This document shows positions 1 to 64,000 of a stretch of 64,000 nt of DNA, in pieces. How positions within the stretch are numbered: the first letter of the stretch is position 1; every line of letters starts with the position of its first letter. Below the pieces are notes generated by a model. That model ran no database searches, was not told the origin of the DNA, and worked only from the letters and a program-made list of their open reading frames with translations. The translations under genes were made by a program, and so were the position numbers. The stretch comes from Sipunculus nudus. Its lineage: Eukaryota; Annelida; Sipuncula; Golfingiida; Sipunculidae. Where the stretch lies: assembly GCA_026874595.1 (NCBI GenBank), contig CM049307.1, positions 29,736,362-29,800,361 on the forward strand. Direction: 5' to 3'.

Positions 1-1
1 T

Positions 2-142
2 GGTTATATTAACAGAGGTGCGGTGAACATCTGGAGGCCGCAGGTGACCCCCCTTTCTGAACTTCGACCTGATCAGGTTCAACAGATGAGGGCATCAGGG
101 GATGATTTTGTTCAGAAGACTTCGTTGGCTGCCAGTAAACAG
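2..142 (+). CDS. PDZ-LIM protein, linker exon (5' side may be cut by the window)
   Basis: The frame stays open from base 2 and reads a Trp-Arg-Pro, Thr-Pro-Leu-Ser and Gln-Gln-Met-Arg-rich linker typical of the region between PDZ and LIM domains. It ends at a donor CAG|GTATTT in phase 0. The exon either continues from before the window or starts at 16 after a weak AG (TTAACAG). Which is true cannot be decided here. Confidence 0.75.
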
Positions 143-3100
143 GTATTTTATAACCATTATTTAGAATTATTTGCTGTGTGTGGACAGGTATATTCAGTGA
201 ATACACTTCTGGCCTTTTTCTCATGTAGGAATGGTTGCTGTTGTAGGTTTGATAATCCTTAATAAATGTAGTTTATTTTGTGGTGGAAGAAGTTATATAA
301 ATCTCTTTATTCTGGGAATGAAATGAAAAGTATAATAGCTTTCATTACATGTAGTCTGGTTACAACTTGCACATGTAAAGAGGTTCAATGTTACTGGAGT
401 GAGCATATAAGACTGTACCAGTATTTATATATACTGGTAACAAACAAAATCAAATTCACATTAATAGTTCATCAGATTACTACTCGTACATGAATAACTG
501 CTTACAAATCTTACAAATGCAGGCCTGACAATATCACAAATGCAGGCCTACACAAGTGCTCCAGGGGTGATTTTAGACTCTTGGTGGATTCACTCAAGTA
601 CTTGAGTTCTCCTTTCAACCTGTATGTATTCTTCCCTGCTTGATTGTAGCTTGTATGGTCATAATTCTCTTGCTTTTGGTCTCTTCTTATTTCATGCAGT
701 AGATTATATTACAATTTTAAATGGACATTGCCCCATGGAATGGACTATCATTGTGGTTGCTTGACTAATACCACTACATTACAGTCTTTATAGAGTTGAC
801 TTTAAAATCCAATGCGTTGAAAGTACACTGTGATGGTACATCCTAAGCTGTGATGGTCCAGTACAGGAGAGGTTTTTGGTCAAGACAGCATAATGTACTT
901 GACTTATATTTCAGTTATATATGTATCCTACATCATCCAAAATTCATAATATGATTTATGGAGGCTATATATTGTTATTATATCAGAAATATGTATATAC
1001 ATACATACATACATACATATTTATATATATAATACCTATACAGCATGTATGTACTTGATACAGCAGCTGCATCATTACCATAGACATGCTGGTTGTCATT
1101 TGTATTTAAAACTAAAATATGCAGGATGGTATATATACATGTGTATGTGTGTTTAGTTTTTGCTTTGTCATAATGAAGCTGGCCATATTACTGTTTATTG
1201 TATAACACTGTTTATACTATACCTGCGGTAAACAGGTTTTCCACCGCCAGCTGTGCCACCAACCACATGGCTACATCAGTTATACATTTGTGGTTCCTGT
1301 CTGACATTTAGCTCTCAGTGTACACCTTGATACAAGGAGCTTTGAGCCCACAGCACACCTGATTAGATCAGTTTTTTTTTTTTATAACAGACAGTAGATG
1401 CACACAACTTGTGATGCTGCTCTGTCTGTGACTGCTGCTGTGGGTTTGCTTTGTATCTGAGGCTGTAACAGCTCTGACGCTGTAATGCTCAGCATGTGTG
1501 ATCTTTATGTGAAAGCTGCCACAAATACCTAAGTACTGAGTCTATCATTTTATGTGGCTAAATATAAAATCATATGTATGGATCTAATTGTATCTTCACA
1601 GATGATGAAATAATATCAACAGCATGTGTTAGGTGCAAAGTAATTTATGTTCTAATAAAAACATCATGGAAAGAGAAAGTATTATAATTGTTTTGTATCA
1701 AAATCAAAAATAGATTTAAATTACATCTGATCACCAAATTATTAATAAATTTGTATTTATCCTATCAATATTTAATTGTATAACATATAATTTGATTGGA
1801 TTTGTGTGACAAGGTATTATTTATTTGTATCTATTGTTATTAAAATAATATATATATATTAGTACTATTGATATTATATATAAAAAATTATATAATGTAT
1901 ATATCATGACATTAACAAGTACATGAACTGAAAATATAAATGGTGTAACTAAAGTAAGGAAATCTCTTTTAGGCTACATGTTATTTGATATCTTACATGA
2001 ATATATTTATCTGATAATTAAGTTACTGTTATATTTGTATCTGCCATAACAAAGTTTTGCAGATATTTTTGACCGAGTTCCGCCGCCGCCGCATTCGTTT
2101 CCTAAATAGAACTCTGAGACTACTGGACAGATTTTTCCAAAACTTTACACGATTATCGGGTCACATGTGAACTGGTGCCAAAATATTTTGCGTTGACCTC
2201 TGACCTTTCCTCTCTCCAGTGTGTCAATCTGTGCGTGTGTTTTGACATGTTAATCCACATAACTTCGGACTCGTTTGACCAATCAGGAAAAAAATTTTGC
2301 ACAAATGTAGCCCTTGGATAGCTTTATAACATACATAAAAAATGGTGGCGCCACCTGCAACCATTTTTGCACAGTGTCCATCTGTTCATCTGCCTTGGGA
2401 TAAAATCACTCATATCTCTGCAGTGAATGGACTTATCCACCTGAAATTATGCATGTATATTCATCCTGGATAGCTTTCTGGATTTTTTGACAGGTGGCGC
2501 CACCTACGTTCACGTTTACGCTACAGACATCCAAGCTAATATCTGGGGAACCATCTGACCGATTGGGCCAAAATTTTGCATGTGTATAGATCTCACATAG
2601 CTCTTTATCATATGCAAAACTGGTACGGCCACCTGCAACCATTTTTGCACAGTGACTGTCTGTCTGCCGTGGGACAAAATCACTCATATCTTGACAGTGG
2701 TTTGACTTATCTGCCTAAAAGTTTGCATGTATATACATCTTGAATAGCTTTTTCGATTTCGTGGTAGGTGGCGCTACCTATTTTCACGTTCAGGCTGCAG
2801 ACATCCAAGCTAATATCTTTGGAACCGTCTGACCGATTAGGCCAAAATTTTGCATGTGTATAGATCTCACATAGCTCTTTATCATACACAAAACTGGTTG
2901 CGCCACCTGCAACCATTTTTGCACAGTGTCCGTCTGTTTGTCTCCTGTTGGATAAAATCTCGGCAGTCGTTTGACTTATCTGCCCTAAATTTGCAATTGT
3001 CTACAACTTGGATAACTTTCTGGATTTTGTGGCAGGTGGTGCCACCTTCATACACATTTCTGCTGCAGACGACCATGCCTATATGCAAAACATCCTGTCT

Positions 3101-4618
3101 ATTTCCCCAACCCACTCAATCCATGCCTCACTTTACCCATCCTACTCTGATTTTGGTGGATACACGTAGTCTCTTGTCGACTACCCGTATTCTAGTTCAT
3201 CCTGTGTTTTAATTTATGCGAGGAATATATAACAGGCACTTATTCATTATCAGGTACTTGCATGGTCTCATATATATCTCACCTGTGCAGCAGATGGTGC
3301 AGGTATTGACACAGATACCTGGCACATACCTAACAATGCAGACATATTATTATGATGATTCATTACCATGAGAATGACACGTGACACAAACTGCACCAGA
3401 TTTAAATTCAGGCAAATGTTTTTTTTCCTCTGGGATGAACTAATTAACATAGCCAATATCACTCTTATAAATATATCTATCTTGTAAACAGCAACATTGT
3501 GAATTTCATGAAACTGTTTATTGTTTGTGTGAATGATATTGTATCCTAAAATGCACCATTCTGCAAATGGTTTATGAAGGGAGTCCATGAATGTATACAA
3601 CAAACCGTGAAATTTGCAACAATAAAATGTGAGGAATCAGTATATCTTCCACAGTGATAAAATCTGTGTATGTTTCAGCACATGTTTTGGGTCACCTTGT
3701 CTGTCTATTACTTATTTGTTACATACACAGACACAGTACTCCCAGCTAGTACCTTGAAGCACAGCACCAGTGTTGCCTGACTGCTGATTACAATTAATGA
3801 ATATACTGGTATCACAGTTTTCTGGGGCTTACAGCAGTAGACCTGCTACAAGTTTCTCTGTAACTATCCTTAACTTCTGCAGACCAAGCTGCTCGCCCTT
3901 CTGTTTAGTGTGTGGCTGTCTGTTTCTTAATCCATGTGCTAGATTTCTCAAAAAGTTTGGCAGGTTACAGATTGCAGGTTACAGCCCTGGACTTAAAAAC
4001 TGAAGATCCCAGGTTTCATCCTAACATGTGTCTCAAAGGCTAGATGATGAAACTGTCAGAGATCTGTCAGAACCTCAGAGATCTGCTCCAGTATTATAAA
4101 TCCAGGTTATAATGTGCTGGGTTATATCTAGCCCCATGCATATAAAAATGAAATCCAGAAAACTATACAATAATATGTTATTCTTGATCTCTGTTTACCT
4201 TTCATCCCCATTCACTGAAGGCTATATGTAGCAGTACCCCTGGCAGGCATAATAATTTATATGGCGAGTGCCTCTGACAGGTCATGAGAAATTTCCTTAA
4301 GAAATAAAGTCATAACTTCTAGTGTACATTTTGATAAAATTGGTGGAAGTTTGTATTGCTCACTGGGCCAGTAAGAGTTGAGTAGATTTATTTAGATATA
4401 AATTTGGATGATGAATCATATTCATTTGACTTTCCCAGCAAGTAAATGCCACAATTGGTGATTGATACCAGGTTGGAGAACGAGATACCTTACTTTGAAT
4501 GAATCTGAAGACTGACATGATATAAGGACAGTTTGGTAAGACATTACAGGGAGGAGCATTGTTAGACTTGTTTTACATTTTGTTTGTGTTGATGATATTG
4601 GTTTTCTTTTTGTTTTAG
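143..4618 (+). other. Intron of the PDZ-LIM gene
   Basis: It contains a minus-strand hairpin-ended repeat at 2035-3197 (listed separately) and short CATA/TA runs near 1000-1030. The rest is AT-rich with no conserved coding signal. Short ORFs here look random. Confidence 0.75.
2035..3197 (-). mobile_element. Hairpin-ended repeat element (HINE/pearl-like), copy A
   Basis: This is a reverse-complement copy of the family at 15346 and 50078. Read on the minus strand it begins AACTAGAATACGGGTAGTCG at 3197 and ends GATACAA at 2035. Six core palindromes (GGTGGCGCCACC or variants) start at 2344, 2493, 2622, 2767, 2896 and 3035. The intervals 149, 129, 145, 129 and 139 follow the family rhythm. A DR1-type TGACCT-C-TGACCT lies at 2194-2206. 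No reading frame persists through the core, so it is non-autonomous. Confidence 0.82.
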
Positions 4619-4833
4619 GAGTCATTGAGGATAGGCAGCGCACACAACAGGACTGCCAGGCCATTCCCAGGTGCTTTTGGTGCTGGAGGTGGTTCAGCCC
4701 CTGCACCCCAGATGGCAGCAGGGTCATTGCATGCTGGGGGGCAGTCTCAGGCCATGGCAGGTCAGAGAGATGCCCAGGCTGGTGGTTACTATGGTGGCCA
4801 GCAGGGAGATGCTTATGCAGCTGGTGCTTCTAG
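4619..4833 (+). CDS. PDZ-LIM protein, Gly/Ala/Gln-rich linker exon
   Basis: The acceptor is a strong pyrimidine tract ending TTTTAG|GAG, and the donor is AG|GTAAGA. Entry is phase 0 and exit phase 2. It codes for about 71 residues: a basic start (SLRIGSAHNRTARPFPG) followed by low-complexity Gly/Ala/Gln/Tyr sequence with a GGYYGGQQG stretch. The composition suggests a flexible tether between the PDZ and LIM ends. ORFs in the other frames here are shadows. Confidence 0.88.
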
Positions 4834-5059
4834 GTAAGAGCATCTTTGACAAGGAAAATATTCTATGAATAAATGGCTTCACAATAACAACAGATCCACC
4901 CACATGACCTAACAAATTAAATCAGTTCCTCCTTACTTGAAAACCTACTGTCTTAAAAGTAACAAATTCCTTTGCCAGGAGTAAACATACCAGTGGCAGT
5001 TATGAAGAATAAAAGAAACCAAGTAGTTTATAACAAATTGATTCCTAACTCTGTGAAGC

Positions 5060-6900
5060 TCAGCCAGCACTCATGTCAGTTGTGAGCTAATTGCAATTAA
5101 GACACTAAGCCCATTAACCCTATTATGTGCCCTGTGTCAGGTGCAGCACGGCCTTTGATATAGCTTTGCTGTAGGATCTTGCTGATGCAGTCCACTGAAG
5201 CTCATCAGGCTGAGAGTGATATATCCAGTAACTGAGCTGTGAATTGCTAGAATAACATTGGCCAGAAATATGAATGCGCAGATACAAGACAGGCATATGA
5301 TGCACATTTTCAGGGCTCTTGTTAGGGCCCCGCTTGACAAGCGGTGCCCTATAGTGATCACCGTGTCAGTCCGTCCATCTGTCCTTCTGTCCTTCTGTCT
5401 GTGACACTTTCTTTTGCACATGATAACTCAACAACAACATACTGCAGCTTTCCCAAATTCACAGGGATGATTGGTAACTATGAGGGCTCCAGACCTATCG
5501 AATTACTGACTTGTCTGATTTCAAATATGGCCGCCACAGCCCAATTGCTGATTTTCTTTTGCATAACTCAACAACAACATACTGCAGCTTTCCAAAATTC
5601 ACAGGGATGATTGGTACCTTTGACGGCTCCTGACCTATGGAATTACAGACTTGTCAGAATTCAAATATGGCCGCCACAGCCCAATCGCTGATTTTCCTTC
5701 ACAAGCGATAACTCAACAACAACATACTGTAGCTTTCCCAAATTCACAGGGATGATTGGTACCTATGAGGGCTCCAGACCTGTTGAATTACAGACCTGTC
5801 GGAATTCAAATATGGCCTCCACAGCCCGATCTCTGACTTTCTTTCACGTGAGATAATTCAACAACAACCTACTGCAGCTTTCCCAAATTCACAGGGATGA
5901 TTGGTACTTATAAGGGCTTCAGACCATTTGAATAACAGACCTGTCTGAATTCCAATATTGCCTCCACAGCCCGATAGCTGATTTTCTTTTGTGTGCCATA
6001 ACTCACTGACAACCTACTGCAGCCTTCCCAAAATTCACAGGGATGATTGGTACCTGTAAGGGCTCCAGACCTTTAGAATTACAGACCTGTTGGAATTTCA
6101 GTATGGCTGCCACTGCCCAATTGCTGATTTTCTTTTGTGCGTGATAACTAAACAACAACATACTTCAGCTTTTTCAAATTTACAGGGATCATTGGTCCCT
6201 ATGAGGGCTCCAGACCTATTGAATTACAGACTTGCTCAAAATCAAATATGGCTAACAGACTACATTCGGTGATTTTCTATTGCACACATTATTTCAGACA
6301 CATCTTCTTTAATCCAGAATGCTTTTTTCCCTCATGCATATTGATAAAAACCTGTTTCTGTTTGTCATGTTTTTCAAATTTAACTTTATTTTTCACCCAT
6401 ATGTAAACTAGTCAAGCAATAGCAGAAACGCCAGGCCCTCTGAGGACCAATGTCCAACCACATCTAGTTTTATACTGTTCTGTGGATAACAAAATGTTAT
6501 TTCACCCATGTTCAGATGACTTTTACTTTCACTGAAAACTGAGCCCTTGCCCACTGCGTCACTGATGGCGTTATTCTCTTATTATCACCCATGTTTACAG
6601 CTGCCCAGCGATAGCTGAAGGCATCTTTAGCAACAACTGCTTCACACACAATAGCACGGCACATGATGTTTATATGAAAATATATTGTGTAAACTTAGGA
6701 TTGTTCCAATATTCACATTTAATAATCAAGATTAATTTGAGGAGAAACTTACGAGTTAGTTCATGCTTTGGGTCTCCGGAAACCAAAGGGCCGTTACAAA
6801 GTCACACTGAAGGGGGAATTCTCTCATTGTATCAGATAGTGCCGGGCTTATCTGCTGCATATCTCTGTGCCTTAAAGTCCAAGTTTCATGCACTTTTATA
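5060..6900 (+). repeat. Dispersed repeat, copy 1 (second copy at 62500-63450)
   Basis: Segments 5060-5285 and 6540-6890 align by eye, in the same order and orientation, with 62510-62750 and 63050-63400. Shared words include GCACGGCCTTTGATA, CAGTAACTGAGC, ATGAATGCGCA, ATCACTGATGGC and GGAGAAACTTAC. Copy 1 carries an internal 145-bp tandem array that copy 2 lacks. No coding frame was found. It is probably a non-autonomous transposon. Confidence 0.65.
5405..6290 (+). repeat. Tandem array, about 145-bp unit, six copies
   Basis: The landmark ACAGGGAT recurs at 5461, 5601, 5746, 5891, 6037 and 6182 (ACAGGG), giving intervals of 140-146 bp. Each unit carries ACAACATACTGCAGCTTTCC, CAGACCT and ATGGCCGCCACAGCCC-like segments. 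Units are diverged with many point changes. Confidence 0.88.
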
Positions 6901-7190
6901 AGTTAAAAAAGCGTAATGTACCCTTTTAATAAGTTAATACAGTGCTTACAACACCGTTTCAAGCTGAACGAGATCGAATTTATGCTCCATTTTATCCGTG
7001 AAACATCACGGTAATCACGCTGCTGAGTGTAAAGGTGCACTCGGTGATACGCGGTGGGCGTGGCTTCAGTGACGTCACGTGTGGCACTGGTGGGTAAACA
7101 TCACATGGGTCAACGTGCCGCGTCTTGCCGGTCTGCATCCTTGACTGCCGTGTTTTTCCCCCTCGACAAACACTGTATATCTTACACAGT
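6860..7190 (+). promoter_or_regulatory. GC-richer promoter-like block with CRE/E-box ahead of the THAP remnant
   Basis: It contains TGACGTCACGTG, a CRE core fused to an E-box, near 7070. Related sequence is found in reverse at about 14800-15060 (the same TGACGTCACGTG at 14840-14853 on the minus strand; TTAAAGTCCAAGT against TTTAAAGGCCAAGT). It is probably the 5' control region of one transposon family. Confidence 0.4.
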
Positions 7191-7196
7191 ATCAAA

Positions 7197-7388
7197 ATGA
7201 CGAAGCGAGATGTTCTTAGTGGATGCAATAATACCAACAAGGATAGTGTGAACGTCCACAATTGGCCGAAAGACGTACGTTTAGGGAAAAAAGTGGGACC
7301 TGTCAGACAGAGACGAGCCGATTGTAGGTCGGGAACTCCTTGCAAAACTTTCCAGTGTCATGTATGGGGCACAATTCCGGATTCCTGA
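7197..7388 (+). pseudogene. Degenerate THAP zinc-finger domain start (transposon-derived)
   Basis: The frame opens MTKRDVLSGCNNTNKDSVNV and continues H-N-W-P-K-D-V-R-L-G-K-K, then a R-A-D segment. This matches the THAP N-terminal pattern (C-x-N-T-x-K-D, His, P-K-D, L-x-x-K-W, R-A-D). The first zinc Cys is replaced (RDV), the Trp after KK is Val, and the CxxH knuckle is lost, probably by a one-base shift, before a TGA at 7386. THAP domains are DNA-binding modules found in P-element-type transposases and host regulators. It sits inside the intron and is most likely a dead transposon gene. Confidence 0.55.
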
Positions 7389-8087
7389 CGATTTTAAAAA
7401 ACCATCAGCAATGGTAAGCCGGATATTTAAGAAAACAACTAGATCTGATACAAGGGGCAATTCCGAGTATAAATCCACAAGAACCCGCTGCAAGGCCGAC
7501 TGAGAGTGAGAGGGGATCCAGCCTTGCTTCAACTTCAGTCAAGGGCCGGGACAATATAACGCCGCCAAGCGCCCGAGGTACTTGCTGGGAAAAGGCGTGA
7601 AGCCTGCTAGGGCACAAGAAAAGGGCTCCATAACCTGATAACTGTGAGTAAATTGACTGCTAAAAGGGAAAGTTATTTATTTTAAATTTTGAGCAATTAT
7701 CACGTGATTTGAATATACCTTATTATCGCCCATGTAAACACGGTTTTTGTGCTTAATCTACTCCGAGGCCTAGTGCAAAGTTATTGCATTTTTTTAAAGC
7801 TGGGATTATGCCTTTTTGTTCCAGGGAAACCTGTGAACACCCACCACTCCTGCCAAATCGTCTGGCAGTCAGCCAGCAAATTAGGGGTGCGTCAAGGGGT
7901 GTGTCCATAACCCCCATTGTTTGTTAACAAATTACAGTGGCCACTCTGATTTAAATAATCATTTAATGCTTACAGTTGTGACGTTTTGCCTTATTTACCC
8001 TATATTATTTCACATGCACAATTTAATTTTAATAAAGCATAAATACTATGAATATTGTGTGAACAGATCTTATGACAAGTTATGTTA

Positions 8088-8088
<1 letters not shown>

Positions 8089-8169
<81 letters not shown>
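8089..8169 (+). repeat. TA microsatellite
   Basis: About 40 uninterrupted TA units lie between the two halves of the THAP remnant. Confidence 0.97.
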
Positions 8170-8172
<3 letters not shown>

Positions 8173-8244
8173 AATTTACAAATGAAAAAGTTATCTTTCA
8201 GTTGTCCTGGAAATCAATGAAAATGGCATATTGTTTCAAATTCA

Positions 8245-8530
8245 GGTTGCCCAGTGAATGTATCCACAAAAAATGCTGGTGTCCAGTGCTCACTGATTGG
8301 GGAAGCTCAGGTCGGCCAAAATACAGAAGATAGCAGCATCTTCAGTGAAGAAGAAGAAGCAGATGATAATGATGATGATGATGATGAAACACCACCAGTT
8401 TATAAAGATGATGAATACTTCCCTTCTGATGATGAAGATTGTGATACCGATTCATCCTTCGATGAACTTATTGTTAAATATTTAATCTTTATAAATTTGA
8501 TATTTATTATAGATTTTTCTTATATCAGTA
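8245..8530 (+). pseudogene. Acidic segment of the THAP-associated gene remnant
   Basis: After a possible acceptor (TTTCAAATTCAG) the frame reads VNVSTKNAGVQCSLIG and then a long Asp/Glu-rich run, ending YFPSDDEDCDTDSSFDE. An acidic middle region of this kind follows the THAP module in a large family of uncharacterised metazoan transposon-like proteins. The frame then runs into hydrophobic intron-like sequence and stops. The link to the THAP segment rests on order and strand only. Confidence 0.4.
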
Positions 8531-8895
8531 TATAAATATGAAGTAAAGAAAATGAGATAGTTTATTCAATCTGTTCATGCTGACTGACTTTATTCAGGCC
8601 CCGCTCAAGAATAATTGCCTTGATGTCTGTCCATCAGTCCTTGGTCCATCCATCATTCCTATAAATCCAAATCCAACGCCGCTTCCAAGCACATACATGT
8701 ACCTTAAGAACCTCTTAATGCCTCATCTAAGTAATCTTTTAAAAACTTTCTGAATATAGATCCCATTCAGGTTATTTGGGGTGATAAGTTTCAGGCCAAT
8801 GTGACATCCAATATGGCAACAGGGCCTGGATTTGAGGATATTTTTGACTGCGTGGCCCTATTTAAGGACCTTTATGGTCCAAAAGAATTAGCTTA

Positions 8896-9132
8896 TATGA
8901 AGAAATACTCCAAGATCAAGTGCCAAAATTTATTGTATTCCACTCACAACTGATCGAGTTGTTTAGCATTTGTCCAAACAGCACATCTTGTACACACGAT
9001 CAGGTGATTCTTGTTAAGGGAACAGCAGTCCAGGTAAGCGAGATATGCAACAACTGTAACCTGCACAAGAACCTGAACAGATGCCTGCTGGTAAACTTGA
9101 GCTCAAACACAACATTGTGCACATGGACTTGA
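8896..9132 (+). pseudogene. Cys-rich transposon-like segment following the THAP remnant
   Basis: The frame reads EEILQDQVPKFIVFHSQLIE, then L-F-S-I-C-P with a second Cys after four residues, G-T-A-V-Q-V, and CNNC. This arrangement (KFIVF, LLxLFxxCP, GTxxxV, CxxC) recalls the mid-region of THAP-linked transposase-like proteins in cnidarians, molluscs and fish. It stops at 9130-9132, before any W-x-SQP or downstream catalytic region, so it is truncated. Confidence 0.42.
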
Positions 9133-10411
9133 AGGCCCCATTTCTGCATTTTGTAATTGTAAAAACTTGATTACTGCTATTATACAGGATATGTGTGCAT
9201 TTGACTGCAAGAATTGATTTAATATGCTCTAATAATTGTGGTGTAAGATCTTGTGCACTGAAATAATGAAGTTCATTGTTACATCTTATCAACTAAGATA
9301 TCATCAATGTGCTCAAGGATGAACACCCATCAGTTCCATCTAGGGCATTTGAACCCTTTATAAAGTTAAGTCCCATCATGTGACATAAATGCCTGCTCAA
9401 TCCTTTTCACTGTACATGCTGGTAGTGGTATCCTGATGTGTCTTCCAAGAAATCCCCAGTCCCATCAAACCTGCTGCCTGAATGTGGTGTATCTGTATTT
9501 CCTACAAAAAGACATGTTGTGTATCATAAGTAATGTCAATATCTCAAAGGATGATTAAAGAAAAATTAAAGTGTCTGATTGGGGATGCATGTCCTGAGTG
9601 GAAGATTATGTTCAGAGGTAGTGTTCTGAAATGTAAATTAACCTGTGTTATTCCTGGGAACTTTTTTTGAAAATCACCCCTGGACATTGGGATATAGCTG
9701 CCCTTGGCTATAAACACAATGAACAACAAACTTGGTCTGCCTTGCTGTATGAAGATTTACTGACACCTTTGAGGGAAATGGCATGTGGAGTGACATCATG
9801 ACTACACTCCAAAGATGGCCATGTATAGGTTCATCTGGTCAAACATGTCCTGGTGTAAACAAATAAGCTATAAAACTTCATAAACCATTAACCTTGGAGT
9901 TGAATTTACACCAAAATGAAATCACCTGAGATTTTCACTAAACTGATCTACTGATATGTAAAACTGCAATAACACTGTTATGCAATTATTAAGATGCCTT
10001 GCACACACACACACACACAGTGGCTTCAAGGATGGGGGGATGGGTGATTTGCAGGGTGTTGATATGATACGCAAGGTTGGAGGGGGGATGACAGGCAATG
10101 GAGGATAATCAAAGTTAGAAAAAAAGGCATATATAAGATAGTAAATTGAACAAAAGTATACAATTCAATTAATTAATAAATTTCATTTGTAAAATATAAT
10201 GTATTCTCAGAAAAGTGTGTGTGTGGTGGTGGTTGGAGGGGGGGTGGATACACTGACCATTTCTTTCCTTCTTGCCAAAAAGAGTGGGGGATATATATCC
10301 CTGCCCCCCCCCCCACCCCTACCTATATTGACACCCCTGCACACACGGAGAATTGAGTGAAAACAATAACCCTTACAAGGCTATTGGAATGCATAAAAGA
10401 TCTGTAAATAT

Positions 10412-10592
10412 CAGAAGCGGATCCAGGGGGGGTCCAGACCCCCCCTTTTTCATCAGAAACGTTTTTTTAAAGGCTTCAGACCAGTTGTTGAGGACCTTTT
10501 TTTAAGGGTTTTCATTTGTCCTCCTGGGTTGGACCCCCCTTTTTCTAAATCCTGGAGACGCCCCCTTTTTCTAAATCCTGGATCCACCCCTG
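10412..10592 (+). mobile_element. hAT-like MITE, 181 bp
   Basis: The left end is CAGAAGCGGATCCAGG. The right end is the inverse of CAGGGGTGGATCCAGG. This is the widespread hAT-type terminus. AATAT directly flanks both ends (10407-10411 and 10593-10597). The interior is C/T runs with a duplicated TTTTTCTAAATCCTGGA, and there is no coding capacity. Confidence 0.65.
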
Positions 10593-11134
10593 AATATTAC
10601 TAGTATATATCTAGTATTTGCAAAATTCTTTTTAAATAATTAATAATTATATATATGTGCATGTAATATGTGCAAAAATAAAAGTGAAAATTTAATTTTT
10701 TAATAAAAATTATAAACTTTATAATGTTATTATTATTAGTATTGTAAAAATAATTTTACAATTTTAATAGCATCCAGGTAGAGAATTCACAAGTCACTTG
10801 TCAAATGACAACTTTAATATTAGGTATATCAGTATTTTTTTTCATAATAAAGATTTTCAGATGATAAATACACTGCAAGATTGGTTTTTGCTTCAGGATC
10901 TTATTCAATATGGTTCTTAAATCAACAAGATTTGACCACTGACTGATAAGTAATGGCATTTCAATAAATCACAGGAACGGGCTAGCTGGGACCCATATCT
11001 TTCCAGGAAAACCTATAACTGTCATAAAATGATTGTGCTACATGCGTTGGTTGAGCGATATTTATTTCAGTGTAATAATCAACCTGCCCCAGTTACAGAA
11101 ACTTGAGATGTATTCAGTGTAAGAGTAAAATAAA

Positions 11135-14100
11135 ACTAGATGACCAGAGGTCACGCGCTTGCCGGAAATGACACTAAGTTAGACAGATGAACGAGCAGTG
11201 TCAAAGTGAAAGAAAATAATCCATAGTTTGTGAAGAAAGAACCAATATTAACAAAGTTCTAAAGAAAATAAGATTTTGATATATTTTGATCACCTTGACC
11301 TTGACCTTTGACTTATTTGAATAATAAACATAGGACTTCCAGATATCATCACGATATATGACAAGTGTAATTTACAAAACGATTCCTTCAAAACTGTGGC
11401 CAGTAGAATGCTACATGTGAGACGCAAGAACCAGGAAGCAGGCGAAATTGAGGACAACTGACAAACAGGCAAACATACTGACCCAAGATTGAGAACAGAT
11501 GACTTAATCATGTTATGAAGAAACCTAAGAGGAAGATAATAAGCTATAATTTATGTAAATGAGGTTAATAGTTTTGGAGATATGGCCAAAAAATGACATG
11601 TTGTGCAAGTTTGAGTGCACCGCCCCCTAGCGGCCAATTCTGGAAAATGTAAAATTGGTTTCGAGATGTTAGTGTAAGACATAAGATGTAATAGTTTTAA
11701 AAGGATTCTTTCAAAACTGTGGCCTGTAGAATGCTATATGTGAGAGGCAAGAACCGGCAAGCAAGCGAATTTGAGGACAACTGAGAAACAGACGGACACA
11801 CAGACAAAGTGACTCAAGATTGAAACCAAATGAAAACACCAGGTTTTTGGAAAGACCCAGAGGAAGAAAATAAGCTATAGTTTATGTAAATGATGTTTAT
11901 AGTTTTGGAGATATGGCCAAAAAATGATATGTTGTGCAAGTTTGAGTGCACCGCCCCCTAGCGGCCAATTCTGGAAAATGAAAAATTGGTTTCGAGATAT
12001 TAGTGTAAGACATAATAATAGTTTTAAAAAGATTCTTTCAAAACTGTGTCCTGTAGAATGCTATATGTGAGACGCAAGAATCGGCAAGCAAGCGGATTTG
12101 AGGACAACTGAGAAACAGACGGACACACAGACAAAGTGACACAAGATTGAGACCAGATGACTAAACGAGTTCATGAAGAAGACTTAGAGGAAAAAAATAC
12201 AATATAGTTTTTGTAATTGAGGCTTATAATTTTGGAGATATTGCCAAAACATGATATGTTGGAGAGGTTTGCACCCAGCGCCCCCTAGCGGCCGAATTAA
12301 AAAAATGAAAAATTGATTTCGAGATAATAGTGTAGGACTTAAGATATGCCAGTTTCAAAAAGATTCCTGCAAAACTGTGGCCTCCAGGGCAAGATTACTG
12401 AAATCTCGAAATATCTCGTTTGACGAGATATTGTACGAGATATCGCGAGACTTTTAATAAAATCTTGCAGTACTTGTTAAATGCTACCTGATGCAAAAAA
12501 CTAGACCTCTCTAGCTTTAAAACTGACAAAGTTAGAAAAATAAGACCCCTTATTTCAGAATATCATGACTTTTCCCCAAAATGCGTAACCATGGTTACGG
12601 CAAATTTGAAAGAGCTGCACACCAGAAGAAAGGCCTGGGAATGGCGTTTAAAATGAGCTATGTTTGAAGAAGATACCACTAACAGTTACAAAGATATGAA
12701 GAAAAAACCGTTTTGAGAAGTTTTGATGACCTTGACCTTGGACCTATGTCGCCCAATAACAATAGGCCTCGAGGACTTTTGCTTGTCTATCAGCTGTGTA
12801 AGTTTAAAAGCAATTGCTGCAAAATAGTGGCCTGTAGAGAGTACACAGACAGACAGACAAACAAACTAGATGACCAGAGGTCACGCGCTTGCCGGAAATG
12901 ACGTAAAGTTAGTCAGATAAACGATCAATGTCAAAGTGAAGGAAAATAATCCCTAGTTTGTAAAGATAGGATCAATATTAACAAAGTTCTGAAGAAAAAA
13001 AATGTTGATATGTTTTGATCACCTTGACCTTGACCTTTGACTTATTTGAATAATAAACGTAGGGCTTCCAGATATCGTTACGACAAGTGTAAGTTACAAA
13101 GCGACTCCTGCAAAATTGTGGCCAGTAGAATACTACATGTGAGACGCAAGAACCAGGAAGCAGGCGAAATTGAGGACGACTGACAAACAGACAAACATAC
13201 TGACAAACTGACCCAAGATTGAGACCAGTTGACTTAATCATGTGATGGAGAAACCTCAGAGGAAGATAATAAGCTGTAGTTTATGTAAATGAGGTTTATA
13301 GTTTTCGAGATATGGCCAAAAAATGATATATTGTGCAAGTTTGAGTGCACCGCCCCCTAGCGGCCAATTCTGGAAAATGAAAAATCTGTTTCGAGATATT
13401 AGTGTAGGACATAAGATGTAATAGTTTTAAAAGGATTCTTTTAAAACTGTGGCCTGTAGAATGCTATATGTGAGACGCAAGAACCGGTAAGCAGGCGGAT
13501 TTGAGGACAACTGAGAAACAGACGGACACACTGACAAAGTGACTCAAGATTATGTCGAAATGACTCCACCAGAATTTTGAAAAGACTCAGAGGAAGAAAA
13601 TAAGCTATGGTTTATGTAATTGAGGCTCACAGTTTTGGAGATATTGGCAAAAAATGATATGTTGGGGAGGTTTGCATGCAGCGCCACCTAGCGGCTGCAT
13701 TCAAAAAATGGAGAAAAGATTTCGAGATAATTGTGTAGGACTTACGATATGACAGTTTCAAAAAGATTCCTGCAAAACTGTGACCTCCAGGGCAAGATTA
13801 CTGAAATTTCGAAATATCTCGTTTGACGAGATATTATACGAGATATAGCGAGACCTGTAATAAAATCTTGCAGTACTTGTTAAATGCTACCTGATGCAAA
13901 AAACTAGACCTCTCTAGCTTTAAAACTGACAAAGTTAGAAAAATAAGACCCCAGATTTTCGAATATCATGACTTTTTCCCAAAAATTCGTAACCATGGTT
14001 ACGGCCAATTTGAAAAAGCTTCACACCAGAAGAAAGGCCTTGGAATGACGATTAAAATGAGCTATGTTTGAAGAAGATACCACTAATAGTAACAAAGATA

Positions 14101-14430
14101 TGAAGAAAAAACCGTTTTGTATACTTCTGATGACCTTGACCTTGACCTTTGACCTATATTGACCAAAAACAATAGGCTTCCTGGAATTTTGATTCTTGAC
14201 CAGCTGTGTGAGTTTGAAAGCAATTGCTGCAAAAGTGTGGCCTGTAGAGAGTCCACAGACAAACAAACAAACAAACAAACAAACAAACAAACAAACAAAC
14301 AAACAAACAGACATACGCAACTGACCAACCAACTTGCCGAAATCGAAGATTTCCGGCAAGCAACAAACAGACAAACAGACATCCGCGACTGACCAACCTG
14401 CTTGCAGAAATCGAAGATTTCCGGCAAGCA
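11135..14430 (+). repeat. 1.73-kb tandem duplication with internal 330-bp subrepeats
   Basis: The start word ACTAGATGACCAGAGGTCAC occurs at 11135 and again at 12865. Within the units the landmark CGCCCCCTAGCGG recurs at 11621, 11952, 12279, 13351 and, altered, 13682, so subunits are about 327-331 bp. GCTTGCCGGAAAT near the left edge is inverted as ATTTCCGGCAAGC at 14349 and 14416, suggesting transposon ends. Each unit carries GACCTTGACCTT-type motifs. No protein frame is conserved between units. Confidence 0.82.
14260..14309 (+). repeat. CAAA microsatellite
   Basis: About twelve CAAA/ACAA units. On the opposite strand they generate spurious Cys-Leu-Phe-Val ORFs. Confidence 0.97.
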
Positions 14431-14639
14431 ATAATTACCAGTCATTTGTGCCTGCTCCCATAGACGCCCGAAACGGTTCATCGGATTCTTTGACACAGCT
14501 GTCACTGTCAGAATCGGTACACCCTCTTGCTGCAGTCTTGCAGAGCTGACATATATAGTAAACAATACAAGCCGTATCACAGATAAATGGAGTCCGTACG
14601 TGGCGGACTATACACCCTCCTGCGATCTCGCCTCGTCGA

Positions 14640-14720
14640 GCCTATGGCTCAGATCGAAATGGTTCAATATCACAAGGATTTTCAAATTCTACATCACTAC
14701 AATCACTTTCTGACATACTT
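14640..14720 (-). pseudogene. Short acidic ORF fragment of a transposon-like protein
   Basis: The minus strand reads MSESDCSDVEF, then E-N-P-C-D-I-E-P-F-R-S-E-P, and a stop. It lies downstream of the TGACGTCACGTG block at 14840. A further minus-strand acidic stretch (SDSDSCVKESDEPFR) follows near 14480-14520. The I-x-P-Y/F-x-F/S-E-P style is seen at the start of several transposon-associated proteins. This is a weak similarity from memory of the motif only. Confidence 0.22.
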
Positions 14721-15242
14721 CCGAAATAACTAATTTTGAACCATAGTCGGTGGTCGCTTGGTTGTCACTTTACGCATAGGAAGTTTCATCGGATTGTTTA
14801 CTTTGCATCACCGCCATGATGCTTGTGTGAGAAGACTTCCACACGTGACGTCACGGATTTCCCCCTGGGCTTTCGGCAGTTTCCGGAGTGTATTCGGCGC
14901 GTCAGTTTCAAATTGTCGTATTAATTGATTAAATTGCTAGATTAATGTTAAATGGACATAACATCGTGTTTAGATACATAGTAAACGGGCATATGACACT
15001 AATCGACCTCCGTGCTGAGACTTGGCCTTTAAAGCAGTGAAATTAATGACCCCTGTCAGCAACTCAGACTCTGAGTTTTGACTCTATTTGTTATAAACTT
15101 CTTGAAGAAAGTAATACAAGTGCCAACACTCCAGCACTATAAGAACTATAGTTGTTTCTCAACACCAATGACAAAATACCTGACAGTAGCAGCAATGGCA
15201 GATAATGCAGGATTATTGAATGGCACATGTACACAGGAAAAA

Positions 15243-15345
15243 GACCCTGTGTACACATGTATCATAATCCACTACGAAACTGAATCAACACTATCTGATC
15301 TTAATACCCTGTGTAAACATGTATCAGAACCCACTACAATACTGA
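15243..15345 (+). repeat. Left remnant of the 62-bp minisatellite
   Basis: About 1.7 units of the same array that resumes at 20269. It ends ...CAATACTGA exactly where the hairpin-ended element begins. Confidence 0.88.
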
Positions 15346-18300
15346 ACTAGAATACGGGTAGTCGACAAGCGACTACGTGTATCCGCCTAAATCAGAGTGG
15401 AATGGGTGAAGTTAGGCATTGATTGAGTGGCAAGGGGAAATAGAGTGAAGTGTTGCATATTAGCATGGATGTCTGCAGCCAAATGGTGTATGTAGGTTGC
15501 GCCACCTACCACAAAATCCAGAAAGCCGTCCAAGTTGTATACATATGCAAAATTTGAGCAGATAAGTCAAACCACTACATGTTTATGAGTGATTTTACCC
15601 CGTGGCAGACAAACTGATGGACGCTGTGCAAAAATGGATGAAGGTGGCGCCACCAGTTTTGCCTATGATAAAGAGCTATGTGAGAACTATACACATGCAA
15701 AACTTTGGCCCAATTGGTCAAACGGTTCCCAAGATATGAGCTTGGATGTCTGCTGCATAAACTAGAATGCAGGTGGCGCCACCTGTCATAAAATCAAGAG
15801 AGCTGTCGGGGATGTATAAACCTGCAAAATTTTAGGCAGATATGTCAAACCACTGCCGAGATATGAGTGATTTTATCCCATGGCAGACAAACAGGTAGGA
15901 GCTGTGCAAAAATGGCTGCAGGTGGCGCCACCAGTTTTGCGTATGATAAAGAGCTATGTGAGATCTATACACATGCAAAATTTTGGCCCAATCAGTCAAA
16001 CGGTTCCCGAGATATGAGCTTGGATGTCTGCAGCATAAACGTGAATGTAGGTGGCGCCACCTGTCATAAAATCAGAAAAGCTATCCAGGATGTATACGCA
16101 TGCCGAATTTCAGGTGAATTAGTCAAATCACTGCAGAGATGTGAGTGATTTTAACCCAAGGCAGACGAACAGATGGACACTGTGCAAACATGGTTGCAGG
16201 TGGCGCCACCATTTTTAGCGAACCTGTGAGCTTAAGCGATGGTGTGGCGTTGTCTGTCGTCCGTCGGCCGTTGTCCGTCGTCTGTACGTTAACCCATACT
16301 ATCTTGAAAATGGCAAGAGGTAGCATCACAAATTTTATGCAAAAAATTAGTCATCTAAAAAACTATATCGGATTTTGCTTGTTTTTTGGCTAACTGCATT
16401 TTTTTAGATTTTATAGGGAAAAAGCTAAAAAAGCTTTAAAAATCTTCTTCTCCAAAACTGTTCAGCCAAATTGTCCAATATTTCACAGAAATGATTCCTG
16501 GAATAATCTTTCTCAAATTTGTTTGAATGGTTTAAGTTCGGTGATTTTTTGCCGAGTTGCAGGAAGTTGAACTTAGTCATTTGTCCATAAAAGCATACTA
16601 AAATTACAATCTCAGAAAAGGCTGGAGTTATCATCACCAAATTTTATGCCAGTGTTGTTCACATGAGACATATCTGAAATTGAGGTATTGGTGGGGCCAC
16701 CTGCATCAGCCTTTTTTGTACGGGGGTCATCAGTGCCCGTATCATACTGACGGCTACAAAATACTCTGAAACCATATGGCCAAATAGTTTAATATCGCAC
16801 AGAAATGATCCTAGGGTAGTGCTTTCTGAAATTTGTTCAAATGGTCCAAGTTCATTGACTTTTGGCTGAGTTATGGGAAGCTGAATTTAGTCATATGCTG
16901 TAACAGCCTATTTTAGCTCAGTGGCTACAAAGATCTTCTCCTCAAAAACCACTGGGCCAAATTCTTAAATCTCACATATTAATTATCCTTAGATGTTGAT
17001 AATTCAAGTTTGTTCAAATGGTTTTGGTTCAGTGATTTTTGGCTGAGTTATGGGAAGCTTAACTTAGCCATTTTGCTGTATTTTCCCATATGAGTTATAA
17101 ACCTGTAAAATTTTTTTTGACTGACCCTACTGAGGCCAATTTGATTAGTATTTTACAAGAATAATCCCCTGAATAATTCTTATAATAATTGTCTTTTATG
17201 GTTCCAAAGAATGAATTTTGGCTGAATTATAAAGGTTCAATTGAGTCATTTTACCATATATGTTAGCTGTGTGAAGCAGATACACAGATAGATCTAGATA
17301 CATCTAGACTGGCACCAGTTTATCAGCATTTATTACATCATGCCTCTAGACATTTAGATTTCAGGTTATCTATGGTTAATATTGACAAGAATGTTTTTTA
17401 AAAGCTTTTAAAAAATGTAGATTTATGATTTTTAGATATTCCTCATGCCAGGCAATGTTTACAATCACAGCTATACAGCTCTCTGTGGGTATATAAAGAC
17501 GGCTGTACATGGATTATAAATAATTGGTATCCATAGTCAAATTAATTCAAGATTTTGCCATCAGTGAGATGTATCTGTATTACAATTTTGCATTCAATAT
17601 GCATCTGTATTAATTTTTAGTGAACCTGTGAACTTATGCGATGGTGTGGCGGTGTTTGTCTTCAGTACGTCTACCCATACTATTTTGAAAAAGATTGGAG
17701 CTAGCATCATGAAATTTAATGCAAAAAATTAGCCATCTAAAAATTTTCTTAAATTTTATAGAGAAAAAGCTAAAAAAAACCTTTAAAAATCTTCTCCTCT
17801 GAAACACTGAAGCCAAATTGTTCAATATTTCACAGAAATAATCTTATATACCATCTCCCACAATTTCGTTCAGGAAGTTTAACTTAGTCATCTGTCCAAA
17901 AAAGCATACTAAAATGACAGTCTCAGAAACAGCCAGAGCTATCATCACCAAATTTTTGCCAGTGTTGGTCACATGAGTCATATATGAAATTCAGGTATTG
18001 GTGGCACCACCTGAATTGACCTATTTTTGTACGGGGGTCATTGGTCATCTGTACATTAATCCATAATTTCTCAGGAATAGCAGGAGCTACCATTCCCAGA
18101 TTTTATGCAATAATCTGTCACATATCAAATTTTGTGGGATTCAGCTTATTTTTTTGCTATCTGCATTTACTTAGATTTTATAAGGAAAAAGCTGACAATG
18201 TCTTAAAAGTCGTCTTCTTGTAGACGGTCCAGCCAAATTGTTAAATATTTTACATAAATGATCCCAGAGGCAAGCCCTCTCAAGTTTGTTCAAATGGTTT

Positions 18301-20268
18301 GCATTTGATGAATTTTAGTGGAGTTACACAAATTTGAACAGACATTTGGCCAAGTAAGCATACTGACATAGTACTCTCAGAAATGATAGAAGCTAGCATT
18401 ACCAGGTATTGTGCAAATGTTGGTCACATGACTCATATTTGAAGTTGTAGATTTAGTGGTGCCACCTACATTGACCTGTTTTTTATGGGCAAAAAACCTA
18501 ATAATTTTAGCCTCTTTCAGCTCAATGATGAAACTGTCAAGTTGAATTGTTCAATTTTTCAAAAGAATTACCCTAGGACATGGTTCTTTCAATCATATCA
18601 GAATATACTGAGTTTGTTGATTTTTGGTTGAGTTGTGAAAAGCTTAAGTTGGTCTTATGGCCATTATTATGTCTTTTTCAAACTGAGGACTGCAATAGTG
18701 TTCTTCTACAAAATTATTATTTCAGTTATATCTTCTGTAACATTGCACAATAATTATTCTTAGATGGCCTTTGTTCAAGTTTACTAGAATGATTTTTGTC
18801 AGAACTATTGGACCTTTAACAATGAAAGTACTGCATCTTTTATTATTCTAGATATTTTGATAAAAAGTTTATGAATATGTAGGCTTGAATAAAGAAATTT
18901 TAACCAAAGTCTTTCAGTATGTGTAAACAGATATACCAACAGGCCAAGATTGAATCTGTATCTTTAAATAGGATGAGAAACTGCCAACTGTTTCAGATTT
19001 GGGAACAGATCATTCCAAAGTTCCAGAGTTCATTCAGTGCAGCCAGATATAGGTCAAGAGTTCAATAAGTGCAGCCAAGCACATGGCATGTGATCACCTC
19101 ATGGGTGACATGTGAACACCTCATGGGCACCATGTGATCACTTCATGGGTGTCAAGCCCCTAAGGGCAGGGCCCCTGCATGAGCTTATGCAATGGTGTGG
19201 CTACTATTTCAGATTTGGCAACAGGCTAGAGGTCAGTCTGGGTCTATTTATAGCTTTGGCAGACTGCCAACTGTATCAGATTAGGCAACAGGTCAAGAGT
19301 TCACTCAGTGCAGCCAGGTATGGGTCAGGAGTTTACTCAGTGCAGTAGCTGCATTCTATTTATAGCTTTGGCAGACTGCCAACTGTGTCAGATTATACAA
19401 CAGGTCAAGAGTTCACTCAGTGCAGCCAGGTACAGGTCAAAAGTTCACTCAGTCTAGCCAGGTGCAGGTCATGAGTTCACTCAGTGCAGTAGTCTGAGCA
19501 AGCAACTTGTCACAGTTCACTCGGGGCAACAGCCTTTCTCACCTAAGCCTGGTCAGCCCCATGCATCAGACTCAAGGTAAGTTTGATGTATTGGCCTAAT
19601 ATTTTGACCTGTCTATGTGTCTTTGATGGCTTTCTCGCTCACAAGACAGGTGTTGCCACCTACCATGACCTTTGCACACGTTTTTCTCAGGAGGTGTTTG
19701 ATATATCAGTCTGAAATTGGGCTTATGTATATATCTCTGATAACTCCGTTGTATACAAGACTGGTGGTGCCAGCTACAATCTTTTTAGTGTTGTGTGCAC
19801 CTATGCCAGAATTTCAGCAGTGATGTTTGTGTAATTGTTTCTTATTCAAAATGTTTAGTACTTGCATAGTTCATATACATGAAAAGTAATGGTCCAGCAT
19901 TGAAGCATTATACCTGGTGTATTTCCCAATGCACAGGTTCGCATTAGGCCTGTAGGCCTTGTTTGTGTATGTTATAAGGCTCTCCAAGGGCTACATTTGT
20001 GCAAAACAATTTTCCTGATCCGTCAAACGGTTCCCGAGATATGTGGGTTTATGTGTGGAAACAGACGCACAAACGGACGCAGAGCACAGAGGAAAGGTCA
20101 GAGGTCAAAACAAAATCGGGGCGCAGCAGTTCACATGTGACCCGAACATAATCACGGGTTTCGTAAAATTCCGCCCAGCGGTTACGGAGGAGTTCTCCGG
20201 ACACCTATGCGGCGGCGGCGGTGGGCTGAAAACATAGTATCCGCAAAACTCTGTTTTGGCGGATACAA
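15346..20268 (+). mobile_element. Hairpin-ended repeat element, copy B (with nested 3.7-kb insertion)
   Basis: The left end has a hairpin: GTAGTCG (15358-15364), loop ACAAG, CGACTAC (15370-15376), plus outer ATAC/GTAT pairing. The right end has GTATCCGCAAAAC (20237-20249), loop TCT, and GTTTTGGCGGATAC (20253-20266) with one bulged base. Subterminal GTATCCGCC is inverted between the ends. The core palindromes start at 15495, 15643, 15772, 15921, 16050 and 16199 (intervals 148, 129, 149, 129, 149). A perfect DR1, AGGTCAGAGGTCA, lies at 20095-20107. The last palindrome is followed by a foreign 3.7-kb element. Confidence 0.85.
16218..19942 (+). mobile_element. 3.7-kb non-coding element with GCGAACCTGTG inverted ends, nested in copy B
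   Basis: The left end GCGAACCTGTG (16218-16228) is exactly inverted as CACAGGTTCGC (19932-19942). Comparison with 50765 and 55219, where the core palindrome is followed directly by ATTTTxTxTGTATGTTATAAAGCT, shows it is an insertion. A second internal element start (AGTGAACCTGTGAACTTATG) at 17619 marks a partial internal duplication. A 60-90-bp direct repeat region (CAACAGGTCAAGAGTTCACT) lies at 18960-19500. No long ORF is present. A reverse copy is at 32040-35752. Confidence 0.75.
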
Positions 20269-21726
20269 TCAGTACTATCAGATCTTAATACCCTGTGTAA
20301 ACATGTATCACAATCCACTATTATACTGAATCAACACTATCAGATCTTAATACCCTGTGTAAACATGTATCAGAATCCACTACAATACTGAATCAACACT
20401 ATCACATCTTAATACCCTGTGTTAACATGTATCACAATCCTCTACGATATTGAAGCAATACTATCAGATCTAAATACCCTGTGTAAACATGTATCACAAT
20501 CCACTACGATACTGAAGCAATACTATCAGATCTTAATACCCTGTGTAAACATATCAGAATCCACTACGATACTGAAACAAGACTATCACATCTTAATACC
20601 CTGTGTTAACATGTATCACAATCCTCTACGATACTGAATCAAAACTATCGGATCTAAATACCCTGTGTAAACATGTATCACAATCCACTACGATACTGAA
20701 GCAATACTATCAGATCTAAATACCCTGTGTAAACATGTATCAGAATCCACTACGATACTGAAACAACACTATCACATCTTAATACCCTGTGTTAACATGT
20801 ATCACAATCCTCTACGATACTGAATCAACACTATCAGATCTAAATACCCTGTGTAAACATGTATCACAATCCACTACAATACTGAAACAACACTATCACA
20901 TGTTAATACCCTGTGTTAACATGTATTACAATCCTCTACGATACTGAATCAACACTATCAGATCTAAATACCCTGTGTTAACATGTATCACAATCCACTA
21001 CGATACTGAAGCAATACTATCAGATCTTAATACCCTGTGTAAACATATATCAGAATCCACTACAATACTGAAACAACACTATCACATGTTAATACCCTGT
21101 GTTAACATGTATCACAGTCCACTACGATACTGAATTAACACTATCAGATCTAAATACCCTGTGTAAACATGTATTACAATCCACTACGATACTGAAGCAA
21201 TACTATCAGATCTTAATACCCTGTGTAAACATGTATCACAATCCACATCGATACTGAAACAACACTATCACATCTTAATACCCTGTGTAAACATGTATCA
21301 CAATCCACTATTATACTGAATCAATACTATCAGATCCTAATACCCTGTGTAAACATGTATCAGAATCCACTTCAATACTGAATCAACACTATCAGATCTT
21401 AATAACCTATGTAAACATGTATCAGAATCCACTACGATACTAAATCAACACCCTCAGATCTTAATACCCTGTGTAAACATGTATCAGAATCCACTACGAT
21501 ACTGAATCAACACCACCAGGTCTTAATACCCTGTGTAAACATGTATCATAATCCACTATGATACTGAATCAACACTACCAGATCTTAATACCCAGTGAAC
21601 ACATATATCAGAAATCAATACAATACTGAAGCAATACTATCAGATCTTAATACCCTGTGAAGTTGTGAACACATATATCAGAATCAACTACAATACTGAA
21701 ACAACACTATCAGATCTTAATACCCA
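20269..21726 (+). repeat. 62-bp minisatellite, about 23 units
   Basis: The landmark ATACCCTGTGT starts at 20288, 20350, 20412 and 20474, and continues to about 21720. Units read ACTATCAGATCTTAATACCC, then TGTGTAAACATGTATCACAA, then a link TCCACTACGATACTGAATCA. A variant with GTTAACATG plus CCTCTACG appears at every third unit in the first part (20412, 20596, 20782), forming a trimeric higher-order repeat. The last three units are degenerate. Confidence 0.95.
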
Positions 21727-22129
21727 CACTTCTCCCGAAAATGTAATCAGAATCCTTCAGTAACTTTAAAATGCTGTTTACACAAACAGACCTTGAACTG
21801 ACAGACAGCTGGAGGTATTATCTCTGATCATGCTCTCCAACAGATAGTTATCAATGACTAATAATATGAATAGCTGAAAATGTCATCATATTCTGCTTTA
21901 GATATACGGCAATCATGACTACAACACAGGATCAAATTTAATTTAATAATTTAAAGAAACAAAAATGTGAAACAGCTTTTAGTTCAGAAATGTTCTGTGT
22001 GGTCAGTGTGGTTTTGTTCTACAGGCATCATGAGGTTTATGTCCATTGTAATGCAAAGCTGTAGGATTTTTAAGGTTTTAAAATGAATGAATTTAATAAT
22101 CTTAATGAAATAATTGGCAAATTTTACAG

Positions 22130-22155
22130 TTACGGTCAGCAGGCTGCATTTACAG
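22130..22155 (+). CDS. PDZ-LIM protein, 26-nt micro-exon
   Basis: Found by phase matching. TTTTACAG precedes it and ACAG|GTGAGT follows. It enters in phase 2, completing a Ser codon begun in the previous exon, and leaves in phase 1. It adds SYGQQAAFT, which continues the Gly/Gln/Tyr-rich style of the exon before it. It is too short to detect as an ORF. Skipping it would shift the frame, because 26 is not a multiple of three. Confidence 0.78.
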
Positions 22156-23136
22156 GTGAGTAACTGTACTATGTGACCTAGCTCATTACTAATCATCACA
22201 TTGGACTCTGTACTAAAACTGTGGTGGATTATAGCAGGGAAGCTTATGTTTACCCAGTTAATGCAGCATGGCAAATATCCTTAATTTATGTGCTGTATAC
22301 ATATTTTCTGCATTATTTATTTATTTTTTTACTTTTCTTTACCCATCATAACACATGGCACCTAATCTATATACAACCCTTTAAAAGGTACCCATTAAAA
22401 ATTGACATCATTTTTAACTCTTTCTTACTCTTCATATCAGTGCATAATCCTTGCTTTTGTTATGGGCATGGTGCCTGCATGGATAGTACTTTAGTAGCCT
22501 CTTTTTTTTTAATAATTTCATATAAATCAATACTATTTCAGTGCTTGGGAAAAAGAGTGAACTGAATGTGTATTCAGTGATATCACAAGGTGTGCATGGA
22601 TTGGAACATGGTATCAGTCAGTCAACTGTGTGATTATTGTGGAGGTTAATTCAGGAGAAAACAGCATTTTTTGCTGTGGTCTAATACAGATGAAATTAAT
22701 TCATATAAGTTTAGAGAACTTTAATTAAACATGTGCATTTATTGATGTTGATGGCTTTGGTATGTAAAGAGGATAAAACAACAATAAAGAAACAGCTTTT
22801 CAAAAAAAATAAACCTGTTATTATTTTCATGGTGGCATGTTTAACTGTGCAACATGCAGAGCCACCTGCCGAGTGACAAAGGAATTAACTGAGAGGGATA
22901 TTGCTTCTCAGAAAAGTATTGATACATGAATTATTTCACATCATTGGAATCACTTGTCACAATGACATATATTTAACATATTTGCTGTAGTGTTGAAGAG
23001 TTATCAGATTTTGAACACACTGAGTGTATAAGCAGTGTTCATTAATTTACAAGAGAACACTTTAAATCACCAGTATGTTCCTTTGTGAAAGACTACTTAT
23101 TGACGTTGGCTTAATCATGAGACTTTGTTTTGACAG
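22156..23136 (+). other. Intron of the PDZ-LIM gene
   Basis: 981 bp of AT-rich sequence between GTGAGT and TTTTGACAG. No repeat or RNA gene is recognised. Confidence 0.75.
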
Positions 23137-23278
23137 CTGGTGGGCCAGGGTATGGCGGAGGCAGTGCGGCTCCTAAACCACCTGGAATCAGGTCTGTACA
23201 GGCTCCTGTTGACAAACCACCGAGTGAACGCAAACCAGCCATGCAAATGACCTGTAAAGTCTGCGGCAGTCTGGTCAC
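23137..23278 (+). CDS. PDZ-LIM protein, end of linker and first LIM zinc ligands
   Basis: The acceptor is TTTTGACAG|CTG and the donor CAC|GTGAGC. Entry is phase 1 and exit phase 2. It codes for a Gly/Pro-rich end of the linker (AGGPGYGGG), a Lys/Pro-rich stretch, and then CKVC, the first two zinc ligands of the LIM domain, within MTCKVCGSLVT. Confidence 0.92.
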
Positions 23279-23767
23279 GTGAGCAGATTTTTATTATGAC
23301 AAATACACCTGCTATTTTGTAATAACTTTTCACAAGTTGTGATGCAGATAAGATCAGTTGTTTAATTTAAAAGATAACTGAAAAGCTGGATGTAAAATTA
23401 ACCAAATAATTTGAATATTATAAATTGAGTCTGTTTAATGGGATTATTTCTAGGTGTGCACATTAGAAAATGTTTGTATATGAGAAAAAAAGTGGCAGAG
23501 AGGGTCAAGAAATAGAGTAATTCGGTAACTGAAATCTCTGTAATTTATGTCGTTCTTCTCTCTTTGGAAAAAAAAAATTCACCTGGTGAAAAATTTATAA
23601 TGACGCTGCCCAGTGGAGAAACTTGTTTATTGGCTTCTACAACATTAAAAAATATAACATGATCTTTATTAACATTTGACCAGAGGAAGGAGGGGGTGAA
23701 GGACGGAGTGTTGAGTTATGACACCACAAGGTCTGTCAGTAATTAAATTATTCTGTGTTATGTACAG
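23279..23767 (+). other. Intron inside the LIM domain
   Basis: 489 bp, splitting the LIM domain after the first zinc pair. Nothing else was seen. Confidence 0.85.
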
Positions 23768-23853
23768 GGGTGTGTTTGTGAAGATCTGCGGTGAACCGTA
23801 CCATCCTCAGTGCTTCACATGTGCCGGCTGTAAGAAGAATCTCAAGAACCAAG
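23768..23853 (+). CDS. PDZ-LIM protein, central LIM exon
   Basis: The exon follows TATGTACAG and ends CAAG|GTCAGT. It carries the zinc knuckle HPQCFTCAGC. The spacing from CKVC to His is 16 residues, which fits the LIM rule CX2CX16-23HX2CX2CX2CX16-21CX2C. Entry is phase 2 and exit phase 1. Confidence 0.94.
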
Positions 23854-24286
23854 GTCAGTTAAGTTACTCTGTAACCTGGATGCTGGCTGTGTAAGAATAC
23901 GATCATGGTGCATGTCAGGATACAAAATCAAATGTAGTCCAAGATTTGGAACCAGAAATGTATAAAATACTGACAGGGCCTGAGACCTGTAATAGAGAGT
24001 AATTCCAAATCAGCTGTTCAAAGAACTGCTTCAGGTTTCCAGGTGTCCATAAATAGAGGTTATACTGTACTTGGATAAACAAAGAAATAACTTCCAATGT
24101 ATTGACTATCTATATGTGATGATTTTTGGATTTATTCCAGAATAATCCTTTAGTCAAGAAGGCTTCATATTAAATGATGTTCAAAAAAAATTTTCTGGAA
24201 TGGTAACCTTCATTGTCATCAAGTAGACAGTGCCCCCTACAGGCTGTTGGCCTGCACTATCCTGTAATGTCCTCTTTATTTTCCAG
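23854..24286 (+). other. Intron inside the LIM domain
   Basis: 433 bp, splitting the LIM domain between the central knuckle and the last zinc pair. Nothing else was seen. Confidence 0.85.
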
Positions 24287-24365
24287 GTTATTTCCCTATT
24301 GGCGATCAGCTGTTCTGTGATAACTGTGCTTCACAACAGGGTGTTGCCACAACTCCAGTATATCG
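24287..24365 (+). CDS. PDZ-LIM protein, exon closing the LIM domain
   Basis: Acceptor TTTTCCAG|GTT, donor CG|GTGAGT. It reads GYFPIGDQLFCDNC, giving the last ligands 17 residues after the central knuckle and completing a canonical LIM domain. A short tail (ASQQGVATTPVYR) follows. The exon leaves in phase 2, so at least one more exon is needed to supply a stop codon. Confidence 0.92.
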
Positions 24366-24635
24366 GTGAGTGGACACAATTGATTAAAGGTTTTTAGAAA
24401 TAAATGGATAAAACAAAGATGGTTGCCACTGCAATTAACTGAGTACCTGAGAGTCAGAGCTTTGTACATTTGGATCAGGTGTTCTGGTGACTGGTGACAG
24501 TCTGACATATCTTTTAAGATTATCTGTTCCTGGATGTTCAAGTTAGTTTGTTAACTTCTGCATAACAGTGATGTATTATCCAATAATTCTAAAACAAATT
24601 CCAACCATTGTGTATATATATGTCTTCATGTACAG

Positions 24636-24651
24636 CACTGACTACCTTTGA
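24636..24651 (+). CDS. Candidate terminal coding segment of the PDZ-LIM gene
   Basis: A TCTTCATGTACAG acceptor followed in the right phase by RTDYL and TGA would end the protein six residues after the LIM tail. Two AATAAA signals lie downstream at 24999-25004 and 25084-25089, giving a plausible 3' UTR of about 450 nt. A rival acceptor at 26025 (GTATTGCAG) would end the protein immediately, completing the Arg codon and then TAA at 26027-26029. Transcript data would be needed to choose. I slightly prefer the nearer one. Confidence 0.35.
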
Positions 24652-24998
24652 CACTGGTAAAATATTTTGTACATGCCAAGTCCAGAAGTAGTTTACGTGT
24701 TCACTGTGAGATGGCAGCAGGTGCATGTGTTATCAGCATCCAGTTTAGTGATTTGGTTTATCAGAAGAGGGCAGCATTGATCACAGTGCCATGTAGAAGC
24801 AATTGCCTTGAATTATATCACAGAACACATTTGTCTGAACTGTAGACACTATTTTGTAAAGATTTTACTTAAACTGAGCCAATTTCATAGTGAAAATTTT
24901 TAAGATTTACTTTTCCTTAAACAACTAGAATTTGTATGATATGTCAAGGAGCCATAAGGGCTCGCATGGGCACTCTCACACCTGCCAAGTGTCTGGGT

Positions 24999-25089
24999 AA
25001 TAAAACCCCATGTGAAAAGAAATTCTAGATCTCAGTAAATGTTTCATATTTTTGCCACTGTGAGGATGAAATTTTCTTGAATGAATAAA
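24999..25089 (+). promoter_or_regulatory. Two candidate polyadenylation signals (AATAAA)
   Basis: AATAAA occurs at 24999-25004 and 25084-25089, within 450 nt of the nearer candidate stop of the PDZ-LIM gene. AATAAA is frequent by chance in AT-rich DNA, so this is only suggestive. Confidence 0.3.
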
Positions 25090-25109
25090 AACAACATATA
25101 TATCACAGG

Positions 25110-28100
25110 ATATAAGTCTTATAGTACAGTCTCACATACAGTATACATCACATCAAGATATTACCACCAAAGGTGACGCACTATTAGATAAATCTAATAG
25201 TCCATTTTAGTCACCACCCAACATATATGCACTTAGGTGAGAATATATGCCCGATATGATTTTTATTTTTAAAAGGGAGAAAACCCACAATAATTGGTAA
25301 GCTTTTATACCTATTACACATAAACACTAAGTTTAAATATGTGTATATCTTTGAATAACATAGGGATATTCCAAAAAGCCCTGTTACAACAAATACGTTC
25401 TAACTATTATGTCATTGAGGCTATGAGCTGTATAGCTTGGTCTTCTGTGACACAAATACACAGTTACTTAAGTAAAAAGATTTGTTGCAAATATATTGCT
25501 GTTGGTTCTATAAAAAATATTTACATTTTTGTGCAGAAGTTTTAATGTCCATAGCATTGACAGCAAAGTTCTTTTTAAAGATACAATGATCATATCAGGT
25601 TGTTATAAAACCACTTTACTCAGTATACAGACAGGCAACAAAACAATGGAACCATCAAAGTTCATCCCACTTTTCATCACTGAAGGCAGTTTATCAAACT
25701 TGTCTCTGTTCTTGGCTTTATCCTCAGGTCGCATCAGATAAAATATCCAATTCATTAGCTTAACCCAAATGTAATGAAGGGCTGATAACCGATTATGATC
25801 ACTGATTGGTTGGTTGGTGCAAAGCAATCCGATCATTGATCTTGCAATGCCATAATCAATTTACATCTAAATACGTACTCCGTAACTACAAATTCATTCC
25901 GCTTATGAGTCGGTAGAGGTCAACTGATTTTTACTGTTCTATCATGACATTACCGGTACCTCAGATTCCTAACAATACCTAAATTTCATCTGAATAACAA
26001 TATCACCTCTGTATTGGTATTGCAGTTAAACCCAGGTGTGACCCTACGGAGTGCCTTAGTCAGCTTGAACACACAAAGATTGATGCTAAACCAAAGTCAA
26101 CCATAACCACACCTCATCCCTGCCTTAGGACAGACATAGACACCAAATTATTTGTCATATCCTGATGCCATTTGTGTGGAAGTGAAGGCAAAGTGTGAAA
26201 AAATAGAGGTTCAATAATAAGTGTGTTGTGTTCAGCGAATGGTATCTTTATGGTAAATACAACGCTTCCTATTTAGAGGTATAATTACACACCTTTACAT
26301 ATATATGAGAATTATGTCATCTGATGCGACGACTAAATTTGTTAATACTATGTTCACTTGTCAACCAGCGCTGCCATGACTTTGTTCAAAGTTTAACATG
26401 TTTTTTTATTCACTTGTTTTGTGTGCACAAATGGAAACTATACTAATTTTTATCTAATAACATTTACCTGGTAGGTTGTTTTGATGTGGCGTATTATAAA
26501 TTTTAAGACAATTTTGTAGAATTGTCACCTGACTTAATTAAGTGATAACATAGCTACTGTAGAGTATAGATCTATAGCTGTACTAGCTTATTATATAATG
26601 TGAATGTAAAACACTGAAAATATTCTCATATTACAATCATTGTTAATATTTGAATTATACTCTATTTTGATGTGATATATCAATGCCTGCCTTTACAAAG
26701 GTACTGTATTGTTTATGTTCTTAGGTGATTAATGTTTCTTGAATCTCATATCTCATGGACTGTGCAGGGTAAGCATTAACCAACAATGGTTATTATTTTG
26801 ACTATTACTGTTCATCCATTTTATTTCATTGTTTAGATATTACTCAGTCTTTAGTCTTCTTTTAAGAGATTGTTAAGTTAAATCTTCAAAATATTAAATG
26901 TTCATAATATTAATGCACTTATTAAAGCATATTAATTAATGTAATGATTGGTGAGTAAATGAATGTACCATTTCAACATTAGGGATGATCATGATTAATT
27001 TAATGGGAACTGTTGTATGAGAATATCATCCTCACACAGCCTGAGAAAGTCTTTGATTCAGATGATTTTCAGTGTATGTTGTTATTTCATAATACCTTAA
27101 GTGACTGGTTGCTGGTACAAACTTGTAAGATGGCAAGTAAATACTTTTAGGTATGTTCTTTCCTGAAAGAAGCTTCCTTCACCTTGGCAACCATGTGTTT
27201 CATGGAAACCCTGTTAATATCCTGCATGTATTAAATCACAAGAGAATTAAACACAAATGAGGGGTCCCCTGAGTCGCAGCCAGTGGGCCAGGTGTTACTA
27301 TTTACAGGGAGTGAAAGCTACTCCACACCAGGTGCCAAATTTTTATCCTGTTTGAAAATATGAATATTGTCTTCCTGGAAGATTTCCATCAAATGTAAAA
27401 CTGAATGCTTCATTTATAGTACCGTAATAAATATAGTACAACAAGAGAATTATGTTTGTATTGTATGTGTGTGACTATAACAGCATTTTTAAAATACAGT
27501 AAAATTTATTAATTTCAAGACTGAAGTGACTTAAAGAAAACTATGACACATTCTAGGGTCAACACAATAAGGCCGTTGCACAAGCCAGATATTCAACAAT
27601 GTTTACTGTATTTAAGGTTTATTTATAGCTGAACATTCTGCATAGCTGTAAAATGTCCCTTTGTTAATACTTTTGATGTGCTTGTGTCAAAGCGTATATA
27701 ACAGAATTCCAAACTCCTCTATCTGTCCATCTGTCTGTCCCTTAAAGGGGCCTATTCTGAAATCCAATGTTTTTAAAGGAAAGAATAATTTTTGGACTTT
27801 TATATAAATAATCCATGTTGATTCCATGTTGCACAAGCTGCTTTGTCTATACATCCACTTGTTTATATAAATTATATAAATAATGTATGGGACCTGACAA
27901 AATGGCCACTGGTCATAACCTAAGCCTGTACAACAAGGACATCTGGGGGCACATCAGACAAACCAGATTCTTCTTATATTTCTTCCCACCACCAAGTGAC
28001 CTTTCAACCTCTGTACATGTGCACTCAACCCACTTGGTCACATGGTTTTTGTTTGTCAAAATTGGCACATGTACCATGTTTACTAACAGCTTGTAGTAAT

Positions 28101-29600
28101 ACAAGCTCGTACCACCCTCACAAGGCCAGAAAGTCTACAACAATATAAGGGAGGTGAACAGCTGGCTTAAGAAAATACAAAAACATATCAGCATACGCAG
28201 TGCTTTATCCTGATTATATCCTATTAAGAACTGGGAATCAATGTGATGTGCCTGGCCAGGGGTTTAAATAACCATAAGATAGAAAGGCACTTACCTACAG
28301 ACATCTTGGCTGATCATAGCCTTGCATTCATGTTTGCTTTGTGAAGCCAGCCCTTCCTACAAAGTAACAAATGCTAGTAAAACTGAATGCTAGTAAAACT
28401 GTAGGTAGAGACATATATTCATAAAAAATTCCAAAGTTCACAACACAGTTTGTTTTTAAGGCCAGCTAACCTTAAGCTTTTGGACATTTCTGAACTTGCA
28501 CCTGACCAAAGTGCTTAAATTGGGCACGTTTTAATAATTATAATGTCACCAACACCCAGGGAGAAATACCCTGTCCCTCACAGTCACATCATCTTCTTCA
28601 GGCACTTTGTGTCCTCCATTATTCTCCTTTTCTTGAAGTCTGCCTGCACATTCTTTGACTGTTAATCTGCCTATGTCGTGCCTTGATTAAACTTTGTATT
28701 GTTCAACATACATAAACAATTGATTTTTGTATATACCTATAAACTTTCCATACTTAAATATGTAAAAGCATGTTCCATTCCTTCTTGTTTAACTCGCATG
28801 CTTAGCATTACTTTGACAGCACGCGGTGAATGCATGTCATGCCCCACATTGCCTGTGCCAGCACTTTAGTTGTCAGGAAGGCCTTAACCATTAACCTTTT
28901 TCCACCAGATGTCACCAGTAGTACTATTCTTGCTGGTAGATTCAGATGTACAAGCAGCTTTTCCTTTATCGGGATTCATGTATACATCCATACAGACAGT
29001 AGGGCAAACAGCCTGAGACAGGTGCATAGAAATGAAAACAGTACCACCCTGCTTCACCCACAGAAGCTGTTACAAGATCTGTCTCATGCACATATTGGCA
29101 CCAGATATCATTACTTTCAGAACTTCCTTGTGACAGCTTTCAACTGAATACCATGTCTGGATTATAAACACCTGTCACTGTCAGGAACTGCTAAACTAGG
29201 AGGTCATTGCCTTTGAATATTGGTGGATAAATGGTTTCATTTAACTATTAATAAAAATTTAACTTAGTCTACCCTCCAGTACTGTAGTAGTAGAGGCTGG
29301 AGACTCTACGGCCACAGCCTGTGGAAGCCTTATGCAACTTTTGGTATAGGTGTATCATACAGGGTTTGACTTCAGAGGGCTAAAACAACAAGTGAACCCA
29401 CATTTTCGTTTTTAAAAAAGTGGTTTATGCCTAATTTGCTTGTATACCTTACTATAAATTTATTAATATTTTATCAATTGTATAAGTTATATAGGAAAAA
29501 ATAAGTGTAATTTCTCAACTTATTTTTCTTGACGTGATATGTTTACGCGATGCTTTTTACAAATAAAGCAAATGTAGGTTCATCATAAACCTACATAGAT
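25110..29600. other. Intergenic or 3' flanking DNA, no gene seen
   Basis: Mostly AT-rich. ORFs are short and without recognisable motifs. It contains the rival terminal-exon acceptor of the PDZ-LIM gene at 26025. I see no RNA gene. Confidence 0.55.
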
Positions 29601-29627
29601 CTGTTAGAACATTAAGTGAACTATAGT

Positions 29628-30160
29628 CCATTTCACCACCTGCTGTCCACCTGTTTTTTGTTGATAATTTTCTTAAAAGTTTATATTTTTCATATATTTC
29701 CTAGAAAATTACATATGGAAGTGACAACCTTATATCGCAATTAAGAATTTTACCATAAATCCCCCGTTTATGTTTCACAAAATTTTAGTCTCTTCACCAT
29801 GATCCGACATCAGATGTGTCCCTCCATGAGTAACCATCTTTGTTTTAGCTGGTCATATTTTTTAGAGTGTTTACATGAGATCATCCAATCAGCAGCTGTC
29901 ATTTGAGGCTTTTTTAGCATGTGACCAATGACCTTGACTACCATAAGTAGGTATGATATGTTGTAAAATGTAGACTGATTTCTCTCATTTCAGAAAATTC
30001 TTTTTCTCAAATAAGGTATAAAGAAGGTATTTAATTATCTTGTTGAAAATTAGGTTCTTTAATTCTCTGCTCTACCTTGTAATAGTTTCCCTTGAAATGT
30101 AACTTAATAAATAAAAATTTTCATAGCAAAAAACAGGTGGACATAAAGGGATGAAACAGA
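29628..30160. mobile_element. Inverted-repeat MITE candidate, about 0.53 kb
   Basis: TGTCCACCTGTTTTTTG (29644-29660) is exactly inverted as CAAAAAACAGGTGGACA (30127-30143), with looser pairing on both sides (CATTTCACC against GGATGAAACA). The interior is AT-rich. The target duplication is not clear. Confidence 0.45.
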
Positions 30161-31777
30161 TTATAAATATAACATGTTCTCACAATAAAAAATGTGGGTT
30201 CAACGCCTAACAGGCTTCTTTACTGTATACTGATATTATATGAATAATAAAATAGTAATTTTAAACTTTAACAACGTTAGAAATATGCAGATAAAAATAA
30301 CTGTCACTTCTTATAGATCTATTTCTGGACGTGTTACACGATGTCATTGACAAAAATACCAAAAGTGGGCTCACTTTGCACAAAATGAATGGGCTCACTT
30401 GCAGAAAATCCTTGTAAAATACCACAGTGAAATACTTACCAAGAAATACAAAGACCCTGGATGACCATGGAACATTATATAATTGACGATTTAACATTGC
30501 CACATGCAGTGACGCGATGAGAGACGCCATTTACTATGAATATGATGCACACGCGCCACCTGGTGGTAATTTCTTAAACTATATGATACACATTAATCGA
30601 TTTAATTTTTGTTTTCTATATATAACGGAACCGGAAGCCTGCTTTTAACTATATAGTCTTGTTTCTTCTCAAAAAATTTGGATGAAAATTTTATGACCCG
30701 GAAGTAATTCCTCCATATCAATACATAGACTGGTTCATCCTTTACGATATGTTGAATTATAAACCATTTCACATAGGGTACAAGACTATTTACTGGTTCC
30801 CGAATCTTCCAAAAGCCGGACTTGATATATGACGGCAGAGACGCTGTTGTTCATTCCACCTGATAAATCCATTACACTTCGGTCTCAGGTCTCTGCTGTT
30901 GTGAATGGTGCTTACCTGCTAAGTATATAAATCATAACATCTTCAATGATTAATGATTACATGTACAATCATCAACGTTTCTACAGCCTGCAGTACAGTG
31001 GAACGTTCGTTTTTTTTCATGCCAAGTGTGACGGTCACTTCCAGAGATTATTTTTTTTACAGACAACAATAATTTGATAATCTCACTTTAATGTATAAGC
31101 AATACTGTCTGTAGTTAGTAGTGACTTTATATTTAAGTTATTCAATGTCTGCTGGCCACCCCCCCCCCCCCCCCCAGTCGTTCTCGTTTTATACTGTAAG
31201 ACAGTGTCATGAGCCATGTTTAAAAGTTTTAATTTTAAATGACTTGGATAACTTCACATATTATAAACAGGTGGGTGTTGGGGGTCAGATTTGACTCTTT
31301 ACCAGTCACAGATGAGATAAACTACAAAGTACAATAACTTTGCTCATCTAACATTATTTGTCTGATTTATTTCATTTAAAAAAGAAAATTACTCATGAAA
31401 TACAAATACAAATCTATCTAGCAAAATATTTTTCTTCGTACAATTAACATTTGAGAATGAAATTTTGACTGATATACCTACTGCTGCCTCCCACGTAAGA
31501 CCGAGTTGTGGCTCTGTATACACAGGTATGGGTCTATAGGCCTGTAGCTCCAACGTTACCCGTGCACATGATAATCCAATTCATAATTAACATAATACTT
31601 CATATAGTACTAGACCCCACAACCTTGATTTCCCAGCCATATATACAAAGATGATCCATTATACGTTTTTAATCCATGGCAGTTAAATTTACACATCAGC
31701 AAGATTTGACAGTACAGTTACATTAACCTTAACAAACTTGGCCTAGCCTTACGATTGTGACAGTTATCATGGGAAAA

Positions 31778-31779
<2 letters not shown>
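30161..31779. other. Intergenic DNA, no gene seen
   Basis: AT-rich with a C17 run at 31159-31175. No ORF with recognisable motifs. Confidence 0.55.

Positions 31780-31847
<68 letters not shown>
31780..31847. repeat. TA microsatellite
   Basis: Uninterrupted AT dinucleotides over about 66 bp. Confidence 0.97.
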
Positions 31848-31850
<3 letters not shown>

Positions 31851-31939
31851 GGAAATCATATACACAGAAAAAGTTGGTTCACTGACGGTGTATACCATAT
31901 CCATCTATAAACAATGAACCAGCATGGCTATTCATACAT

Positions 31940-31942
<3 letters not shown>

Positions 31943-32014
<72 letters not shown>
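31943..32014. repeat. TA microsatellite
   Basis: Uninterrupted TA dinucleotides over about 70 bp. It adjoins the end of the reverse 3.7-kb element copy. Confidence 0.97.
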
Positions 32015-32017
<3 letters not shown>

Positions 32018-32039
32018 ACCTGTGAAGATATATATAATG

Positions 32040-35000
32040 AAGACCTGTGCAATGGGATATACATCAAGTATTATGCTTCCAGGCTGGACCATTACTTTTC
32101 AAGTACATGTGTGACATGTATATGTACAGTGTAAGTGCTAAACATTTTGCAAGTATAAGCACATATTACACAAACGTCACTCCTGAAATACTGGTATGGA
32201 TGTACACAACACAAAATGATTGAAAGTGGCGCAACCAGTCTTATGCACGAGAAAACCAGTTCAGATGTATGGACATATAACATTTCAGGCAGATGCTTCA
32301 AACCACTCTTGAACTATGTGCAAAGATGCATGAACCCCCCCCCCCCCCCCAAAAAAAAAAAAAAAAAAAAAAAAAACTGCAGGTGGCGCCTACAACAAAA
32401 CTATCCGAGATGTATGGACATGTATAATTTCAGGCTGATATGTCAAATCACTCCTGAGAAATAAGCAGGGGCATACACTGTGCAAAAATTATTGCAGGTG
32501 GTGCCACCAGCCTTGTATACGACAAAGCTATCCGAAATGTAAACATATGCCCAATTTCAGGCTGATATATATGAAAGGACATACACTGTGCAAAAGATTA
32601 TTGTAGGCAGCGTCACCAGTCTTGTATACAATGAACCTACCCAATATGTATAGATATGCACAATTTCAGACTGATATATATAATCCCTCCCGAGAAATAA
32701 GCAAGGACATACACTGTGCAAAAATTATTGTTGGTAGCGACACCATTCTTGTGTACAAGAAAGCCATCAATAATGCATGGACATGCCAAATTTCAGACTG
32801 ATGTATCAACCCTCTCTTGAGTCAGGTGCATTGAGCTTACCAAGCTCAGCTGAGGCTGACAGTTGCCCTAAGTCAAGCGAAGCTAATTGCCAGCTGCAGC
32901 TACTGCATCGAGTGAACTCTTGACCTGCATGTACCTGGTTGCACTGAGTGAACGCTTGACCTATTGCAAAATCTGATATATTGTTGGCGGTCTGCCAAAG
33001 CGATAAACAGATCCAGACTGAAACTTGCCTGTTGGGAATCTGAAATAGTTTGCAGTCTGCCAAGCTATTTATAGATACAGACAAAATTTTGGCATGTTGC
33101 CAAATCAGTTTATGCATACTAAAATAAAAGACTGGCTTTTTTTTTTCAAGCTGTATATTCATAAGATTTTTATATCAAAATGTCTAGAATAATAACAGAT
33201 GCCTATTGAAAGCAAAATCAGAATACAGATATTTTATAATCATGGATTTATCTTACACAGAAGTTGGGTATGGACACTAATTATGGGGCCTGTACAGCTC
33301 TGCTTATATACAAAAAAAAGCTCAGTTTGTTAAATCTACTGGTTTTGTTTACCAAAGTATCTCACAGTCCTTTCATTGTAAATCGTCCAATAATTCTACC
33401 AAAATCATTTAAGTAAACTTGAACAAAGGCCACCTAAGAATCTTTTTTGTGCAATGTTACAGAAGTTTAAACAACAGTTTTGCAGAAAACTATTACGGCC
33501 CTCAGTTTGAAACAGGCTTACTAATGGCCACAATACCAACTTCAGCTATCTATCAGTATGACCCTACCAAAATCCATGAACCCAATCTCTTCTTCTACAA
33601 TTGAGAGAACCCTCCCCTAGGATAATTCTTGTGAAAAATTAAACCATTAAGCTTGACTTTTTCATCATAAAACATTAAATTACGAGTTTTTTTTTTGCCC
33701 ATAAATAAAAACAGGTCGATGTAGGTGGTGCCACAAAAACCTCAATTTCATATATGAGTCATGTGACCAACATTTGCACAAAACTTGGTGATGCTAGCTC
33801 TTGTCGTTTCTGAGATTTTTGCGTGAGTATGCCAAATGACTAAGTTCAAATTCCTGTAACTCTGCCAAAATTCATCGTACCCAAACCATTTGAACAAACT
33901 CAAGAGAGCTCATTTCTGTGATCATTTTCTGTGAAATAATACAGTTTGGTTAAATGATTTAAGGGAAGAAGAGCTTCAAAGGTTTTCAAGCTTTTCCCCC
34001 GTTAAATATAAGTTGATGCAGGAGGCGCCACAAAAAGCTCAATCCCACAACATTTGACATGTGACAGATCTTTGTATAAAATTTTGGGATGTTAGCTCCT
34101 GCTATTCCTGAGAAATTATAGGTTTATGTACTCATGACCGATGACCCCCGTACAAAAAGGCAAATGCATGTGGCGCCACCAATACCTCTATTTCCAATAT
34201 GACTCGAGTGACCAACATTTGCCTAATTTTTGGTGAGGATACCATCAGTCATTTCTGAGATTGTAATTATAGTATGCTTTTCTTGTTATAATGAATAATT
34301 TCAGCTTCCTGTTACTCAGCCAAAAATCATCAAACTGGAACTATTTAAATAAACTATAGAGAGATTCTTTCTGGGATTATTTCTGTGAAATATTGAACAA
34401 TTGGCTGAACGGTTTAAGGGAAGAAGATTTTTAAAGTTGTTGTAGCCTTTTCCATATAAAATGCAATGGCGCCAAAAATGCTCAATTCGATAAAGTATGA
34501 CATGTGACTGAATCTTCAAAAATAAATTGCGCTGCTGGCTCCGACAATATTTGAGATAGATGGGTTAACGTACGGACGACGTGTCACCAGAGAAATGTGA
34601 CTTAGGTATTGTATTGTGTTCTGGTAGGGGATTAAACCAGCTGATCGTTTTGATAATTTATTGTACATTAATATGGAGTATCATGTTTAGATATTAGCAT
34701 GATATCGTTGGTTAAAGAACATTCGTGTCTCATTTGATGTTAATTTCAAAGCAGTTTAGTGGTTAGAGAGCACACGTGACTCGTATGTTGTTAATTCGGT
34801 ACAGTTGTAATTCCGCTCAAGCCGTCTTTTTTTGGCGGTCTCTATGGTAACGAGTATTTGTAGTAGATTTCAAAGGAAGTGCACCTGTGTAAGTTAGATT
34901 TTCTCAGGGTCTGTCACTATAGAATAAGGAGTGAGAAGGACATTTTCGGGAGAAGTGCCCGTTTAGCGTACCGGTATGGTGATATCTACAGCAGTCCGGG

Positions 35001-35752
35001 GGCAGGTGTGAATGTGTAACAGTGGAGACAGCTGAGGTGTGATATCTACAGGTGTAGATAGTCGATGTCTTGGGAAGCCACAAGTGATTTCTCTTTAAAG
35101 GACTTCAGAGCAAGTAACGCATTTTGCCGACGGACTGGTAATCTGGCGGGTTGATATTTGTTGTGTGCGCTTCCAGGAACAGACTGAGGACTTTATATAT
35201 ACGCGTTAAGGTAGAGGTACAGGATATTGCTGTGTGGAAGCTTATTCTGGTACCAAGGTCTTGATGATTCCAGGAGACATAAGCTGTGAGAGACTGTAAT
35301 TCAACGCACTGAATGAATAGTCTGTAAGCGGAGCGTGAACTGTAAAACGTGTATACACAGCAAGACAATGAGGGTTATAGAAACGCCGTGAATACAGGAC
35401 TGGATGAACAATACACAGTGAGGCGAACAGTGTTACATCCCATGCTATGGGTGCGCGATGGATAGATACTGAGTAAACAGGAACTTTGCCGTGTACTGTC
35501 ATTCGGACTCAAGTGTTAATTTATGTGTTGTCAACATTGTTGATATATAGGGAGCGCCTCTTCAGAGAATGTTAGTTACTTCTTTCTTTAATATATATAT
35601 ATATTTGTTTTGTTTACACAGATCATACGTATGTATGAGTTCAGCCAGTTTTTTTACTCTTAAAAGAACCTGGACGTTCACATGTTCTTTACCGGTGTGA
35701 CACGACGCCGGACGATGACGCTGCTCCATCGCATAAGCTCACAGATTCGCTG
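32040..35752 (-). mobile_element. Reverse copy of the 3.7-kb GCGAACCTGTG element, split by a solo LTR
   Basis: On the minus strand it begins AGCGAATCTGTGAGCTTATG at 35752 and proceeds colinearly with 16218-19942. It ends with the counterpart of GGTCCAGC...CCCAATGCACAGGT near 32040. A solo LTR (34582-35702) interrupts it close to its start. It also carries a C16/A26 run at 32335-32376, and palindrome-bearing segments at 32500, 33724 and 34150. No ORF is conserved with the other copy. Confidence 0.72.
34582..35702. mobile_element. Solo LTR, 1121 bp, with 5-bp target duplication
   Basis: It starts TGTCACC and ends GTGTGACA (TGTCAC/GTGACA inverted, TG...CA rule). CGACG flanks both sides (34577-34581 and 35703-35707). 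Removing it restores the surrounding 3.7-kb repeat. A TATA-like TTTATATATA lies near 35190. There are no gag/pol sequences, so it is a recombined solo LTR of a Gypsy- or BEL-type retrotransposon. Orientation is not certain. Confidence 0.75.
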
Positions 35753-36559
35753 AAAAAAAACAAAGGGTTTTTATACCGCTGTAACAGAAAATAACAATTT
35801 GTCCCAAATAACTGTACATTTTTTTTATTATAGGTGAATCCCAAATATTGCCGGTTACCTTTGCCAGGATAGGTAAAGATGAAGTATTTATGCGATTTCT
35901 GTAGAATATGAAACACTGAACCCGGTAATTAAATATTTTGCCAAATGGCCTTTTCTGTTACAGGAAAACTTTGTAAAACATCACCTGATTTATGACTCGC
36001 CTCAGTCTTTAGTATTTAAACAATACCGTTTGTTTTGATCCTACCAAGCAGCTTTCCTCCAGTGTCCAAAGAGAAAACCATGCAGACATAATTATTATGT
36101 ACTGCCCACTGTTTCAGTCCTTGATCGGAGATTTATTTTTAAAGAAAAGATGTGGTTTCAAGTACAAATGAACTGTTCCAAGCACATACGGACTATAAAT
36201 ATGGAGGCACCACCAATGTTGTTAAACGAAGTAATTTAATAAAGATAAATGCCATTTCTAGATTCCATGAAAATTAATGGTCATTGGAGAGAAATGACCT
36301 TCTTGCAGTTTGTGAATGTTTGGGAAATTTGGTTCAGCTCGGTTTCTCCAAATATGGCAATTGAACCAATGTGAGGATGCCAAATATTTATATCAATCAG
36401 CACATCTTCATGATATCGCATATTCTTGTTAGAAAATCGTTTTAGTGGAGATAACTATCTCCATTTTAAGTAAACTTTGTATAAACTCAATGCTATGCCA
36501 CTGGTTCCTCTTCCTCCCTTTCTGATACCCAATTATATTACGTGTACTGTACAAACAGT

Positions 36560-36760
36560 TATTATAACTAATCGAGGCTCAGGCGGTGGCGTTCGGTGGT
36601 CTTTACATGCAGAGGTCGAACAAAACGGAGAAAACCACAGGCCTTGGGCGTGCCACTGTATACTCTCGATCATTGCCACGCCGGCGATCGAACCCGGTCG
36701 CACGTGGAGAGTGAAGCGATTGACCCCTCGACTGTTTGGGTCCCTACAGAATAATGACAT
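36560..36760 (-). repeat. tRNA-like SINE fragment
   Basis: The minus strand contains GACCGGGTTCGATCGCCGG, a tRNA B-box-like segment. After it come CCTGTGGTTTTCTCCG and further downstream sequence typical of tRNA-derived SINE bodies in invertebrates. No clear A box or 3' tail is seen. The ORF covering it on the plus strand is a shadow. Confidence 0.42.
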
Positions 36761-39700
36761 CATCGTTAACATGACTGACACGAGAAAGCTATTAATATCC
36801 AATAACATTTGTGTTAACGTTAAGACTTTTAGTGAAAGGCCAGCTTGTCCCGTTTCCTTCCGCTGTCAGGTTTGAACGGCACCTCTTATTGTACCAGCCT
36901 GGTTGTGAGACAAAGAACCAAACGAGAACTAGCTATAAATACAATGTAGCGCCGATAACCCGAACACCGTTTATTCGTAATTAAAACTCCGATTACAGGG
37001 TGGTAATGTTTATTAACAGACTGAAATTTGAGTTGTGTGATGAGAAACATATTTAGTCATTTTGCACAGACAAACATAGATATAAAATCTGATTTAAATC
37101 TCTTGATCTTAAGGTTACAGCGCTGGGAAACGCTAATAATTTTCCAATGTAGCCATATAGAAGACCGAAAGGAATATATCTACAGCTCAAATGCCTTTAA
37201 ATCTGTGGAGCTAACAAATCGTCAATGACCAATAAACTTTTTCAACAAATGCAACCATATCTGTGACACATGAGAATACCAAACATCAGGATAATTAAGT
37301 AACCAACTGCTTAGAAAATAACACAATGAATTTAAACTTAGGTCTCCAAAATAAAGAAAACGAAAGACAAAAATGGGTGGCACAAGTCTTGTTCCACTGA
37401 TAAAACTTCCAATGATCGAAACTCACTTGGGGATCGGAATATAACATGAACAAACTGCTGAGGAACTGGCACAATCTGAACATAAAAAAATTAAACTAGA
37501 AATGACTTGGATCTAAAGGTCCTGAATTAGGGCCCGGCGGAGTCTAGTTCCTCAAAATGGCAGCCCTGTGGTGATATTCAATTTGCAATTGGTCTGAAAT
37601 GTATTACTGCAAATAATGTGAAAGGGTACAATCTATAAAAGAAACCACGACGATTTCTAAAAGAGGTATAGAGATAATGCATGCGAAAGGATTTTAAAAT
37701 ATCTGCCAAGCAACTATATATAGTATTTTCGTGTACATGTGGCAATTTTTCAGGGAAATTGCTTGAATAGTTTTTTTTTAATTCTTCAACAGTACTTTAA
37801 TCATGCACTGCTGAGCAGTCCTGTAGGAATTCATATGGGATGGGTTTGACATTTTGTAATTTTTGTTTAAATCAATTGCTTGAACCCTTCTTGAGAAAAC
37901 GCGCATGAAAGGCAAAAAATTGTTGCCTGCAATGTCCGATCGATTAGCAATTCAACAGAGCAATTCCTGTCACTGATGTTTGTTCTTTGATTAAATGTTC
38001 ACATTGATTGCTTCAATGGTTCATGAGATAATGCGTCTGAAAATAAATTCGCTTCTGGCAAAAATAGTGAATTTCTTATGGGTCTGGCATTCGACAGCGT
38101 ATTATCTTATTGGTGTCAATCTTCGGTAAAATTTGCAGGTCACTGCTTGAACAATTCTCGAGACTTCGCGCGAGAGCGCGCCGGACAGACAGATGGACGG
38201 AATTCCTGTTTATTACAGGTTATGCAGTTGGGCATGACTCAGATAAGTGTGCTAAAATGAAATTTACGACCTCTGGTATACGGAAATGAGGAAACAGCTA
38301 TTTATGTATATCACAATTGATAAATGTGCACATAAATTATATTTTGGTATTGACCAGGCCCTTTTTCGGACTACATCGACAATGCTGGTGGCTCTCATGA
38401 ACATATTTATGAAAGTATCAGTATCTTAACTATATGCGACTGTAATGGTGCCTTTCTAAAAACATACTTATTTCTGTCCGTGCGGGAGCCGTATTCGGAT
38501 CGCCCCTTTCCATATACTTGGCCTCCTCATGCGGAAAACCTATTTACTGTTGATAATCATATTTTTGTAATATTAATGTTGTTTTAATTCAATATTTTGT
38601 TTAAACATAATAATGTCGAGGCAAGGTTTGAAGTGGATTAATATCGTATCTCATGCTTCAGCCAAACATTACCTAGAGTTGGCTTCCTGGACGTATCTCA
38701 ACGTAGACTGGTCAGAGGCCTTTATGAGGCCTTGCAAGCTCTCTCATCTTTTTCACAGACAAGGGCCAATACCTGTAACTGATATACCTCCTGTGGCATC
38801 CGCATACAGGCCCCCGGAAAAATCCAACACTGCTCGAGTCAAAATCCGAGAGCGGGACCCGTTTTGTTTAAAGGGAACAGATTTACAAAATAAATCATCC
38901 CGACTGGATGACTGCACCAGGGTTATGTGTGGCTAGGTCTAGCCAGCTTTATAGAAGACGTGAATGAATCTCAGTATTTATTTCTGGAATTTCTCTTCAT
39001 TTTTAAAATAAGCCATGTTGACAATTCAAGAGATATGAAAATTTAAGACTTTTCAATAATGCTTAAATGTACCTGCTCCAAAGGCTTAAATTTATGTTAA
39101 TCCAGAAACATATTTACATCGAGACTGATAAATACTTCTTTTTCTTGTCGTACTATACCGAGTCCTTGTATATAATTACAACACTGTTACGGTTTCTACA
39201 ATCGCCTTGCACAACCTTGCATTTTCCGGGGTGAGATAAAGTGCTGATGAGTAGGTAAAAGATGGTTGGCCATAGATGGTTTTATTGCAGGGTTGGTTTC
39301 AGATTAAGGCTGGGGTTTGCTCACTCAGGAGGTGGCTCTACAGGAAAGACGGATGCGTGAGGTACTGTGTTAAGTGAGGTACTGTGTTAAGTGAGGTACT
39401 GTGTTAAATCAGATGGAATGTTAAATGACGAACTGACAGTTTTGAATATTTTAGGCATTAGATTAAAGCGAATTTGTACATTTCAGACAGTGAAAAACTT
39501 TTGATACTAAAAAATCCTGGCTCAATTGGTAGATGTGCTAAGACCCCAGCTGGTCCCTAAAATTGTTTGTTTACTGCGTGGTAAGTTCTCCGAGATGTGA
39601 ATCTTCGAAAAGCGCCTGTACCTAAAATACATCTCTGCAGTTAAAGATAAAGCAGTACCCTTGAGGTAGCATCAGTGAAGGTAGCATCAAGGATAAGCAG

Positions 39701-42700
39701 ATTTCCGTGAAACAGTGGCTAAGCAACTTAAAAGATCTAAGTAATCCATGGTTAAAGAAAGTCATATACTCAGATGCAGTTGCGGAAGATGATATGCATT
39801 GGGGAACATTTCTTTAGATTGTCAAAATGTTTGGCATTTTGAAAACGGATCAAGGTTACAGGGGAGCCAGATTGGTCAAGACAGTGTGATGTTCCCGGAG
39901 CTTAGTATGAACCGTCTCGGCTTGCCACTGGAAACATACTTGTTATTAAAGGGGCCCAAGCACCTATAAAGCATGTTAAATTGACATGAAAAATAACTTC
40001 TTCCCTTTAAAATAAATTTCTTCCTGCCAAAATATTGCCCTGAAACTGTTTGCTTACTCCTTGTAAACAAGTGTTAAAAACAGTGGTCCAGGCGCTATCT
40101 CAGGTGTCAACATAAATACAGGGAGTGCAATGTCCGGGCCAAAACGTGTCAATCAAAAGATTCCCTGACTGACTTGGCCCCAAAAATTATAATACATGTT
40201 CCCACTGGCTGAAACATCGCGTATTGCGGGTCACAATCGGACCTCCGGTCACGCGGCCTTGTTATGGTAAACAGACTCGCGTGGACTGTGTTTACCAAAG
40301 CGCAGAACAATAACAAGCTATTAAACAGCCGTATACGAAGGACTGAGACTGCGTGCAGGGAGGGTTTTGCTGGGAATCTTTTGTATAAAGCAAATCTGAA
40401 CGGATAGGGTGAAATAAAAGGCATAATATTGCTTCTGATTATGTCCCTTTAAGGTGCTCAATGATGACAGTAAAAGTAATTGATTGACGCTGTCTCATTG
40501 ACATTGAGTTCTTAATTTCCACTTTTTAATTTTGGTAGCCACTGAAACCACACCCGAGACACCAGGTGAAGCCATGCCAGGCTTTTGGGAGCAACTATCT
40601 GGTCCCGAGGTCCAAAGTACAAGACTAATCATGGAATTCAATTCACGAATGACAGCCAACTCATGAAACATTATTTGTCACACTTGCAGAAGTCTTTGAA
40701 CACCTGTCAAATGTTAGTACCATTAAAGGATGTGTATCAAACAGGGAATCACCAATGTTGCTCGAGTCACTGGCCAATACGTGGGGGGACTGTTATCAGT
40801 CCCAACCTTGTTTGAGAAAGTAGGCACTGATGACAACCATCAGCCAATGATGACAGGAATATTTTCCTGAAACCAAACACAGAAGAGGTTTTATTTGGCT
40901 TTTCGGTGCAGTAAGGATGGTTAGGGGACATATATTGAACTACAGGTGGTCCGAAGAAACAGATATGCCATCTGTCGACCCTTCTAACTTTGAAGACATC
41001 CCCAACGTATCGATGCCAAAAAAATAATTACAACAAATATAAATACGGGGGCAGCTATAGGGAAGGAGAACAACTGCTCTTGTATCGTAAAGCCATGTGT
41101 CAGGTCTTAGAATATAATGGGTTTTGAGAAGACGGGGATTATTAAGCATTTGCCTCGGGTGCTGAATAAAACCTTTACACCTATTATTTTTAAACGTTTT
41201 GCATTTAACTTTAAATTTGCCAGTGTGTTATCTAGGGATTGCCTTTGGCCGGATACATTATAAAGTACAAACCGATATGAACCTCATATATCTAATGGAC
41301 AAAACAAAATTGTCAGCAGTGAGCAGATGTGTGCATCTGCACTGAATGAATTTAATGCTGAAATAATAAGACATTCAATTGTGAATGCCCGTGCACTGTT
41401 ACGGCAATAGAGGCGCCCGCGAAACTTACAGGTGGTCATTAGATACTGACTAAGCAGGCCACTTCGAAAGCAGTGCCTGTTACATGCAACATCAGTATCT
41501 GAAGGGGGCCATGCGCCTGTATATGAAGATGGTGACACAGGTCTAAATGCCACGGCAGACCTGCGGGCTCAGGATCCTGAAGCTCCAGAAGCTCTTTGCT
41601 GCTGGCTTTAAACCTGGCTTTATGACCGAGAAACACAAGAGGAATGAAAGACAAGAGTCAGAGAGGTGGAACAGCACCACATTATCTGCCTTAGACCCTG
41701 ACTGCGAAACAATGGCCAAGGTGGCCTGAGCTTTTATAGAGGCCAGTTTATTCCTATACGATGCTCGCTATTCGACAGGCCAGGTCTCTTTCTCCTCGGA
41801 TAAAGCTTAGTCAACCTTCAGATGTACAAGTCAGACTAGTGTTGGACTGAAGGATTGAGCGTAGTATACATCCTCACCTAATTCGGCTGTGATCAATCAG
41901 CTAAAACGGGCTTGCGAAAAGGCCGCTGAGTACCTCCAAAACAGAGTTGTTAAAGGATTTAAGACAGAAAGACAGAGTGGCTCTGCCACCGATCGGTTCC
42001 CGGTTTCAGCATTACTTCAAAGGAACGAATAAGATACAAGGTAGCTTTGGTAACTGTTTACAATGACAAGGTTTTAAACATAATTCATGAATTATGTATC
42101 CTGCTACACGTTCATCATGTATCATTCTGTGAAAATAAAAAATAGTAGCATCCATAAATCATATAAGCAGTATCAGAAGAGCAAGGTTCAAAAGAAACAA
42201 GAAAAGCCATTTTATGATGCTTTTTCTATCTAACATTTATTTCCTAAACAATGCACAGTTTCTTTGTGCAAGTATTTCCTAGTTTGTAAGTACACAGGCT
42301 TATATCAAAATACCAGCTAGCTTCTATAAGATGTACCCTCCTTTCACATTGCCAATCACATATAAAGATCATGGTGATTATACGAGACCATATTTAATAC
42401 ATCCTACATCATGTATATACAGGTTATTTTTTCTCTGTCATATATATATATATATGTATATATATATAATACACAAGTTGCCCTTGATTTTTTATTATTG
42501 TGCATTTTTAAACATTTTGCATTTGGTGTTAAACAAAAGTGAAGCATTGTTTCGACCTTTTCTCCCTTTTGTACCCATTTTGACATCATAACTGTCACAG
42601 GTGCTGTAGCAATGTCCTACCATATTTAACAAACTAAAATTAATCTTTTATATAAACCAGTATTGGGTCCTTGAATGTTATCCTATAACAACTGTCGGAG

Positions 42701-45700
42701 AGAAACACTTGTATTATCAACAATCAGTCTTAAGTTAGGCTTTTTTTGTAAATATGATTTTATATACAGGCGTTATTACTGGCAATTGTTAATACATTCT
42801 ATGAAACATTTTATTGTAATATCACTATCATAAAGCCTTCATTGAAGAATATTTTGCCAACGAGGCTAAAAAAAGCACGTCAAGAAATGCACATCATGAT
42901 CGCAACCATTCATCGGGAACTAGATGTCTTCCTTAAGAAACTCAATGGGTCTTTGTTTACATCCTGGAAGCTGAAATACAGTTAAACCAGGTATATACGC
43001 TACAAGGACAAATTTATTTTCCTCAACAAAAATGTTGATTTTTTAAGCATTGGGCATAAAAAAAGCAAACCAGTTTTCCTAATATTCACATTTTGTTCCA
43101 GCGAGACCTTCCTCCATCAAATATACGCTTTCTGCTCGTAATTTGATTAAGTATATTTCTGCAGGATTCATGCAGTTTCATCAAAGTTTCAAACCTCATA
43201 GTACTTAACAATGTATTTCACCAGCAAATATGCACTGATCATGATACATATCAAGGAACAAGGTATTGAATAAGTTAGAAGCATTCTTTCCCTGAGCTGA
43301 ACTATCGTGAAATAGAACTCTACACAGAGGAATGACATTGTGAAACCGTTAGGCACAAGCTAAGATAAATGTATTGCTTTTGTTCCTGCGTCTATCTTAA
43401 ATATCCCACATGACATTTTTATAAAGGTTATAATATATACAGAAAGCACAAACACATCTAAACAGTTATTTTTATTATTATTATTATTATAATCTTTTGT
43501 TATTTTTATTTCTTCACGGAAGGCTGTTTAATGGCTACAATACTTTCATTTCAACAACACATGATCCCCCACAGATATGATATCAGAATATAATATCTGA
43601 TATATAAAAGGCATGATATATTGAATATACAGATATTTGCAAATAATTAAAATTTCAGTGATCATTCAGAACTGTTTAATTCATAAATCGATAACAATAC
43701 TTATGAATATCTACATAATAGTCTGTCATCCTATTTTATACGATAATTAATTTCAGGTCTATCTAATACGTTTACACCAACTGCAGAAACAGCCACATGT
43801 TGGCTCTTTTTTCATTCTATCTTACAGGACTAAATTATTTTTTATGCATCACTTAACATTAAAATAACAAATGTATACTAAAATATATATGGTCTTCCTT
43901 AGTTAATAAATAAACATAGCGAATGCGGAGTTTTGACTTTGAGATTTTAAACCAATAACCACTCGTCCATATTATCCCGACACTGCAGCAAGATGATGAA
44001 ACATTTCATATATCTTGATACTTGTGCATAAAATATTGTATGTACAGTTTTAGCTAATACTCTCCATCCGTACATTTATTCATGTTCATTTAAACATTTT
44101 GTTCCCTGAATTCTTCAATAACTGAGACCCAATTGCAATTAAAACTGCTTCCTTATTTGGCTGTAATGATAATAGTTATAAATTCTTTTTGATATGACAG
44201 TTACAAAGATAACATCGTCTGATTTGACCATCAGCAAATGAATGATGACTAGTATATGAAATAAAACGTTGAAAAGATCAGTCAGATTCACATTTTTTTT
44301 TTGTTGTGGGCAAAATCCTGTATGTCTGAATATGTTTTTGACGAGTGTATTTTTTGTGCCACACACTCAGTTTAGGAATAATTTTAATTTCTTGCATTTA
44401 CTGAACTTTTTTTAAAAATCATGATTTTTAAGTAATTACACTTCATATTTCTAATTTGTCTATTCAGGATTTTGTTTGCCATTGGGTATTTTATATGGAT
44501 AAATAAAGGAAGTCATTATAATTCGGTAATCTGTCCCTGGCGCTGACATATTCTTTAAAAGCACAGGAGAGGAACATGAAATATACTTATTGGTAAATAT
44601 TAAGATCTTCATTAAAATGAAATTATTAAAAAAAAAGTCCTCTTTCATATGAATATTAATTTGTTTTACCTGTTAAAGAATTTGAGTCCACAAACTGCAT
44701 GACCAACATCGTATACACATGACAGATTTACTGAAGATAAGGAAGATATTTAATTGTAACTAGATTCACTGCTGCAAGTTATAGTATCTCCCAGTACTAA
44801 AAACATTTAAGCAGCATTAATACTTTATATACTTTTGGCTTTTTTGCTGTATATGGGATACAGCTTCAATGCAACAGAAAAAGAAAGTTTCCTCAATATG
44901 GCTGAAACCTTAAACTTATTTTACACGGCTGAAATCTCCATTTCTCTGCTGCTGTAGCCACAAGGATTATATTACAAAGACTTTACCAGTAAACTGTAGG
45001 GTCTTCTGGGTCAATAACTTGACACTGTGTTATACACAGGAAAATGGAAAACCATCCACACTGACAGGTTCACCAGAACTGGATCACTAACCTGACGTTT
45101 AAATGACTTAAAGGCAAATACCTGGATTCAAGGAGAATCATTTCTTGCAATAAATCTAAAATTTTGAACAAGATAAATTTTTCTACCTTATCTGAAGAAA
45201 GTGTAAACGTGTTGTAACCAGTCCATTGCCAGAAAACTATATACTTTTTATCTTTGCTGAAAGGTTATCTTTACAGATAAATAACTAAACTACATAATTA
45301 ATATTAAGTATAAAGATCAAAATGAATTTATATTGACCATATTTTTCTGCAATATCCAAATACTAAATGAATGTATACTTTGTTTAAAACCACAAACATC
45401 CGTACTGATCCAGTCTTTCTTTTTATTGCTTGACAAAACAACCTTCCACAAACTGAACAGTGGAATGTTATCATGGAATGTTGTTATGAGGAATTCGAAT
45501 TAATAACAAAAATAAATTAAACCACAAAATTAGCTTTATCATGTTGCAATGGCAGAATTTTTTTTATCAAATCTAATATGCTCTCAATATAAATATAAAT
45601 ATGGCTCGACTATTCAAACATTTACTATTACTCAATTTAGTTTGTACTTAATTTGAGCTATTATTATAATATTACAATTTAATTTTTGAATGTAGAAATG

Positions 45701-46900
45701 TATATTTTGAAGAAACTTGTGCGGATTGTATGAAATGTATGGGTTCAGATGTTTCTAGATTCCTTTTCTGGTTCCTCTGAACCAAACACTTGTACAGAAT
45801 CCAAGAAACATGCCTGACTAAAATTATTTCCAAGGTTGATACAACCTACACTCTGGATCAACAGAGACATCACATAAATATCAAATATACATATATATAT
45901 ATTCCTCAGATATAAATAAACAATGATATACTTCACATACACACAGAACTAACAATATTATACCAATAAAAATTCATGCAGAATTATCATGTGTGAATAA
46001 ATCATCTGTAAGACAATTGGAAATAAATTTATTGTTATCTATTTGCCTGATACTTTAAAGTCATAAAAGAAATTTGATTGGCACAATATTGATAGAATCT
46101 ACATTTTTAATTATTATTTTTGCATTATTATGTGCTGATTGAATTTAAAATCCTGATGGCCCCTAGTTTGGTATATGGTCCTCAGATCTTGAAAACGTCA
46201 CCAACAGCAATTTTGACAGTGGTCATCACTATATAAACACAGACATGGGAAGTAAAAGAAGAGGGTTTAACATTGATTAAAGTTGGTCTCATTTGGCTGC
46301 TACTGGTCTGTGTCAATTCTCAATTTTGACTGATGTTTTAAAAATATGTACATAGTTGATATATATACATAATAAATTGTTCATAATAAGAATTTATTAC
46401 ATGCTACCGGGCCATAAAGACCACATGGTTAATAGATTTGAAGGCCCTACACAAATAACTGTCAAGCAGACCAGTTAATTCTCAAGGTGCATAATAACAT
46501 GAATTATTGCTTTATACTGGCTTATTGTCAAGATGACATGTGTGACATTTAACAAACGTCAATATTCTCTTCATATTTGCTGAACACATGCTTACAGGTC
46601 TAAAGTCTCCCTTACCTAGAGCTAGCTGGGACCTCTCTCCCATTTTTTTGTTTCTTGCAATTAAATAACCTTGTGACCCCTCATACATTATAAATGTTTC
46701 TCTGTCATATCTCCCTAATACAGACTGTCAACACTTTTTTTTTAAATGTCTCCATCATGTCTCCCTAAAATAATATAAACCATGTCATCACCATCAATGC
46801 ATATCTGATCTTGTGTCTCCTCCATATTTTGTCATAGGACCTTTATGTTTTTGTCCTCCGTGTCCTCAACATATACTTTTACATGCTTGAAGTTCCTATT
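36761..46900. other. Intergenic DNA, no gene seen
   Basis: It contains a three-unit 17-bp direct repeat (39359-39408), a short TA run near 42443, a TTA run near 43470, and a moderately GC-richer patch at 40100-42000 whose ORFs on both strands show no known motif. The rest, especially 42100-46500, is AT-rich. Confidence 0.5.
39359..39408 (+). repeat. 17-bp direct repeat, three copies
   Basis: GAGGTACTGTGTTAAGT starts at 39359, 39376 and 39393, with a last-base change in the third copy. Confidence 0.93.
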
Positions 46901-47080
46901 CATGTCTCCTTCACATATATATTTTACTCTGTACATAACAACATTATTCCTGTCTCTTTCACATGTCTCCTTCACATAAATATCTTACACTGTACATAAC
47001 AACATCATTCATGTCTCCTGCACATGTCTCCTTCACATATATATCTCACACTGTACATAACAACAGCCTCACATATTCAC
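46901..47080. repeat. 61-bp tandem repeat, three copies, downstream of CHT1
   Basis: CATGTCTCCTTCACATA starts at 46901, 46962 and 47023, each followed by CTGTACATAACAACA. It lies beyond the choline transporter stop codon, in or just past its 3' UTR. Confidence 0.87.
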
Positions 47081-47296
47081 CTAAAAGCAACATGTCACAA
47101 AGTGACAACAAGTCATTGCACCAATGATAAGCTCTGACACCATATCAACAACATTTCCTCATTGTCATGACTTTCTGGAGTATTATCTACGGGGAAACCT
47201 CTCTATAAATGGCACCTCTGTGTGTTTAGCTCTCTGTTAAAGACACATGAGACTGTCTTTTAAACAGTAGACTCTGCGGTAAATATCTCCCTCAGA

Positions 47297-47302
47297 TTTA
47301 TT
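47297..47302 (-). promoter_or_regulatory. Candidate polyadenylation signal of CHT1
   Basis: AATAAA on the minus strand, about 355 nt after the CHT1 stop. Chance occurrence is possible. Confidence 0.3.
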
Positions 47303-47655
47303 TCAGATATCACTTCTGTACATCACTAGGAGATTCCAATGTATAATTTGACTGCAACTTGTCTCCTTTCATCTGAACATGATGTTGTTTAGTTTATCCC
47401 AACTGACCATGCACCTTAATAATTCACTGGTTTAAGCTCATGGTACATCAAACTGTTCATTATAACCAGGTGTCTACCTAAGATGAGTGTCTCTTAATAT
47501 ACTAGGTTCCACTTTATACATGCATGCTCCATGTTTTCATTTTGGTCAACAAACCCATGATGGCTAAAACAATTTGTGCTTATTCCCACCTGGCTAGAAG
47601 CAGCTACATAAATAGTCCATGACCAAGGTGCAGCACCTGGTGGTAGACATTGTCT

Positions 47656-48312
47656 CTATAGGCCTGTCTGGTACTGTGTATACTCTCCAGATTGCCTTTT
47701 TTCATCCAGGAAGGAGTCTCCATTTTCTTTGCCCTCAGCTTCCAAAAGGTCATCTTTAGAGAATTTCAGAGCAGGATTAATTTTGCCGCTGTTAGCATCA
47801 TTTTTGGCAGTGTTGATGACTGACATTTCACCAAGATCAGAAGCCGGGTCTTTCAGAGTTATTGCCTCATCTGGTATGTTAACAATACACATGAAAACAT
47901 CCCATTCCTTTCTCAGTTTCCCGCTCTCGAACAAATACCGGATTGGGTAGGACACTCCTAGTATCATCGAGAAACTGATCAACATGCAGAGTGTCTTAAA
48001 AGGGAAGAGCTGCACATTAGTAACTTCATCGTAACCGGGGTATTTTATCACTGCCTTAAGCTTAATTAGCTCTTCTCCACCACATAGACGGAAAAGTAGT
48101 CCAATTACATATCCAGCTAAAGATCCATATGTGTTTGTTCCTGAAAGGTACACCACAGACACTAGCTGCGGGAAGAGAATGACATACACAAGATCTGCAC
48201 ACAGGTACCATAATCCGTAGATGGTTTCAATTGTAATTCCCATCACTGTGGCCAATGCTCCAACTCCAAATATGGAAACACGCATTACCCAGATAATTTC
48301 TCTTTCCGAAGC
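47656..48312 (-). CDS. SLC5A7: CHT1 last coding exon, TM10-TM13 and cytoplasmic tail
   Basis: 218 codons plus TAG at 47658-47656. It starts [19 protein letters not shown] and contains the signatures VYGLWYL-like (IYGLWYL), [39 protein letters not shown] and RYLFESG. The tail of about 80 residues is acidic and polar, with DDLLEAEG, a possible dileucine-type endocytic signal. In mammals a tail dileucine-like motif controls CHT1 internalisation, but the tail sequence here is not alignable to it by eye. Acceptor CTTTTTCAG, entry phase 0. Confidence 0.98.
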
Positions 48313-49677
48313 CTGAAAAAGTCACAAGAGGTTAATTAAATGGGTAACCAAATGTATTTTTTTACACATGCAAAACATCATGCCATAAATAATTTGAAAT
48401 CTTTCCTTTTTCAACAACCTTTTAAATATATGATATAGTACAATATCTATAGTCTGTTTACCAACTAGACCACTTCTATATTACTCATATCAACCCACAA
48501 AATAAATTCAGTGAAACCCCGGGTTGCAGACACCCCTCTAGGGTGGAGACCCCGCGTAACGTCTTTGGTATAACAAATCATTTTTTACTATATTAAGAGC
48601 CCCTCGAGGGCAGACACCCTGTTTTCAGGACAACAGACACTTTAGTCCATCCAACAGTTAAATTCAGACCAGCTAAGGAACACACCCCCTTGGCTGCTGG
48701 CAGGACAAAAACTTGATAAATGAAATTATGTTCTGCTTCTAGTAAACTTTCCAACTTATAATTTTTTTCATTTTAACAGGTAGCTGTGGTGACAAAACAA
48801 CACACATTTTTCACTCCATTTACCTTAAAGTTTGTAATTTGTTACCATAACGTGACGGAATGAGTCCCAAATAAGCGGAGCTGGATTTTAGACTCAGGCT
48901 TTCGATTAAAGGTGATCAAAATGGTTTATTATTCACTTGTTTGCTGACTGATATGGTCATCCATTGTAAAAATTATGAACTCATAATTTTTTTTTAGTTG
49001 TTCATGTGCCAGCTGTGTTAAAATGGAGACTTTACAGTATGGCCCTAACATGACCCAATTACCCATAGTGTAACATACACTTCATGGGTATAAGTCACTT
49101 GGACCCATCACAGGGGACTTAGAATATACCTTTAATCCATTTGTCTTTTTTTTAAACTTTGACATCGTGAAGAATAGTAATATAACCAAGATGAAGAAAT
49201 GATGATGATACATGTTTTAGTTAAGAAAGTTCTGCCACAAAATTAATTTTGGGAAGTATATTCTTCATCAAATAAAGACATTAATGACCCAATCAAAATT
49301 TCATGCAACAGTTTGAAAAAAAAAAAAAATTAATGCACCATCTGGCCCCCACAGGGGCTGCTGGGCCCAAACCCCTCTGGGGTGGAGACCCCACTACAAC
49401 AGACAAATCCTCCTATCCCGTGGCTGTCCAATACAGAGGGGTTTCACTGAATTCATACAAATGTAAGATTTCTTTGATAAATAATCATAAGTATAACCTT
49501 CAGAAATCAACTTATAAAATTATTTAGAGTATAAAAGGAAAATCATTCTGTTAATAACCTAAAAGTAGCTGTTATACTTTATAAAGATTATGAGGAAGCC
49601 ATTTTAATTGTTGCATTTTATGGGAATATTAACTATGTCAATCCACATGTCAAGAAGTCGAGAGAATTCCACCATAC
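48313..49677 (-). other. CHT1 intron containing a TIR element
   Basis: 1365 bp, mostly occupied by the element at 48509-49449. Confidence 0.85.
48509..49449. mobile_element. TIR element, 941 bp, ends CAGTGAAACCCC
   Basis: CAGTGAAACCCC at 48509 is inverted as GGGGTTTCACTG ending at 49449. AATT flanks both sides (48505-48508 and 49450-49453). TCTAGGGTGGAGACCCC near the left end recurs in direct orientation near the right end. It resembles non-autonomous Tc1/mariner-pogo-type elements with CAGT termini. There is no transposase frame. Confidence 0.6.
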
Positions 49678-49910
49678 CTTTTGTCTGAATATAAGTTTGT
49701 AGACATTGCGGGCAAACATGGAGCTGGCTGAGAGCACAGAGGAATCAGCTGATGACATCACAGCTGCTGATACAGCCCCAAGCCCGATGAATGACACAGC
49801 ATTAGGGCACAGGTACTGCAGAACCATAGGAAGTATCAGTTTCTGATCATCTGCAGGGATAGGTATTGTTTTGTTGTCACCCATTGGACCATACCCAGTG
49901 GCAGTCCAGT
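49678..49910 (-). CDS. SLC5A7: CHT1 exon, loop and TM9 with the sodium-site serines
   Basis: Reads [10 protein letters not shown], a short acidic loop, [12 protein letters not shown] and [18 protein letters not shown], followed by [18 protein letters not shown]. The [11 protein letters not shown] segment aligns with the SGLT region whose serines form the Na2 sodium site (family knowledge). The first codon is completed across the junction as AAC, giving Asn-Trp-Thr. Acceptor CATCACAG, donor AAG|GTATGG, phases 1 and 0. Confidence 0.97.
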
Positions 49911-52631
49911 CTGTGATGTAAAGGAAAAACATATGCATCACATGTCCTTCTTGATGAATCAAACATCTCAGGTCAAGGTTTTGTTAAAATCAAATGATCA
50001 CTGCTGATCACTCTTGCCACTTTGGATTTCGAAAACTTCAAAATAATCAAATTTTCTCTTTTATGGACACTATATTAAACTAGAATACAGGTAGTCGACA
50101 AGCCACTATGTGTATCCGCTAAAAACCAGAGTGGGACGGGTGAAGTGAGGCATAGATTAAATGGCAATGGGAAATAGAGAGAGGTGAGTTGCATATTAGC
50201 ATGGATGTCTGCAGCCAAAATGTGTATGTAGGTGGTGCCACCTGCCACAAAATCCAGAAAGTTATCCAAGTTGTATACAATTGTAAAATTTTAGGCAGGT
50301 AAGTAAAACCAGTCCTGAGATATAAGCCTGGATGTCTGCAGCCTGAAGGTGAAAGTATATGGTGCCACCTGCCACAAAATCGAGAAAGCTATCTCAGATG
50401 TATATACATGCAAAATTTTAGGCAGATAAGTCAAACAGACAAACAGACAGTCACTGTGCCAAAATTGTTGCAGGTGGTATCACCAGTTTTGTGTATGATA
50501 AAGAGCTATGTGAGAGCTATACACATGCAAAAGTTTGGGAGGATACGTCAAACCAGTCCTGAGATATAAGCCTGGATGTCTGCAGCCTGAACGTGAATGT
50601 AGGTGGCGCCACCTGTCATAAAATCAAGAAAGCTATCCAGAATGAGAACACATATGCAAATTTTCAGGTGGATAAGTCTATTCACTGCAGAGATAGGAGT
50701 GATTTTATCCCAAGGCAGATGAACAGATGGACACTGTGCAAAAATGGTTGCAGGTGGTGCCACCATTTTCTATGTATGTTATAAAGCTATCAAAGGGCTA
50801 CATTTGTGCAAAATTTTTTTCCTGACTGGCCAAACCAGTCTGAAGATATGTGGGTTAATGTGTGAAAACAGACGAAAAGATGGACGCACTGGAGAGAGGA
50901 TAGGTCAGAGGTCAACGCAAAATATCTGACACCAGTTCCCAAGTGACCTGATAATTGTGCAAAGTTTCAGAAAAATCTGTCCAGTGGTCTCAGAGTTCTA
51001 TTCCAGAAACAACATGGCAGCAGCGGAACCTGGTCAAAAACATAGTATCCGCAAAACTTTGTTTGGGCCGATACAATGATATACCTCTTAATTTCTCTGA
51101 TAAAGATCCTCAATATGCAGGCAGTGATTGCATAAATTATGATCAAACGTTTGTTTTAACTAGGTACCAATGGGTCGCAACGCTCACCTGAATTTGTCTA
51201 TAAAGATAGGTTTTCAAAAATGGGTCCAGTGATCAGTATGAAGCTGACTCGTCTGCCCAAACTGAAGTTATCATCAATAAACTAATTATTTGAATGGATG
51301 GATCCTGTGACCTTGACCTTTGACCTAGTGACCCAAAAAAGGTTTTTCCTTGATGTCTAAAAAAACCAAGACACAGTGACCCAGTTTCAGGTTTGGCAGG
51401 AGAACTTAGGAACACCTAACTCAATGAATTTTGAATTTGATGTTCTAACAGTTTCTTAATGTAATAATCATTACAAGAATGCAACTGGTTAATTCTTTTG
51501 ACCGATTTTAAACACACCCATTCAGCTGTCTAGAATCACTCTTTATTAGTAAACTGGAAATTACTCAAAGTACTCATTTGCCAATGTTTGGTGTAGACAT
51601 GTAATTTTTTAAAAAATATAACTTTGTGTTCCTCTTCCAAAATTCAAGGCTTCTTATCATTCTTGGGCCAAAGAATTACCAAACCAGGTAATGCCTTTGG
51701 CAAAATTTGGTTTGTCAAATTTTGGCATTTTGTTGATCAAATATACTAAATATGAGGAAATTTGTCTTGAAGATATGGCTGAGCCCTGTCCTGCAATACA
51801 TCTCTGTTATTGTAGCGCTAGCGGGATCTGGTGTTTGTGGGGAATTAGTAAAACACAAACGACAATAATAAGTCCTTTAGTGGTAGAGACTTTGGTGTAT
51901 TCAGTCAACACATGTATACAGCATGCTGGTCAGTTGATGTGTCCAGCTCAGTGGTCAATTCAAATCTGCTGCTATCCAGACATCTGGCAGCATCATCATA
52001 CCTTGACCCTGATGCTACCAGGGTGACACTGATGGGCTGCTCATTAACACTGATAGGATCATGCCAAGATACATACATTTACATTCTATTACAGCCATTA
52101 ACTTAAATCTGTGTTTCTTCATGTTACTGACACATTATACTAAAACTACTTTATCAAATTAACTGAAACTTTACATCCACATGAAATGTGACCCAAAGAT
52201 TATACATGTAGAAAATGGTATCAAACTAACATATAGCTATTACTTACTGTATAGGTTATCACAAAGTTTAGGAATTCAACAGACACAGAAAATCCACTTA
52301 AATCATAATTGCAGTACCACTAAATAAGACACAAGGATGAAAACAGAGTTAATTAAAGTTATAGGAATCTAGCAGTGTTCTAAATATGAAGCTAATATGT
52401 ATAATACTGAGTGATTTATAGAAGTATTATGGTCCAACAAACACATGTACTGCTGGTGACTGTCCAGTTGACTGACCACATGGTGTGAAACACTAGGGAA
52501 CAGACAGGCCCACAGCATGGTTCTTCACAAGTATAAAGTTAATAGTACAACTTGCAGAACATACACAATAAATAAGCATCACTTAATTGAGCTCTACCAC
52601 ACTTTTATGACACATTTTGTATACAACTTAC
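49911..52631 (-). other. CHT1 intron with hairpin-ended element
   Basis: 2721 bp. It contains the complete hairpin-ended element at 50078-51076, then a separate repeat fragment from about 51170 (TGGGTCGCAACGCTCACCTG) carrying a perfect TGACCTTTGACCT. The rest is plain. Confidence 0.85.
50078..51076 (+). mobile_element. Hairpin-ended repeat element, copy C (most compact copy)
   Basis: A 1.0-kb copy with both ends: AACTAGAATACAGGTAGTCG on the left, GTATCCGCAAAACTTTGTTT then GGGCCGATACAA on the right. Core palindrome starts are 50231, 50359, 50473, 50602 and 50753. A perfect DR1, AGGTCAGAGGTCA, lies at 50902-50914. It is opposite in strand to the host gene. This is the best reference copy for the family. 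Confidence 0.87.
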
Positions 52632-52761
52632 TTGTTGACTTTGCAATGGCTCCAATGAGCACTGCTGGAATTGCCATGACGATGCATCCAAAGGCAGCAA
52701 CAAAAGACAATAACTGTGCCCTCTGAGCAGTTTTAGATGACAACACACGCTGGAAGTAAAC
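52632..52761 (-). CDS. SLC5A7: CHT1 exon, VYFQRVLSS segment and TM8
   Basis: Reads [20 protein letters not shown], then [13 protein letters not shown] and [18 protein letters not shown] and IPAxLIGAI are SLC5A7 signatures. Acceptor TTCTTCACAG, donor ACAA|GTAAGT, phases 0 and 1. It was recovered by splice logic, since its frame is not open far beyond the exon. Confidence 0.95.
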
Positions 52762-53137
52762 CTGTGAAGAAAAACAAGATTCCTGCTGTACACTACAAAC
52801 AAGAAGTCTCCCAAAGAATAAAGCAGGTCTTGAATGAATGTAAATAACACATCAGCATCTTTGCATTTAAAATCTCTGTTGTACCTTTTTTACAGAAATT
52901 TATATTATTCAACTAACTCAAGTACAAAATTCAAAAGAGATGCTAGAAATTATGGATTATAATCAATACAAAGAGATTGGTAGGATAAGAAGGAAATTTG
53001 TGGTACTTACTAAATTCTAAGAATATTTATTAAAAATTTGTTAAAGTGTATATCTTATTTCTAAAACTTGAACATGAAATTGACCCTTCACTTTCTTCAG
53101 AGCTCTATTTAGAAAAAATTATGAAACAAATCAACAC
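52762..53137 (-). other. CHT1 intron
   Basis: 376 bp, no repeat recognised. Confidence 0.85.
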
Positions 53138-53287
53138 CTGCCAGGGGATTCCTCCAAAGATGAGAAGCAGGGCACCATCTATCCAAGACCACACCTCCCC
53201 CTCGGGCAGGTGACCCAGCCATTCTGTGGCATTTTGACTGATGGGTGCCACAGCCTCGTGCTCTAAGGCGAAGGGCACAGAGATCCA
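53138..53287 (-). CDS. SLC5A7: CHT1 exon, extracellular loop and start of TM7
   Basis: Exactly 50 codons, [15 protein letters not shown] to [11 protein letters not shown]. The GGIPWQ end is a family signature. The variable loop carries a possible glycosylation site, Asn-Ala-Thr. Acceptor TTACTTTACAG, donor CAG|GTGTTG, phases 0 and 0. This frame differs from the extended ORF upstream, which is intron. Confidence 0.97.
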
Positions 53288-53811
53288 CTGTAAAGTAACA
53301 GAAAGGTCCTTAATGTGCCAGCCAGGGTGAACAATGGCACACTCTACCAAACTGTACCTGAACCTGTCAATGCCCCTCAAACAAGAACTCAGCAGGAACA
53401 ATAGAATATCTATCTGAATTCAGTCTGCATGGTAATTACTTTCAGTTGATTACTCTACCATTGACGTATAAAAACAGAAATTCTTTGATACAATAGTTTT
53501 TTTTATCGAAACAATAACATTTCATCTTGTTAACAGTTACAAACATGGAACACATACTATGTACATACACAGAGGCTTATAACACATACATGTATACATA
53601 AACACAAATAATCTACCACAAAACACGAAAGTAGGAGCCTAGTAGACATAACATGCTTAAATTACTTATCTATTCACAGGTGAAAATTTATATGAAAGAT
53701 TAATTAAATATACATATATGCCAATACACATAAAACATATATATGTATAATTATACATACATATACATATAGATCAGCATATATGTACACATTTTATGCA
53801 TATGTCTAGGG

Positions 53812-54615
53812 AAGAATGAGAATGTGGGAAGATACCGAATCTTCCCGAGAAAAAATGAGAATCCAGAGATGGTATGAAGGGATTCCCATTCTTCCCGGGA
53901 AGAATGAGAATTCTTCCTGGGACAAATGAGAATTCAAGTCTCTCCCGGGAAACTTGAGAATTCTCATTTTCCCAGGAGAGAGTGGAATTCAGTTTTTGAA
54001 ATTCAAACCTGGGAAAAATGAGAATTCTCATTCTTCCCCGGAAGAATGGGAATTATTGATGCCAACTTAACTCTTTTAATTTTTTTCATACTTAGTCAAT
54101 CTAACATAGATGTTTATTTTCACTGAATTGTAGATTTAAAATATTCACATCTAGAAACCTTTATAATTGAATCATGTGTGCTAAGAACTAATATGTAAAT
54201 ATCAGGTGTGGTTGTTTTCAACTTACATGTATGTGATGGGTTAAGTACTATCATGTGTGAATAAAACTGATTTTGACAGAAATGTGTTTTCTACTTTTTT
54301 CTTATGACAAAAAATGTTATTGTTCTTTTAGCAATGGTCAGTTAATAACATAAAAACCTGGTTATAGTACCGTAGTAAAATATGCAAACTTAACCCACCT
54401 TAACTATTAAAAGGATATCATTTAACAAATTGGAGCTGGCTAGGAAAAATAAGAATTCTGGTTTTTCCCGGGAAAAATCAGAATTCTCATTCTTCCCAGG
54501 AAAAATGACAATCAAATCATATTTCAAATCATAGAATCAAATGATTCTCATTTTTCCCAGGAAGAATGGGAATTCCCATTATTCCCGGGAAAAATCAGAA
54601 TTCTCATTTTCAGAT
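53812..54615. repeat. Paired arrays of short palindromes (GGGAAGAATGAGAATTC type)
   Basis: Two clusters, 53812-54053 and 54448-54615, are packed with direct and inverted copies of AATGAGAATTC and TTCCCGGGAA-like words. Together they form palindromes such as GAATGAGAATTCTCATTC with variants. About 390 bp of plain AT-rich DNA separates the clusters. The layout resembles subterminal repeat arrays of a DNA transposon, but the ends are not defined. Confidence 0.65.
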
Positions 54616-54689
54616 TAGGACATTTTAAAACTAGGATGTATCAGTCAGGATTTTTCAGATATGTTCTTTTTGCCTGGGAGGATTAATGG

Positions 54690-54893
54690 GATAGATGAAC
54701 TGACAATTTGGCAGCATGGTTTAGCAGAAGAACATTTTTTAACATTTCTTATCTTCTTCCTTATAAAATCTAAGAAAATGCAGTTAGCCAAGAAATAAGC
54801 ATAGATGACAATTTTTTTGCAAAAAATTGGTGATGCTAGCTCCTGCTCTTTTTGAGATACCACACCATTGCATAAGCTCACAGAATTGCTAAA
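54690..54893 (-). repeat. Fragment of the 3.7-kb element (left end)
   Basis: The minus strand starts AGCAATTCTGTGAGCTTATG and continues like 16218-16450. Confidence 0.7.
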
Positions 54894-54966
54894 AATGCAA
54901 GCCAAGTTTTTTCAAATAGTTAAAAGATATAGTTCCAATAGTTCTAATCTGAGCATTCTTCCTCTA

Positions 54967-55470
54967 GACTGTGTCTAGACATGCAAAATTTTGGCCCAAT
55001 CGGTCAGACGGTTCCTGAGATATAAGCTTGGATGTCTGCAACTTTAACGTGAATTTAGGTAGCGCCACCTGTCATAAAATCAAGAAAGCTATCCAGGATG
55101 TATATACATGCGAAACTATATGTGGATAAGTCCAACCAATGCAGAGATATGAGTGATTTTATCCCAAGGCAGATTAACAGATGAACGCTGTGCAAAAATG
55201 GTTGCAGGTGGCACCACCATTTTTAGTGTATGTTATAAAGCTATCCAATGGCTACTTTTGTGCACAATTTTTAGCCTGATCGGTCAAATGGTTCCCAAGA
55301 TATGTGCGTTTATGTGTGGAAACAGATGCACAAATGGTTGGTGGGCAGAGAGGTAAGGTCAGAGGTCAACAAAAAATGAGGGCACAGCAGTTCATATTTG
55401 ACCTGATCATAATCCCAAATTTTAAAAAATTCTGCCTAGCAGTTTCATCGGAGTTCTCCAGAATAAAATT
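54967..55470 (+). repeat. Hairpin-ended element fragment, copy D
   Basis: It holds two core palindromes (55058, 55207; 149 bp apart), followed by the right arm with AGGTCAGAGGTCA at 55356-55368. Both terminal hairpins are missing. Confidence 0.8.
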
Positions 55471-55635
55471 CTATATAAACTCATAAAAAAGATTTTTTTT
55501 CTATTTTAAAATACTTTTAATATATCAATTAGACATATTATGAAAATTCTAAGTGAAGAGTCCACACTGTGTGGAACATGAAATATATACATGTGGTGAC
55601 AGAATTCTCAAAATAAATTTATTATGTTCAATTAC

Positions 55636-55784
55636 CAGGCCGACAAATATGCAGAAGAGTTGAACCACATCAGTATAAGCCACAGAGTACAGGCCACCAA
55701 ACAGTGTGTACACCACAGCTATAAATGCCGAGACAATCACTGATGTAGTGTTGTCTATGTCAATCACCACAGACAAGGTGGCAC
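55636..55784 (-). CDS. SLC5A7: CHT1 exon, TM5-TM6
   Basis: Reads [28 protein letters not shown] and [19 protein letters not shown]. The motif [13 protein letters not shown] is strongly conserved in SLC5A7. Acceptor TTTTTATTCCAG, donor CTG|GTAATT, phases 1 and 0. Confidence 0.98.
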
Positions 55785-57109
55785 CTGGAATAAAAATAAA
55801 TAACATATTATTATATATATTATATTAAAATTATCTTATTATATATCTTATAATCTATATTATGTCAAAATAAAAACAAGGGACCTATGGGTCACGGCGC
55901 TCAGCTGTTATATATGATAACAAAATATGATTTAGAAATGAGGCACATGCTGGTTTTGTGTGGTAATAAGTATAAGCTGTATTATGAGTTGTTGTTGTTA
56001 AGTTTATGTATGATTTTGATAGTACCTTTGGAGACAGAGAAGAGAATTGATTTCATTTATTTTATTAACAAATGGAGTACCATTGTCACACAGATTTTGA
56101 CTTGGCCATATAACTTATAAGCAGAACATATAACATAAGAATTTAACTATTTATTAAAAAAATTACAAATATTGTCCCAGATATAATTTTTATTAAAAAT
56201 AATAAGAGTATTGTATGATTTTTAAAATTAAATATAACTGAAATGATTATTAAAATAATATTAAAGAATATATTCATGAAGGCATTCATGAATACATTTG
56301 GAAAGTATTTGCACTGGTATTCATATACTCATTTTTACCTGAATTCCCATTCTTTATGCAAGAAATTTTATAATGGAGTACACATTCATATTCGTATTTA
56401 AATACGATTGCAAAGTATTCCCACCATGTCTGGTATTTATTCAGTTTTCACCAAACAATGGTGTTGAGAATCCAAAATGTAAAAAATTCACACATTTAAA
56501 TAATGATCATAAATACCTGGTTTTATGGCTTTTATTTATATAAAAAAAATAAATGTGATATATTCATTTTGGACTAATTTCACATCAATGTACACACTAG
56601 ACACAGTAGGAATCTAGATTAATATTATCAACTGCATCTTTGTCTATCATTAATTTCCTTCATATGATCCCTAATGATTAGTAATGAATAATATGATTTA
56701 CTTTTTTATTATTAAAATTGAACTGAAAAATGCCATAGGTGACTGCATGGTGTTATTTGGAATACGTGACATTCTATCCATTGATACAAGATTCTTATAT
56801 CATCAGTAACTGCAAGTTAATTCCCTATTATTATAAACTAACAAATTCCTTTTCTATTTTCTTTAATTTGTTATTAAAAACCAATAAAAATTGATTAATT
56901 TATTGTTTATTGTTATGTTGTTGGTTAAAACTACTAGATGAGTTGGGTTGGACACCTGGATCAACTGTGGCTGGCCATAAGCTGCCTGGCTGCCCCAGTA
57001 TATGCCTCGCCTCAAGCGTGCATAATTTGCGGAAAGTTCAACAAGGTCAACATACAGGTGACTCAAGAGTGGCTGGAGAGAGCCAAGGTCTGACATGGTC
57101 TCATAAAAA

Positions 57110-58500
57110 CATTAATAAAAGCTACAATTTTTGGCCAATTTCTTTCAGCTTTCTAAACTAAAAAGCTGAAATCCTTATGTGTGCATGATATGAAAATTAT
57201 ATTATAAACAGAGCTCACATGAAACAGAAGTGAAATGGTCAAAGTTGGGCAAAATTTAAGGTACTAATTTTATATTTATACTAATACTAACTTATAAAAT
57301 TTAAAAAATTCAGAACTAATTTTGGGTATTCAATTGAATCTTGATTAAATAATGTTACATCCCTGACAAAAAATCTCTAGCTTCAGCAAGCCCCTTGTTA
57401 AGGGAGTAAATATTTTTCTTGATTTTTTACAAAGTGCATTATGTTTGGGCCCATAACTTAAAACAATTACGCAATACTGACATCATTTCTGGCATGTTCA
57501 TAGAGAATGTATAGAAAAACGTGTATATTATATATGATTAAAGTCAGATCAGTGGTTTTGATATTAGGCAGTCTTGAAGTGTAACAATGGGTTTTAAATG
57601 GAAAAATGACGTTTTTCATTAATATCTCGAAGGTATTAAGTCCTAGTGACCAAATTCTTGGCATGGTAGGGGATTTTATAGACATCTAATTGCATGCCAA
57701 ATTTTAGGAACTGAGAGCTGAAGCTGGGGAGCTGAGCACTTGCAAACTGCATGACACTAGCTTGATGTAAACAATATGTTACATGGTGCTTGAAAACTTG
57801 AATAAAATCTACAGTTTTTGATCAACTGGTTTCAAATTTTCGGTGTTTACAGACAAAATGCTAAAAAAAACATGCTTAGAAAATTAAATCCACAGTACTT
57901 ACAGGAAAAAAACGTGCCATAGTCAAAGTTGGGCAAAATTTAAGGTACCAATTTTTTATTTTTGTTAATATTTTAAAAAATTTAAAAGATTTTGATCTAA
58001 TTTTGGGTATACAATTTAATTTTGATTAATTAAAGTTATATTACTGGAAAAAAAGTTTATAGCTTTAACATCTTTTGTGTTAAGTGATCAAATATCTTTC
58101 CTGATTTTTTACACAATGCATTATGTTTGGGCCCATAACTTTTTAAATTTACATAATACAGACATAATTTCTGGCATGTACATAGGAACTATATAGAGGA
58201 ATAATTATGGTAAATATGATGAAAAACAGATAAGTGGTTTTGATATTAGGCAGTCCTGAAGTGTAAAAATAGGTTTTTAATAAAAAATTGAGGTTTTTCC
58301 TGAATTTCTAAAAGGAACGAAGTCGCAAAGACCCAGTTTTCGGCTTGGTAGGAGATCTTTGGGACATCTAACATTATGCCGAATTTTGGATTCCTAGGTC
58401 TTACGGTTTCAAAACGTGCCACATCTACGGACGGACGGACGGACCGACGGACAGACAGATGGACGGACGACAGACAATGGACCACGACTATAGCTCAGAT
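57110..58500. repeat. 685-bp tandem repeat, two diverged copies
   Basis: TCAAAGTTGGGCAAAATTTAAGGTAC recurs, at 57239 and about 57924 (quoted word spans unit landmarks TCAAAGTTGG and AAATTTAAGG). ATTAGGCAGTC and GAAGTGTAA also recur about 685 bp apart. The second copy ends in a GGAC-rich run (58430-58470) and CAGCTGAGCTAAAA. Confidence 0.7.
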
Positions 58501-58524
58501 GACTTATAGTCAGCTGAGCTAAAA

Positions 58525-59693
58525 ACTTTCTTGTCAATATTAACCAAAGATAACTTGAAATCTAAATGTCTAGTGGCATGATGTAATAGATGCTGATAAA
58601 CTGGTGCCAGGCTAGATGTAACAGCATCACACAGCTAACATATATGGTAAAATGACTCAATTCAATCTCCATTATTCAGCCAAAAATCATTCATGTGGAA
58701 CCATTAATGACAATTATTATAAAAATTATTGTAGGAATTATTCTTGTAAAATATTTAACAAAACTTGCTTAAGTGGCATCAGTCGAAAAACAATTCGCAG
58801 GTTATAACTCATACACTCATACAGGACGATACAGCAAACTGGCAAAGTTCAGCTTCCCATAACTCAGCCAAAAAGCACTGAACCAAAACCATTTGAACAA
58901 ACTTGAATTATCATAATTAATATAATTAATGTGCAAGATTTTAGAATTTGGCCCAGTGGTTTTTGAGTAGAAGATCTTTGTAGCCACTGAGCTAAAATGG
59001 GCTGTTATGGAATTTCACTAAATTCAGCTTCCCATAACTTAGCCAAAAGTCATTGAAAAGAGACCATTTGAACAAAATTCAGAAAGCACTACCCTTGGAT
59101 CATTTCTGTGCGATATTAAACATTTTGGCCATATGGTTTCAGAAAAGAAGTTTTTTGTAGCCCTCAGTGTGATACAGGCACTGATGACCCTGTACAAAAA
59201 AGGCTGATGCAGGTGGCGCCACCAATACCTCAATTTCAGATATGACCTATGTGACCAACATTGGCATAAAATTTGGTGATGATAGCTATAGCTGTTTCTG
59301 AGATTTAAATTTTAATATGCTTTTTTGCACAGTTAACAAAGTTCAACCTCCTGTATCTCAGCCAAAAATCTCGGAACTGGAATCATTCGAACAAACTTGA
59401 GAAAGATTGTTCCAGGGAACATTTCTGTGAAATATTGAACAATTTGGCTGGACAGTTTCGGAGAAGAAGATTTTTAAAGCTTTTTTAGCTTTTTCCCTAT
59501 AAAATCTAAGAAAATGCAGTTAAAAAAAAATAAACAAAACCCGATATAGTTTTTTGGATGACTGATTATTTGCAAAAAATTTGGTGATGCTAGCTCCTGC
59601 GGTTTTTGAGATAGCTATGGTTAATGTACAGACCACGCACGACAGACCACGCACGACTACGCACCATCGCATAAGCTCACAGGTTCGCTAATA
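58525..59693 (-). repeat. Partial reverse copy of the 3.7-kb element
   Basis: It starts on the minus strand AGCGAACCTGTGAGCTTATG at 59693, with an exact inverted-end sequence. It continues colinearly with 16218 to about 17395, where it is truncated next to the 685-bp tandem repeat. It includes a GGTGGCGCCACC palindrome at about 59213. Confidence 0.78.
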
Positions 59694-59962
59694 ATGTAAA
59701 ATCAATTTAAATTTCTGCTGTCATTGGGAATTTTTAGGGTATATTCTAGCAAAAACAGATTTATTGCACTGCTTAAAATTATGATGTGAAATCTGGTCAA
59801 CAGATATGCCTACGTACTGTCAGCAATGCTGATTCTTCTGAGCATTTAAATTCAATCAAAGGATATTTCCCACAAGTGAATCAAACTTTGAAATCCTCAG
59901 CTTGGCAAGAACTGACTGATTTAATTGGATGCAGGCCTCGCAGATCTTTATGTAAAGCTTAC

Positions 59963-60118
59963 CGAGGGCTGACAGGATGGCTGCAGACCAGAACACCTCT
60001 CCCAGCAAGGCAGGTATATACAGCAGACCTCCCATACGCTCCCCGTACTTCCTCTGGAACGGATCCAGCATCGTCACATAGCCCTCTGATCGCATCTTGT
60101 TGGCAAAAAACAGACCTC
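59963..60118 (-). CDS. SLC5A7: CHT1 exon, loop and TM3-TM4
   Basis: Reads [20 protein letters not shown], then a Gln/Arg-rich loop ([11 protein letters not shown]), [10 protein letters not shown] and [12 protein letters not shown]. The segments [14 protein letters not shown] and GGLLxIPAL are near-identical to CHT1 of other animals. Acceptor CTACCTGCAG, donor CTCG|GTAAGC, phases 1 and 1. Confidence 0.97.
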
Positions 60119-60895
60119 CTGCAGGTAGCAAGAACCAACATCATTTGTACGAATGAGCTTTTTTGCAATCATGAGTAAACTTTATGATATGGCACACTTA
60201 TGTTACAGTTGATTTTTCAGATGTCTATGATTACAGGATATCTTGATCTATAAATCGTATTCCCTTAAAGCAGAATTTTCTGTTATCATTAAAAAAATTC
60301 TTAAATCAGAATATAGCACACTAATTTTGTAAATTATTTCCAAATTGATAAAAAATATCTTTCAGCCTGACCTCTTCACATTTGTAATTTTTGTAAAACA
60401 ATTACAATTAAATAACTATTTTGTTTCCTATCACAGAGAATTAGAAATATATGGTGGGTACAAATTGGTAAAAATATATTCATATTTTCCCACATAATGC
60501 AGCTGCAGTCCTTCATCTCAAATGCCTTTACCCAATTTTATCTATCTCAGGTTTTGATATGATTACTTCTAGACAGAAAATTTGTGAAAACTGAACTATA
60601 TGCAAGTATCCTTGAATAAGCCACACATTGGTTAAGATTGGATTAAGATTACTACAATATCCAGGAATTCTTGAAATCATCCATGCTACCTTTCTATGCT
60701 AAATATAGATATTCAAAAGTTGTTTTTACTCCTACATTTTGCATGTAATCGATTACACTTGAAAGATGACACAATACCCAACACTGAATGGAAGTAAAAT
60801 GTTCTTTCCTGAATTTTAATAATTTTATGAAAAACCATAAAAAAGGGTGAACAATCCTTGCATTACAGGAAGGTAATTGAACAACATTTACTGAC
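60119..60895 (-). other. CHT1 intron
   Basis: 777 bp, AT-rich, nothing recognised. Confidence 0.85.
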
Positions 60896-61003
60896 CTATG
60901 ATAAGACTGATGCCATAGCAGACAGGAGCCTGGCAGAACACCAAACCTCTGGAGTATATCATCTCCGACGTGCCGTTTATGTAACCACCTCCTACCCATG
61001 TCG
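60896..61003 (-). CDS. SLC5A7: CHT1 exon, core helix TM2 region (first exon in the window)
   Basis: Reads [19 protein letters not shown], then [27 protein letters not shown] is a hallmark of choline transporters and includes the broken helix that helps form the substrate and sodium sites in the SLC5 fold. Acceptor TTTACAG, donor ATAG|GTCAGT, entry and exit phase 1. The previous exon must end in phase 1. Confidence 0.96.
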
Positions 61004-62499
61004 CTGTAAATAGAAAAACAGCAGTTGGAGTAAGAAGACCAATTAACATATGGAAGGATGTAGTAAAACTGTGATGGTTATCAGGATACTCTCACCAATG
61101 TTAAATTCAGGCAGGTGGAAGCAAGCACTCAAACATGAAACATCAGAAGCAAACAGAAACTGAGACACATAAACTAGAGTAGTCTTGTTGTAAATCCCGT
61201 AGCTTTTGGGAAGCTCAGCAGGTGCCCCTGTAATATATTCAAATCATTATGAGATTATAACTTATTAATTGTATTAAAGTGCATATTACATTTTTATTTC
61301 TGTTCAAAGCAACAATGGGCAAATGTGGCACAGCTGAGGAATCGTGTATATCAGATGTATCAGGATATGTAATGATTTTCATGTTAAGTATTAGCACCTT
61401 CCTGGGAGCCAGGTGAGGTCTGAAGCTCAGTTGAGCTACTGTATATCATGAATTCTAAATAGACTCACATATGATGTGGCTAAAATCATTATTAAAGGCC
61501 ATCAAATCCATCATAACAACAGTAAACAGAAATTAAACCATTATGTCTCCCATCCCCAGGAGGCTGATCAATTAAAAAAAATAATTTTCCTGCTGCATAG
61601 AAGGGCCTCAGATGAGCCACCTGATTATTTCAATTGTCGTGTTAATAATTAAAGAAATACAACATGTGGGGGCCTCGCTGAAGCTTAGGGCTCAGCATAA
61701 CCAAGCTTGAGGGAAGATGAGTATATCATTATATCATATTTTGATATATCTAAATGATTTTTAACACTCCCCTAATAACAAAAGAACTTTGGTCATATTT
61801 TTGCGGATAACTAAGATACCAAATTACAACCCTTTTCCTCACTTAATGACAAACATTGAAAATTAATGAAATTTAATTAACCTAAACTAAAGGTTTAGAG
61901 AGGTAACAGTGCAAAGTAATGAGATAAAGATAATAAACAGATGAAAATTATGTGGTCAGTAATATTTTAAACATATGGACCACCTGAACAAAAACTCAAT
62001 GAAGCAAGATTAAAATCTTCATACAATCTATTTTTGTTATTTTATCTTTCCTGAGTATGATAGAACTTTAGTGTCTGGATTCCACGGATTCAACATGCTA
62101 TAAAGTCCTGTGACTTTATATAAAGTTCTGTATTTTCAAACTCCTACTCTTGCTCAAACAAGTTAAAGGCGCTTGTGGCACACAGCCACAACATACAAAT
62201 TTAGTTAACTTATGTTGGCATTTTTTTATTCTTCTCTTTTCCAGTATATAATAAAGATGTCAATACACAGAAACTGTCCTAGGTGCCGAGACTCCAAAAA
62301 AGAATCTGTCCCACACATAATTATACCCTGGCTTTTGTTCTCTCTCTCTTATTGGAATATAACCTATAACATTCCCCATTCATTCCACTGGTCAGATGGG
62401 TAAAGTGAACTCCACCCCCTAGACTGGCCAATGAAATGAAGGGAGAGACTGTTGTTTATACCAAGGAGATTACAGGACTGGAGTAACAACTGTCAGAAG
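61004..62499 (-). other. 5'-ward CHT1 intron (part), nothing recognised
   Basis: No exon ending in phase 1 with the expected upstream CHT1 sequence was found on the minus strand. AT-rich, no defined repeat. Confidence 0.6.
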
Positions 62500-63450
62500 C
62501 CCTGCCAGGTCACAAGTGTCAGTCGTGCGCTAATGGCAATTAAGACATGATAAGCCCATTAACTCTATTGTGCACCAATTGTGCCGCGGTGTCAGGCGCA
62601 GCGGCAGCACGGCCTTTGATAAAGCAAGCCTGCTAGATGTTACTTCTGCTGTCCACTGTAGCTCGCTGAAGCGGAGAGTGATATATACATCCAGTAACTG
62701 AGCAGTAAATCACTGGAATAACATTGACTGGAATTATGAATGCGCAAGTGGTTTGTTTTGTCAAGAATTATGCGCAACAAATATATCTAGAGAGGTCTCG
62801 TGTTGAGGAATCACTTGATAGATTTTGGGATAGATGCAGTCACTCTACATCAACTTTTGCCGTGATTCATGACGGATGACTGGTAAGTGTAAACCTTACT
62901 TTCCCTGAATAACTTCGGAATTATAAAAATTCCATCAGTTCCCACACTTCTGACTTATATTAATAATTAGCCAGGTATTATAGCATTCCGTCAATATAAA
63001 AAATTTTTGAAGCTTATGATCGGATGACTTTCATTTTGATGGATAACAGCGAGCCATCACCCGCTCTATCACTGATGGCATTGTTCTCATATTATCGCCC
63101 ATATTTACCACTGCCAAGCTATAGCTCAGGCGTCATTAGCAACGACAGCTTCACACACATTTCCCACACATATGAAAATATGGTGTTAAAACTTATGATT
63201 GTTTAAAAATTTATATTAGATATTACCGGAGATAAATTTGGGGAGAAACTTACTCATCCTTGTCAAAATATTTATAAAAATACCGGTACTATTACATCAT
63301 GTAAATATTATGTTAAACTGTGGAAAGGGGGGTCTCTCGCGCTGTATCAATTAGCGCTGGGCTTATCAGCAGCATTTCTGTGTGCCACTGAGCAGCAAGT
63401 TTTATGACCCCCGTCAGCAACATCCGACACGCCAGACTCTCACTTGATAC
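62500..63450 (+). repeat. Dispersed repeat, copy 2 (partner of 5060-6900)
   Basis: It shares ordered blocks with copy 1 at both ends but has about 290 bp of unrelated sequence where copy 1 has the 145-bp array. ATGACCCCCGTCAGCAAC at about 63405 also matches 15045. Confidence 0.65.
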
Positions 63451-63756
63451 TCCAGTCCTGCAATCTCCTTGATTATACCCTGACATATACAAGGTCTACA
63501 GACAATATAATTTTATGTTATTGTGATATCATCTATCTGTGTGTGCTCCTAGCTGACTAAACATAACAGACCCCCCATAAGAGGTCACCCTGATGAGATC
63601 ACGTTTAGCCCAGTGACCATGGCTAGGAGATTATGCAATAAGTACCCAAACATCATGGAACAAAAGGCTTGTTATGTGTGATATGTCACAAGTTAACGCA
63701 GAGGTCTGAATGTATAAGAAAGATTAAATTCACAAAATCAGTAAAGTAATAATAAT

Positions 63757-64000
63757 AACTAGAATACGGGTAGTCGACAAGCGACTTCCTGTATCCACCA
63801 AAATCAGAGTGGAATGGGTGAAGTGAGGCATGGATTGAGTGGCAAGGGGAAAAAGAGTGAGGTGTGTTGCATATTAACATGGATGTCTGCAGCTGAAATG
63901 TGTATGTAGGTGGCGCCACCTGCCAAATAATTGAGAAAGCTAACCAAAATGTATAAACACGCAAAATTTTACGCAGATACGTCAAACCACTACTGAGATA
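63757..64000 (+). mobile_element. Hairpin-ended repeat element, copy E (runs off the window)
   Basis: It begins AACTAGAATACGGGTAGTCG with the same left hairpin as copy B and reaches the first core palindrome, GGTGGCGCCACC, at 63909-63920. The remainder lies beyond the window. Confidence 0.88.

Follow-up and report, generated by a model that had tools for sequence, protein, structure and literature searches.

A probable family of non-autonomous Helentrons with a palindrome common to dissimilar repeat families and regional agreement in orientation

The repeat family analysed here, F1, belongs to an animal genome and very probably consists of non-autonomous Helentrons (HINEs), an ordinary kind of element. 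Two features go beyond the first-pass annotation of this DNA: the 12-letter palindrome of the F1 core, GGTGGCGCCACC, is common to dissimilar repeat families, and, among the matches listed for chromosome C1, most neighbouring copies of the families F1, F2 and F3 share one direction across some 50 kb, reaching as much as roughly 1 Mb at the chromosome end. This common direction may record which way the host's DNA is replicated or transcribed. To our knowledge, the target and strand choice of eukaryotic rolling-circle transposons is not settled; agreement across three families over tens of kb offers a direct and inexpensive way to test whether this choice is coupled to replication or transcription, one that would serve in any assembled HINE-rich genome.

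Copies in the window

The window (the whole stretch of 64,000 nucleotides that was analysed) contains five representatives of F1: three copies have both ends, one of these being split by a nested element, and two are partial. BLAST within the window shows these five copies or fragments to be about 74-87% identical over the longer pieces. They and the associated repeats are:

2035..3195 (BLAST span 2035-3199), plus strand: F1 copy A, both ends present
15347..20268 (BLAST 15343-16216 and 19959-20268), minus strand: F1 copy B (HINE), split by the nested F2 element
15347 and 20268, minus strand: ends of copy B, CTAG at 15347 being the 3' end and TTGTATCCGCC at 20268 the 5' end
50080..51076 (BLAST span 50078-51077), minus strand: F1 copy C, both ends present
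54976..55462, minus strand: F1 copy D, a fragment with the core and part of the 5' module, without both ends
63759..64000 (BLAST span 63757-64000), minus strand: F1 copy E, cut by the window end
16216..19961 (ends approximate), plus strand: F2 element nested in copy B, with 5' TTAGCGAACCTGTGAGC.. and 3' CACAGGTTCGC, the palindrome AGGCCTGTAGGCCT and TTG
58521..59696, minus strand: 5' part of an F2 copy, with an exact palindrome at 59212
58521: F3-like HINE 5' end (TTTTTAGCTCAGCTGAC..), adjoining the F2 copy at 58521..59696
32035..34581, minus strand: degraded F2 copy with palindrome variants
20267..21725, no strand assigned: 62-bp tandem array, with units also left of copy B, supplying the empty site of copy B

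The first-pass annotation had described five copies or fragments with common ends. They do form one family by BLAST, but the fragment at 54976-55462 lacks both ends, and the 5' end of copy E lies beyond the window, in the next stretch (L033:4273-4304). A core of copy B reaching to about 19.9 kb was rejected, the segment of about 16216-19961 being a nested F2 element of another family.

Ends and insertion site

Read on the other strand, F1 opens with TT-GTATCCGCCAAAAC, a hairpin and (CCG)n, continues with the dimeric 129/149-bp core, and closes with GGCGGATAC, the hairpin GTAGTCG/CGACTAC and CTAG, followed by TT. In copy B the terminal features are:

15347..15376, minus strand: 3' terminal hairpin, GTAGTCG-CTTGT-CGACTAC, then CCGTATTCTAG, then host TT (7-bp stem, fold z -2.2)
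15379..15387, minus strand: 3' subTIR, GGCGGATAC, which in other copies is longer, TTTTGGCGGATACA
20237..20268, minus strand: 5' end, in which subTIR and inner repeat fold together (GTATCCGC CAAAAC AGA GTTTTG CGGATAC; fold z -8.6), with (CCG)n just inside

According to the parts of two descriptions available to us, HINEs are characterized by a 5' subTIR, a complementary inner repeat and a microsatellite in the 5' module, a satellite-like central array, a 3' subTIR followed by a palindrome, and insertion at TT with no target duplication (PMC7492417, PMC4067079). F1 has the 5' subTIR TGTATCCGCCAAAA, of the expected 11-15 bp, with its inverted counterpart TTTTGGCGGATACA before the 3' palindrome in several copies; an inner repeat, GCGGATAC, complementary to the 5' subTIR, together with the microsatellite (CCG)n; central tandem repeats; and a stem-loop, GTAGTCG-CTTGT-CGACTAC, near the 3' end. 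Insertion is at TT. The single empty site seen, in the 62-bp array, has one TT where the filled site is flanked by TT on both sides, and nothing beyond TT is duplicated there. CTAG is terminal in 18 of the 23 3' ends compared and TT comes next in 21 of them; TTG opens 16 of 18 5' ends.

With these features present, the Helentron-associated reading of the first-pass annotation stands, with its ends reversed: it had placed both the hairpin GTAGTCG/CGACTAC and the GTATCCGC..GCGGATAC end correctly, but in the transposon sense what it called the "left hairpin" marks the 3' end and the "right hairpin" marks the 5' end. The annotation had also named a lack of common ends among genome-wide copies as a result that would speak against it; this did not occur, the 43-base F1 3' end having 2,199 exact copies in the genome (1,075 plus, 1,124 minus; 0 for the reversed control). 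F1 would transpose by a rolling-circle mechanism using a Rep-helicase provided in trans, and its 5' and 3' hairpins would act as start and stop signals.

Two other classes were rejected. A canonical Helitron has 5' TC, 3' CTRR and a hairpin some 11 nt before its 3' end, and inserts between A and T; the CTAG end and hairpin of F1 fit this, but its 5' end is TT(G), the preceding base varies and subTIRs are present. A TIR transposon or MITE is at odds with the asymmetric ends and with the lack of target duplication beyond TT at the one site seen.

Among known elements, as far as the available text of each source goes, F1 resembles Cg_HINE of Crassostrea gigas, which has a 5' module with a subTIR, complementary inverted repeat and microsatellite, central satellite-like repeats of 138-181 bp in one orientation within the element (F1 repeats are likewise satellite-like and in one orientation), a 3' subTIR followed by a palindrome, and TT insertion without duplication (PMC7492417). 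The microsatellite is CCG in F1 and GTCY in Cg_HINE, F2 and F3 having the GTC type, and the F1 core differs in being a 129/149 dimer with a 12-bp palindrome; in Cg_HINE two conserved segments are common to some clusters, and the portion of the paper at hand reports no palindrome common to unrelated clusters (PMC7492417). HINE-Mo and DINE-1 share with F1 the subTIRs 2-4 nt from the 5' end, a palindrome near the 3' end, and two or more T flanking the insertion on either side with the target unchanged, but differ in species, sequence and core (PMC4067079). The proto-Helentron of Phytophthora infestans likewise has 5' TT and 3' CTAG, but inserts between A and T and has typical Helitron ends, whereas F1 has subTIRs and a variable base before TT (PMC4067079). 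DTC84/pearl elements, likened here by description and not by sequence, are modular with satellite-like repeats, and in DTC84 a palindrome is found close to the junction of the repeats (PMC5139131).

Dimeric core and shared palindrome

The core of copy B consists of:

15457..16216, minus strand: core array with a 278-bp dimeric unit made up of monomers of 149 and 129 bp, both carrying the palindrome
15643..16210, no strand assigned: exact GGTGGCGCCACC sites at 15643, 15772, 15921, 16050 and 16199, spaced 129, 149, 129 and 149
15495: sixth GGTGGCGCCACC site, with one mismatch

The alternating 129- and 149-bp steps noticed in the first pass are borne out by the five exact sites and by TRF, which finds the 278-bp period at 15457-16216. 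A dimer of two related monomers is a common satellite form; what is unusual is that the palindrome is common to dissimilar families. An internal CTAG after the palindrome was considered as a spare terminator and rejected, since it is present in few monomers and absent from most of those listed.

Allowing at most one mismatch, the palindrome has 22 matches in the window, 10 of them exact (mean 0.01 in 100 shuffles), and in the genome (1.43 Gb) it has 111,729 occurrences, compared with 14 for the reversed-letter control. By their flanks, the sites sampled form six groups. The palindrome is present in F1-F7, as part of the core in several dissimilar repeat families, of which two or three qualify as HINEs by their ends. 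It could be a mere relic of common descent of the cores with no function as a site, an explanation to which we give limited credence. The monomers of F1 and F5 are indeed related (74% over 78 bp), and around the palindrome F1 matches F2 over 35 bp at 86%, but the best match of F1 to F3, F4 and F6 is only 17-18 bp, at the palindrome. Mutable CpG positions also argue against a relic: in F1 copies not chosen for the palindrome they are kept in 64/74 cases inside it versus 157/248 in its surroundings. At non-CpG positions of these copies the palindrome is likewise better conserved, with 348/370 versus 3250/3758. In a ranking of 12-mers by conservation in F1, the palindrome is joint top at one monomer junction and below the top at the other.

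The palindrome is a putative protein-binding or replication/recombination module, which would have been repeatedly selected among mobile copies; its retention in dissimilar mobile satellites suggests one host or transposon protein acting on all of them. The CENP-B box offers a parallel to such a 12-bp palindrome, and a zinc-finger site is one possibility, with AGGTGGCGC as a possible CTCF-like core. A text search with GTGGCGCCAC in one open literature collection returned no transposon paper by title, and the titles and abstract openings in that collection contain no report of the shared palindrome or of Helitron orientation domains.

Orientation of neighbouring copies

Orientation was mapped on chromosome C1, with the first 100 places listed per family, and the C1 counts given here are among these matches. 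Pairs from different families agree in 14/15 cases below 10 kb (a count that includes the sole pair below 1 kb, which disagrees), in 22/24 at 10-25 kb and 22/28 at 25-50 kb, and in about half beyond 200 kb. F2 pairs within 25 kb agree in 17/17 cases (runs z -4.95). F3 arrays agree with the nearest F2 within 50 kb in 24/27 cases; under circular shifts the mean is 0.49 and 0/2,000 are as high. The signal rests on F2 and the cross-family pairs: by themselves, neither F1 (z -0.59; 7/11 agree within 50 kb) nor F3 arrays (z -0.83; 6/10) show significant runs on C1, and at 100 kb F1-F2 agreement is 26/39 (p 0.053) and F1-F3 15/25. At C1:0.117-0.946 Mb, 20 F1 copies (10 flank groups) and 13 F2 copies (13 groups) are all canonical minus.

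That neighbours agree by descent, through segmental or tandem duplication of element blocks, is improbable. F1 3' flanks do group as 6, 4 and 3 copies, interpreted as F1 nested in F3 and in F2, some composites look copied as units, and matches between loci at the C1 end number 7,669 on the same strand versus 24 on opposite strands (pairs counted both ways). However, the 13 F2 copies there have 13 different 3' flank contexts, and the cross-family pairs involve different families. Elsewhere, too, the flanks of close F2 neighbours differ, which weakens this explanation: among 20 flanks from nine groups of such neighbours no two are alike within a group, and these are therefore separate insertions.

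The reading we place first, tentatively, is that the elements insert with a polarity set by the replication fork, as bacterial single-strand transposons do. IS200/IS605 elements are of this kind, their orientation following the direction of replication, and are bacterial, unlike F1; the available part of that source reports no such bias for Helitrons (PMC5371812). A joint reading, which is doubtful, would couple Helentron integration to fork polarity, so that the directions of thousands of HINEs form a fossil map of fork direction (replicons) in an animal genome, with the palindrome as a common functional site, possibly for a zinc-finger or replication protein, at more than 100,000 places.

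Transcription and T-strand targeting are live rivals of fork coupling. Orientation may possibly follow transcription, either by insertion into transcribed single-stranded DNA or by selection against one orientation within genes, so that copies inside one gene would agree. Orientation is correlated over tens of kb, which is gene-sized as well; LINE pieces within one neighbourhood agree too; and in the window the copies at 50-59 kb, which are canonical minus, are surrounded by exon-like ORFs of the minus strand (47.6-61 kb, possibly resembling a choline transporter) and so have the sense of the gene. On the other hand, F2 runs one way over the first ~0.9 Mb of C1 (14/14 among the matches listed), which is long for one transcription unit.

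Target-strand asymmetry is an unlikely source of the agreement. On this reading, since the elements insert at TT and their own strand is TT-rich, insertions into copies tend toward the direction of the host copy, and coherence would spread by nesting. TT exceeds AA on the canonical strand in 4/4 copies measured (F1 118:50 and 125:78, F2 461:352, F3 219:200), and 9/20 F2 flanks match the repeat library of the left end of C1, 9/9 in the direction of the inserted copy. Yet in the all-minus region TT:AA on the canonical strand is 55:45 (22057 versus 17727), too weak for 23/23 contexts, and neighbours whose flanks match no library repeat agree as well (for example 9792155/9810140 and 7034761/7085734).

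LINE pieces are few. The four in loci at the left of C1 are all plus, with two more there inside F4 copies; two plain 20-base LINE pieces match the genome at 15 and 12 places, with a single place on C1, and three places on C15, lying within 131 kb, are likewise plus. The agreement of close LINE pieces, if anything, speaks against a Helentron-only effect.

An orientation directed by telomeres was rejected, since in the sense of the first-pass annotation C1 is plus at its left and minus at its right, yet C3 is also minus at its left. For one LINE query at the left of C1, the other matches were the F2 3' end.

Identity and ends of the F1 family

For the hairpin-ended family F1, the first-pass annotation reported five copies, a hairpin at either end and the 12-bp palindrome GGTGGCGCCACC recurring at steps of 129 and 149 bp in turn; all of these are present in the window. 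The abundance of the palindrome is not due to chance, since matches with at most one mismatch number 22 in 64 kb vs. a mean of 0.01 over 100 shuffles, and the exact palindrome occurs at 111,729 sites genome-wide vs. 14 for the reversed-letter pattern.

In the transposon sense, F1 starts with TTGTATCCGCCAAAAC-AGA-GTTTTGCGGATAC, whose arms fold (z -8.6), followed inward by a (CCG)n stretch, the core, and the 3' end, ..TTTTGGCGGATACAC-GTAGTCG-CTTGT-CGACTAC-CCGTATTCTAG, which abuts host TT; the end originally described as left is therefore the 3' end. In a survey with a limit of 7 or 8 mismatches, CTAG terminates 18 of the 23 3' ends (21 from 20 fetched loci, two from the window) and TT directly follows 21 of them; TTG opens 16 of the 18 5' ends (16 from 16 loci, two from the window), preceded by a variable base. 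The host of copy B (15347-20268, minus strand) is a 62-bp tandem array whose intact unit has the plus-strand sequence CTGAATCA. AA (TT on the other strand) flanks the insertion on both sides, and comparison with the intact unit thus leaves the TT pair as the sole ambiguity at the insertion site. These ends and the TT insertion match the pattern reported for HINEs (non-autonomous Helentrons) in PMC4067079 and PMC7492417, in agreement with the original suggestion. F1 is securely identified as a HINE family; the family itself is new, whereas this kind of element is known. No Rep-helicase frame was noticed by eye among the ORFs of the window.

The 278-bp core unit comprises two related monomers, one of 149 bp and one of 129 bp, and each joint carries the palindrome. 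Between the ends of copy B, the core as first described stands for the 278-bp dimer, but not for the middle, which is a nested element of another palindrome-carrying family, F2.

F2 sequences in the window
about 16216-19961: nested F2 interrupting copy B; it carries a subTIR (GCGAACCTGTG / CACAGGTTCGC) and a palindrome (AGGCCTGTAGGCCT) of its own, and a GTC-type microsatellite
32035-34581: further F2 piece
54702-54897: further F2 piece
58521-59696: further F2 piece

A palindrome common to several families

We grouped by flank 115 exact palindrome sites with sufficient flanking sequence, taken from 24 loci of C1:0.117-0.946 Mb (chosen for containing such sites), further samples and the window, leaving out L033, the stretch adjoining the window end. 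Six groups were obtained, of 79, 18, 10, 5, 2 (a single locus) and 1. The best match of the F1 probe to the F3, F4 and F6 probes is just 17-18 bp, at the palindrome; F1 and F5 probes are clearly related, and F1 and F2 probes have 35 bp in common at 86%. F3 has a 336-bp unit and a HINE-like 5' module; F4-F7 are known here solely from sequence around the palindrome. Two F4 copies (L010:2688-2795 and L021:7234-7344) carry a piece resembling LINE reverse transcriptase.

In 37 segments not chosen for the palindrome (23 from the window, 10 from L035, 4 from L042), compared with a consensus derived from copies that were so chosen, non-CpG positions match in 348/370 cases within the palindrome vs. 3250/3758 elsewhere, and CpG positions in 64/74 vs. 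157/248. Among 12-mers ranked by conservation, the palindrome is joint top at one monomer joint and below the top at the other. The exact palindrome is absent from five 10-kb stretches sampled inside chromosomes; a 10-kb stretch near the right end of C1 has nine sites. A literature search revealed no report of the shared palindrome in titles or abstract starts.

Regional orientation of the repeats

Among the 24 loci of C1:0.117-0.946 Mb ("C1-left", 186.7 kb), inter-locus repeat matches are 7,669 same-strand vs. 24 opposite, every pair being counted both ways. By context, 20 F1 copies in 10 flank groups and 13 F2 copies in 13 groups are all canonical minus. Same-strand repeats common to these loci (L009-L032, C1:117500-946400) cover ~71% of the sequence, and long flanks common to some F1 copies are read as composites copied as units.

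Repeat segments with vs. against the C1-left sense (none in four other samples checked)
C1:55 Mb: 2 vs. 0
C1:110.0 Mb: 0 vs. 13
C2:60 Mb: 1 vs. 3
C3:0.5 Mb: 0 vs. 4
C3:97.4 Mb: 1 vs. 0
C5:10 Mb: 0 vs. 1
window: 17 vs. 5
L033: 10 vs. 0

Genome-wide, the strands of F1, F2 and F3 are all evenly balanced. Orientation was mapped for the first 100 places listed for each family, all on C1: of 2,199 for F1 (to 39.9 Mb), of 7,792 for F2 (to 24.0 Mb, every one exact) and of 9,000 for F3 (to 11.7 Mb, collapsed to 52 arrays). Within these sets, F2 alone forms 26 runs vs. 50.3 expected (z -4.95), with agreement in 17/17 pairs within 25 kb, 37/46 at 25-100 kb, 27/39 at 100-200 kb, 69/116 at 200-400 kb and about half beyond. 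Runs tests gave no significant signal for F1 alone (z -0.59; 7/11 pairs agreeing within 50 kb) or for F3 arrays alone (z -0.83; 6/10).

Across families, among the places listed, the nearest F2 agrees with F1 in 21/24 cases within 50 kb (18/21 past 1.1 Mb) and 26/39 within 100 kb, and with F3 in 24/27 within 50 kb (20/23 past 1.1 Mb); the 24/27 level was reached in none of 2,000 circular shifts, whose mean was 0.49; the nearest F1 agrees with F3 in 12/15 within 50 kb and 15/25 within 100 kb. Pooled cross-family pairs at all distances on C1 below 11.7 Mb (28 F1, 56 F2 and 52 F3 listed; pairs partly non-independent) agree in 14/15 cases below 10 kb, 22/24 at 10-25 kb, 22/28 at 25-50 kb, 38/63 at 50-100 kb, 67/108 at 100-200 kb and 102/208 at 200-400 kb; past 1.1 Mb the first three classes give 12/13, 17/19 and 16/22. 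Comparison of 20 3' flanks of F2 copies lying near one another in nine clusters showed no likeness inside any cluster, the two similar pairs coming from distant places; these neighbouring copies are therefore separate insertions.

As the cause of the regional orientation we tentatively favour insertion coupled to the replication fork, because neighbours agree even between families and as separate insertions, over a replicon-like length, and because bacterial single-strand transposons behave likewise (PMC5371812). Transcription, or a strand asymmetry of TT, may instead make neighbours agree; both are live alternatives. The main weakness of the fork reading is an inadequate non-Helentron control; the few LINE pieces near one another also agree in direction, which if anything counts against a Helentron-only effect and warns that the orientation effect may not be Helentron-specific. 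The combined proposal, that Helentron integration is coupled to fork polarity and that the palindrome is a common functional site, appears rather doubtful, our estimate being slightly lowered by the LINE places on C15 and one discordant cross-family pair. Orientation domains were not reported in titles or abstract starts found by the literature search.

Other features of the window

47656-61077, minus strand: exon-like ORFs, by eye resembling a sodium-coupled choline transporter, with F1 copies C and D and one F2 copy among them
11376-12383 and 13092-13786: ~327-331-bp arrays that share a related unit
5422-6252: array of 145 bp and its multiples 291 and 436, directed against most window repeats
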